Origin: Acorus gramineus
Lineage: Eukaryota > Streptophyta > Magnoliopsida > Acorales > Acoraceae
Direction: 5' to 3'
Length of the DNA: 64,000 nt
Assembly (NCBI GenBank): GCA_030737835.1
Contig: CM060854.1
Location: forward strand, 10,473,272-10,537,271
Positions 1 to 64,000 of the stretch are shown piece after piece (within the stretch, counting starts at the first letter, position 1; each line of letters opens with the position of its first letter). The position numbers and the translations under genes are program-made. Under the pieces are notes generated by a model that saw only the letters and a list, made by a program, of their open reading frames with translations, had not been told where the DNA came from and did not search any database.

Positions 1-650
1 ATACTCATATTAATGAGGTATATATTTTGATAAAATGCTTTTGTTAAAATTTATTTATTTATTTTACAGAGCAAGAGATTACAATGTTAAGATATCAGTT
101 ACAACATTACGAGTTTGATGTTTTTTTTCTCATGAAAGATTACAAAATTTGTTTTGAATATTTGAATTATGTCAAGCACTCATTGAAACAGAAAAGTCGA
201 ATACGTTTTATCTCATTGATAGATTCATCTTGTTTTGATTCTTCCAGTTTTCACAACAACTATCGAATAATAATTTTCAGCTATGAAGCTTGTTAAAACA
301 AGACTTCGTAATAAGATGAAGAATGAATTTCTTGCAAAAAATTTTATTTTATATTTTGTAAGAGAAATAACTGAAAAATTTAATAATGACATGATTGTAG
401 ATAAATTTTATAAAGTAAAAAATCGTCGAGCGCTACTGAAGTATAAAATATGTAATTTATTGTTTATTTTTTATTATCTATTAGATCTTCATTGTTGCAT
501 TGACTTATTAATAAATGACTTAAATTTTGATATTTTTGTCTTAAATTATCATCTTCATATTTATATTCTGTTATAATGTTTTTTTTTAATCTCAAGTATA
601 TTGTTTGGTCTCTGGCCCCCCCTTGTTCTAAATCCTCGGTCCGCCCCTAA
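1..650 (+). pseudogene. hAT-type transposase remnant (ZMYM1/TTF-like C-terminus)
   Basis: The reading frame at 283-450 gives a block with MKLVKTRLRNKM followed by EITEKFNNDM, the pattern of the C-terminal hAT dimerisation region in plant zinc-finger MYM1-like/TTF-type hAT proteins. Upstream (about 60-280) related sequence is broken by stops, so only a decayed tail remains and the 5' part lies outside the window. A GC-rich segment at about 632-650 (CCTCGGTCCGCCCCTAA) looks like the right inverted terminus of such an element. No intact host gene is seen. The family call is from recognised motif order; the terminus is an inference. Confidence 0.55.
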
Positions 651-1934
651 GTGTACAAATCCTCATGCAGTGCATTCTAAGCTTACAATATTCTAAAAAC
701 TAAATTGTTAAGATAGCGTGAAACGAATAAAATATTCAACCAACGTTGAGATCATTAAGCACAAGACTGAGAAGTTTCAAAGAGAGAAACTGAAAATATT
801 ATTGATAACAAAATTCTTTTGCCCTAGGTTACAAGTTAATTTCCATTTTATACTAATAACAAAAAATTAAAAATTATTAAAAATAGTAGAAACTGAAATT
901 AATTATTTCGATTCTGAATTTAGGGGATCCATCAATTTCGATTTTTTAGGAGAGAGATATCTAGCTCCACGTAAAATTTCATATAATTTTGAAATAGAGG
1001 CCCTTGATTTTTTTAGTGGTTTTATCGCCCTAAGAATTTAGTGGTCTTATTTCATTTTTTAGACGGAGTATATTTTAATTTTTATACAACGTATATTTCT
1101 ATAATGAAATACATGATTTAAAAAAAAAAAAATTTGAAGCACATATTTGAATGAATTTAGTGTATACATTTACACAATATTCATAGTAAAGTATATATTG
1201 ACATGGTGAATACATACTCTATTAATGATGTTAAATATTGTTTTAGATGACATTACATGTGTAGAAGTATATGAGTGTTGTAAATAGTGACCCGCTAAAT
1301 AAGGAGTTTTAGGTAAGTACATGTGAAAAAAAGAAAATTCTTATGTTTTATTCATGGAAAACGAAGAGTGAGGATCTTCTGTGTGTTTGATATAAGAGGT
1401 GTCTTGTTAATGTAGGATATATTATGTCAATAATCACCAGCCTTGTTTAGTTAGGATTAGATTTTAAATTATAATATTTAGATTTCAGTAAGTTTGTTAA
1501 GGACTCAGGGTCTTTTGAATTTTTAGGATTTGCAGAATTTTTTAATTAAAATTCTGTTATCCAATTGTGGCTTATAAATAAAGGTGATACCTTCAATGTA
1601 AAATACACATTCAGAATGAATAAAACTTATTTTACTTTATTTATTTTTGTAGATTCAAGGGCTTTAAGATATATGAAACTATATTTAAAACTGTCAAATT
1701 GACTGTGTATTTAGAACTCAAATATAAAGAACTTTCCCAAACTGATACATGAGATTCAAAAATTTCAAGATCGAATGAAATGAAATCACAAAAGCTGACT
1801 ATAAAAAAAATTCAAGAGAACAGAAAACAGACTTTGTTTATACTTGAGAGAAAGCTATTTGAATATTTGAATTCCAACTTTAACTCGAACAAGCAGTACT
1901 GCAACATATATACGCAGAGGACACATACTTAACA
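651..1934. other. AT-rich intergenic DNA
   Basis: No convincing coding frame, RNA gene or clear repeat boundary was found. The stretch is AT-rich with stops in all frames. Confidence 0.5.
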
Positions 1935-1947
1935 GACAAGTGTCGTG

Positions 1948-2150
1948 TGGTCATATCACAATGGTTCAGGGTTTATCTGTGTTAAAGGTAGGTCTTGGGT
2001 TCAAGTCTTGGCACTGACTTACTCACATGTTTGTTGACGATTATTAAAAAGAATTTTTCGTGGGACAAGGATAAACAGGTGGAGGTAGCCTTTCCAACTC
2101 GACCATAAAGTTAGCCACGGGGGGTCCCTCCGATATCATAAAAAAAAAGA
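1948..2150 (+). mobile_element. tRNA-derived SINE, copy 1
   Basis: The 5' part has a tRNA-like pol III promoter: an A-box-like TGGTCATATCAC near 1948 and a B-box-like GGTTCAAGTCT near 1998. The body ends CCCTCCGATATC followed by an A-rich tail. The unit is flanked by an imperfect target duplication, GACAAGTGTCGTG (1935-1947) and GATAGGTGCCGTG (2151-2163), matching at 10 of 13 positions. It shares its whole 3' body with copies at 8526-8703 and 46857-47074. It is non-coding and would depend on a LINE for mobility. Confidence 0.8.
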
Positions 2151-2163
2151 GATAGGTGCCGTG

Positions 2164-3169
2164 TCGTTTCCTCTTATGTGTTTCACTTTAAAAAATATTC
2201 ACTAAGAACAAATCTATCTATAGAATGACATAATATAATTTTAATAATCATCTTTATTCACTCTTCCCTTCTGTAGCAATTATAGGCTAAATATAAATCC
2301 CTAACAAAAACGTTCGAAGGATAGAAACGTCTTGTCTTAATTTATATTCAATTTAAAACACAAGTTTTTCAATCATATTTAATTGAAAACCGTTTCATGC
2401 AAATTTCGTTTATACATGCATGCACTCAATTAAAATGAAACGTATGCATTATCTTCTTCAAATAAAATACATGCATTTTAATACCAAAGTTTTACATGCA
2501 TGTCATTCCAAATACCAACCTTTCTCATCATTTCTAACAAAGATTACCTCATGCGATCCATTTAAATCTAGCATATATTCATTTTAAATATAAGAAATTG
2601 TGTACTTCTTTACCGAATTGTTAGAATTTATGTGCATAACAAATAACTATTAGACTAAACACAAATTCTTATAATTATCACATGAAGAATATAAACATAA
2701 AATATATATTAAATTATGCATACTCTAAAATATATATACTAAAAGCATAAAATAAAAGAGTAATGATTAGAAAAGTGTATCCAGAAATGTGGAAGCGTTT
2801 GAAGACACTCTGTACTCGGTGAATAAGGCCCCTCACGCACAGGGTTGAATGGCTTCTACCATTGAGAGATACGACCACAATAGGTTTTGTTCTTCTGAGG
2901 TGCGAGCTATGGAAGAACCACGATGAACAGACTACGATCCTTTCAGACTCCCAGATCAAAGAGAATAGCTAGAAATTGATAATTGAATATTGCATGGACA
3001 CAACCTCTCACTCTTTGATAGTATGTGGAAGAAAGAGAGATTACAAAAATTGAACCTATCACAATGCTTAAAAGATGAGTTATATTTGATTAACCCCACC
3101 AGCTGATACCAAAAAAAAAAAAAAACCACTACTTTCTTTTCCTTTAAAAGTAGCTAATTTATAAATGAA
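2164..3169. other. Intergenic, unassigned
   Basis: AT-rich DNA. A more GC-balanced patch at about 2765-2965 has an open frame on the minus strand, but nothing in it is recognisable; it may be a retroelement leader fragment. The last 80 bases (about 3080-3169) are the 3' flank of gene A and are repeated beside gene B (6362-6459) and gene C (17035-17125). Confidence 0.5.
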
Positions 3170-3493
3170 TTATGAATGATCACAACAGTGGATCTTGGAT
3201 TTTCCATGCAGGCATTTATCACAGAGGCTGAGACTACTAGGGAGGAGATCCATGGAGTCCACCATCCCTAGGCGCATGCAAACGCAGCCACGGCCGGAGG
3301 TCCGATAAACGTCGGAGATGGCGGCGCAGCAGCGTTCGTTAGCGACGAGGCTGCGACAGGCCGGGATCTTAATGTGGGGGCATCCCTTCACAAACTTCAC
3401 ACTGTTGTGTTCTTGAAATTGTTCACCATGAACAAAGGGGAGGAGGAAGAAGAACAAGAGGAGGACAAAAGGGAGAGACTTGGAGTTTGCCAT
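3170..3493 (-). CDS. Small secreted cysteine-rich protein, lipid-transfer-like (gene A)
   Basis: Intact single-exon gene of 107 residues. Residues 1 to about 23 form a signal peptide (MANSKS, a Leu/Phe-rich core, then VHG), so the product should be secreted. The mature part has ten cysteines spaced C-X7-C-X8-CC-X13-C-X-C-X18-C-X2-C-X8-CC. The first eight follow the C, C, CC, CXC, C, C order of the eight-cysteine lipid-transfer/2S-albumin fold, with an added C-terminal CC pair. The start is set at the ATG at 3493: the frame is open further upstream, but only to GTG, and gene C starts at the same residue. A TATA box lies 50-57 bases upstream. Gene C differs at only eight residues. Role unknown; defence or reproductive secreted peptides are possible but unproven. 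Confidence 0.8.
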   Translation of the reverse strand: MANSKSLPFVLLLFFFLLPFVHGEQFQEHNSVKFVKGCPHIKIPACRSLVANERCCAAISDVYRTSGRGCVCMRLGMVDSMDLLPSSLSLCDKCLHGKSKIHCCDHS

Positions 3494-3542
3494 GGAAGGA
3501 TTTTTGAGAGGGCACACACAGCTTAATTTCTATAAGTGTTGT

Positions 3543-3550
3543 TATATATA
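3543..3550 (-). promoter_or_regulatory. TATA box of gene A
   Basis: Minus-strand CTATATATA, 50-57 bases before the ATG. The surrounding promoter is nearly identical to that of gene C, including the CACAAACCCCAAAAGATTTT block. Confidence 0.7.
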
Positions 3551-4944
3551 GAGAAGTGGTTTGTGATGAAAATCTTTTGGGGTTTGTGATTTTGTTCGCA
3601 TTGAGGAGGAAACTTCGACCCGTGTGGGTCAAGTTTTATAAATGTATGAACTTTATGTTATAAAAAAATTCTAACTCTTTCATGGTGGACTTGCACGTAA
3701 ACTTCTATAAGTCCACCCTGTGCTAAATTTTATTTTATTTTATTATATTTTATGTGAAACATTGAAATATCCTGATAATTTTGATAATTGATATCCCCTT
3801 CTCTCTCCCTTTATGCCCATATCATTGGTCCCATAAAACTTTTTCCACAACAAACAGAAGTTCCTCCACTGTGTGAACAAAAGCAGAAGATGTGACTGTG
3901 GAGTATGTATATCACTCGTATTCCTTCGGGCGCTGTTACATCTAGATTCATTTTCAACTTCAATTTTAGTCTTATATGTGTCGATAGATAGAAATCTACG
4001 TATATGTTTACATTAACAAAATATATGTTTCAAAAAAAAAAATTTACATTTTCTATAAATGGATTCATGCATTTCATTAGAGTATATGCTTTATTTTTTA
4101 TAAAAGCATGTATCTCATTAGATGAGGTATACTATTTTTAAAAAATTCAAAACACATATAGACTGGAATTGAGACTAGAAATAGAGCTGAATGTAATATT
4201 ACCCTATTCATTTTAGTGAAATCCACATATAACAGTGTGCATGTCAAAATCTAAAAGTCCCTCTCATAGTTCTCTGGTGATGCCGACGCGGTTTGACGAA
4301 GCTTATGCAATGTTTAGATCCGTGTTGACAAAATGATCAATGATTACAACTATGGGGCTTGATTTTCCAATAACAAATTCATCACCAATTAATTAGAAAG
4401 CGCGTCTCAGTTTTTAGTTCAACAAATATGCTTTTGCTAAGGCATCGTTTGAATTCTAAAAAATTTAAATACTAGATGTGGATCCTAACGATTTTCATCG
4501 TAAGATTGCTGCATTCTTCGTCGTTTTAAAATATGCATAAACAATACTTTTGTTCACAACATAAATCTCTTTACAGTCTTAATAGTGTTGAAGATGTCAA
4601 TTTATAAAGAGTTACAAGGATTTTATGTAGATAAAAATGATGTCATCATCAATTTTCTTTTTTTTTTAAATATACATCCACCCATTGAAACACATATACT
4701 AATAAATTAAAGTGTACACTGATATACATTAGTTATTTTTTCTATTCAGAAAATGAAATTTTTTTTTAAGCCTCATACATTACGATAAAGGCCATCATAC
4801 GCTATGGTACAAGAGTTTATACAAAATCAAGCGTCGTGAATTGTACATCCAAACGGTACCCAGATACGAGCTTCCTGAAAATAAAAAATCCAACTATGTA
4901 GAGCTACCTTTTCCATTATAATTGTAGCTTTATAAATGAATTAT

Positions 4945-5743
4945 TTTTTTTAAAAAAAAATAGGTAGATGTTGCTATCATGATTTTATTGAAGATTTCGA
5001 AATATAACACTGAAGGAGGTGAGAGAAAAATAAAGAAAATTGAAAACAAACCAGAAAACTAGCTATGAACATAAGGAGAGGGAGAGAAGAGGTAATTCTT
5101 GGCAGAGAAAGGCCGGTTAGAGATATTTAACCGAGCTTGACACCGAGAGATTCACCCCGTTAAACCACAATCCTCAAGTGCCCACTATTGAAGTGCACCT
5201 CCCTCGCACCCGCCATGAACCGACCCCAATCACGTACGGATCCACAAAAAAATTCCCACATATTCTCCCAATAAATTATCGCACCTCTAAATAATATTGC
5301 GTTTTGCGAGAGCCAAATCGCCCAAGTACTTGCTAGGACAATTGATTGAGAGATGTGACCCGCCGCCCTGCTCGCACTGAGGTGATGAAGATCCTTGCCA
5401 GCCAACCAGAGCTCCTCCAACGATTGGAAGTTCAGGGACAGCCCAGTAGCGTCCCCGTTCACCGACCACAAGCGACGAACAATCCGACACTGACAGAATA
5501 AGTGTTGCGCTGTCTCCGGCTCCTCCAAACAGAGGATGCATGTAGTTGAGGCCGACTGATTCCATTTGGCCCTATAGACCAACATCACCACCCTGTTGTG
5601 ATAAAGAAGCCACATAAAGATCTTGATCTTCAAAAGGATTTTGGGTTTCCAGATTTGTGGCAACAGCATGCGAATCAGGGAGGAACCAGCTCGATATCGA
5701 CACCACCAATTGTACGCTTCTTTAGAGGAGAAGCTCCCTTACG
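4945..5743 (-). mobile_element. 5'-truncated LINE insertion, left arm
   Basis: Flanked by a perfect 16-bp target duplication TTTATAAATGAATTAT at 4929-4944 and 5744-5759. A T/A-rich tail at the 4945 side marks the 3' end, so the element reads on the minus strand. The open frame 5160-5669 (169 residues) encodes the C-terminal reverse-transcriptase zinc-binding domain of an L1-type LINE: FMWLLYHNRV, then a CILC...HLFCQC zinc knuckle, then IVRRLW. The rest of the reverse transcriptase is missing, so it is a dead copy. The same insertion, with the same duplication, lies in the right arm. Confidence 0.9.
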
Positions 5744-5807
5744 TTTATAAATGAATTATGAATGATCACAACAGTGGGTCTTGGATTTCTCATGCAGGCA
5801 TTTATCA
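5744..5807 (-). pseudogene. 3' tail fragment of the cysteine-rich gene
   Basis: Matches the last codons (from the Asp-Lys-Cys-Leu segment to the stop) and the 3' flank of genes A and C, with no 5' part. The LINE target duplication lies at its 3' end. It is a partial duplication of the gene tail, also present in the right arm at 17679-17744. Confidence 0.75.
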
Positions 5808-6459
5808 TATGATTGAATGAAACATTTATTCATATATTTTTTTCTGGAGGTATATAGTATATACTTCGTTAAAGAAGAAAAAAATAAATTTAAAATATGT
5901 TGGGTGTTGCAAAAAATGACTTTATAAATGATTATCTCTCACAATCTTAAAGGACCACCATCTTCCCCAAGCATACCTTAATTGTGACTGGAAATGAAGT
6001 ATCAATGACCACAATAATAAAAATTGAATATTTTAAGAAGACATATTCATCATCACATAGTTTTGATTACTTAAAAAGCACGTCTTAATTTTAGTTCAAA
6101 AAACCATATTTTTTTTTAAAAGACACCATTTAGATTCATGTTTGAGCGAATTCCGCGGTTTAAAATGTCAAACGCACATCCAAATGATTTTTTTGATGAA
6201 TTTCACAACTTTTTTGTTATATTTTCAACGTTTAAAGTTTCGTAAACAATGTATTTATATCACAACATAAATCTCCCCACACCTAAAAACATAAATCTCT
6301 CCTCTTCACTATGTTAAAGGATCTCAATTTATTAAAAAAAATGAATAGTAGAAGTTCCACGTAGTTATATTTGATTAACCCCACCAGCTGATACCAAAAA
6401 AAAAAAAAAAAAAGCCACTACTTTCTTTTCCTTTAAAAAGTAGCTAATTTATAAATGAA

Positions 6460-6768
6460 TTATGAATGATCACAACAGTGGATCTTGAATTTTTCATGCA
6501 GGCATTTATCACAGAGGCTGAGACTACTAGGGAGGAGATCCATGGAGTCCACCATCCCTAGGCGCATGCAAACGCAGCCACGGCCGGAGGTCCGGTAAAC
6601 GTCGGAGATGGCGGCGCAGCGGCGTTCGTTGGCGACGAGGCCGCGCGCGACAGGTGGGGATCTTAATGTTGGGGCATCTCCTCACAAACTTCACACTGAA
6701 AACAAAGGGGAAGAGGAAGAAAGAAGAAGAAGATGAGGACAAAAGAGAGAGACTTGGAGTTTGCCATG
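6460..6768 (-). pseudogene. Frameshifted copy of the cysteine-rich secreted protein (gene B)
   Basis: Aligns along its full length with genes A and C, starting from ATG at 6768 (MANSKSL) and ending at the conserved stop position 6460-6462. Three length changes break the frame: 4 extra bases in the signal-peptide region, replacement of about 27 bases by 3 after the signal core, which removes the VHGEQFQEH segment, and 4 extra bases after the second cysteine codon. The reading stops soon after residue 34 in the start frame. A TATA box remains at 6798-6805, but the promoter is shorter than in A and C. Confidence 0.85.
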
Positions 6769-6797
6769 GAAAACAAAGGAAGTGTGTGAGTGTGAGG

Positions 6798-6805
6798 TAT
6801 ATATA
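6798..6805 (-). promoter_or_regulatory. Retained TATA box of pseudogene B
   Basis: TATATATA, aligned with the TATA boxes of genes A and C. Confidence 0.6.
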
Positions 6806-6839
6806 GAGAAGTGAGAGGGAAACTTGGACCCGTGCAGGA

Positions 6840-8511
6840 AAAAAAAAAGAATAATAATAATAGAAAGTGGAACAAAAGATGTATATGTTATATTTATAGA
6901 AGGTTAAAAATATTAATTTATATTCATTCTGAATCCGTAACTATTATAAATGATTTGATATTGTAAAATCAGTATATCTGTTTTAGATAAATATTTGGAT
7001 ATGAACATATATTATAAAATTGTATATGTTTTATTATATATTGTTTATATTCTTACATGATTGATCTTAATCATAAAAATTTAAATGACTATTATATTTT
7101 CTATGTATAATATTTGAATAGGGAATGATCTTTAAAATCTCGATTTAATTTTCTTGCTTCATCCCCTGGATTAGTGTCATCGCCTTTTAGAACATTTTAA
7201 CTAAATGGATGAGCGTATATTAAAAAAGTCTTGTTATCTAGTACCATATATTAAGTCCCACTGACAGGTCGTATCAGGTGTTGTTTTTTTCATTGGTTGC
7301 CAAGTGTACTTTTACAGAAGGGTAAAATATCAAAATATAATATTACTATTCATTTAAAAATTGAAATTTTGGCTCTAAAAAACTCTTCCCCACTTTTTTT
7401 GTTTCTCGTGTAACCTCTTCCTCAACTTCTTTTAAAAAATTCTTTTTTTATCCTCCTAAGCTATCTGCCATTTTAAAAATTTATTTAGGCTAGCCTGCTC
7501 ATCTCCTGTGATCTTCACCATTGTATTTCTCTTGCTGCTATCTATCATATGAGAGGTGGTTCGACTATTTTTCAAGCTCTCCTCTGACCTCCACCTACAA
7601 CTTTTTTTTTATAAATTCAGATATATTTTTAAATGTATCCGATTTTAAAAGAAAAATAAAATTTAAGAAAATGGAAATATAATGCATATAAAAATCAGAA
7701 ACATTTGAAATGTAATTAAATTTCAAAGAAAAACAAATATGGTTTAAAAACACAAATAAAAGATGAAGTATAATATATATAAAATTCAAATAGATTTGGA
7801 ATGTAGCTGAACTTTAACGAAAAACATAAACTCCGTAAATGCACAAAACAATTCCAAAAATATAATGCATATAAAGTTAGTTATATTTCTAAAAACAATA
7901 AATCTAACAAATGTAACTGACTTAAAAAAAACAAACAAATACTGTTCAAAACCACACTAAAAACAAATAGTATACTGCATATAAAATTCAGTTACATTTT
8001 CAAATGTAACTAAATTTTAAAACTTTAATGAAAATATAAACTACATAAAGGCAAAAAAAATTTAAAATAAAATGCATATTATGTTTAGATACATTTTTGA
8101 AAAAATAAATCTAACAAATGTAACTAACTGACTTAAAAAAAAAAAATTGTTCAAAATCAAACTGAAAATAGAGAGTATAATGTTCTGTTTTTTTTTTGAA
8201 AAAAATATTAAAAAATAAAATAAAGGGTATTTTGATTTTTTTTTTACTTGAATGATTTTCATATGTAAAACTTTACCAAAATATGATAGATGTTATCATG
8301 AATGATAAATATGCTTATTTTTTAAACTTTACACTGATACTAAAATAAATAGGTTATTTTTAATGATATAAAAATAAAAATAAATAGTATGCTTTTGAAT
8401 GGCATGGTATACCGCACACATGAAAACCCAAAAAAAGTGAAGACACATGGACAAAATAAAAGCAATTTAATGGTAGCCGTCAACATTTGCAGCTATAATT
8501 TCATGGATATG
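6840..8511. repeat. Repeat-derived DNA with ATTCAGATACAT-like motifs
   Basis: No gene. The stretch 7525-7640 matches 36380-36480 (shared ATCATATGAGAGGTRGTT and ACCTCCACCT patches). From 7604 to about 8260 degenerate ATTCAGATACATTT-like and ATGCATATAAA motifs recur. This looks like an internally repetitive non-autonomous transposon, but no termini were fixed. Confidence 0.5.
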
Positions 8512-8525
8512 AAATACAACATTTA

Positions 8526-8703
8526 GGGCTTAGCAGTGTTATCGATAGGTCCTGGGTTCAAATCTTGGCGTTGACTTATCCACCTGTTTGTTGGTGATTA
8601 TTCAAAAGAATTTTTCATGTGACCAGGGCAAACAGGCAGAGGCAGCCTTTCCAGTTCGACCGTAAGGTCAGCCACATAGAGTCCCTCCGATATATATATA
8701 AAT
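8526..8703 (+). mobile_element. tRNA-derived SINE, copy 2 (5'-truncated)
   Basis: Flanked by a perfect 14-bp target duplication AAATACAACATTTA at 8512-8525 and 8704-8717. It keeps the B-box-like GGTTCAAATC near 8552 and the CTCCGATAT 3' end, but lacks the A-box region seen in copies 1 and 3, so it was truncated on insertion. Confidence 0.88.
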
Positions 8704-8717
8704 AAATACAACATTTA

Positions 8718-9369
8718 CCAAACAAATTTTTTTTATATATAATAAATAAATGAGAGGGGGATGGTCTGATTATATTTAATAAAGAAAAAGGCATAACCAA
8801 CTCTTCGATATATAGGGATCACTTATCCAAAAAGGTACACAGGGGTATAATAGGTATTGATCATATACTACCTCACACGGCTTGTAATGAGACCTAAATT
8901 CTGGGGCTTAAAATCATTATTGATTAAAAAAATGAAGAGAGCTACACATGGGGATAGACATTTATTATGTTGATCAGTTAACTGAATGAAGTTGTGGGCT
9001 TGAAAACTTTTAGGTATGGCATTGGTTAAGGAAAAGGAAAATGGTATTTCTGATCCTGTGTGAAGTGTGGACACAACCCTCACTGAATTTTGTTTAGAAA
9101 TATGCATTCGACCATTAAAGTACATATTATTATATAAAAAAGTATACATTGAGATATATTAGTGTATTATTTTCCTTAAATTCAAAAATAAGGCTACAAA
9201 ATGGGATTGATTGTAGCGACATTCATTTGTTGACCATCTAATCAGGCTTCAGTTGCCTTTGTGAATACTATATGCTCATAGGAATTGGCTATTTTGTAAT
9301 CAATACAAATTTAGATTAGAACTGGAGCAAATAGAGTTTGACTTTGAACTTATTTCAAAAATAAATAAA
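8718..9369. other. Intergenic DNA
   Basis: No gene seen. About 9110-9180 belongs to a dispersed family with AGTATACATTGAGATATATTAGT-like sequence found at six other places in the window. Confidence 0.45.
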
Positions 9370-9800
9370 AATACATACAAGAAGAAAATTCTAAGTCTTC
9401 CATGGTTGACTTGCTCACTTGCATGAAAGCTTCTATGAGTACAACCCCAGCTAAATTTTATTTTTATCTTCTGTAAAACATTGAATTATCCATGATGACC
9501 CCTTCTCTCCGTTGATGTTCATATCATCAGTTCACTTTCTAGACAACTGTTTTTGCTTGTCTCATTGAACCAGTCTCATAAAAGTTGATCCAGATGACAT
9601 TGAAGTTTCATTAATAGTGAGAACAAAGGCATAAGTTGAATGACTTTCATACTTTGGAGTTTGTGTGTGTCATATTCATTTGGTGGAGACCACAAATAAA
9701 AGTTTGCATGTCAAACTCAAATACTCAATGGTCCTTCTCATGCTTTTCTGGGCGATGCCCACGCATCAGGCGAAGTTTAGATCCGCGTTTAGGTGGATTC
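9370..9800 (+). repeat. Decayed direct copy of the gene A/B flanking unit
   Basis: Matches about 3660-4330 in the same orientation with many substitutions and gaps: TTCCATGGTTGACTTG at the start, ACCCCTTCTCTCC in the middle, and the AGATCCGCGTTT end matching AGATCCGTGTTG near 4317. There is no gene copy next to it. It shows that the unit was duplicated more than once. Confidence 0.65.
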
Positions 9801-10847
9801 AAACGCTTAGATTAAAACAGTGTTTTGGTTTATATATCCCAACCCATTCTTTTACTTGTTAACTTTATAAATTTTCTCACATTTGAAGTTATATATATGT
9901 GAAAACAATGATTTTGAAAAGATCAAATTTTTAAAATCTTGTATGCCTAAGAGCATATTCAAAAGATTCTCCATTCGATATATTATCCAAAATAGAGAGT
10001 TAAAATCTTGAAAAACATAGGCCAAAAGACTCTTTTGATGACTTCATCTAATAAAATTTCTCTACCAGGCTCTATACTTGTGGGGAATCCCATAAAGAAA
10101 CTTTATATTAAAAAAAGAAGAAGAAGGCAGCATTGTTCTCGTGGGTGAGGGCTTGGAGAATTTGGAGAGATGGGGTTGGATTTTATTTCGTAGATATGAC
10201 ATGAAATATTTGATCATTTCAAATGATGATAGGATAAAAATAGGGAGGCTTTTAGAATGTAAAAAAAACCTTCCTATATATCATAGAGAGCTCATCTCTC
10301 CCATAATGTGGGAAAAGATAACGAGACTTTTGTTTGGTTTGAGGATTAAATTATTCTAAGATTTATGACTATTCTAGTATGAATAATGATAAAATGATTT
10401 TGTGTTTGGTTGTGTTTTGAATTATTCTTATTTCAAAAACGTAATAATAAAGTTTTTGTTGTTTGGATAAAATGTGAATAAAGTGTGGATAAGAATTTAT
10501 AAAATGTAAAAAAAAATGATGACATTTGATTTATAAGAGGTGGTGATAGTTGATTTGACAATGGGTCAACATATTCTTTTTATTTGAATAACATGTAATA
10601 ACTTAATTCTAATAGGTGGATGGAATCCATATACCACTTTATACTAGTTAATTCTAGCATAGAGATTCTCATTTATTCTAATAATCCAAGCATCCATAAT
10701 GAAGTTACTCTAACTAATTTTAATTTATTCCAAGCTTATTCTCTAACCAAGATGTTCATTAGGCAGGTGCTTGCGCCTATATGTGCGCCTAGACACCATC
10801 AGGCCCACCTAGGTGTAACCTATAATACATGGGTTGTGCATATGCTT
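9801..10847. repeat. Intergenic DNA with a dispersed MITE-like repeat
   Basis: No gene. About 10370-10640 resembles 16020-16300 (repeated GTTTGG-, AATTATTCTTGTT- and ATGTGAATAAA-like blocks and a shared GGTGATGATAG patch), so both belong to one non-autonomous element family of unknown class. Confidence 0.45.
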
Positions 10848-11634
10848 GGAATTGTTTGGTTGACAAGTGGGATTAGGGTTCTATGAATCCTGGGATTCCA
10901 AATCCAGGTGGATTGGAATTGAGAATTCTGTGAAATTGTTTGGTATGGAATATGATTTAGAAAACATGATTGATATTCCTAATTCCAAAGATATGTTTGA
11001 TAATTCCTATATTACAATATAAAAAATAAATATTTCTAAAAATACTCTTTCTACAAAAATCTAACATATGTTAACTCATATTTAATTTTATATTATTTAA
11101 CGCCCATACACATCTTCTAAAATTACCTTTTATTTAATAAAATTTTAACAAATAATATTTTATCGATTATTAAATCCATGAATTGATGAATAACACATAA
11201 AAAAAAAAAAAGTTTTGTCTTACTTGGCTATTGTGTTTTTTTAATTATTGGCTGATGTGAATTGGTGGAGACTGAGGAAGTTGGTTTTTATTGGTTGATG
11301 TGGATCGGTGGAGATGGAGAAATTTTTTTTTTTTAATTTTTGGCGAGAATCGGGATTAATGGGGGGGGGGGGGGGGAGTCGGTTATTATTAGGAAAAGGG
11401 GGGAGTCGGTTATGATTAAAAAAGGGATGTAAAATCCGGGTAAAAAAATTTTTTTTTCAATCCATCTAGATAGAGATCGAGGAAATACCACTTCCGTGGG
11501 ATCTTCAATCCCATTCCCAATCCCTCTCTTATAATTATAATCTTCTTTTGAAAATTTTTCAAACAACTTATTCATCTGGATTGAGATTCTCAATTCCAAT
11601 CGAACCATTCAATACTCTTATCCAAACATGCCCT
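10848..11634. mobile_element. Probable MITE with inverted ends
   Basis: The left end (GATTGGAATTGAGAATTCTG near 10910) and the reversed right end (GATTGGAATTGAGAATCTCA near 11600) are inverted copies, and both flanks read like TTGTTTGG or GTTTGGAT. A run of about 18 G at 11358-11376 lies inside. Superfamily and target duplication are not resolved. Confidence 0.5.
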
Positions 11635-12369
11635 TAATAGACTTGATTTATTATTATAAACTATTGAGATTAAAACAAATGAATATAGTTTGGTTTTAAT
11701 CAAAATAATATAAAATATAAACAAATAACCTCATTGTATTCATTTAAAAACTAACCTAACTAAAAAAATTAGTTTTTTAATATATCATTCTAAATACACT
11801 AGTCAATTATTTATAATAAGAAAATCTTGTATTAGGTCCTTTCGCAGTTACTTTTGCTAATCGCACACATTTTGATTTTTTTGAAGTATATATTTGATTA
11901 ATGAAATCTTTTTTCATAAAAAATAAACTACATACTCATATGAATTTATCTCAAATCATTTGGATACGAAAATTAATATTCTTATTTGGATTCGTAACAG
12001 ATACAAATATGTTTCACATAGTTGATATATCTTAATGTAGGTGATCAAATAATATATTAGAGTATAAGAATTAAAATCGAGAATTCAAAACTTATCCTCC
12101 ACCTAAAGATTATATACAACAAAATACAATAGTTATTTAAATTTTTATAATTGTTATTAATCATGTAAGATAATAACACCACATTCAATTTTTTTAAGAG
12201 CTGATATGTTGATATTTGCATATCAGGTAATTTTTAACTTTCAAAAAATATAGATTTAAAACGAGTGCATATATTCCTAAGATAATCGACAAGCTTTAGT
12301 AAACAAAGATGTGTCTAACAATTATTTTTTTCCCTTTATAAACATAGCATATTCATCATCTGTTCACTC
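11635..12369. other. AT-rich intergenic DNA
   Basis: Nothing recognisable; stops in every frame. Confidence 0.5.
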
Positions 12370-12425
12370 TCTATTATTCATCCCTTTTCTGCCTTCACTT
12401 TGACCTCAAAAAAGCATTGTAACTA
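12370..12425 (+). repeat. Relic of the gene C promoter region, left of a LINE
   Basis: The stretch TTCACTTTGACCTC...CATTGTAACTAGTCC resembles 16498-16540 upstream of gene C (TTCACTGTGACCTC...CATTGAACCAGTCTC). The continuation, CCCCACATGGGTCC at 14053-14066, lies on the other side of the LINE and matches the CCCCACACGGGTCC block at 16570. Confidence 0.5.
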
Positions 12426-14047
12426 GTCCAACAAAATATGACCATGCGTGCTTGCGTCTGCTCTGCGAAAGCTTTGGGGTTGGTAAACGGTGAACCATGC
12501 GGGTTCTTACACATTAACAAGGGGTTGAGACAAGGAGACACTCTCTCTCTCCTTCTTTTCGTGATTGTGGCAAATGCATTTAGCTGAATGATGCAGAAAG
12601 CTTGAGCTGGGGGCTGGGTGAGAGGACTTCGATGTGGAGAAGGGTGGTCGGTGCATGATCTCGCACGTACAATACACATATGACACACTCATTTTATGTG
12701 AGGCTAGCCCGAGGATGGTTAGGGGGTCAAACTGGTATGTTGTTGCTTTGGGCTGGTATCCAGTCTGCTTGTAAATTTCAAGAAATCCTCCATTTCAGGC
12801 ATAAATGTGGAGGCCGGGCACCTCGCGAGGTTGTCCCATATCCTTGCTTGTGATGTGCATGAATTCCCAACAACTCGGGGTTGCCTCTGCACATTGGCAA
12901 ATTGACGAAGCATGATTGGGCGCCGTTAGTTGAACGGTTCGAGAAGAGGCGAGAGGGATGGCAAAGTAGCTTCCTTAGCATGGGCGGTAGGCTGATAATG
13001 CTTAAGGTGATGCTTTCGAATCTTTCGATATACTATCTCTCCATTTGCAAAATCCCCAAAGGGGTGTTGGGTAAATTAGAGGGCTTACATAGAAGGTTCC
13101 TATGGAGTGGTTCAAGGGAGGTCAAGAAGAAAATTCACCTTGTTAGTTGGGATCGGGTCTGTGATAGCAAGAAGAATGGGGGTGCCGGCGGGGTGGGTTC
13201 TTAATTTGGAGGACATGAATCGGGCATTGCTTCTCTAATGGTTGTGGGGTTGGGATATGGATCCAATCTTACTGTGGTGTCGAGTAGTGTGGGATTCATA
13301 CAATGGTGGTGCTCTCATACATAGTAGATACCCCATTTATTCTCGTCATACATCTTGGATTTGGCGGAGCAGTTTAGCTGAACTGGACATCTTCTCTTTG
13401 GCGACAGGTTGGCTGATCGGGGAGGGGACATCCACACGTTTTTGGCAAGACATTTGGGTTGGTGACACGCTGCTTAAATCCCAATTCCCTAATGTGTTTG
13501 AAATTGCTAGATACAAACAAGGGGCACGGTCATTCTCTTTTGGAGAACCCGTGGGCTGACTGGTTTTTGGGAAATCAAGTTGAGGAGAGCGGTTCAACAA
13601 GAAGAAGTGGACTAATATTTAGAGCTTTTGGAGCTTCTAAGGCAACAGGGAACAAAACCGAATTGCAATGATCTGGTGGTATGGCAACTTGCGCTGGGGA
13701 TGGGTTTAATTTCTCGGTAAAGTCTGGCTGGCTATGTTTGGTTGAGGAGGGAGAGAGATCTATATTGGGTCAAAGACTGTATGAGAAAAACATTTAGGAG
13801 ATGACTAAGTGTTTTGTTCAAGATTGGAGGCCCTCTTGTATGGGGGAGGGGAGTATTAGTTTCCAAAATGACATATTAGTTTTGTCATAGGGTGCGAGTC
13901 TACGATTTGGAATCTGGTAGATATCTCTTCTACTCAGGTGCCATTTGGTATAGCCTTTTTGTTTTATTTCTTTGCTTATTTTGTATTGAACTTTCGTTCT
14001 TAATATATTAAGTCGTATGCCTACCATTTTAGTAAAAAAAAAAAAAA
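12426..14047 (+). pseudogene. LINE reverse-transcriptase pseudogene
   Basis: Plus-strand L1-type LINE fragment. An early LRQGD motif of the reverse transcriptase appears near 12522-12537. It is followed by the post-RT region at 12881-13204 (FEKRREGWQ, SMGGRLIMLK, HRRFLWSG) and then 13242-13559 (WLIGEGTSTRFWQDIWVGD), which precede the zinc-binding domain in plant LINEs. Frames are broken by several stops and shifts, and the YADD catalytic box is not preserved. A poly(A) run near 14034-14047 marks the 3' end. The element seems to have landed in an old copy of the cysteine-rich gene promoter. Confidence 0.85.
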
Positions 14048-14075
14048 TTACCCCACATGGGTCCAAGTTTCCCGG

Positions 14076-15059
14076 GTTCAAATCGTTTATGGTTTTCTAC
14101 AAGAAGCTCCAGTTGTTTAGATAACGGATATATATTTGTTAATCATGGTTTAGATAACGAAATATATCCGGAATATTCCAACTCTGTTAAAGAATTTTTA
14201 ACCACGGGGGGTTATTTGCATTTATGGTATGTTTACAGGGGGTTATATGGATATATCGATATTACAGAGGGTTATATGGATATCAGGAAGATTACAGGGG
14301 GTTATATGGATTTTTCCCTTTCTCAAAATTTCAGATGTAACCAATAATTACTTTTTATAACTCTTTGTAATTCCTCGTGTTGAACTGTATAAATTGAGAT
14401 CCTCAACACTATAAGAGCTGGTTTGATAAGGGGATAAGTATTGGGATAATGGATAATTATGTGGATAAGTGAGTGAGGGGACAGCTTATTCTCATTTGGT
14501 ATAAAAAATTATTGGGATAAATTGTGGACAGTTATCCCGATATTGAAAATGAGGATATTTTGTTCCACTTAAAGGCTGAAATAACATTTATCCCCACTGT
14601 TTATCGCAATTTTAATAAATGTAAATATGAACAAAATTGATAGACTTTTTATCTTCTAAAATTAGAACAATTTATCATCAAAACCTTATCCCCTTGCCCA
14701 AAGAGGGAGAGGAGATTCATGTTACCATGCAAAAACATTGTTTGTGTAGATTTAAAATGTCAAAAATGTGGTAGAAACTACAGAGAATGTGAAAATCAAT
14801 CGGATCCGGATTTCACATTTAAACTGTTGAGAGGCAAATTCGAATGGTGCCTTAGCTTTTCAAAAGCATTTTTTTTCTGTTTGAAAACACGTTTGAAAAA
14901 TAAAAATATGAATAAAGTGATTTAAATAGCCTTTGATTTATGAAAAGAGCATTTTCTGCGTTTTTTAAAAAATAAATTTTTTACACTAAAAGCTGTAAGT
15001 AATTTTTTAATTAAGTTTGCTTCTTGAAACACGCTTAGTAACACATTTGAATTTTCTGC
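14076..15059. repeat. Cluster of MITE-like repeats
   Basis: No gene. About 14130-14335 is one end of the fold-back family with GGGGGTTATATGGAT repeats, also seen at 48688, 57288 and 59541. About 14393-14710 is bounded by GATAAGGGGATAAG and the inverted CTTATCCCCTTG, suggesting a MITE. About 14870-15112 resembles 56985-57232 in reverse (AAACACGTTTGAAAAATAA blocks). Confidence 0.5.
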
Positions 15060-15320
15060 TTAATTAAAAAGTAGAATTTTCTCCTGATCGTGTTACCAAA
15101 CGGGCCCTAATTAATTAAAAACTGAGACACCCTTTTAATTAATCAAAACTCTTTCTTGAATGTCTTCCCAGAGAATTCAAGCCCCATTGTTATGATCATT
15201 TCCCATTCATTTTTTGACACATAGTATGCTCGGTGAAGATGGTGGTTTTCTTTTAAAGATGTGCAGAACAATCATTCATGTAGTCATTTTTTACTATTTG
15301 AATTCATTTTTGCTTTTTAA
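15060..15320 (+). repeat. Decayed copy of the 3' flank of the cysteine-rich gene
   Basis: Matches about 17390-17640 in the same orientation: AAAACTGAGACAC, TTAATCAAAACT, then CTCGGTGAAGATGGTGG against CTTGGCGAAGATGGTGG. No gene body remains. Confidence 0.6.
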
Positions 15321-16539
15321 TGAAGTACATAAAAAATAAAATAAAAATATGTTAAATTCAATTTTTTTTAACTCACCTTTTAAGTTCTACAATTTTGTTC
15401 GAAGTTATATGTATTTATACATAGATTTCTTCTTTATCATGTGACCTCCAAATAAATGTATATGATGTACAGTGGAGATAAAAAATAAGGCTAAAAAAGA
15501 GAATGAGTATATAATCTAATGAGTTGAAAGCATTTATATTTTTCAACATTTTCTAAATTTATTAATTTATATATGTATATATATTGGGAAAAGTGAGGAT
15601 TGCATGAATAACTCAGTGGATTAGCAGTTTTTTTTTTAATGTGTTCGCATGTTGGAATTTCAAAAGGTGGTCTACACATATGTCAGATGAGTCTCGTGTT
15701 TTCAATTTTGATTTAGTTAAGTCCGAGTCCAATTAATTACTAAGGGCATTGTTATACTCAAACGCTTCTATATGTCACATCATTTAACACAATATATGAA
15801 ATCTTTGATGGAATATATACTCTAAATACAAAAATGTATGTGTTTCTGTATTCAATTATATATTTTACTTTTTTGTGAAAACAAGGGCCTTATTAGATGG
15901 GATATATTTCGAAAAAAATTTAAAAACCATGATGTAACATTTTCCTTAATTCAATGTTTATGTGCAGGTCATTGTTTAGTGATGCTGCTCTCCATGTTGA
16001 CAAAGTTTGGGTACTGATATAAGTTATTTTGGGATAGATAACTATTTAATAAAAAATAAATTAACTTTTTTGTTATTTTTTAATTATTCTTGTTGGAAAA
16101 CATAATAATGAATTTTTTGTTATTTAGTTGATTATGAATAAATTATTCTTAAAAGTGAATGAGATATAAATATTTTTTTATGAATGGTAAAAAAATGATT
16201 TAACATGTGGATCGACCCCCTGAATTATAAGCGGTGATGACAGATGATCGACCTCTTTTTACCAGTTGAATAAATTGAGTGAAATAACATAATGTCAAAT
16301 GTGACATGGAATATTAATACCACATTTATTCTGTCATAACTATACTAACATATTCTTTGTAAACAAACAGAATTTTAGACTCATTCTCCATATTCCACCC
16401 TATTCTCCCCCCTATTCCAGTATCCAATAGGGCATAAGAATTGCGAAAGTACTGGGACTTTAATTTATAAAGATACATAGCATTATATTGAACCAGTCTT
16501 CACTGTGACCTCTGAAAAACATTGAACCAGTCTCAAAAC
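15321..16539. other. Intergenic DNA upstream of gene C
   Basis: AT-rich with no coding frame. About 16020-16420 belongs to the same repeat family as 10370-10640. Confidence 0.45.
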
Positions 16540-16640
16540 TCTACTCCACACGGGTCAAAGTTTCCTCTACCCCACACGGGTCCTCCTCAATGAGAACAAA
16601 ATCACAAACCCCAAAAGATTTTCATCACAAACCACTTCTC

Positions 16641-16648
16641 TATATATA
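16641..16648 (+). promoter_or_regulatory. TATA box of gene C
   Basis: TATATATA, 63-70 bases before the ATG. Compared with gene A, about 13 extra bases (CCTCACACATTT region) lie between this TATA box and the shared AACAACACTTATAG leader. Confidence 0.7.
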
Positions 16649-16710
16649 CCTCACACATTTAACAACACTTATAGAAATTAAGCTGTGTGTGCCCTCTCTA
16701 AAATCCTTCC

Positions 16711-17034
16711 ATGGCAAACTCCAAGTCTCTCCCTTTTGTCCTCCTCTTGTTCTTCTTCCTCCTCCCATTTGTTCATGGTGAACAATTTCAAGAACACAAC
16801 AGTGTGAAGTTTGTGAAGAGATGCCCCCACATTAAGATCCCGGCCTGTCGTGGCCTCGTCGCCAACGACCGTTGCTGTGCCGCCATCTCCGACGTTTACC
16901 GGACCTCCGACCGTGGCTGCGTTTGCATGCGCCTAGGGATGGTGGACTCCAAGGACCTCCTCCCTCGTAGTCTCAGCCTCTGTGATAAATGCCTGCATGA
17001 GAAATCCAAGACCCACTGTTGTGATCATTCATAA
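16711..17034 (+). CDS. Small secreted cysteine-rich protein, lipid-transfer-like (gene C)
   Basis: Intact single-exon gene of 107 residues, 99 of them identical to gene A. It has a signal peptide at residues 1 to about 23, then cysteines at 38, 46, 55, 56, 70, 72, 91, 94, 103 and 104. The order C, C, CC, CXC, C, C fits the eight-cysteine lipid-transfer/albumin superfamily; the terminal CC at 103-104 is extra. All ten cysteines are kept between A and C, while the eight changes fall between them (for example Gly/Arg at 37 and Met/Lys at 81). By eye there are about seven silent changes against eight amino-acid changes. Silent sites are fewer, so this suggests mild constraint. Extracellular action is inferred from the signal peptide; ligand and target are unknown. 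Confidence 0.82.
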   Translation: MANSKSLPFVLLLFFFLLPFVHGEQFQEHNSVKFVKRCPHIKIPACRGLVANDRCCAAISDVYRTSDRGCVCMRLGMVDSKDLLPRSLSLCDKCLHEKSKTHCCDHS

Positions 17035-17678
17035 TTCATTTATAAATTAGTTACTTTTTAAAAGAAAAGAAAGTAGTGGTTTTTTTTTTTTTTGGGTATC
17101 GGCTGGTGGGGTTAATCAAATATAACTGTGTGTAACTTCTAATATTCATTTTTTTATAAATTGAGATACTTTAACACAGTGAAGAGGAGAGATTTATATT
17201 TTTAGGTGTGGGGAGATTTATGTTGTGATGGAAATGCATTGTTTACGAAAACTTTAAACGTTGAAAATATAACAAAAAAGTTGCGAAAGTCATCAAAAAA
17301 ATCATTTGGATGTGCGTTTGACATTTTAAATCGTAGAATTCGCTCAAACATGAATCTAAATGATGTCTTTTAAAAAAAAAATGGTTTTTTGAACTAAAAT
17401 TAAGACGTGTTTTTTAAGTAATCAAAACTATGTGATGTTGAATATGTCTTCTTAAAAGATTCAATTCTTATTATTGTGGTCATTGATCCTTCATTTCCAG
17501 TCACAATTAAGGTGTGCTTGGCGAAGATGGTGGTCCTTTAAAATTGTGAGAGATAATCATTTATGAAGTCACTTTTTGCAATACCCAACATATTTTAAAT
17601 TTATTTTTTGCTTCTTTAATCAAGGATATACTATATTCCTCTAGAAAAAAATATATGAATAAATGTTTCATTCAATCA

Positions 17679-17744
17679 TGTGATAAATGCCTGCATGAGA
17701 AATCCAAGACCCACTGTTGTGATCATTCATAATTCATTTATAAA
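17679..17744 (+). pseudogene. 3' tail fragment of the cysteine-rich gene, right arm
   Basis: TGTGATAAATGCCTGCATG through the stop and 3' flank, essentially identical to the end of gene C (16983-17048). It ends at the LINE target duplication (17729-17744). Counterpart of 5744-5807. Confidence 0.78.
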
Positions 17745-18544
17745 CGCCAGGAGCTTCTCCTTTAAAGAAGCGTACAACTGGTGGTGTCGAGATCGAGCTG
17801 GTTCTTCCCCGATTCGCATGCTGTTGCCACAAATCTGAAAACCCAAAATCCCTTTGAAGATCAAGATCTTTATGTGGCTTCTTTATCACAACAGGGTGGT
17901 GACGTTGGTCTATAGGGCCAAATGGAATCGGTCAGCCTCAACTACATGCATCCTCTGTTTGGAGGAGCCGGAGACAACGCAACACTTATTCTGCCAGTGT
18001 CGGATTGTTCGTCGCTTGTGGTCGGCGATCGGGGACACTATTGGGCTATCCCTGAACTTCCAATCGTTGGAGGAGCTCTGGTTGGCTGGCAAGGATCTTC
18101 ATCACCCCAGTGCGAGCAAGGCGGCGGGTCACATCTCTCAATCAATTGTCCCAGCAAGTACTTGGGCGATTTGGCTCTCGTAAAACGCAATACTATTTAG
18201 AGGTGCGATAATTTATTGGGAGAATATGTGGGAATTTTTTTGTGTATGCGTGCGTGATTGGGGTTGGTTTATGGCGGGTGCGAGGGAGGTGTACTTCGAT
18301 AGCGGGCACTTGAGGATTGTGGTTTAACGGGGTGAATCTCTTGATGTCAAGCTCGGTTAAATATCTTTAACCGGCCTTTCTCTGCCAAGAATTACCTCTT
18401 CTCTCCCTCTCCTTATGTTCATAGCTAGTTTTCTGGTTTGTTTTGAATTTTCTTTATTTTCCTCTCACCTCCTTCAGTGTTGTATTTCGAAATCTTCAAT
18501 AAAATCATGATTGCAACATCTACCTATTTTTTTAAAAAAAAAGA
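17745..18544 (+). mobile_element. 5'-truncated LINE insertion, right arm
   Basis: Flanked by ATAATTCATTTATAAA at 17729-17744 and 18545-18560, the reverse complement of the duplication around the left-arm copy. The zinc-binding region reads from 17854 (FMWLLYHNRV, CILC, HLFCQC) but meets a stop at about 18181, where the left-arm copy keeps a serine-glutamine pair (TCGCAA against TCGTAA). The upstream frame is also shifted. The left-arm frame stays open for 169 residues. Confidence 0.9.
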
Positions 18545-19795
18545 ATAATTCATTTATAAAGCTACATTTATTATGGAAAAGGTAGCTCTACATAGTTTGG
18601 ATTTTTTATTTTCAAGAAGCTTATATCTAGGTACCGTTTGGATGTACGATTCACGACGCTTGATTTTGTATAAACTCTTATACCGTAGTGTATGATGGCC
18701 TTTATCGTAGTGTATGAGGCTTAAAAAAAATTTCTATTTCTGAATAAAAAAATAACTAATGTATATCAGTGTACACTTTAATTTATTAGGATACGTGTTT
18801 CAATGGGCAGATGTATATTTAAAAAAAAATTTAGAACTTGACTTTTATTGGGATGTTTTTTTTAATTCAGAAATCAATATTTCAAAGCAGTTGATGTTTG
18901 ACAGAGAAAATTGTTTTTCAATTCAAAAAATCGATTCCGACCAAAAAGAAATGTTTTTGAGCTTTTCAAAACACAGATTTTGAGAAAAAAAAATTAAAAG
19001 GAATTCAGCTTCCGATTCTGAATAAAGCTGTCTCGTTTAACTGTACGATTTTAATTTTTTAGCCTTTCAAAAAATAAAAACTGTCCACGTACAATCAAAT
19101 AGGGCCTTAGAATTCAAACGATGCCTTATCAAAAGCATATTTGTTGAACTAAAAACTGAGACGCGCTTTCTAATTAATCAAAACTCGGTGATGAATTTGT
19201 TATTGGAAAATCAAGCCCCATAGTTGTAATCATTGATCATTTTGTCAACAGGATCTAAACGTTGCATAAGCTTCGTCAAACCGCGTCGGCATCGCCAGAG
19301 AATTATGAGAGGGACTTTTAGATTTTGACATGCACACTGTTATACGTGGATTTCGCTCAAATGAATAGGGTAATGTTATATTCAGTTCTATTTTCAGTTT
19401 ATATGTGTTTTGAATTTTTTAAAAATAATATACTTCATCTAATGAGATACATGCTTTTATAAAAAATGAAACATATACTCTAATGAATTACATGGATGTA
19501 TTTATAAAAAATATAAAAAAATTCTTTTAAAACATATGCCTTGTTAACGTGAGCATATGCATCGATAGAAATTTATCGATGCATATAAATATGAGTGATA
19601 TACATACTCCAAAGTCACATCTTCTGCTTTTGTTCACACAATGGAGGAAACTTCGGTTTTATTGTGGGACAAGTTTTGTGGGACCAATGATATGGGCATA
19701 AAGGGAGAGAGAAGGGGATATCAATTATCAATGTTTCACGGAAAATAAAATAAAATAAAATTTAGCATAGGGTGGACTCATAGAAGTTAATAGGA

Positions 19796-21283
19796 ATAGT
19801 CAATTAGGATTTTCATGGACAAAATGTCCATGCTCGTGAATTTGTAAATCTTGTGTTTTTCAATCAGGATTTTGGTTCGTTGACAAAAAGTCCAGCGTTA
19901 TTCGATTGAGACATTATTTCGTGGACATAAAGTCCAGCGTTATTCGATTGAGACATTATTTCGTGGACATAAAGTCCAGCGTTATTCGATTGAGACATTA
20001 TTTCGTGGACATAAAGTCCAGCGTTATTCGATTGAGACATTATTTCGTGGACATAAAGTCTAATGTTATTCGATTAAGACATTATTTCGTGGACAAAAAG
20101 TCCAGCGTTATTCGATTGAGACTCCTCATGGTAGACATTTTGTCATGTGTTATTCAATTTAAACAGGATTTGTGAAGACTTTCATAAGTGATGGATTCTT
20201 GTGGACTTTAGAGAGAGAAATATAAAGGAAAAGGTCATTTCAAAATCCCACCCAAATGGGTGGGATTCTCATGGACTTTTATTCCAGCATTGTGAATATT
20301 TCTTCTTTTTTTCTTTTAACAAATCTACTTTATGATTTTTATCACATGCCTTTCATATTTTTATTCACTTTTTTTTCTTTATTTATCATCTTTTTTTTTA
20401 TGAATGTCCATATGTATGAAATATTCCTATCACCTCATATGTTTGATGAATATATGAGAATGATAGTGTTGGCTTGTGCGGCTTTACATAACTTTCTGCG
20501 TAAAGAGTATCATTCAGATGAGTTTTCAGAAGATCTAGAAGATGATGATGAAATTGTTCTAACTGAGGAGCAACAACGAGAGGACAATGAAGACTCTCCG
20601 GAAGTTCAAACTCAAGAGCAACAACGCGGAGATGCCAATAATTGGCGGTTAAATATAGCTAAACGTATGTGGGATGACCGTGACATCAATATTCATGGTG
20701 AACTAATGTAATATTATCAAGTTAAAAATGGTGTCTTTATCATGGCATTCTAGCAATATACATTTCAGATATATAAATATTGATATTTACTATATTAAAT
20801 TACATTTTATGTTGGGTATCAATAATTTATGTTGAATTTGAATATTTGAGTTCTTTATTTGTTATTTTAAAATTCTAAAAATATTTTTGTGTTTATTAAT
20901 AGAAATCCACATGTGAAAAGAGTCAATCTCTGAAAGTCTGTAAAAGTCTGTGAAAATCTGTGAAAGTCCATGAGAGTGATTTGTGAAAGTCTACAAAAGT
21001 CTGTGAAAGTCCATGAGAGTGATTTGTGAAAGTCTGCAAAAGTCTATGAAAGTTTATGAAAATCCATAAGAGTCAATATGTGAAAGTCTGCAAATGTCTG
21101 TGAAAATCTGTGAAAGTCCATGAGAGTCAGTTTGTGAAAGTCTGCAAAAGTCTGTGAAAGTCCATGAGAGTTAATTTGTGAAAGTCTGCAAAAGTCCACG
21201 AAAGTCTGCAAAAGTCTGTGAAAGTCTGCAAAGTCTATAAAAGTCCATCACTTAAATAATGTCCACAGAAATCCATCAAAGTC
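19796..21283 (+). mobile_element. PIF/Harbinger-like element inserted in the right arm
   Basis: This stretch is missing from the left arm, where AGAAGTTTACGTGCAAGTCCACC is short and continuous. The stretch holds a transposase C-terminus (20406-20711) and repeat-rich ends. At 19878-20130 a 42-bp unit (TTTCGTGGACATAAAGTCCA core) repeats about five times. At 20915-21280 GTGAAAGTCTGCAAAAGTC-type units repeat. Inverted GGTGGACTCA motifs occur at about 19765 and, reversed, at 21284, so the true termini may lie slightly outside. A clean 3-bp target duplication was not seen. Confidence 0.7.
20406..20711 (+). pseudogene. PIF/Harbinger transposase C-terminal fragment
   Basis: The frame encodes MIVLACAALHNFLRKEY, the conserved ALHNF box near the end of PIF/Harbinger (DDE_Tnp_4) transposases. 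An acidic Glu/Gln-rich tail and NNWRLNIAKRMWDDR follow, then a stop. The DDE catalytic core is absent, so the fragment cannot be active. Upstream sequence in the same frame (20256-20405) is T-rich and does not look like transposase. Confidence 0.75.
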
Positions 21284-21504
21284 TGAGTCCACCATGGAAG
21301 AGTTAGAATTTTTTTATAATATAAAGCACATACATTTATAAAAATAAATCAATAAATTATATACTCAAATCAGCTGGATGATACCTCTTTTATAATTTTT
21401 TTAATCTAAGTATATACTAGCATAATAATCTAGTATACGCTGGCCCAACCTAGGTTAGGCGAAAGTGGAGTTAGATATATCTTAATAATCTAATATATGA
21501 CTAT

Positions 21505-21632
21505 TTTTTTTTTATTTTTTTTTTGAAACAAAATAGACGATACGACCAGAAATTTTATATAAATACTCGTAATAATAGGTCCAATGAAAGGCAAAGTGCC
21601 AACATACATACAATAACAAAGTGCCCAATTCC
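21505..21632 (-). mobile_element. LINE 3'-end fragment (128 bp)
   Basis: Perfect 13-bp target duplication AATATATGACTAT at 21492-21504 and 21633-21645. A T-rich run at the left end is the poly(A) tail of a minus-strand insertion. Only 3' UTR-like sequence remains, as in a very short 5'-truncated LINE. Confidence 0.8.
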
Positions 21633-21645
21633 AATATATGACTAT

Positions 21646-23434
21646 ATATTGGATGATAATTTATGTACCCTACACAAGCATCAACTACATTGATTTATTT
21701 GCTTTAACACTCTTTTTCCTTCTCTATTTTCCTTCTATTTCTTCAAAAAAAAAAAAAAACACTCTTTTTCCTTCTCTCATTCTCTTTGATGGTGACAATT
21801 GATATGAACCATAAGGCTGTCTTTTTTTTACAGTGGGTTAATATATTTTGACCGAGTATACCACATTGCAATGTATCGTGATACCTATGAAATAACCTAA
21901 TTTCATCTTCCAAAACTTAATCAGTTAGTTTTGTTATATAAATAAGTTTCATCTTTGGCTAGCAATGCGCTGTTACACTCAATTTTTTTAGTAGTCCAAA
22001 ATACAATCCTATATACTTTATTAAAAATTCAGTGAAACATACTTCATTAAAAAATTTTACATTTATTAAAAATTGATCCATCCAACTTGAAAATGAAGCA
22101 ATATACAATTTACATCATAGTATTTTCTTTATTAAATGATGATTACTATTTGTAAACAAAATAAAAGCATGTGTGGTGGTGAATTTTTACTATAAAAATA
22201 ACTAAGACTAACATTTTCCTTTAAAATACTAAGTTTACTCCTAAAGCTAAAAGTGTGTGGTCAAAGAGGTCCTCAAGGTGAAGTGATCAAAGTGGTGGTG
22301 CATAATGGTTGTGAGATTCTGCATACTGTTGTTTCTGCATTCTCTCCTTATTTTCCTTCCTCAAATGGCCAACCTTATTATCAAATGAGTGAAACAATGG
22401 AAAGTTCTTACTCTATTTCCTCCTCAGCTTTAATCTAAAATTACCATGATTATACAATAGCCAATTCCTATGAGCAAAAAAGTAATCACAAAGGTAAATG
22501 AAGCCTGGTTAGACGATTAACAAATGAGCACAATACATTCAACATGTTATGCAGCCCCATCTGCAGCCCAGAACGGTTATCTAACCACCTATACACTACG
22601 ATGGCGCAACGTTAATATCACAGTATATTGCAATATATGAAGAAAAAAATTCAAAGAAAAAAATACGCCAACGCATTCCAATGTATACTCACTTTTTATA
22701 ACAATATGCACTTCAACGGACGAGTGTGTATCTTACTGAAAAAAGAAAACTGATGAGGACTGTGAAAAAGGTTGGACATATGGCTAGACGTATCATTTTC
22801 CTTTTGAGTGTTGTTGCACACAGCCTTTATTCCAACCCCACTTCTACTCGTATATGCATCGATAGAAAATTATCAAAACATATACATATTTTAACGTGGT
22901 ATATGCTTCGATAATTTTTTTTCACATTTTCTATAAATGCATTCATACAATTCATTGAAGCATACGCTTTATTTTTTTATGAAAACATCTACCTCATTAA
23001 ATAAATTATATTATTTTAAAAAATTCAAAACACTGATAAGCTAAATTTAAGACTGGAAAATAGACTGGATATAACATTATAAATTTCCTTAACAAACACC
23101 ATGCCTAATTTTTCAAGCCCGAAATTTCACCTGGTTAACTCAGCATTTGAATGATTATAAACCATGCATTTCACCTAATACAAACCATGCATTTGAATAA
23201 TTATACTATATATTATCCCACCAAAAAGAAGATAAAATTTTCTCCGACCAAAAATAAGTATATAATAACAAAAAAAAAAGCAATGATAAAATTAATTAAA
23301 CAAGGAATGGAATAAGTCACAGATAACAATAAATCATTGTATTGAATAAGCTTGGGCACTGTCACCAACGCCATGGATCACACATTTATCGATCCACAAA
23401 AATATATTAACTATCCTCAGTGTCCTCTAGGTAT
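21646..23434. other. Intergenic DNA, mostly dispersed repeats
   Basis: About 22560-22740 and 22840-23100 are members of two dispersed repeat families. The small frame at 22253-22438 is listed separately. The remainder shows no gene. Confidence 0.5.
22253..22438 (+). other. Unidentified exon-like open frame
   Basis: A 61-codon frame beginning CGQRGPQGEVIKVVVHNG and ending SSSALI then TAA. It is less AT-rich and less repetitive than its surroundings, has no ATG at its start, and is preceded by an AG, as expected for a last exon. No family was recognised and no companion exons were found upstream. It could be a captured or orphaned exon, or chance. Confidence 0.25.
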
Positions 23435-23440
23435 TTTATT
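23435..23440 (-). terminator. Poly(A) signal of the MPP-alpha gene
   Basis: Minus-strand AATAAA about 95 bases beyond the stop codon at 23534-23536. Confidence 0.5.
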
Positions 23441-23533
23441 TTCCATCCATTACAATAATTAAAATAAAAAAATGAGCTAAAAAATCACTCTCAAAGGAGA
23501 GGTTGGAGAATTTGCTGCTTTCATGATTTCATC

Positions 23534-26500
23534 TCACTTTGCGTGGAACTTACTGCTCACAGAATCATAGCTCGGAACGTTGCGAACTGCAATAGAGCGA
23601 TGATTGAATTAGTTTGAGAATCAGGAGAAATTGTATCAAAGAAAAGAAAGGATTCTGATTATACCATCTCCACAAGATGTCATGGTAAGTCGGGAAGAGA
23701 TGATCTTCTGGGCAAGGGAAGTGATATCCTTCAAGGTGACCGTATCAATAGATTTCAAGTAAAGTTCAATAGGTTTCCTGTGATGACAATCATTCAACCA
23801 GCTGGACTTCAACTATCCATTTCAAAAGCATAATGTCGCAACATATATGTGGAAGAGGACAAGATGTAATGGACTTCCAAACTAAGTTGTCAAAATGCAA
23901 TGTAAACAAAAGGGGTATTCCATATATCCTCAGAAAGGTATTTCAGATCTCCTCAGATATTAGCATTTTGACCAATCTGATGGCAACAATATTCTTGAGA
24001 CATCTACTTACAGTTATACAATTGTGGCCATCCGCTCAGATGCAATAGTAATGTCATCCCTCCACTAACATATGTGAGAACTTTACTCAATCGTTCCTCC
24101 TCGTTCCCAGTGCTCAAACACCAAATGCTTTAACTGATTCACATTTGGCAACATGTTTTTAATTCAAATTCAAATGACACCTAAAACAATAAATAACCCA
24201 AGGTGACTTTATGTCACCCAACCTCCGGCGATCACTTTATTCCAACCATCACCTGGTGGCCACTTTATTTCACCCATCCCCTGACAGCTAGTATATTGGC
24301 GCCCCCCCCCAATCAGCTGGGTCAGCACAATATTCCACAACTGTTTCTTTCATGCACACATTTGATCCTCGTAAACAATATGATAAAATGGTGTTTAGAG
24401 ACCAATGACCAATGACCAACACCTCCTGAAACCTAAGATAATAATGGCATAATAGTTCATGTGTACAGGCATAGGCCATTCTCATCCGGAAGAAAAATAT
24501 GATAGCCTACTATTTTTCAACGATGGAAGGCAATAAAAGTGTTTCGATCCACACAACAGACTTGGATGACACAGTGGAGCAAAGATGTCAATGGATATAT
24601 AGAAAGAACATGTAGATTGACCTATTATTACGGTTCATAGAGTTGGTTGGTTTTATCAAAAATAGGGATTCAATAATGATGATCATGATAAAATATAACC
24701 AAATTATGTATTCCTCATTCGACTGCCACTCATTGAAGACTCCACATCATAGAAATCTGGGTAGTTATTTTTCTTAGAGTTTTTCAACTGGCAATCCCCA
24801 ACATCCTCACTGAATACTTCAAGCTAAAATTCTGTAAATAAATTTTTTAAGCTTAGCAGGACATGTTCTATTTCACATATCTTGTGACAAGCATGACTAT
24901 CAGAATTCTTCATTTACTGACCCAAAAGAAGAAAGACAACATATAATATTGAACAGTGAACACACAAAGGAAAACTGAAAAAGTGCATACCTCTCTCCAT
25001 AAGTCAAAATTTGTCGACCTATATCATCTGACGCAATCGTCTGCAAGAGACATAAAAAGATAGTGCACAAATTAACATTGGGATGGACAAGAGTGTTTAT
25101 CCTTGTGGAGGCAGAGCAAAAACTCACCCTTGTTTCCAGGCTCATTAGAACTGCAGACTTTGTGGTCTCTTTGGCACGATCCAGCTGCTTCTGATCAACT
25201 GCCAAATAGGAAAAAAAAAAAACACAATTTACAATCTATCATTAAAAAAAAGGTACTTAAAAACTCGGCAACGAACCTTCTCCAGGTGTCGCAATTGCAA
25301 GAATTTCCCTTGATGCTATATCAACAACTTGAGACGCAAAATCTGACTCCTGGTTTAAAAAGATAAATAATAAAAATCAGCAAAATTTTGAACAAGGTTT
25401 GCATACAAGCATTAAGATTAGAAGTTGTGAATATCAAGAAAAAAAATAAAAACCTATGACATTAAACAGAGTACAGAAGTGCATGTATGAGAAAGCATAT
25501 CTACTTCAATGTGTGACAAGTTGTCTACAAGATCAACACTTAAAACTGAAGGAACCAAAATGATAAATATAATCATAACAGAGGCACCGAGCCTTATACC
25601 AGGGAGATGGAGTTAGCTATGAAGCTGATTGAGTAGACTAATAGTTATTGACCTGAGGTCCAAAGAACCTTAAATGAACTTTGCATTATTTTTTATAACA
25701 CCAGATATCAATGCAAAACCAGCAACTAACAAACAATGAGAGAAGATAAACAACCAGTAAAGACTAACTATGATGCCAAGAAATGGCCAGTGGATGCAAG
25801 TGCCTGTAATGAAACCTCCTTCTTAACCAGGTTATCTGGAGTATTACATCATTAAAATCATGAAAAACCCCGCAATGTACCAGCATGGACAAGTTTTAGA
25901 AAGGCTTTTACACCATCTACAATTTGGGCAGTTGTCTTTATACCCAAAAGTCCATCTAAGCAACATGTGCATGCTTTTTCAAAAAATCTGTCCACCTCGA
26001 ACCTTCCTATTTATGTGACAAGGGTGTGCTTTCCACAATGAATATATCCTAGGAGAAGGCAATGTTGTTCACAAGGTCATAAAATTGTAGGCCTAAATTC
26101 CATATCCTATGAGGCGCGTCAGCTTCTTCTCAAGCAACATAAAGGCCTGAAAAAGATACTATTTAAAATTATACTGGCTCCACATATCCAGAAAAATTGA
26201 AATGACATGTCATATAGAAAAAAGAGTAGTGGTCCAATAATAAAAGAAAATAGTATCAATCAAACACGTTTTGATGGAGTTCAGTGGAGGACTTACAGTG
26301 GCTGCATAGATTCCAAAGAAGCCAGTGTTGTCATAAATATTGGCAAAGGAGGAGAAGGACTGAATTTGCGGATACTCATTTAAGACACGAAGATCTGCCA
26401 GACCATCACAAAATGGTGAGAAAAAAGCATTTCATGAAAGTTCATTCTTACACTGATGGCAACAAATTCAGAAATATAACCACAAAATAAAACAGAAAAA

Positions 26501-29500
26501 AAATAAATATAAAGAAAAAAAAAAAACTAATACCCATTTTCTGTAAAGCTGATGGTTATGGAGTAAATGGTAAGGAGTATCATCACACAGATGGAAGATA
26601 AAGGAAACGACTTACATAGGCGAGAATACATCCCTTTCCCAGGACCTCCAGCAGAAAAAGAACCACCACCTCCCATAAGCATCTGCAGAAAATGTTCAAA
26701 TGATTTAATTTATGAACTAAGAAAAATATATCAATATGGAATACCCTAAGCACAAAGAAACATAGCAGACCAGGATAACATTCAAAGTCATGGCATCCTT
26801 CTCGTTATGCCAGCCACCAGGAACTTCAAATGCCAGAGCAACGTGTGTCTTCTATTTTGACATAAACATACACAATATGTGAAAAAACAAAGACCAGGTT
26901 GTACAAAGTAAACAAAATAAAGCTCTAGTCATTGATGCGCACAGGTGTATCTGTTTGACGGCGGAAGTCACCCCCAATGTACTTAGATTTTGGTGCCTGT
27001 GGAAGAGGGACTTTAGGTAGATCAGACAAGAGGGGCTCTGCAACTGACAACAATTCCTCATGTTCCACCCCGGATGCTGCAAGCACCATCCGAGGAGCAG
27101 TGTAGTTCTCCTGAAATTTTAAAGATATCAGCAAAAAAAACACGATAAACAAAACAATAACTAAAAGAACAGAACAAAAGAAACTTTTCCACATGAAGAA
27201 TCAAAATCATCTTACCACAACATATTCCTCCAAAATTGAACTATTTAATCTACTAATTGCAGATTCTGATGCCATCAAAGGATTGGCCAAAGCACCAGAA
27301 TAACCAGCAGCATGAATTGCCTCTAACACCAGATTATGTGGGTTATTAGCGGATTCTTCAATCTCTTCCTTCACTCTCATTAGCTGCAACAAGAACGTAA
27401 TGTCAACAGGTGGTGATCCTCCTCCTCCCCGCCCCCAAAAAAAAAAAAAAAAAAAGGCCCTAGAAGAGAAGCATGAAACACTTCATTAGGTTATAATACC
27501 TGTTCGTTAACTTCCCAATCCAAGAATGCAGGATTTCTCACACAATCAACAAGCACCTCAACCATTTCAGGCACGTGTGTTTTAATTGCGGCATACGTAT
27601 AACCCATCTGTTCCCGATGGGCTGAAGAACCAATCCTTCCTCCAATAGCTTCTACTTCACGAACAACGCGGAGATGGCTACGGTTCAGTGTACTTTTGAA
27701 AGCCATTTTCTCCAACAGATGTGAGCCCCCCAATGAGATGGGTGTTTCATATGTAGAGCCCGCATTTATATATAATCCCAATGAAGCAACAGGTCCCTGT
27801 CCAATGCATCCAAAGAAATCTGATTTTGATTGAAATCCAAACATGTAATGAATTCAATTTTTTATTCAGGAAGTGCATATATACCGGAGCTGTTTCTGAG
27901 GCAATCTTGACACCATTTGGGAGAGTAGTGATCTTTGTCTGTCCTGTTTCCACATGATCTGGCAATGCAGGAGGAATTATAACACCAGGAAGTGGAAATT
28001 CTGGGGGAGGAAGCGTCTTGGACTTCTCCCCAAAGAGCCAGCCAAAAAACCCTTCTGGGGAAGATGTTTTCGCAATGCTTGTACTAGCATATCTGGCAGC
28101 ATTGACCCCAATAGCGGCTCCATCACAAGAATGCCCCTGTCAAGAACATAACATGTTTCACTATATACTTTCTTTTCTAAAAAAAAAAAGTGCTTCCTCT
28201 TCTAAAGAATACATACAACAAGCAGAGTGACAGAGTTGCAACAAAAAAAAGTGACAGAGTATATCATCTAAAAACACAGAACGGTGCAAGGACACAGAGA
28301 CAGGACATGGACACGACACGTTGCAGACAGAGTGACATGGCAAATCTTGAGAAACTAGGAGACAAAAAAGTGAACGACGCATAAATAAATAAATGTCATG
28401 TTATGATTATTTGAAAATATTGAGCACACAGCCATAAACAATAAAAATTGGTATAACTATAGAAGTGTGCCATATATCATATCCATTAGGATTTTAATAC
28501 CATTTGACTCACTGTGAACATAATCCTTGAAATAGTTGTAAAGAAAAGGTCACAATGTTGTCTCATATGCGTCATGTGTCCACAATGTGTCAACTATGTC
28601 TAATACATGTCCGGAAATTCAGAGAATTAAGTTTAAATTTTGGACACATATAGGGCATGTCGAACACGTGTGACGTGTCCAATATATGTCATGTTACTCG
28701 TATCATGTTTTGAACTATGTCTAATACATGTCCGGAAATTCAGAGAATTAAGTTTAAATTTTGGACACATATAGGGCATGTCGGACACGTGTGACGTTTC
28801 CAATATATGTCATGTTACTCGTATCATGTTTTGTGTCTATAATATGTTGGACACAGACACAGTATGTTCATTGAAGTATTTGCACCTCCTAGGAACACAG
28901 CCTTTACCCACCAAACCATGTGTAATTTGCATGAATAGAGAACATATGGCACTAACTAGAAACAATAATTTTCATATATTTTGACCACAAATACTGTACA
29001 CAACCGTTTCAAAGTAAAAATAGCAACAAACTAACAATATCCAAAATACAAATTTCTCTAATTAGAAACAACAAAAACCCAATTCCCATGTTTAATTAGT
29101 GACTCAGTGTACATCAAGTGAAAGACACCCTTTATTCCACTTGGTCGCACAAAAATGACCAACTGCATTGTTGATTAATTTGCATATTAAACACACACTT
29201 TTCAGAAAAGTAGAACCCACTTAATATTAATCAATAATCCATGCATCAACATATAAACATGCAGTAACCTAGCCATGAGTTCAATCTAGATATTATTGTT
29301 TTGCGTGTTACAATAATTTTTTATTTTGTCGAATTTCCCCAAAGTTTACAATAATTTTACCAAATTAAGAATTTTTTACCCTTCCCAAGTTATTCCCAAA
29401 TTTCCAAACTTATGACTAGGGTGACCAACATAGATTTATCTCTATTCCCAATCATTATTTGGGAATTCGGGATGAACCCATAATGGTTCTTTGTGGGGGA

Positions 29501-30011
29501 AGTTCAAATAACCTTATTATAGTTTTTATCAAGAACAGTTAAAACCCACTAATTATCCTTGTTTTTGTCCATATGATACCCAAGAAAAATCGGAATAACT
29601 TTTCCTATTCATATTTCACTAGTACAACAATTCTGATTCCACCCAAATGTCGCTACCAGACATAAACAAACACCAAACCTCCCAAAAATTTATGTAGAAA
29701 ACACATTTTTTGATCAATCAATAAATACCAACCAAATCATCACATTTTCACACACATTCGACAGTGATAAAATGAAACAAAACGAAGCTAGATTTCCCTC
29801 GAATCAACTCTAAATGAGATCAAATTCACAAATCCCGATCAAATCACGCAAACAAAACGGCGAATTCGCTTCCATTTGACTTTCACACATGAAACAGAAC
29901 AACCCAGGAAAAAACATTGAGGACGACCAGCCATCGGAGATAGGTTAGGGTTTCGAGTGGGCAGACCTTGAGATTCCGAGCTCTGGAAGCGACGGAAGAA
30001 GCTCTGTACAT
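23534..30011 (-). CDS. MPPA: Mitochondrial-processing peptidase subunit alpha
   Basis: Intact 13-exon gene for 511 residues. Exons on the minus strand: 30011-29967, 28136-27885, 27796-27500, 27383-27216, 27110-26943, 26851-26771, 26682-26616, 26394-26297, 25349-25277, 25198-25128, 25040-24991, 23777-23665, 23586-23534. All introns are GT-AG and phases join without stops. The protein recognises and helps cleave mitochondrial presequences; in plants it is also a core subunit of the cytochrome bc1 complex in the inner membrane. Residues 1 to about 40 look like a targeting presequence ([15 protein letters not shown]). The inverzincin site reads HLLEK (residues 125-129) instead of HxxEH, as expected for the non-catalytic alpha subunit. 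The glycine-rich substrate loop [15 protein letters not shown] is at 341-355. A glutamine usual before this loop seems absent at the exon 6/7 join. Confidence 0.95.
28592..28833. repeat. 121-bp tandem duplication in MPP-alpha intron 1
   Basis: Two adjoining copies starting at CTATGTCTAATACATGTCC (28594 and 28715) differ at only a few bases. The sequence is rich in GGACACG/CGTGTCC motifs. It lies wholly inside the 1.8-kb first intron and does not touch a splice site. Confidence 0.85.
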
Positions 30012-30059
30012 GATCGATGGAGGTCCCAAAACCCTAACTTCCTTCTTCGATCGAATCTG

Positions 30060-30085
30060 CGGAGAGAGAGAGAGAGAGAGAGAGG
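30060..30085. repeat. (GA)n / CT-rich tract in the MPP-alpha 5' leader
   Basis: About 12 GA repeats, read as a CT tract on the sense strand, about 50-75 bases before the ATG. Pyrimidine tracts are common in plant 5' leaders. Confidence 0.7.
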
Positions 30086-30119
30086 GCGATTGTAAAGACG
30101 GTATAGTTTATAAGCGCTG

Positions 30120-30800
30120 CTAAGAAAGTGGGAGAGCTTGACGAGCTCAGACTTTGAGGTCCATTGAAATATGGAGAGAGAGATGTATTGATCAGACGGT
30201 GGATGTAATTCGTCTATGGTTATGCCCCGGTGAGAATTTGGTATTAAGTAGTTTTCAAATCTTTTATTAATTTTTTAGTGCGGCTAGGCCCATAATTTAA
30301 GTTTTATTTATGAGCCCCAATAGATGCACTCTCCTATTGGTTCCCTATTTGATTTTTTCAAATCATCAAAATTTCAATGACAAAACTATCATTTTTATAA
30401 TTTTAAAAATTACCTCCAACTAGCTAATATCCTCATTAAAATCGTAACTGAATCCACAAAGGGTGGCACCATTAATTCCTCTCCCCGACGTAACATATTT
30501 CGAAAAAATTTGAATATTAGGGTTTTGATTTAGACAAAACCATATAAACGAAAAAAAAAAAAATTAAGCGATCAAGATTTCAATCCATCTGATTCTCTTC
30601 CCCAACAAACCATCAATCATGGCGAAGAAAAAATGATAGATTTCTTCCGCCAATCGAAACTTAACCGTCGCTTTGTATTTTTTTTTTTTTTTTTTGACAA
30701 AAAAAACGGGTCGTTTGTATCTGATAAAGAGGTCGCCTTTTTTTTTTTGCACTTCTTATTAGACGAAATCTTTTATTTTCAAAATAATATGTAAAACGAT
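30120..30800. other. Upstream region of the MPP-alpha gene
   Basis: No gene and no clear TATA box. It should contain the MPP-alpha promoter. Poly(A/T) runs lie at 30550-30562, 30678-30696 and 30738-30749. Confidence 0.4.
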
Positions 30801-30819
30801 TTCCTTCGGTTATCTCGAC

Positions 30820-32970
30820 TTATGTTAATCTGATTGTATCTGATATCTATTTGAAGAATCATTGTTTCAAATACTTGCATCTGAAATAAAAAAAAAAAAA
30901 TTTGAAATCAGTGATTCAGATATATGCATCTGAATAAAAAAAAATGTGTATCAAGATACATTGTCATTAATCTCTAATATATTATGAGATTGTTTTCTGA
31001 TACATTGTCTTCGTCTGCCAGTGTATCAAGATTAAAGGAAAAATGAAATTACATTTTTCGATTGTTTAGGGTTTTCTCGTGTGCATATTTCGCTTCTGAT
31101 GAAACAAGAACATAAGTCAGATACATGTATCTGAAAAATTTATATAATGTGCAATTGTTTCATGATTCAGTGAAACAAAATCTGGTTGACTGAGCAATTA
31201 ATAGTAGCCAAATGAAATGTTTGAAATATCATATGCATGTAGATCATGAATTATTATATTATCTTTGATAATTAACATGCATTGTTTGATGAAAATATAT
31301 TATTTTTTTTGTAAACAATCCATGTATCTTAATCAACTGTACATGTATCTGAAAACCTGTTATCAAATAAATATGAATCTGAAGCAATTATGTAGCAACA
31401 AAGAACCCATTAGTCACATTACAAGCTATTAACAAGTAGCCATGAATCAGAATGTATTGTGTATTAAAAACTTCAATCTTATATTTTGGATTACTCAACT
31501 GTTTCTGTAAATCCCTTGATGAAAATAGATTAATGCTCTTGTAAAAATTGTATGTATCTGAATCAATTATATCTGAAATTGTTATATAAAACATGGCTAA
31601 ATCCTTTTGCTGTATCTGAAAAAACAAGCATCTGATAGCATTTATTTGTGTGCAATCTGGCTGTTCATATGTATCTGAAATGTAGATGGTATATATAGTT
31701 TTGATCTCTCTGATATTTGTTTAGAAACTCTTGATTTCATTTTTAAGATACACATGTATCTTAAAACACAAAAAGACAGTGTTTGTCCACTGTTCGTATA
31801 GAAAAGACAATTTCATGTGTATGATACTGTATTAGGCATTTTAACTGCATCTGGATGTTGTACAAATTATGCAAAAGCAAAAAAAATCAGAGTTGCTGAA
31901 CAAAGAAGAAACTGGGCATACTATCCCGAGTATAGATCTACAGTGCACAGAATATTTGAAACATTTGCAGCGATAGAGTTGAGCAAAAGACATTCAGACA
32001 ATCTCTTCTACATTTTGCTGATCAGGCACAACAAACAATTCCTTCGACAAACTGGTTTTCACAGAACATGGATCATTGATGTCATCCAAATGAATTGAGT
32101 CTTCACATGTGTCCACAAAATCACCATCATTGCCTGGTGAAAAAAAAGAACATCAACCACATGTTATCAATTAAGATACAATCATGTATCTGAAAACTGC
32201 ATAGAAAATTCATAAAAGGTCTTCAAAATGCCAACAATAAGCAATTACATATTAATCAGCTATATATTAATCAAATCCATAAAAATAAAAATAACAACCT
32301 TCAAAAAATGGGCTGAATTCAAATTCAGATATAGATGTATCTAGAATTTGAATTAACAAATACACATTCCATACAAGTAAATGTCCAGTGTATTTCAAAA
32401 TCTTCAATCTGAATGAGTCGAATAATATTGATATAAAGTTAAAAAATATGATGAATGACACATTATGCATAATTATACACAAAACACACAATCATAAACG
32501 ATTGTACAGATCATACATGGTACACAACAATGCATGAAAATCAAGATACAGCCCATGTATCTGAATTTAAAATAAAATCCAGATTCAATTAATGTATATA
32601 ATGATTCAAAGTAATGACGAAAAATAAAAAAACAAAATAATGTATTCAGATCGAAAAAGTACTAACCTGATTGGTTCTCCATTGTTTGCATCACAAAACT
32701 GGTCACAAATAAAACTAAATGAATCAAAATTCTTCTCTTCTCCACCGATCGGACTGAAACAAAAATAAAATTCACTTTTTGTTTTCAAATCAACCGATTC
32801 ATCTAAATTTGAAAACTAAAATATCGTAAAATCTTGTAATTTTTGGGAACCGAAAACCTAACCTGGATGTATCAAATTCTGATTGAACCACAATCAGATC
32901 GCACAGAAGAATAAAATTCAGAATTCACCACGCATACACGGACTATATCTGAATAAAAAATGAAATTGAC
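30820..32970. repeat. Region with many ATGTATCTGAA-like motifs
   Basis: About fifteen occurrences of [T/C]ATCTGAA, often as ATGTATCTGAA (for example near 31128, 31342, 31554, 31670, 32186, 32556), spread over 2.1 kb. The inverted form ATTCAGATACAT recurs at 36440-36790 and, degenerate, at 7604-8260. This suggests a non-autonomous DNA transposon family with many transposase-binding-like subterminal motifs. An open frame at 31817-32098 (93 codons) lies inside and is not recognisable. Confidence 0.5.
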
Positions 32971-33800
32971 TTCTTTTTTTTTTCTGTTCCTCTAATCTTT
33001 CAAATTGATTAATGTATTCAGTATACACAATTTCTTCCGATTGAATCTTCCGATTGAATTAATTGTTTCCACAAAAAGAAAGAACAACGAAATTATGGTT
33101 TCACTTCCAATAATAAAGGGGACGGTTACGATACAGGGGATTGGTTACGATATATGGGTTAAAAAGAAGACGAATATAACATAAAATGATATTTTGGAGA
33201 ATTCAATCTTGCCACCTCATGGGGCTTGAGATGGGGTATATCAGTTGGGGCAAAAAAAATCATTATTGTTAATTTTTATATAACAATGGAAGATTGTGTT
33301 TTTTTTTTCTGAAAAATTAATTCCAATTATTAATAATATGTCATATTTTTTAGATCACTCAGGCATATGAAAACATCCCAATATATCAGTTTTTTTTTCT
33401 TTTTTTTGATCCTTTGCAATGTTCAGTTTACATAACAATGTAGAAGATGAATAATAATGTACGAGATTTATCAATGTACTTTGATATATAACAATGTATA
33501 GGTTTAACAAACAATATATAATAAATGTGTAGCATAGTACAAATTAACAACGTATACAAAATGCATAATAATGTATAAAATAAATATCATTTTTTTGGGA
33601 ACTAAAAAATAAGGGATTAAAAAATAATTGGAATATTATTTAGTTAGGGGTAATTAAAAAAGTGTAGATATTGAGGATTGCTACCATTAAATAAAAATAC
33701 TGGATTGATGAGGCACAACAAAAAATGTTCCCGGAATCACTAATAACAGTATAGTCGTCATATACTCATATATACCCATTTCAATATTCTACTATGCATA

Positions 33801-33837
<37 letters not shown>

Positions 33838-34209
33838 TCGTTTTTATGTTAATTCCATTAAAGCATAAAAATTATCTTTTTAAGTTATTGTTTGATGTTT
33901 GATTTGTCTTGGCTAATTGAAGATGAGATGGTGGATAAATGCTTAAAAAATTTAAATAAAATTTTTAGTTTCACGTAATAAAAACATTGGTCGAAACCCA
34001 TACATGATACACCCCCTGAAAAATAGATAATATTCATATCAACACTTCAAATGTTTAAATATCCATATAATCCCCTTAGTTGTTCTGTATAATGTAAATA
34101 ATCACCCCTTACCATTAACCTTACTAACCTGTTGTTGGATTAAATTAACCTGATATAAAAAAATTACTACTATACCCCTAGGGCGAGAACAATGTGTACT
34201 CCAGCTGCG
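32971..34209. other. Intergenic DNA with a TA microsatellite
   Basis: No gene. A TA dinucleotide run lies at 33806-33833. About 34000-34190 resembles the ends of the fold-back family (ATATCCATATAATCCCC). Confidence 0.5.
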
Positions 34210-34217
34210 TCCTCAAT

Positions 34218-34699
34218 TAAGCCTGTCAATCGGACGGATACGGATCGGAAATGCCAATATCCATATCTTAACTTTCAGATTCGGATACAGATATTAATTT
34301 TCGGATTCGGATCCCTTCGGATACGGATCGGATACGGATATTTTTTGGATAATTGACATGTTTGAATATTAACATTAATTTGGATAATCAAGTGATATTT
34401 TAGAGAGAGATCAAAATTAAAATTTTAAGGTTTATTATCTCTTTTAGATATTGTACATTGAAAATTTAATAGTATTATAATATATTATCATTGTGATCAA
34501 TCATACAAGATAACAATATGGGCAATATATAATACAAATATATATATTTTTATAATATATGTCAGATACGGATATTTTTTGGATCGGATAGACTGATATC
34601 CATATCCGTATTCCGGATCTTCAAATATCGGATATTTCTGATTTTTCGGATATGAAATCAGATCAGATTCGGATTTTTTTCGGGTAATTGACAGGCTTA
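34218..34699. mobile_element. hAT-type MITE
   Basis: Inverted ends TAAGCCTGTCAAT (34218) and reversed ATTGACAGGCTTA (to 34699), with a perfect 8-bp target duplication TCCTCAAT at 34210-34217 and 34700-34707. The ends are rich in ATACGGATCGGATA-like repeats. No coding capacity. Its terminal sequence resembles that of the element at 55393-56253. Confidence 0.9.
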
Positions 34700-34707
34700 T
34701 CCTCAAT

Positions 34708-35560
34708 ACTGCATCAGTGTTGTTCGAAGCGATCAACCACATCAAATTAATACATGAACAAATGAAAGTATAAATTATGAGCGCTGATACACTTAGTCCA
34801 TTTTGCAGTCTATTTTACAATTTCATATCCTATGATAGTGTAGTATCATATTACACTATTATAGTGTATGCCATAGTCAATGGCGTAAAAAAATTTAACA
34901 TTTTTTCAACGTGAAACAATACAATAATATATCTCAGTATATACTTTATTTTATATAACCGCATGTCCATCAATGGGAGAATGTGTGATTTTTAAAAAAA
35001 AGAAAAAAAGAAAAGAAAACCGGTGGGGCTGCATAGGGGGCTAGACATCATTTTCCATAAATTATAACGGAAATTATTTTCAAGCCCAGGATTAGGCCCC
35101 TGATAGAAGCCCCATGATTAGGCTTGTCAACAAGTCTCTGGTCGATCCGGGCCTAACCTGAAAAAATGCATAAATACCTGACCCGAAGGACCCTACAATC
35201 AAAATAGGTTGGGTCTGAATCCGCTTCGACCTGATTCTATGAACTCAATTGACCTAACTCAAACACTATATGATTTTTTTTTATATGTGGTCCAACCCAA
35301 CACTTATAACTAAATTCTGAATAATCATTTAAAATTTTAAGTACTTGATAAATTTTTACAATCTTTTGACTTCGGGTAAAAGCATAATAATTCAAACCGT
35401 ATTTCGAGTGTTCCCTCATAACATTAAAAAATTAAAATAGTGGAGAACTATTTATAATACATTTGACTCTATTTAAAAAAAAAAAAACAAATGAAGCCAT
35501 TGTAGACTATTAAGAAGTTCCTCGACCAAGCAGGCCTATTAGTGGGTCGACTCTGCAGTT
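34708..35560. other. Intergenic DNA with MITE-like fragments
   Basis: No gene. About 34830-34990 belongs to the dispersed GTATAC-type family. About 35112-35270 starts TAGGCTTGTCAAC and is rich in ACCTGACCC-like words, resembling a third hAT MITE of the 34218/55393 type, but its right end and target duplication were not found. Confidence 0.4.
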
Positions 35561-35564
35561 ACTA

Positions 35565-36340
35565 CACACTAGCCGTCCCCCTTCAGACGGCTAAACTCTA
35601 TAAGCTGGCTCTCATTCCCACCCTGTCTTTTTAAACCTCCCTTTGTCAAGTTCCGAAACTAGAAAAGTATTCTCCGTTTTCACCTCTGTGTACGGCTGAC
35701 CATGTCTCACAGCAGAGAATCCACAATCTACCCCAGCGAAGGCGATCAACAGTAACACCAACTTTTTCTGCTTTTTAAGAAACCGCTTTCCAAAGGTGGG
35801 ACACAACCTTAGCATTAAATGCTGATGATTGCGACGGTTTCTTCTATTTGGCTGCCCCTTCTCTGATGGCTTACTCATAGTAACCGTCTTAAGCCACCGC
35901 TTGTCGAGGATTGTATATTTGGCAGGTCATCATAGGGGCGACATTTGGAGACGATCCGTCCCCCACAAGGCGGCTAGTTCTAACTAGCCGCCCTTCACTT
36001 GGACATTATCAAAAACACAAAAGATCTAATGAGGGTCAAATCAAACACCCCCGAAACCAATTTGATCTACTGGCCAGTGGAGACTCAAATAGAGAGGACC
36101 CAACACGACCTCAACATAATCACAATCTCAATCAAGCATTGCCAAGCAACATCACCCATCCACAAGCTTTCACGTTCACTACCCTCACTACTACCACCCA
36201 ACCCTTGAGAGAGAAAGAGTCCCATTTTGAGAGAAGGAAACCCATTTCCTACATAAATCCACTCTCCAAAAACCCTGGTTAAACCTAGTTTAACTTCAGT
36301 CAAAGCCCAAACCAAACCCTACCCAGGTTCTGTCCAAACA
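35565..36340 (+). repeat. LTR-like repeat block, first copy
   Basis: Two sub-blocks, 35565-35770 and 35770-36340, match 38350-38580 and 37740-38335 respectively, so their order is swapped relative to the second copy. It contains the palindrome GGCGGCTAGTT...AACTAGCCGCC at 35969-35992. The TATA-containing part of the second copy is deleted here. It is probably LTR sequence of a gypsy-type element, rearranged in tandem. Confidence 0.6.
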
Positions 36341-36344
36341 ACCG

Positions 36345-37685
36345 ATGTCACCACCTCTGGATTCCTCTCACCGCCCTCTATCATATGAGAGGTAGTTTGG
36401 CTAACTTTCCAGCCCTCCTCCAACCTCCACCTCCACCTTTTTTTTTTAAATTCAGATATGTTTCAAATGTATCTGACAAACTAGTTGCGTTAGTTTATGT
36501 GAGTTTTTTTTCACATGTTCTTGTGATTTTATGTAATGTATTTAAATTGAAATAAATTCATATACAATTTATATTCTATGAAATCTACATTCTGAAATTC
36601 AGATAAATTGGTCCACATTCACATACATTGTATAGTTTATGAAATCTACATACTAAAATTCGGATATATTGCTACAAATTTAGATACATTATACAGTCTA
36701 TTAAATTCAGATACAATATCTCACATTCAGATACAAGTACATCAAATTCAGATACATTCTACCAGATACAATTACAATATATGAAATCTACATACTATAA
36801 CATTTGAAGAGCTCTATAAACAATCTTTCACATCATATACATTATCCTCTGTCCTATTTCTAATTTATTTTACATTCATACAAACATTAATTACCTTTAC
36901 ATTCATACAAACATTAGTTAACTTTACCATTTTTAAACCACATGAAAATAAAAAGTAAAAAACTGAGGATCTTCAAATGACTTCCCAACGAAAACGAATA
37001 ATGTTCAGGGACTTCCTTCTCTGCCATGTCTTGGTTTATTTCCAAATCCTATTTGATCAAACACAACTCTCTTGCAGTTTTAGCACATTTCCAGTACCAT
37101 TCAGTTCAAATTTCTTCAGTTCTGGTTCTTTTCCAGAATCTTTGTCTTTCGAATGATCCATTCACCAAATAAACTACACTTTTCCTTTTTTCTGTCTGCG
37201 ATATCCCCCTGATTGCTGAGTTGCTATGCACGGAACGGTAGGCACAGGAAAACCGACTCTGGGATGTTTTGCGCACGATGGATAGGAACCCCGTCCGAGG
37301 GTTGGATCCCTCGCTTCTTTACTTTTATTCACTCCCCCACCTGGATCACTCTTTAGGTAACTATTCTAGTCAAGACTTAGCCTCTGATGATTTAAATTAA
37401 ATCTCTAAATGACATTGGTCATGTGTCCTAAACTTCTTGAAGGTTGGGCTGGCCAAAATAGGGGTCTCTTTCCTTATCATCGATCGAAGTCTTTCTGTTT
37501 CACACAAAAGACTCCGTCCGATGAGGGACAATTGTAGATTCCCCAATTTTGACAGTCCAAAGAAATGAAAATACTTCAGGTAATATTTGGTAATGACCAC
37601 ATTTGAAAATCTAATAGAAAACATCTTTCAAAAGGAATAAAAGCAACCCTGGCCACAACACTTAGAAAAATTAAAGAACCAAAGA
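36345..37685. repeat. Insertion between the LTR-like blocks
   Basis: 36355-36850 belongs to the ATTCAGATACAT-motif family and matches 7525-7640 at its start. 36850-37685 is unassigned, with no coding frame. The block separates two copies of LTR-like sequence, so it may be a nested insertion. Confidence 0.45.
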
Positions 37686-38580
37686 TGGGGTGGCTAGTTT
37701 AAAGTAGCCGCCCCTCACTAGGCGGCTAGTTTCAACTAGCCGCCCCTTAAACCGCCCCCATCGTTTCCCTTGGATGGGACATAAAGCAGCATTTAATGCT
37801 GATGATTGCGGCGGTTTGTTCCTTTTAGCCGCCCCTTCTCTGACAGTTCTACCCTAGTAACCACCCCAAGCCACCGCTTGTCAGAGATTGAACGTTTGGC
37901 AGGTCATCATTGGGGCGAAAACTTGAGAGTAGCCGTCCTTCACATGGCGGCTAGTTACAACTAGCCGCCCCTCACCTAGACAATGTCAAAACAACAAAGA
38001 TCTAATGGGAGGTCAAATCAACCACCCTATTATCCAATTTGATCTGTTGTCTAGTGGACACTTCCCTGCCCCTTTTTTACTATAAATAGGGGGGTCCAAA
38101 CACTTCTTCAAAATCATCCATTCATAATCCACAATAACCAATTCATCAATCACCCACTCAATCAAACCCCCTACACCCACTACTTTAAAACCCTTGAGAG
38201 AGAGAGAGAGAAACCCATTCTCTACACAAATTCTACTCTCCCAGAAACCTCTCCAAACCCTGGTTAAACTTAGTTAAACTTTAGCCAACACCCAAACCAA
38301 ACCCTACTCAGGCTCTGCCCAAATAGAGCCAGACACCAGGCGGCTAACCCTAACTAGCCGTCCCCCTCTAGGTGGATAAATACAACTAGCCGAACCCCAC
38401 CCTGTCTTTTAACCTCCCTTTGTCAAGTTCCCAAAGCAGAAAATGATTCCTTGTTTTTCACCTCTGTGTACGGCAGGCCCGTGTCTCAGAGCGGAGAATC
38501 CACAATCCCCCCACAAAGGCGATCAATTGCAACACCCAACTTTTCCTGCTTTTTTTGAGAGAGTAGGTTGCGATCACATC
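37685..38580 (+). repeat. LTR-like repeat block, second copy, with TATA box
   Basis: Contains TATAAATA at 38081-38088, hairpin palindromes at 37691-37712, 37721-37744, 37946-37969 and 38339-38362, and sequence shared with 35565-36340. It lies directly before the 56-bp repeats and the gag remnant, which fits a 5' LTR or leader of a gypsy-type retrotransposon. A standard tRNA primer site was not recognised, so exact LTR ends are unknown. Confidence 0.6.
38081..38088 (+). promoter_or_regulatory. TATA box of the gypsy-type LTR
   Basis: TATAAATA after a pyrimidine-rich stretch; absent from the first LTR-like copy. Confidence 0.55.
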
Positions 38581-38939
38581 CACCCCTGAATCCCCCTGAG
38601 GAGCTGTCGGGCCCTCAGCAAGGAACAACACCCCCTTTCCCCCTTTCTGAGAGACGATCCAGCCGGGCCCGCAGGGCGCAATTGTATCCAAATCCCTGGA
38701 AAACCTCCCACACACGCAAGAAGACCATCTTTTTCGGAGGCCTCCCAACAATCGGAAGCGACCCCGCCCAAAAAAACGATACCAACAAACCTGGCGATCA
38801 CGATGGGACATCCCTCGTGAAGAACGACAAAAGGTAATCCTTTTCTGCCTCCTAGATCTTGACAAAAGTTCCATCACTCCCCTCTAGAAAGCCAAAATTT
38901 TCCACCCTTCAAGTCAGACCCTCCTCTACTTTGCATCAC

Positions 38940-39300
38940 AACATCCTTTACTACTTCAAGCCGCACACAGCTGTGCACCCTTTATTGCTTTCATCACACT
39001 CTTTTACTGCATTAAGCCGCACACAGCTGCTCACCCTTTACTGCTTTCATCACACTCTTTTACTACTTTAAGCCGCACACAGCTGCGCACCCTTTACTGC
39101 TTTCATCACACTCTTTTACTGCTTTAAGCCGCACACAGCTGCGCACCCTTTACTGCTTTCATCACACTATTTACTGCTTTAAAGTCACACATAGTTGTGC
39201 ACCCTTTTACTGCTTTAATCTCACTCTTTTACTGCTTTAAGCTGCACACTGCTGCGCATCCTTTACTGCTTTATAACACCCTTTACTGCTTTATTTACTG
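38940..39300 (+). repeat. 56-bp tandem repeat in the retroelement leader
   Basis: AAGCCGCACACAGCTG starts at 38958, 39014, 39070 and 39126, giving a strict 56-bp period, and continues in degenerate form to about 39300. The unit also holds CACCCTTTACTGCTTT. It lies between the LTR-like block and the gag start at 39342. Confidence 0.85.
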
Positions 39301-39341
39301 CTTTAAACTTGCACTTATTCACTCTTGAACTATTCCACACC

Positions 39342-40709
39342 ATGGAAGGTTACACCCAAGAGGACATAGTAGAGGAGAAAGTCAACCACGGAGACCAGGC
39401 CGGACAGTTCCTTAGCCTCCTAGAGGAAAGGATAGCTACCTTAGAATACCAATCGGTGGAGGATATGTTCAATGACCTCGCCGACTTCGGCCAGGCCAAG
39501 ACCCTGAAGCAGAAAACCCCTCTAAGGCTTCCCCCACCCCCAAAACCCCACCAACACCCAGTTTCTCGGTTAGTCCGAACGCATTTTCATTTACCCTACC
39601 TTCCCTCGCCAATCCAATGTTCTCGACACCTTTTTCCCCAAACCCGCACCAGGCCATATCCAACCCAAGACGGCTAAATTGCCCACCCTGGGCAGAAACT
39701 TTAGCTGAAACCATTCAGAGAATTCTCTCCAAGACTAGCCCTTCGGCTCCCAAACACATGTCTCTACACAATTTGAGACAGATCCCGTCAGTCAACCTAC
39801 CAGAGGGATTTATAATCCTAAAATTTTGCCTGTACAATGGTTCTGGAGACCCAAATGTTCATCTAACTGCCTTTTATCTAGATGCTCGACCTTTTCTAGA
39901 TAATCAAACTCTGTTAGTCTTTCTTTTCCAAAAATCATTGGAAGGAGAACCACTACAATGGTTCTCCACACTCCCTATAGACCATTTGTCAGATTTCTCT
40001 GTTGTAAGTGAAAAAAATTTAGGCCGCTACGGTTACCAGAGGATTAGGACCCCTCTATCTCCACCTAACCGTAGAAAGAATGAGGCCTAGGGAGAAATAT
40101 GAGCAGTACGTGTCTAGGTGGTGAAATCTAGTCCACAGAACTGGTCTGCAACTAACGAAAATTCAAGAAATTGACATGATCCTGCAGAACCTGAGTCTAG
40201 AACTTTGTACGAGTCTTTTGTACGCAGACTACACTACGTACCAGCTTCTAATTGACCACCACAACAGGATTTTTCGTTGTGTAGTCCCACCCATGTCCCC
40301 ACCTATCAGCCATAGGGTTGGATAATTGCCGTGAAAGGCACAAACCCCCACGGAGAGGGGATCACACCACAAGTTTTGGCACTCTACCTGAACAGAGCGC
40401 GAGTCCCTGATCAAGGGCCAGCTCCGAGACAGTACACACCCGGTTCATCCGGATATGTGCAGCCTCGGCAAGTTTCTTATAATTTCACGCCTCGACCAGT
40501 GCCCGCCCCCGTGCCAACATGACAAAACCTTGTAATCCAAAATCCTCCAGTCCAAAACCAGGGCCAGACTAGAACTACCCCTGCCTACTCTGCTCCCACA
40601 AGAGCACAAAATTTAAATTCCAGGCAGCCCACACAAAGCCCTTACAACAAAGTCTCCCCTCCATCTTCTTATAGTCCTAGATGGTTAGGTAAGAGAGATA
40701 ACTATCCCC
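39342..40709 (+). pseudogene. Gypsy-type retrotransposon gag remnant
   Basis: Starts at ATG 39342 (MEGYTQEDIVEEK). Frame shifts then move the reading to 39617-40090. That segment holds the plant Ty3/gypsy gag core: LPEGF, LYNGSGDPNVHL, a hydrophobic stretch and SLEGEPLQWF, then a tail that continues in another frame (REKYEQYVSRW) after about 40050. Past 40330 only a proline-rich tail is left. Protease, reverse transcriptase and integrase are missing because a copia-type LTR interrupts the element near 40710. Confidence 0.8.
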
Positions 40710-42107
40710 TGTTAAAGTAGTGTTCTAAAAGCCATGATTTATGTAATAAAATCTATTATTAAGATGGACTTAGCATTTTGATGAGGATTATTATTGGTAA
40801 ATACTTGCATTATATTGTTTGAAATATTGCGCTTGTTTTAATATAGTCCTTTAATTTACACTATAGATAGTCTAGTGTGTAGAGTTCGGCTTACACACGG
40901 AAGATTAGATTATTGGTTCCTTGTGAATTATAAGTTGAGGTTCACAACTTTAGATGGACTTGGATAATCCATTAGATAAAGGTTGTAGTGCAATTCATCT
41001 TACGTAGTCTATCTTGACTATAAAAGACCGGTTCATAGGTTTTTGGGTGATTGTGCTAGTACACCTTGTGTGTATTGAACGGACCAAGTTGGGGTAATTA
41101 TTTTTGTACTGACTAGATAAAATAATTTACACCCCATGTTTATTATGATTGCTTATGCTCTTAATCCTAAAATGGTTCTTAGACATGTGCATTTGTTATT
41201 TGTCATTTTGATTCATTAAAGAGTGAGATTCTCCTATGGATCAATAGACTCGGTGAGTTGGGTGACGATAACACTTGTATGATGAATATTTACTATTGAT
41301 GGAATCCACGTCTCCTATAGGAGATTGATGATACTCTCTTGAGGATGCTTATAAGTTTTGATCATGTCTAACCCGGCCGGTGGATTTAACTATCTGATAT
41401 GTCAAATAAGTTAAGTGGAAGATCTCAAGGAAAATAAGATGTTGTGAAATAATATTGTCAGTAATAATTATTTCATAACGAGTATTGGAATCTTAGCGTG
41501 GGGAGATATTAAGCATATAATATAAGGAGCTCGAAATATTATTTTGAGATTAGTGTATTTGGAGTGCAGTCATAATTCTTTAGTGGAATGAATTATGACT
41601 TATGGGCTTTTGATTTTAATTCTAGGTTGAGTTATGGTACCCAAGCCCATAGGAGCCAATTACTGATTTCTCCTTTAAATCCCTGCCCTAGCCTATAAAT
41701 ATGTGGCTTCCTCTCTCTCTCTCTAGAGACATGATTTCCACCGAAATCAAAACCCTAACCCTAGAAACCCTTTAGGATCTCTGGATCCAGAAAAGGTGAG
41801 GAAGGGAGAGAAAGAGAGAGAAGGGATTCGTGGCTGCCGTTCGAAGCAAGAAGGAGGCCACACCGCCGCGGATCTACAACATAGGAATGACATACGGCAG
41901 AAGATCTCAAGCTTCCGATTGAGCGATCCATCGTCGTCTACCAAATCCGATCTTCCTCTTCGGCAGAACTCTGATATGAGTTCTGAAGGTAAACCCTAAT
42001 TCCGCCTTGTAGGGTTTGCATGAAAAAGATTTAATAAAAAAATTTTTGTTATCCGATCTATACCTCGATCGACGGATCTTGGTAGTCGGGATTAATTTTT
42101 CCCAACA
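40710..42107 (+). mobile_element. Copia-type LTR
   Basis: Probable start TGTTAAAG at 40710 and end AACA at 42107, about 1.4 kb. It contains TATAAATA at 41694-41701 followed by a CT repeat and a GC-balanced leader, as in an R-U5 region. The end is fixed by the primer-binding site just downstream. No polyprotein and no second LTR are seen, so the element is truncated. The left boundary is the less certain one. Confidence 0.65.
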
Positions 42108-42109
42108 AC

Positions 42110-42122
42110 TAGTATTAGAGCC
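42110..42122 (+). promoter_or_regulatory. Primer-binding site for initiator methionine tRNA
   Basis: TAGTATTAGAGCC differs at two bases from TGGTATCAGAGCC, the usual copia primer site, and lies two bases after the LTR end. Confidence 0.75.
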
Positions 42123-42141
42123 ATCTCATTGATACTGCGTA

Positions 42142-42403
42142 TAGATCGAATACAACCATGTTGTCTGTCCACATGATAAACGATTAGGTCCAGTCAATTT
42201 ACATTCTTTAAGAATAACAGCAAGTGGATTAGAAGCAGCCATTTTGAATCCTGAGAATTAAACATAATATAAAAAACAATCATGATATGGTAAATAAAAA
42301 CTTCGAATTCAAGTTAGCACAGATCTACAATCTAGACTATTCACATCGTATATAGATCTAATCGTTTATCATGTGGACAAACAGCATGGTTGTATTCGAT
42401 CTA
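42142..42403. repeat. Inverted repeat just after the copia primer site
   Basis: 46-bp arms at 42142-42187 and 42358-42403 (core ATCGAATACAACCATG and its reverse) with about two mismatches and a 170-bp spacer. The retroelement's first internal bases have therefore been duplicated head to head. Confidence 0.85.
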
Positions 42404-43551
42404 ATGGTGTGGGCAACTTTCTCTCCTGAGGTGGACTAAATCATAAGCCAGTCGTGTGTAGATAGTGAGATGATAATGTGAGTCAAAACAAAGAACACTA
42501 ACCCTGTGGATATGGTCTATTAAAAGTCCAAAAGCAAATTCAAAACAATCGAACAAGTGAAGTAAATGTTCACAAAATATGATTTTCGTGCTCAAACTAA
42601 TTATGCATTAAAAATTACCTCAGTCTAGTGTTGGACTAGGGGTGCTCTTATACTGGAAGAAAAATGTCGCAATCCAAGTGTTGGATAGAGTGTGTATTTG
42701 AATTTTTTTTAAAGTTTTTTTTCTAATTTTATATTTTTTTGGATTCTTTGTTTTTTCCGCATAAAATGTTCTTTTTTTACATATGATTTTTTTTCCCTTT
42801 TTTTGCACATGAAATGTTTTTAATTTTTTAAGATTTGTTTTTGGATTTTTAACCTTCTTTTTCTTTTGAAATTTTGACAAATTTGATTTTTTTTAGATTT
42901 TCAATTAAAGAAAGCAGTAAACAAACAATATGATATATACAATAAAAAAGCGAATAGTAGTGTATAGTACTGTTGGAGGGTATGTAGCCTCCAGAAAATG
43001 ATGGTGCAAGATTAATCCTTCATGGAGGCTCAAATTGAAACAGCTTCAAAGAATGATACTTGAACCATCTTTTTTTAAAAAAATATATAGTAAACATCGT
43101 CCAATGAGGTATATGCTTTAATAAAAAATGTAAATTTATTCCATTTTGAATAAAAAGAACTGATTTTTAACAAATATATAAAAAAAACCATCGATATGTA
43201 TATCTCGTTGGATGGCTAACGATATATACGAGACTATATTTGACGCTATAAAACTAATTGCCTGTATTATTATTATTATGATTAAACTTTTGCTTCTCAT
43301 CTCACATCCCAATCCACTTATCAAGAAATCTCTTCTATTAAAAATGAATGCAATGAACGAGGATTTTAAGCACATGTTCCGTCCATTGAAGAAGATCAGT
43401 GCGGTGGGGAGATCATCAATTTTTTTATTGGTGGGGATAGAGAGTGCGTTGTGGGGATAGATGGTGCCGTCAGAATTCTTCTCTTATTAAATCCAAGTCA
43501 GGGTCTTATCCGAAAATTTCCCCGACCAATTTCCCGTCAGAATTCTTCGCA
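42404..43551. other. Unassigned repeat-rich DNA
   Basis: No gene. 42690-42900 is a T-rich low-complexity block. About 43080-43140 is a member of the dispersed family with AATGAGGTATATGCTTTA. Confidence 0.45.
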
Positions 43552-43745
43552 TTAATGTATCATTTATCATTTCTCATGTGGGTCTTCAGTATTCCAATGT
43601 GCATGACAATGTCTCATGTGGAGAGCGTTAATACACTCAAATCCACACACAATCTCTTCGCATTAACGGACTGAGTGTATTAGTACTCTTGTTTTTCTCA
43701 TGTGGGTCTTCAGTATTCCAATGTGCATGACAATGTCTCTTATTT
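43552..43745. repeat. Short direct duplication
   Basis: TTTCTCATGTGGGTCTTCAG and the following 30 bases occur at about 43570-43617 and again at 43694-43742, about 124 bases apart. Confidence 0.75.
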
Positions 43746-46220
43746 CTTGAAAAAAAAAATGGAAAGACTAGAATTTGAGTGAAAATATGGCTTACTCAAG
43801 GCCGCCCTAATAATTGATTATTTTGACTGGGCTCTAGGTGAATTTTTAAAGTGGAGATCCACGTATAATCACAAAAAATCTCACTTGTTTAAATTTTATA
43901 TATCATTTTATTAAAAACTGCAAATATTATAAATTAGATACATTATCTTTTATAATAATTTAAAAGTCTAAAAGCAATAAAAAAAAATTAAATTTTGATG
44001 GAATGAAAAAAAATATAAAAATCTAAAGAATACCTAGAGGGTTTGAACATAATTTCATTTAACTAACTGGAGGAGGGAGAGAATACCGTGGAACTAGAGA
44101 TGTTGGAGAGAGATCTTGAAACTAAAATACCTAGAGAAAATGTGATTTGTTATTATGATTAGAGATATTTGGGGAGGGAGAAATGTTTTTTTTGAAGAAG
44201 TATTGTCCATTGATAATTTGTGCCAAAGTTACAAAGGTCTAAGTGGCCAAAGGATTCCAACGAGCTATAGGGTTGGGAGAGTGACTCAAGAGTTTTGTGT
44301 CACTCCCAACCATTTTTTAGCCAGTTGAGATCCCCATGTCCCAAAACGAAAAGAAAATTACAAAGCAACAGGAAAACGGAAATGAAAGCAAGACAAAGAA
44401 ACTCGCAGAGTATGTATGCATCAAGCCATGACTACTAGTTTCGAGGGAGGGAGAAATTTTAGGCTTGATTTTGGAAGAGAAAGTGTGTTGGGAGAAACTA
44501 ATTCACTAGGAAAAATACTATTTATTTTTTTCATCGAATGTACGGTTCTTGGGGGCCTCCCCTAGGTGGGAGGGCCTAAGGCAATTTCAGGTTTTTGAAA
44601 AAAATTTAAACATTGTAGTTGAAAGTTGCACAACCCCCCCCCCCCCCCACCACCCCGCTAGAATAAATTCCTGGCTCCGGCACTGTACATTATGATATAT
44701 TGTACTATCATAATGTATGAAATTATATTTACCCATGCAAAAAAAAATGCTAATGTAAATAAGTATAATCTTCATTTTGTATAACAACATGTATTTCAGT
44801 CCAGAGAGTGTTCAATTAAAAAAAAAAAATTCTGTGTGGACAGCGGTTGGAGCTGGCTGGACGGATCATTTCACATAATCCACTTCATGAAAGATCCAAA
44901 CGGACCCGGCCCACGAATCACTGAAACCTGCGCAGAAGTCCAAGCCCACATCGCACAAATCAGTCTGTATTTTCCATGGATGTTGATTTTGTTGGGTTTA
45001 CGATTTGATTCTGTTTTGTGGTTTTGGTGTTTCTGTGTGTTTGTGTTGTTAAAATTTGTTTATTTTTTTTTAATTTGGATGAAGATTTTGAATGTTTTGG
45101 GAAATTGGGATTGGTTAATATGATACGAAGAACAACAAAAATAAGAAAAATTGGAATATTTGATGAATGTGGGGTTTAGAAAAAGGTATCATTTTTTTTT
45201 TAAGATTAGGTAAATTTTTTAATAATTTCGGCCATTTGACTATCAAATGATGATTCATTGTAGTAGCGGATATGATAAAAATAGATATATCAGATTTCTT
45301 CTGTCAACACAGGAACTCTCTATGACAGCCAACAAGAGACTGCCACGTAGATGGTAAGAGTTTATAAAAAGTTAATATAATTTTTTGTATTGCATACGTG
45401 ACAACCTTTTATTGGCTGCTACATGAAAATCTTGTGTCCATGACACATGGAATCTGATCTCAAAAATGAAAAGTTTTATTATTGAGAATGTTGCCCAAAA
45501 ATTGAAGACTAGAACATTAAAAGTGAATGTGGTGATTGATATTGAAAGTTGTTTTCTTTGAGATTAAGCGATATCTGACTCATTTGGAATTTGGAGAATC
45601 AAATGAATTGCCAGATTTTCTTTTGGTTAGTTAGCAACTCACTTTAGAGTTGCCCCTCACATCTTTGTAACACCTTGGCCATTTCTAAGATGGATCAGGA
45701 AGAACAACCTGATTCACGACCACTAACTTTATAACATTGGGGATATGGGAAAAATGTTACTTGATAATTTTCTATTTTATTATTGATGGGTAAGTTGAGG
45801 TCAAACTCAAGACTTCATGGTTAACTCTTCAATAACTTAATGCTTTTTTATATGTTTTTTCCTGATGAAACTTTGAATGTGGAGGACCACATCACTGAAA
45901 TATTTCTTTGTTTTAGAGTAGCTCACTAATCTGCTACATCATGCATGGATTGTATGTTATATTGACTTGTTGAATATTTGTGTTTGGCCATTAATAAAAA
46001 GGGAAATGATATTTGCTTCTTTGCGTGTTACTTTTGCTTGTATTTAGGCTCATGGCATTGATCACTTTATTATTTCCACAAGATATTGCTGTTTGCTCCT
46101 TAATTCGAGTATATAATCCGAGCTATGAATTATATTCATAGTAACTCTTCTTTGATTACATGAGCAAAGATGTGATACTCTTTTCCTCCTTTCAGACCAT
46201 TTTGTAATTGCTAGTTTATG
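43746..46220. other. Intergenic DNA, unassigned
   Basis: No supported gene. A C run lies at 44632-44650, next to ATTCCTGGCTCCGGCACTG, which resembles the end of a plant hAT or retro-derived element. About 44690-44810 is a dispersed repeat. The open frame at 44836-45123 runs into T-rich sequence and is not convincing. Confidence 0.4.
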
Positions 46221-46445
46221 AATGGCCTAACTTTCTCAAAAAATAAAAATAAATAAAAATGTGATACCCATTTTTTTTTTTTCCTTTATGACCTCAGATA
46301 TGACGGTGCTTTGTGCAGAATGTAGCATACTTTATGGAATGGCCTAACTTTCTCAAAAAATAAAAATGTGATACCCATTTTTTCCCCTTTTCTGACCACA
46401 GATATGATGGTGCTTTGTGCAGAATGTAGCAGACTTTATGGTTCA
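46221..46445. repeat. 117-bp tandem duplication
   Basis: AATGGCCTAACTTTCTCAAA starts at 46221 and 46338. The following GGTGCTTTGTGCAGAATGTA is also repeated with only small changes. Confidence 0.85.
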
Positions 46446-46856
46446 TATGTAATGCTAATTTTTATCTATTATGCAAATCTTCTGTTTCTACAAGAAAGTC
46501 TTTCTGGATGAAATTGACTTGCTTCCCTCATCTTCCTTTAATCATTATATTTAATATGGATGATTCTTACTAACAATGAAATTATGTATATAGGACTTTC
46601 AATTTTTTTTTCTTTTTTGTGAGTAATATGAATAATATTTGTTTACTATTACTTTTATTTATTCATAATATAATTTCGAGTTTGTAATCCTATATTAAAA
46701 TTGTGCTATGTGCTTTGTAGAAAATGCGTCGTGTGGGAGAACTACTTATATTCAATTTAATAAGTCCGACACCTCAGTATACAAATTTATCAGCAACACC
46801 TTGAATATAAATTTTGATTTGATTATTGCTAGGCCAATCTGTTCAACTAAAACATG

Positions 46857-47074
46857 TTTTTTTTTTTTTTTTTTTTGATATCGGAAGGACTCTCCGTGGC
46901 TGATTTTACGATCGAACTAGAAAGGCTACCTCCGCCTGTTTGCTCCGATCCCATGGAAAATTCTTTCAAAATAATTGTCAATAAATAGGTTAGTAAATCA
47001 GCACCAAGACTCGAACCCAGGACTTATCGGTAACACCGTTAAGCTCCGAACCGTTGTACTATGACCACTGGGGA
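46857..47074 (-). mobile_element. tRNA-derived SINE, copy 3 (full length)
   Basis: Minus-strand element flanked by CAACTAAAACATG (46844-46856) and CAACTAAAACACG (47075-47087), 12 of 13 identical. On the minus strand it begins GTCCCCAGTGGTCATAGTAC (A-box-like) and has GGTTCGAGTCT (B box), the body shared with copies 1 and 2, and a CCGATATC end followed by about 19 A. It is the most complete of the three and best shows the tRNA-derived head. Confidence 0.9.
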
Positions 47075-47087
47075 CAACTAAAACACG

Positions 47088-48341
47088 TTGATATCATGTG
47101 CATCTCAAAAAATGTAAGGTGGTTTTTCAAATGAAATGTCATGCAGAAAAACATATTCTCCGAATACATAAGAGGGTGTATCTGAAATTGCATCTTGCTT
47201 GGTTGATCTGGTGGTGCAAGGCAGACTTAGATAATTCATTTGCCTCCATTTAGTTTGGAAGTCTACATATTATTATTTTTTTGAAATGCATATGACATTA
47301 ATATGTATAGTTATCGTTCACCACAACTAACTAATCTCGCAGTTAGTTACTGCAAATTTACATTACCTTCCTGAAAGCTATAACCAGAATCCATTACCAT
47401 TACGTCATATATTGGTTGGTAAGTGAAACAATGGGGTATGTTATGGTCTATTTGTTACTGAATTTCACTTGTTAGCTTCTAAATCTCCACTGTAGACATT
47501 TTTCTTAGTCACACCCATGATTTCAACAGGCGCAGTTCGAATACCAGACAGCAAAGAACATGAATGAGAAGTCCTAAAATTATCAGTTAGAGCAGCTGCT
47601 GATGAGTCTTGGACTCATGAAATTAATCAATGTGCATGAGGAGCTTGTCCATGAATGAAAAGTCAATTCTACAAATAAATATACAGAGCAGCAAATGAGT
47701 CTCTCTTTCTTTCTTTAAAATGATCCAGGGATATTTTGTGGTTGATCTTACTGTTAAATTGATAAGCTAGCTTCGTCTGTTTAGCTATACTTCGCGTGTC
47801 GGTAGGCTACCTTCGTCTGTTTTTTATCGGTTTTTATCGAGGCTTTAGTCCCATCCTGCCTTTCATTGAGGATGGGATCATCTGTGGCTAACTACAATGC
47901 ACAGATATATACTCTTACTGATAAGTATCTAGCCACAATCACATCCCCTTTCATTCATCCCCCTTTTCTTTCTCTCCCTCTTTTTTTTCTTTCGCTCTAC
48001 ACCCCCACCCAAAAAAAAAAATTCAATTTTTTTAATGGTTGGCGTGAATGAGATGAAAGGAAAATAACCTTCCCTTTTTAAAATTAACACACATATATGA
48101 CATAAACTCTGTATGAATAAAAAAAAAAAAAAAAACTGATGAAATCCACCAAAGATCACTGCTTTTAGTGCAATATAGTGATGAGAGAAACAACACACAT
48201 GCTTTTATTTGAGATTCCACAAACTCCACAACCAAAATATTTACATGATCCAATATTTACATGATCCAACCCAAAACAACAACAACAACAGTGAAATCTC
48301 AGATCTGAGACAGAGAATCAACACCAACAACAACAAAAGAA
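47088..48341. other. Intergenic DNA with a partial SINE-like patch
   Basis: About 47737-47850 resembles the 3' part of the SINE in reverse (GTGGTTGATCTTACTG, GGCTACCTTCGTCTGTTT) with a rearranged duplicate. About 48200-48341 is probably the 3' UTR of the small gene that follows, with a CAACAACAACAA repeat. Confidence 0.45.
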
Positions 48342-48593
48342 TCACTTCCCCTCTTCCACCTCCTCCACCACCTCCGGGTCTTGGAAGTTGGGATCCTTAG
48401 AGTCCATCACCGCCACCTCCATCTCGTGCCCTTTGTCGCCGGACCACGTGTACTTCCCGCCGCGGCCGCCCTTTTTCGGCTCACCACTCACCCCCGTCGC
48501 CGACCTCCGGTCCTTCCGGCCGGTGGCGTGGCCTTGCTGGTGGTGCTTCCCGTGGGCTCTGCTTGCTGTGGCTGCTTTCCCACTTGTCTCCAT
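48342..48593 (-). CDS. Small protein with PDCD4-like GGxGGKxTW motif
   Basis: Single-exon GC-rich gene for 83 residues. A basic, low-complexity N-terminus (residues 1-30) is followed by SGEPKKGGRGGKYTWSG (36-52) and MDSKDPNFQDPE (63-74), then an acidic tail. The same two elements in the same order (KKGGAGGK.xW, then VKDPNYDD) precede the first MA3 domain of PDCD4-type translation regulators, but no MA3 domain is present here. Short plant proteins with this motif are known to me only as uncharacterised. There is a TATA box 52-58 bases before the ATG and a Mutator-type MITE just beyond it. Function is not assigned; a link to PDCD4 partners would be an inference. Confidence 0.75.
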   Translation of the reverse strand: METSGKAATASRAHGKHHQQGHATGRKDRRSATGVSGEPKKGGRGGKYTWSGDKGHEMEVAVMDSKDPNFQDPEVVEEVEEGK

Positions 48594-48644
48594 CTCAAAA
48601 GGGTTTCTGGAAATATTGATAATTTGAGGTGTATTTGGTGTGGG

Positions 48645-48651
48645 TTTTATA
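48645..48651 (-). promoter_or_regulatory. TATA box of the small PDCD4-motif gene
   Basis: Minus-strand TATAAAA, 52-58 bases before the ATG and only about 36 bases from the end of the MITE at 48688. Confidence 0.65.
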
Positions 48652-48687
48652 TGGACCTTGAGGGAATTTTTATTTTATTTTTATAAA

Positions 48688-49208
48688 GAAAAAAATCCAT
48701 ATAGCCCCCCGTGAATTGTCTGAAATCCATACAAGGACATTTACTTAAGCCCTCAAAACACCCTATGTAAATCCAAATAATCCTTTAAGTTAAATTTTTA
48801 TTGACATATTAAGAATAGTTTATTTGGTTAACTCTGATTAAAAATATAGTATACAAAAAAAAAAAAAACCTATAATGTGTTAAAATGCAAAAAAGTCTCT
48901 GTAAATGATAATTTTATCCCTCTAAATAGAGTTATTCATTCTATTCAAATGAGTAAAATTATCATTTATAAAGGGTTTTCTGTATTTTAATACATTATAG
49001 GTTTTTTTTGAGTATATTGTGTTTTCAATCAGATTAAACAAATGGAATATTTACATAATATTCATCGTCTATCAATTGAAGTTTAATTTAGGGGGCTATT
49101 TAAATTTACATGAATGTTTTTAAAGATTTATATATATAGATTTCAGAAAATATTAGGGGGTTTTATGGATTTCGGCCCGGTTACAGGGTGGTTATCTGAA
49201 TTTTTTTC
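48688..49208. mobile_element. Mutator-type fold-back MITE
   Basis: Inverted ends GAAAAAAATCCATATAGCC and reversed GAAAAAAATTCAGATAACC, with a 9-bp target duplication TTTTATAAA / ATTTATAAA (48679-48687 and 49209-49217, 8 of 9). The two halves are inverted copies nearly throughout. Related elements lie at 57288-58214 and 59541-59994. Confidence 0.8.
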
Positions 49209-49217
49209 ATTTATAAA

Positions 49218-50006
49218 TGAATAAATAAAAATGAAGATGAGGGTAGGAGACAAGTGGATAAGAACGAGTACAAGGGGACCACTTGTGACATGTTGATGTA
49301 AAACAGATGCTATTTAATTTTTACAATCATACTACATTTGTTTTTTATTTTTTTTTAAATTATATATCTCATTTCTTGCGACGTGTAATTTTATAAAATT
49401 CAAAGAGTATACTATATATATTATTTGTAAAAATATTTAAAATTTTTTTGACAAAGTATACGTTTCAATACAATACCGTAAGTGAAAGAGGCTAACAAAA
49501 TATATTTGAGATTGAAAAAGTATAAGTGTAACATAACTCTATTTTTTATTTTTCTTTTGAAAAATATTAGCCAGTTCTTGTTTGCATTTATTTTGATTTT
49601 TTTAAAAAATATTGTACCTCATTTAGATGAGAGATGCTTTTTTTTATCAAAGATTAAAGTATATTGATCAAATAAATTGTGTGTATTTAATTTTAGAAAA
49701 TGTAAAAAAAATTTAACGAGATATGTATCTCATTAGATAGCTATCTATATATATGAAACTACTTGCAGGAGTGTATTGGGGAGTTTGTGCAATAATGTTC
49801 TATTTTTTTCTTGAGATTGTTGTACACAATCTTGTTTGAAGATATAGAATTTGATATATCTAATAAAGTATATAGCTAGTTGCATAAAACATTTAATTTT
49901 AATTTCTTCCGTACAATTTAAATATGTTTGTTGCATCGTATGTAGCCAAAACAAGTTTTAATTTTTTTAAATATATATATCTAGCTAATCAAGTATATAC
50001 TTGTAC
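49218..50006. other. AT-rich intergenic DNA
   Basis: No gene. About 49370-49480 and 49700-49760 carry fragments of a dispersed repeat. Confidence 0.45.
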
Positions 50007-50241
50007 CACTACAAGAAAAACATGTATTTGTGGCGGTCTAAATCCGTCGCCAATAGTCCCACAACCGTCGCAAATACCTTTTGCGACAGTTCTGCAACGG
50101 TTTTGGTAGGGTCACATCAAATGGCGTCGCAAAAATTTTGCGGTGGTTTTTGCCCGTCGCTAATACCATTTACTCCGGTTTTTCACGGTTGCAGATAATC
50201 CGTCGCAAAAGACTGCTTTTTTTTTTTATCATAGTAGTGTA
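50007..50241. mobile_element. CACTA-type MITE
   Basis: Starts CACTACAAGAAAA, the standard plant CACTA (En/Spm) terminus, and ends with the degenerate inverse TATCATAGTAGTG. Inside are repeated TTTGCGACGG-like subterminal motifs in both orientations. No coding capacity. The related sequence runs on to about 50350, so the right boundary may not be final. Confidence 0.7.
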
Positions 50242-50459
50242 AAATACAGCTTTTGCGACAGATATGTTGGCTGTCGCAAAAGATTAAATTAGTGATGTGA
50301 GTTTTGCCTTTTGCTGCTGTCCTAAACCATCGCAAATAATAATTTTTTTTTCCGTTGGACCCAAAAATCCATATAATCTTTTGTTGCATCATTTAGATTT
50401 TAAAATTTTTTTGTATATAACCTTGAGGGGTGATTGTGAAAAGTACATAAAAAAAAGAA

Positions 50460-51128
50460 GGGTTAAAGACATCTAAGTCCCTACAAACATGGAAAAATCC
50501 ATATAAGTCCCTACTAAAATTGAGACAGATGTACGAGTCCCTGAAAACTAAAAAAAACCCAATTATATCATCCCTAAGTTAAATTTTCATCCAAACTTAA
50601 CGAAATATTCTTTTAATATTCCATCACATATAATTGTATGGACATTAACGTCCTTATAAACAATCATAAAGACAAATTAGTCCATGCAAAAGACAAAATC
50701 GCCCCTAAAAGAACTTTTACATTAAATTGTGTACACATTGCAGTCCCTATAAATAATCATAAAGACAAATTAGTCCCCGCAAAAGATAAAATTACCCCTG
50801 AAAGACTTTTACATTTAATTGAATAGACATTACAGTCATTATAAACAATCGTAAAGACAAATTGGTCATTGTAAAAGACAAAAATACCCCTGAAGGATTT
50901 TTACAGTGACTAATTTGTCTTTATGACTGTTTATAAGGACTTCATTGTCTATACCATTATATGTGATGGAATATTCTGGAAATATTCCGTTAAGTTTGAA
51001 TGAAAATTTAACTCAGGGATGATAATTGGGTTTTTCTGAGTTTTCAAGGACTCGTATGTCTATCTCAATTTTAGTAGGGACTTATATGGGTTTTCCTATG
51101 TTTGTAGGGACTTAAATGTCTTTAACCC
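50460..51128. mobile_element. Fold-back MITE, copy 1
   Basis: Inverted repeats of about 180 bp: 50460-50640 starts GGGTTAAAGACATCTAAGTC and 50950-51128 ends with its inverse. The middle holds about two degenerate 100-bp direct repeats (CATAAAGACAAATTAGTCC). The same family as 52752-53708. Confidence 0.8.
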
Positions 51129-52150
51129 AAATAAAAAATATAAATCCATATATGTCAATTCCATCACCTTAAATCATTACAAAAACCACCTAAATTCATT
51201 ATAGTACAAAAAAAAAGAAAAATGAAATGCTTCTTCTCTCTGCAAGGCCAAGAATCACATATATTGAGGAGCCACATTTCTTCATTCCTGAAAAAAGAGG
51301 ATATGAAAATGTTTTTTTTTTTTTTTTTTTTGAAAAGATAGGCATTATATAACTTAGTGGGTGTTACATAAGTCTGAAGCTTGCCAACAAGTTGGCAAGA
51401 ACAAGTAGACGAGAATTGAAAGAAGAAAATATTACAAGTCATTTATGTATTTGAAATCGTGCGTGTTGCACTGGTTGTACTTTATTTGGACTAGATTTGG
51501 CTCTCACAGGACAGTGATTGTGTATTCGAGTCTGTAATAATGTTTTTTGTTTACAGACTTATTGATATTTCTATGCTTCCTTATTTTAGTTGAACTATCA
51601 GTTATCGTAGTTTTGCCAGCTTTGTGTGTTATTTATTGGAGTCATTGTTGATCTCTTGAAATTGATAGCTGATACTTTATATATTGCCACGTCTCGTGGA
51701 CGGCCGCCCTGAGACGTGACACTATGGAGGTATATGGACTATCCATGAACTGCATGAAAAGCTCTCTTAAAAAATTGAAAGCCCATGATTCTTTTTATTG
51801 CAATTAGCATTGACACACTGAATCCATATTTTAGTTCCATTTGTAGTCAAAAAACGGTCCCACAACATACATATTGTTATTGTAGTGTATACGACGCTAT
51901 CACAATGTATGAAAATTATAAAAATCATTTTCAATGAAAAAAACTAGTGTATCTCAATGTATATTTCATTTTTTATAATAATATATATTTTAATGGATGA
52001 GTATATGTTTACTTTTAATAAAGATCGATGAGGGCTGTGGATGGGGTTGCACATCAGATTGAATATAACATTTTCATATTACAATTACATAATCCCTAGG
52101 CTTGACACAATGAATATTAGATCATTATTAGTATTTGCTATCATTACTAG
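51129..52150. other. Intergenic DNA with small repeats
   Basis: No gene. 51311-51435 looks like a LINE 3' end (T run followed by UTR-like sequence) but has no clear target duplication. About 51870-52020 is a dispersed repeat. Confidence 0.45.
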
Positions 52151-52165
52151 TATTTGTTGATCCAT

Positions 52166-52668
52166 AAGGTCTAGTTTGGTAAATGGATAAATATCTAGGA
52201 TAAATTAACCCAATTTATGAGGACAAAAATACCATTATTTTTATCTATATTTGCATTTGGTAACGCATTTTGTTATCCCCCTTATTTTGTGTTCTTATCC
52301 TTAATTTTATATTTGGATCATATGATGTAAAATATGAGATAACTTCAAAATAAATGTAAAATACCAAGTCTACCCTTTCTATTAAAGGGGCATTAATATT
52401 GTTGGTTTTGGTTTTATAAATTTTTTGTTTTTATTTTTTTGGGAATGACAATTATAAATGTTGTCCATGTTTTACAAAATGAGATTAAAAGATAGGGATA
52501 AAATCTATTCCACCTTTTACGTAGAATAAAATATCTCAACTTTTTCTCTCAAAATACGGACAATTATACATATTTTATCCCTTTTTTTCTTATACCATAT
52601 GAGATAACATGTGATTTAATCTAATTATTTTCTTATCCCAACCCTTTATTCCAATACCAAACCAGATG
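52166..52668. mobile_element. MITE with GTTTGGTA ends
   Basis: The ends TCTAGTTTGGTAAATGGATAA and the inverse of CCAATACCAAACCAGAT face each other about 500 bases apart. The target duplication is not resolved. No coding capacity. Confidence 0.55.
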
Positions 52669-52751
52669 GATTAGTTATTCCGGGTGTAAAATAGACTGCA
52701 ACAAAAGATCATGAAATCAGTCCACACAACTGTACGTATAATTTTTTTTTA

Positions 52752-53708
52752 GGGTCAAAGACATTTAAGTCCCTACAAACATGGGAAAACCCATATAAGT
52801 CCCTACTAAAATTGGGAGAGACGTACGAGTCCCTGAAAACTCAAAAAAACCCAATTATCATCCCTGAGTTAAATTTCCATCCAAATTTAACGGAATATTC
52901 CTAGAATATTCCATCACATATAATTGTGTAGACATTGAAGTCCTTATAAACAGTCATAAAGACAAATTAGTCCCTGCAAAAGATAAAATTGCCCATAAAA
53001 GACTTTTACATTAAATTGTGTATACATTGTAGTCCCTATAAATAATCATAAAGACAAATTAGTCTCCGCAAAAGATAAAATTGCCCTTAAAAGACTTTTA
53101 CATGTAATTGAATAGACATTACAGTCCTTATAAACAATCGTAAAGACAAATTGGTTCCTCTAAAAGATAAAAATACCCTTGAAGTATTTTTACATTTAAT
53201 TGTGCAGACATTGCAATTTAAAAATTAAATACCCTCTAAAAGACTGCAATTTCTACACAATTAAATGTAAAAATTCTTCAGGGGCATTTTTGTCTTTTAC
53301 ATGTACCAATTTATCTTTACGATTATTTATAAGGATTGTAATGTCTATCCAATTAAATGTAAAAATCATTCAGGGGCAATTTTGTCTTTTGCAAGGACTA
53401 ATTTGTCTTTATGATTGTTTATAGGGACTGCAATGCGTACACAATTTAATGTAAAAGTCTTTCAGGAGCAATTTTATCTTTTGCAGGGACTAATTTATCT
53501 TTATGACTGTTTATAAGGACTTCAATGTCTACACAATTATATGTGACAGAATATTCTGGGAATATTCCATTAAGTTTGGATGGAAATTTAACTCAGGGAT
53601 GATAATTGGGTTTTTCTGAGTTTTCAGGGACTCGTACGTCTGTCCCAATTTTAGTAGGGATTTACATGGATTTTCTTATGTTTGTAGGGACTTAGATGTC
53701 TTTAACCC
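52752..53708. mobile_element. Fold-back MITE, copy 2
   Basis: Long inverted repeats starting GGGTCAAAGACATTTAAG (52752) and ending with the inverse of GGGTTAAAGACATCTAAG (53708). The interior has more copies of the roughly 100-bp direct repeat than copy 1, making it 957 bases long. Flanks are poly(T), so the target duplication cannot be judged. Confidence 0.8.
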
Positions 53709-54135
53709 TTTTTTTATTATTAGTCTACAATGCTTGAAGTCTTGCAATGGTGTCCAAGGTGAGGGGCCCCATTTTCAAACCATTTGACCATCAACCTGCA
53801 TCGAGGGACAATCAGTGGCCTTTTAGCCTGTTATCTTTTTACCTATTTAAATTTTGAAATTTGGTATTTATATAAAAATAAAAGTAAATTTCGAGGTATT
53901 TGCGTTCCATGGGGACTAATATACAAAATCATGTGATTCATATACTGGTTATACTTTCTCATGATTTAATATATACTAATAGTTTGGTATATCAATTCAT
54001 TCAAATTATATATTTCATTTTCTATAAATATATGTGTTTCTTTTTTTTTTGTTGCCTACTATTATGTTCTTTATTAAATATATATCTTAAAAAAAAACTT
54101 AAAACATGTTAGAATAGTAAAAAAAAAAATTTATT
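53709..54135. other. Intergenic DNA
   Basis: No gene. AT-rich except for a short GC-balanced patch at 53740-53830. Confidence 0.45.
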
Positions 54136-54468
54136 GGAATAACCTTGTAAATGATTTTTTTTTTTTTTTTTTGAGAAGGTAAAAAGCCTAACTGGGCATA
54201 CATTAATTATATAACAAAAATGAACTGAACATCCAAGCACACTATGTAATTAGCTCAGAGTCAGTTTTATTCTTTATACACAAAAATATACTATGCTTTA
54301 CATGCTGTAAAAGAAGCCTAATTCAATCAGTAACCCTTCCGTCATCTCTTCAGTTTGAGTATATCGAGCAAAGCGAGCCAAAAGGTCTGGAGCCATTACC
54401 CACTGTCGCGGGACTAAACAAAACTGAATGGGATATATCAGACTAGTATTCAAATTGCTTTGTTTGAG

Positions 54469-55343
54469 GGGCACAGCTATCCCCACCGAGGGTTTTTCTT
54501 ACCCCACCAATCGAAAAAAAAAAATCGGTGTTTTATCTTTTCCCACCGATCCGGCCAGGTCGACCAGATTTGGTCGCCACTTCAGGTTTTGGACGACCGG
54601 ACTTGGTCGCCATTTCAGATTTTGGGCGACCGGACTTGGTCGTCATTTCAGGTTTCGGACGACCGAACTTGGTCGAACAGGATTTGTAATAAAGTTTATA
54701 ATTTTTTTCTTGGAAACATAATCCCATGGCGTATATCTTCCTTGAATCCTTCATACCACTTCAAGTCTGAGTTGTAATGTAAGGAGAATCGATTATTATT
54801 CTTAAATGTAGAATATAAGAACAATTTTTTTTACATAAGTGACGGACTAATTTTCAAAAGCCAAATATATAATGTGTTTGGATCAACTGATAGGTTTTTT
54901 TTGTTTTCAAACCAAGAATCCTCTTAACTACGAATTCACACGAAGCTTAAAAATGATATATATTTGTCTAATAAGATATTTTTCTATAAAAATTTGAATT
55001 AATTGAAAGTATACCTACTTACATTTTTTTCGGCCCCTTAGCTGTTGTTTGGATAAAAGAATAAATGTAGAATATGATGGATAAACCCAAATATTTATTT
55101 GTTTACAAAAAATAGGTAGATATAGTTTTAAACCCTGTTCGACCAATTACAGTCGCCCAAAGCCTGAAATTGCGATCAATTACTGTCGCCCAAAACCTGA
55201 AATGGCGACCAAGTCCGGTCGCCCAAAATCTAAAATGGCGACCAATTTCGGTCGATCTGGATTGGTGGGAACAGCCAAACACTGTTTTTTTTTTTTTTTG
55301 ATTGGTGGGGTAAGAAAAACGATGGGTGGGGATAGACGCGCCC
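54469..55343. mobile_element. Mutator-type MITE nested in the LINE
   Basis: Perfect 9-bp target duplication TTGTTTGAG at 54460-54468 and 55344-55352. Inverted ends of about 200 bp (TTTTTCTTACCCCACCAATC shared). The left half has about three 33-bp tandem units with GGGCGACCGGACTTGGTCG; the right half has their inverse. No coding capacity. Confidence 0.9.
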
Positions 55344-55392
55344 TTGTTTGAGATATCAGTTGTCGTAGTTGTAATGGTCCATCACCCACACT

Positions 55393-56253
55393 TAGGCATG
55401 TCAACGGGTCGGGTCCGAGTCGGGTCGGGGTGGACCCGGACCCGACCCGTGACAGAACCCGGCGGGTCCGGGTCCAACCCAGGACCCGACGGGTCCGGGG
55501 AAATGTGGACCCGGACCCGTCGGATCCGGGTCGGGTCCGGGTCCGACCCGACCCGGATGGTTGGGTAAAAAAAAAAAAAAAGAGAGAAGAGCTCATGTAT
55601 TTGTTTGCCTTATCATTCTATTTGAAATTTTTTTGTAATAAAACATTATTGTTAATGAGACTATGTTTGAATATAATTTTATACAATTCAAAAGAAGTAA
55701 ATGAATTATTAAACAACATCCAAAACAATAATCACTAACATAAAAAACATATTAACCTAAATAATAAACATAACTAACCTAAACAACATTCAAAACAATA
55801 TTAACCTAAACAACATTCAAAACAATAAACACTAACATATTAACCTAAATAATAAACATAAATCATGCAACAAACTAATTAATCATACAAATTCAAAAGC
55901 TAATAAGTTAATTGTCCAAAACAAACTGATTTATAGGCTTGTTATGATTATGATTTATGAACTTGTAAATACAAAAATAAGTTAAGTAAGAAATAAAATT
56001 ATGTATCAACTAATACTAATGGTCTTGTAATATATGAACATATTTTAATAAAACAATCGGGTCTCGGGTCCAACGGGTCGGGGCGGGGTGGACCCGGACC
56101 CGACCCGTTTGTTTGTTCGGGTCCGCCGGGTCGGGTCCAACTCGGGTCGGGTCCAAATCGGGTCGGGTCCAAATCGGGTCGGGTATATTACACGTGTAAT
56201 CGGGTCCGAGTCGGGTCGGGTCCGGGTCTGGACCCGACCCGTTGACAGGCCTA
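55393..56253. mobile_element. hAT-type MITE nested in the LINE
   Basis: Perfect 8-bp target duplication CCCACACT at 55385-55392 and 56254-56261. Inverted ends TAGGCATGTCAACGGGTCGG and the inverse of CCCGTTGACAGGCCTA. The ends are dense in GGGTCGGGTCC-type words and very GC-rich, while the middle (55580-56040) is AT-rich. No coding capacity. Confidence 0.9.
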
Positions 56254-56626
56254 CCCACACTGGAGAGTAGTTGAATCAGTTGGGCCGAGTCCGAACATAC
56301 TTGTAGATTACGCATTCCCCTGCTCCGAGCAAATTGAAGGCTTAACCTTATTGCTTTAGCCTCTGCTTGAAGTGGGGTAGCCCGCGGCCAGCCAGAGAAC
56401 CTTGTAACTTGACGAGACAATTACAAGGGGTTCGAATATAGATTAGGAAGGAATGAAGAGCAAATCCAAGAAGGAAAGATCTTAGGAGATACAAGATATA
56501 AGTCTAAGCAAGAAGAAAAACGACTAACAAAAAGGAGATACCTTCACTTCTATTAGGCTACACAAATGTTATATCAGGGGGTTGAATTTGCTTGGAGCAA
56601 TATGACTATGGGGAATAACCTTGTAA

Positions 56627-57278
56627 TTTGTAAATGATGCGTAAAGCTAATAAACTTTTGCAGCAATTTAAATATCTATCTCAATAAAATAATTTTATAG
56701 TTAAATATCATAATGTCTTTGACAGATTCACACCCTCCACCTGTCAGTTCCGTTCCACCATCATTATCAATAACAATAGTAATCCAATTTTTTCAAATCC
56801 TGATTTAATATTCAAGATAGACAGTTGGGATTGAGGGCCAACTTTGCAAGTAAATAAAAAGTAGCGGACCCAACAAGATTAGTATTTCATCATATCCAAC
56901 AAAATAAGATGGCTGTCGCATCACATAACAATAATCGTCTCTTCTACTCCACTGATCCGACCACGACCCTAGGGCACACAAAGGGGGTATTTAGTAACTT
57001 GATTTGGAGGCAATTCTCTATTTTTAATTGAACAGAAAACTCAAACATATTATTAAATGCATTTTAAAAAACATACTTAACTGAAAAGTTACTGTTTTTA
57101 GCTAAAAAAAGTTATTTTTTAAAAAACGCATAAAATGTGTTTTTCAAGAATTAAAGTTTATTTAAGTCACTTTATTTGAAATCTTATTTTTCAAACGTGT
57201 TTCTAAATGCACCTTTATCACAAACTTCAAGCGTCCGTTTGGACAACAACATATAAGTTATTTTATATAACTTTTTCA
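56627..57278. repeat. Intergenic DNA with a MITE-like repeat
   Basis: About 56985-57232 matches 14870-15112 in reverse (AAAACGCATAAAATGTG and TTTTTCAAACGTGTTTC). No gene in the rest. Confidence 0.45.
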
Positions 57279-57287
57279 TATAGATAA

Positions 57288-58214
57288 AGGAAAATTGTAT
57301 ATAGCCCCTTGAGAGTTTGCTTTATATCTAGATAGACCCCTCTTTTTTTGAAAATCCATATAACCCCCTGATTGTTTGGGTTATATTGATATGCCTCCCT
57401 GCTGTTAACACATTTAAACTAGGGTGTGATTAACTTAATCAAACACGGTTAAATTATCTTTTTACCCTCGTCACTTTCACTCACACGACTTAATGATAAA
57501 ATACATATAACCCTCTAAAAATTTACGAATATTCATATTGACCTCTCATTTTTCTGAATATTCATATAACCCTCTATATTTTTTTCTCATAGATGAAGAT
57601 ATTTTCTCATGGATAAAGATTTATGCCCCCTGAGTTTGTTTTTATTAAAATTTAATGAATATTCTGGATAAGTTTATTTTTTATCAAATTTTAAAAAATA
57701 TTATGGGTATATTATATCCATCTAAAAGTATTGCAAATGCATTTATCTAAATAATCTCATGAGATTTTAAAAAAATTTAATATAATCCCTCTAAAGGATC
57801 AAATGCCCTCCTTAAAAAAAATACCCCACTATTTTTCTTCCTAAATGTGTTAAGAATAAATTATAGTTTATTATTAGGTTAACCACACACAAGTTTAACT
57901 GGATAATGATAGGGGGTGATATGAATTAAATGCATAATTTCAGAACGTTATATGGATATTCTGAAAAATGAGGGGTTGATATATATATATTCACAATCTT
58001 TCAGGGGGTTATATGAATATATATTTATAAAGTGACGTTATGTAACGGAATATTCCACGAATATTCTTCCTAAATCTACAATAATTTAACTTAGTGGTTT
58101 TCTTGTTTAACCATGGAAATTTTCAAGAGGTTACATGGATTTTAAGAAAAAAAGGGGGATGATATGGATATTAAGGAACTTTCGAGGGAGGGGGGGTGTA
58201 TATGCATTTTTCCC
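57288..58214. mobile_element. Mutator-type fold-back MITE
   Basis: Perfect 9-bp target duplication TATAGATAA at 57279-57287 and 58215-58223. The ends are inverted (AGGAAAATTGTATATAGCCCC and the inverse of TATATGCATTTTTCCC). Inner sequence repeats ATCCATATAACCCCCT-like units in both directions. Family shared with 48688 and 59541. Confidence 0.88.
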
Positions 58215-58223
58215 TATAGATAA

Positions 58224-59530
58224 TTGTATAAGTGAAATATAATTGTTTGATTGTATTTTAGTTAATTACATTGAAAAGTATAATTATGAAGTTTGATTGA
58301 TCATGGATGGGTTATGAATAAAAAGTAAAAAAAAGATTTAATATATAGACCCTAAATTTGAAAAAGGTGATAGATAAATGCATGTGATGCCGCCCATGGT
58401 TGTGCCCCAATACAACAGGTGATATTTTAGTATTTTAAATCTTTATTCACATTTTTTTTTGCTTGGCTATTCACATATTTTTATAGCGTCATTAGTACAT
58501 ATTCATTTTTTTTTAAAGAAGCATCAACATTTAATAGAGTTCATCATTAAAAACTCAAATTATATTGGCACATATCTTACAAAATCTACCTAATCACAAA
58601 TAATTTAGAGTAAAAAAAAACTATATGAGAATGTTTGAAATACATTGAAAAAATTAAGAGGGTGAAATATTTTAACAAAGTTAAGAGGTATGTAATATGT
58701 TAAGGATTTAATTAAATAATAGTAGGTTAGCCTTTTGAGTTTCCAAAATTATGAAATGAGATTTTTTTTTTGTATAATTTTAAAAAATGGCTGATTTGGA
58801 TATTTCTAACTTTTAGGAGACTTTTTTTTATCATTTTCCCTAGATTATTTGGCATTTGGGTTTGGAATAGATTACGTGGAAATCCATAGTTCCAGGGGAA
58901 TCAAGAATGCCAATAATAGTTTATTTCCACATGTTATGGTATAACTATAATCATATATTTCCTGCAAACAAACATATTTTTGGACTTATTCACCCTTATT
59001 CCATTCTATTTTATGTCTATTCTTCTAGCCCTTTTTGGGTAGTGAAATATGGGAGAACAACAGTTAATAAGTCCAAAAAATTTGTTTGTTTACAAAAATA
59101 GTTGGATATAACTATACTGAAATATGTGCTAATAGTAAGTATTTATATTCCAAGTCTCCCCTAGCATTATGTTATTCCACCTAATTTATTGTACTGGTAT
59201 ATTCGAGTCATGTGTCAAATGCAAATGTCATAACGTCTAGGCATAAACGTGTGCTATTTTTGTTTCACCTAAAAGCGCACAATTTTACAATCTATCGCAT
59301 ATGTAAGATCTGTGCTCATATATAAACAATACACATCCTCTATTTGTTAGATAACGAATGAAGGATGTGGGAAACCATGGCTTCCCCCTCACTCTCATCC
59401 ACACCCCTTATTAGATCATTGGTCTCTTGGCCTCTTGGTTTAGCCCAACCCCTGTCTTACTTTTGAATAAAGCAAACAATATCACATATTTAAACCCGAA
59501 CATGATCACACATAATTATAATATATATAA
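58224..59530. other. AT-rich intergenic DNA
   Basis: No gene or clear element was found. Confidence 0.5.
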
Positions 59531-59540
59531 CTTATTATTT

Positions 59541-59994
59541 AGGAAAATATCCAAATAACCCCCTACAAACAGTCTGAAATCCATATAACCCTTGAAAACA
59601 TCTATGTAACTCCAAATAACCCCATGAGTTGAATTTCTGTTGAAAGATGAGGAATATTTTGTGCAGATTATGTTTGGTTAACCCTGGCTGAAAATACAGT
59701 ATACAAAAAAACCCTATAATATATTAAAAATGTGAAAATCATTTATAAATGATCATTTTACCCCTCTAAATAGGATTATAAAATCTTATAGAGGTTTTTG
59801 ACATACTGTGTTTTTAGCCAGGGTTAACCAAACGAAATATTTACAAATATTCCTCATCTATCAATGGAAGTTTAACTCAGAGGGTTATTTAGATTTATAT
59901 AGGTGTTTTCAGTGGGGTTATGTTGATTTCAAGAAAAATCAAGGGGTTATATGGATTTTAGATTGTTTGCAGGGAGTTATTTGAATTTTTTCCT
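59541..59994. mobile_element. Fold-back MITE of the 48688/57288 family
   Basis: Ends AGGAAAATATCCAAATAACC and the inverse of TTATTTGAATTTTTTCCT. The two halves pair along almost their whole length. The flanking TTATTATTT / TTATATTTT is a poor match, so the target duplication is unclear. Confidence 0.75.
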
Positions 59995-60040
59995 ATTATA
60001 TTTTTATATTTATCTACACTATCTTAGGTCGCGGCTATTT

Positions 60041-62640
60041 TTTTATTTTTTTTTTTGGACTAAGAGGCTCCAAATTGGGGCAATTTTACTCATACATCAA
60101 AAAGAATTACATACATATAAATTGGTAGCAGTCTAGTCTACTACTTTTACTATACAATCCTTTATACTATCAAAATGTGAAACCAAAATATGCCTAATGG
60201 TATCATCATACAAAACATAAGAGAAACCATATTTTTGAGTCTTTCTAGGATATTTAACTAGAGCTTCAGCTGCTCGAACTAGACTTCCAAGAAATTTCTA
60301 TAAAAAAAACCTACGGATAGAATCCACCATTTGCTGAAGCACTACAAGACCTCCCATCGAACTCTGAAGAAGGTTAACAATTTCTTTAGGATCTGAACAC
60401 ATTGCGAGGTTCTGTGACCCTTCCTTCTAGCAAACTGTACACCCAATTTAATCGCTTCAGCCTCCATCCAGATAGGTGAACTCCAAGGCCAACTAGAATG
60501 TTCTGCTCCAAGCACCTAAAAATTGGAATTCACAAGTACAAAAGCAGCACTTGCTGCACAAGTGATAGGATTAACACTCCCTTCGGCAATAATAAACACA
60601 TTATTATGGAGAGAATGACCCCTTTGATAGACTTGATGATTACTATGCAATAAATCCTCAACAAGACTATATAATCTCCATTCTGCATCACTTAACCTCT
60701 CCCTATTCATTCTCCATTGAACACACTCTTGTAATAAAGAGATGGCTTTCAAAACAATCCCTCTAGCATCACAAGCTTGATTATGAAAAACTACTGCATT
60801 TCTAGTTTTCCATATACACCAACACAAAAGGCGCATGAGAATTCTATTTTCATGTCCATTGGAGTCCTGAGCCCATTGTTGGTCAGTAAGGACTCCCAGC
60901 CAGTTGGACTTCTGCCAAACCGAAGAAGAAGGTCTAAAAGCTGCCAACAAGTAACAGCAAATTCACAGTAAGAAGATAAATGAGCAGAAGTCTATATATG
61001 TACTGTACACAGGGGGCATGAAGTGCCCATATGCAGCCCAATCTAATCCCGAAAAGATCTAGTAGGCAGCCTTTCCCAGGCCAACTTCCACAAGAAAATG
61101 AGTACCTTTGGGGGAGCTAGAATACGCCAAAGTTTTTTCCAACCTTCTTCCTCCCATGATCTTGGCAAAGAACTAAGCTGTTTATACAAAACTTTAGTCA
61201 AAGGGGTATCTGAAAAGTTGCCCTCCCATACCCAACGAGAAAGCTCATCTTGAGTCCTCCGAGGGACAGGAGACTAACTAACCAAATTTACCCAATAGTC
61301 AGGGAGAACTCGATTCAGCACTGCTACAGACCATTGTCCCTCTTCTATAACATCTGCTAGGGAAAGGTCTAGCCTCGCTTCATCCATATTAACAATGGTT
61401 GTGATTCGATTGAAAGGGACCGGCATAAACCAAGGGTCTCTCAGTAAATTGGTCGACCCATATTCACCCGGTATTAGACGAACATGTAAACAGATTAATT
61501 GTAATCCTTTACATAAAGCTTTCCAAACCAGTTCCCACGGGGTCATCACCCAATTATACTTAAGTTGCATGTATCTTCCCACCATTGAATAACATAATAG
61601 GAACTTGAAAGCCAATTTAGCTAAAATAGCTCTTCTAAGAATATGAAGTCTCCTAATGCTCAAAACACCTTGGTCCTTATCTGCAGCAACTGCCTCCCAA
61701 TGTAACAAATGGATGACCCGCTCCTTGACTCCTCACCCCATAGGAAACCATGAATCATTTTCTCCAACGTCAGCAAAACAGTTTCATTTAGTTGAGCTGC
61801 ATGGAGCAAATGCAGGGGAAGAGAGTTCAGCACTGATCGAACCAATACCACCCGTCCAACCATTGTCAAGTGTTGTCCTTCCCAGCCTTGTATTCTCTGT
61901 GACACTCTATCAATAATTTCATTTGCAGTTTGACTTGTCCTCTGCTGAGCAAACACCTTTACACCCAGGTATTTTCAATCTGCATTGGCAATAGTGAACT
62001 GAAGAATGTGGCTCATCCACCTTCTGAATTGCAATGGCACAGAAGGAGAAAATTTAACAGAACTCTTTGGCCAACTAACCACCAAGCCTGTCAGCATTTG
62101 AGCCTCCTTTAAGATATCTCGAATGACTGCACACTGAGGGGCTTCACATTCCCTGCAATCAGCAGATCATCTGCATAAAAAAAATGATTAAGACCCGGGT
62201 ATATGCTCTGTTCCTTCAAACAAGGATAAGAGAAAAATCCAATTAACCATCCCGAACACTGCTTTATCCAAAATAACGTTGAAATAACTTCTGCTACAAG
62301 GACAAATAGGTAAGGGGAAAGCGGATCACCCTGTCTTAGCCCCCTTCCCTGAGTGATCCACTCAATAGGAGTACCATTAATTAGTATGGCAGCACGGGTT
62401 TGAGTGACACATTGCATAATCAATTTAATCCAAATCTGGGAAAACCCGAAGGCCTGCATCACAGCAAATAAACTAACTCCATTCCACTTGAGTCATACGC
62501 ACTCGCGAGATCAATCTTTGTGACAAACATGGAATTATTTCCATGCCTTCTTGGAAGAGAGTGCATTATGTCCCAGACCAACAATAAATGAGAGTGTATG
62601 GATTGATTCGGGACGAAAGCTCCTTGTTCTTAAGATAAGA
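60041..62640 (-). pseudogene. LINE (L1-type) pseudogene
   Basis: Minus-strand element with a T run at 60041-60054 as its poly(A) end. In order on the minus strand: a reverse-transcriptase entry (QGAFVPNQSIH near 62630), the core at 62109-62462 with GLRQGDPLSPYLFVLVAE and FYADDLL, a post-RT region at 61274-61956 (GWEGQHLTMVGRVVLVRSVL, GFLWGEE), a zinc-binding segment near 61015-61105 (FLWKLAWERLPTRSFR, CPLC), and an RNase H-like part near 60370-60520 (EAIKLGVQFARRKG). Several stops and frame shifts separate the pieces, and the endonuclease and 5' end are missing. The YADD box is still readable, so decay is moderate. Confidence 0.9.
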
Positions 62641-63434
62641 TTTTACATTTGGATGTAGTGATTATTTGTACGTGTTTTTCTACACATGCAAATTTTACAT
62701 TGCCGTACAGAGAAATTTTGTACACTATTTGCACATGTTTGTCTGTTTTCATGTTGTGATATCATTTACACATATGTTTTTGTTAGTAGCTGTTTGTCTC
62801 ACATATGTGAAAGTATATATGCCAATTTATTATGTTAAAAAATAATAATATTATAAATAGATAAAATATTTTTTTCAAATGATTATCTTCTTAAGATAAG
62901 TTAGGAGAAGAAATATTTGTTTTGGATTATATGGATTTTAATAAATTTATTAGAGGGTAAAAATGTAAAATTACACTACATACACCTGAGAGGTAAAGAA
63001 ATAAAAACTGTTACAAATAACAACATATGGGTTGATTGGGATTTTAATTGTTCCATTTGATAGAGAAATGAGAATCCTAACAATTTATTTATTACACTTA
63101 TTAATTATCATAACCAAAGTCTGACCCAGTGCAAACGAAAATTCACACCCATTTGCATAGCATCCAAACGAGCTTGGTCTGTATTCCTGGAGATGAATTG
63201 GATTTTTCACCTTAGGAACAAGAGCTAAGGTTGTGATTCAGATGCTGAATCGAACGGTTGTGATTCCATCGGTCGTCTCACAGACGACACCATCAGAGAT
63301 TTTATTACAATGACGAAACTACCCCTACTTCTTCCACTTTTTTCGGAAACCCTCGAAAGGCACAATCTCTCTCCTTCGCCGCCCCAGCGACCCTCTCTCT
63401 CTCTCTCTCCCCATCTCGCCAATATCTCGCGGCG
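62641..63434. other. Upstream region of the YbeY gene
   Basis: No other gene. 63391-63411 is a CT repeat in the probable 5' leader. No TATA box is obvious. Confidence 0.45.
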
Positions 63435-63815
63435 ATGTCGCGTATCGTCTCGCGAGCCTTCCCCCTCGCCTCGAGATCCGCGCTCCGCCCCCCGCCTCTC
63501 CTCCCCGTCCGATGCGTCCGCTCCCCGCCGCCACCGGCGGCCGTGCTCCGTCGTCGGAACCTCATCCTCCCCCTCTCATCCTTCCGCGTCCCCCACCGTT
63601 CCTACTGCTCTCCTCGTGATTCGTGCTCCACCGGAGACGGTAGCAGGTTAGGTTCGCTTAGGAGGATCTTCGCGAGCCTGAAGGGGCGGAGCCCGAGGCG
63701 GCGGTCGGGGCCGGCGGCGAAGAGGAAGGCGGCCCAGCCTCTGAAGGAGAGGGAGCTCTTGCTCGACGTCAAGATATGCATCGAAGAGGACCTCCCCGAT
63801 GACCCTGAAATCCTG
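63435..63815 (+). CDS. YBEY: Organellar endoribonuclease YbeY, first exon (partial gene)
   Basis: First coding exon, 127 residues, ending in phase 0 at a GT donor (ATCCTG|GTTCGG at 63815/63816). Later exons lie beyond the window. Residues 1 to about 95 are rich in Arg, Ser and Pro with almost no acidic residues, as in a chloroplast or mitochondrial transit peptide. The stretch KERELLLDVKICIEEDLPDD (104-123) matches what I recall as the start of the conserved domain in plant YbeY proteins, metal-dependent endoribonucleases that process organellar rRNA. The catalytic HxxxHxxxxxH motif would be in a later exon and cannot be seen. The exon is far more GC-rich than its surroundings. The start is the first ATG after the CT-rich leader. 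Confidence 0.75.
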
Positions 63816-64000
63816 GTTCGGCCAACTTTAGGATTCTAGGGTTCATGTTAGAGTGAAAAGATGATGCAGATTTTTGGTTTTGTTGGGTTTTTTTAATGTT
63901 GTTTCTCGGGTTCTTGTTTGAGTTAAAAGAGATGACTTTTTTTTTTTTTTAATGCATTCCGGGTTTTTGGTTTTGGAAGAGTTTTGTAGATTCCAGGATT
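63816..64000 (+). other. Start of intron 1 of the YbeY gene
   Basis: T-rich sequence after the GT donor, running off the window end. Confidence 0.55.

Follow-up and report, generated by a model that had tools for sequence, protein, structure and literature searches.

A probable inverted duplication in a decaying cluster of cysteine-rich protein genes of Acorus gramineus, with a LINE insertion before it and a PIF/Harbinger-like insertion after it

A local family of genes for a cysteine-rich protein

The window, i.e., the whole 64,000-nucleotide stretch of DNA analyzed here, contains copies of a duplicated gene which encodes a 107-aa cysteine-rich protein with ten cysteines, and which had been overlooked in the first-pass annotation. 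Gene-copy comparison places one intact copy, G1, at 3170-3493 on the minus strand, just outside the left of two inverted arms, and a pseudogene copy, G2, within that arm (6460-6767, minus strand), where deletions, a 4-bp insertion and stops have destroyed the reading frame. The right arm holds the intact copy G3 (16711-17034, plus strand), detected both by gene-copy comparison and by a protein search of the genome. The same search located a further intact copy, G0, which lies ~15 kb to the left of position 1 of the window (L002:4827-5147, plus strand). Across 398.6 Mb in 137 contigs, it returned five matches at E ≤0.001, with nine of nine candidates scored, and all five lie in the cluster: G3, G0, G1, the 3' part of G2, and a gene remnant beside the LINE of the right arm.

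The start of the 107-aa protein looks like a signal peptide when read by eye, and the protein is probably secreted. Pfam searches with G1 and G3 (E ≤1) and with the mature portions of G0, G1 and G3 (E ≤10) returned no family. The cysteine spacing had suggested a lipid-transfer or 8-Cys peptide family, which the Pfam profile searches do not support. G3 had no match among solved-structure chains (E ≤10), and the structure predicted from G3 and G1 (mean pLDDT 45) was too poor for use. An LTR retrotransposon, suggested by the direct repeat 3078-3497 / 6363-6771, was also rejected, as the repeat consists of the gene copies G1 and G2.

The 9.7-kb centre between the arms contains diverged relatives of the arm sequence. 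Sequence comparison identified a diverged and decayed copy of the gene unit, comprising the gene 3' end and downstream DNA, at 14623-15366 (plus strand, oriented as the right arm), and further older decayed pieces of the unit are present, some of them weak matches. A diverged copy of the outer arm lies at 9353-9779 (plus strand) and is considered below. The frames at 12863-13668 resemble the end of another LINE in their motifs; two of these frames were searched and gave no Pfam match.

Elsewhere in the window, self-comparison revealed dense direct and inverted repeats at 50447-53720 (~95-550 bp, 73-92% identity) and two tandem 121-bp units, 98% identical, at 28592-28833. A 157-aa open frame at 39617-40090, which we take to resemble a retrotransposon gag fragment, matched no Pfam family (E ≤0.01). 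An Rfam scan at the gathering threshold and a tRNA scan of the window found nothing.

The inverted arms and the LINE they share

The left arm extends over 3634-6836 (plus strand), with its outer end at 3634 and its inner end between 6771 and 6836, and the right arm (16540-21343, minus strand) is its inverted copy, enlarged by a 1.49-kb insert. Both were delimited by self-comparison and arm alignment, and self-comparison agrees with the arm coordinates, the arm size of ~3.2-3.3 kb and the 9.7-kb centre given in the first-pass annotation. Three inverted matches were found, with E-values from 0 to 1.5e-17: 4659-6771 / 18829-16707 at 92.4% over 2141 columns including gaps, 3700-4459 / 19788-19107 at 80.1% including gaps, and 3634-3691 / 21343-21286 at 93.1%. 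By eye, the outer ends at the breakpoints have short T-rich similarity only.

In the arm alignment, the two arms are colinear in opposite orientation and their homology extends past the gene, interrupted by unlike segments. The arms align poorly at left 3923-4059, and the right-arm segment opposite left-arm 4460-4662 (18829-19107, plus strand) is DNA unrelated to the left arm. Measuring arm identity by alignment, as proposed in the earlier annotation, gave 2465 identical sites among 2616 ungapped sites (94.2%) in eight alignable segments, with LINE junctions in common. This sum omits a ninth segment, the indel-scrambled 5' end of G2 and G3 (promoter and signal-peptide end, 90/139), which is hard to align because of the deletions in G2. 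It also leaves out left 3692-3707, 3923-4059, 4460-4665 and the A-rich LINE tail, which align poorly or are of a different kind. Divergence per segment was K2P 0.05-0.08, apart from a value of 0.019 in the 106-bp segment 5745-5850 beside the LINE. A difference of ~6%, together with private indels, makes the arm pair unlike the usual false copy made in assembly; the right arm moreover carries its private 1.49-kb insert, and both arms lie within one 21.4-Mb contig. We therefore assign next to no probability to an assembly artefact.

Each arm contains the same 5'-truncated LINE of ~0.8 kb. In the left arm it was identified at 4945-5743 (minus strand) by a profile match and the arm alignment, with an A-rich tail at the 4945 end, and its open frame 5160-5669 (minus strand) matches zf-RVT (PF13966) with E 9.3e-15. 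The right-arm LINE was placed at 17745-18544 (plus strand) by the arm alignment. The features of a 5'-truncated LINE are thus all present: a target duplication, an A-rich 3' tail and a reverse transcriptase-related frame. On either side of the LINE stands the 16-mer TTTATAAATGAATTAT, in perfect copies in both arms (4929-4944 and 5744-5759, plus strand; 17729-17744 and 18545-18560, minus strand), as the first-pass annotation had claimed in describing the same truncated LINE with the same 16-bp target duplication. The stop codon of each of G0, G1, G2 and G3 also carries the 16-mer, once and with no LINE. It is therefore a genuine target duplication: the LINE inserted at the stop codon of a further gene copy, which survives only as its 3' end. 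This remnant was traced at 5744-5808 (minus strand) in the left arm by self-comparison, gene-copy comparison and 16-mer comparison, and at 17679-17744 (plus strand) in the right arm by self-comparison and gene-copy comparison; the right-arm remnant is identical to G3 at 66 of 66 bases. The LINE differs between the arms at 39/780 sites against 112/1836 for the rest of the sum, which is no difference (Fisher p 0.31). Other LINE copies in the genome reach at most 86% identity, among the 40 of 4242 candidates that were scored.

Downstream of G2, G3 and G0, the DNA has diverged to the same extent (K2P 0.065-0.067), with 33/533 differences between the G2 and G3 sides, 34/530 between the G2 side and G0, and 34/531 between the G3 side and G0. 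This puts the inverted duplication at about the age of the split from G0, and not demonstrably younger. Plant substitution rates are 6.5e-9 to 1.3e-8 per site per year, and at these rates a K2P of 0.065 corresponds to roughly 2.5-5 million years, a figure which gives the scale only. The equal distances would also be in line with gene units having been copied separately, in opposite orientations, rather than with one inverted duplication of 3.2 kb, as would the presence in the cluster of several partial and decayed copies facing either way and the division of the arm matches into blocks by the unlike segments at 3923-4059 and 4460-4662 versus 18829-19107. However, colinearity holds for the blocks between 3634 and the gene, whose divergence, apart from 5745-5850, falls within the same range, and the LINE junctions are common to both arms. 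Separate copying is thus improbable in our view, and a single inverted duplication is the reading carried forward here.

The insert in the right arm and the order of events

The 1.49-kb insert, found in the right arm only (19790-21283, plus strand), was delimited by comparison with the empty site and with the ends of its family, and is truncated at one terminus relative to that family. Its site is empty in the left arm, where the short sequence matches that of the diverged outer-arm copy within the centre (9353-9779); the site is empty in that copy as well. As the short form is common to the left arm and the centre copy, the empty site is ancestral. An internal deletion in the left arm, which an inverted GGTGGACTT/AAGTCCACC pair resembling element ends had suggested, was rejected as the centre copy has the same short form and the family ends differ.

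Members of the insert family were found at many genomic loci, the best full match being 97% over query positions 177-1584 among the 40 of 672 candidates scored. Ends were read in 11 other family copies. Seven of the eight copies whose start was found have TTA in the sequence flanking the outer end, and at the opposite end, all ten copies whose end was found run on into TATCGACTAC, where the right-arm insert breaks off instead. Other genomic copies have G-rich ends that resemble each other; the right-arm insert is without one of the two ends. PIF/Harbinger elements are recognized by flanking 3-bp target duplications of TTA/TAA. In the right arm, TTA at 19787-19789 flanks the insert on one side, and on the other the element end is gone together with ~6-9 target bases. 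The ORF at 20256-20711 matches DUF6836 with E 0.0079 and 17.1 bits, below the cut-off of 24.2. We take DUF6836 to resemble a DDE transposase C-terminus. From the sub-threshold profile match, the TTA flank and the family ends, the insert is probably a PIF/Harbinger element, a name which is unproven because the profile match is under the cut-off. An exact-pattern search of the window for five transposon-end motifs gave no matches. Tandem arrays occupy 19876-20171 and 20927-21248 inside the element, with a 42-bp unit at 94% matches and units of ~43-54 bp.

The LINE and the remnant meet at the same base in both arms, and both are therefore older than the inverted copying. The comparison with empty sites further supports the insertion of the PIF-like element as a third event, which would have followed the inverted duplication. 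The first-pass annotation had proposed this very order, LINE, inverted duplication, PIF-like insertion, and the empty sites in paralogous copies now place it on firmer ground.

Exchange between gene copies and the question of silencing

Comparison of the gene copies indicates that G1 is a mosaic. G1 differs from G2 at 0/92 sites of the 3'UTR and at 5/178 of the 3' coding part, and it differs from G3 at 3/141 sites in the 5' coding part and at 13/180 in the 3' part. When G1 was scanned for a break-point between G2 and G3, the result was exceeded by none of 5000 shuffles, and by 2/5000 when badly aligned stretches were left out. Site patterns among the four copies (p 2.7e-6) likewise change along the gene: G2 alone differs at 20 sites in the 5' part and 2 in the 3' part, and G1 and G2 are set apart from G3 and G0 at 0 and 9 sites, respectively. 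Without columns 47-67, the counts are 7 and 2 for G2 alone and 0 and 9 for the shared pattern (p 0.002), with few sites left. The mosaic may thus be read most simply as an exchange between G1 and its neighbour G2 that involved the 3' half. In the 5' part, one state is common to G1, G3 and G0, and G2 alone deviates; the pattern by itself is therefore no proof of exchange between the arms. The coding parts of G0 and G3 differ in six codons, with a dS of 0.044 from three changes, and this low divergence may come from selection instead of exchange.

Collectively, we consider it very likely that the locus is an inverted segmental duplication of ~3.2 kb within a small, local, decaying gene cluster, with a LINE insertion before it and a PIF-like insertion after it. 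In the proposed course of events, the LINE would have inserted at the stop codon of a gene copy, giving rise to the 16-bp target duplication, and the unit of LINE and remnant would then have been copied in inverted orientation by DNA-level repair, template switching or a similar process. The arms have since diverged by ~6%, G3 staying intact in one and G2 becoming a pseudogene in the other, and a PIF/Harbinger-like element, now lacking one terminus of its relatives, entered the right arm only. G1 may owe its mosaic pattern to partial gene conversion or unequal exchange with its neighbour G2.

Inverted gene copies are known from several other systems. For the ape GSTT2 genes, inverted copies, loss of function and conversion among the copies are reported in human and chimpanzee (PMC3375281), which resembles the fate of the copies described here. 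However, the conversion reported there is between the inverted copies themselves, whereas the clearest mosaic in Acorus is between the neighbours G1 and G2. The inverted duplication model of plant miRNA origin (PMC3237417) likewise involves inverted gene copies, and one copy in Acorus is a pseudogene; the Acorus locus differs in being without a short foldback, its 3.2-kb arms lying 9.7 kb apart.

While the order of events in the first-pass annotation stands, its suggestion that double-stranded RNA transcribed through both arms silences the gene family is not supported, given how the copies in the window are oriented. G2 (minus strand) and G3 (plus strand) start at the inner ends of their arms in a head-to-head arrangement and point outward, as G1 does. 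Their own transcripts are therefore all sense, and none crosses the 9.7-kb centre; a hairpin transcript would need another promoter with read-through of ~14-18 kb. Exact arm-to-arm matches of at least 21 bp cover 1657/3203 bases of the left arm, with a longest run of 77, so that either arm could give small RNAs with matches in the other, and silencing is conceivable from sequence alone. The gene sequence in the inverted arms would also fit an endogenous source of hairpin RNA acting on the gene family, with a precedent in the soybean I locus, where an inverted repeat cluster of CHS genes spans 27 kb and target mRNAs are reportedly down-regulated by siRNA (PMC3804491). The likeness lies in the inverted gene cluster; in Acorus, G1, G2 and G3 are oriented outward, and no copy drives transcription across both arms. 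As the loop is moreover 9.7 kb and the gene sequence makes up only ~0.4-0.5 kb per arm, we regard a hairpin source at this locus as very unlikely. A wider version, in which a lineage-specific secreted cysteine-rich family is confined to the cluster, its copies are partly homogenised by exchange, and the arms with the pseudogene are a read-through source of double-stranded RNA tuning the intact copies, is slightly less probable still. If the arms yielded small RNAs, this would be a natural silencing locus; nothing at the locus points that way.

The structure is a well-preserved instance of a common type of event, ordinary gene duplication. The inverted arrangement itself needs no present function, and the genes, if they act at all, do so via their protein. 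Because empty sites for both transposons persist in paralogous copies, the relative dating is clean, and the locus is a worked case of such dating within one locus. Plant peptide biologists may wish to look at the unannotated protein family, which has three intact copies and includes a mosaic member.
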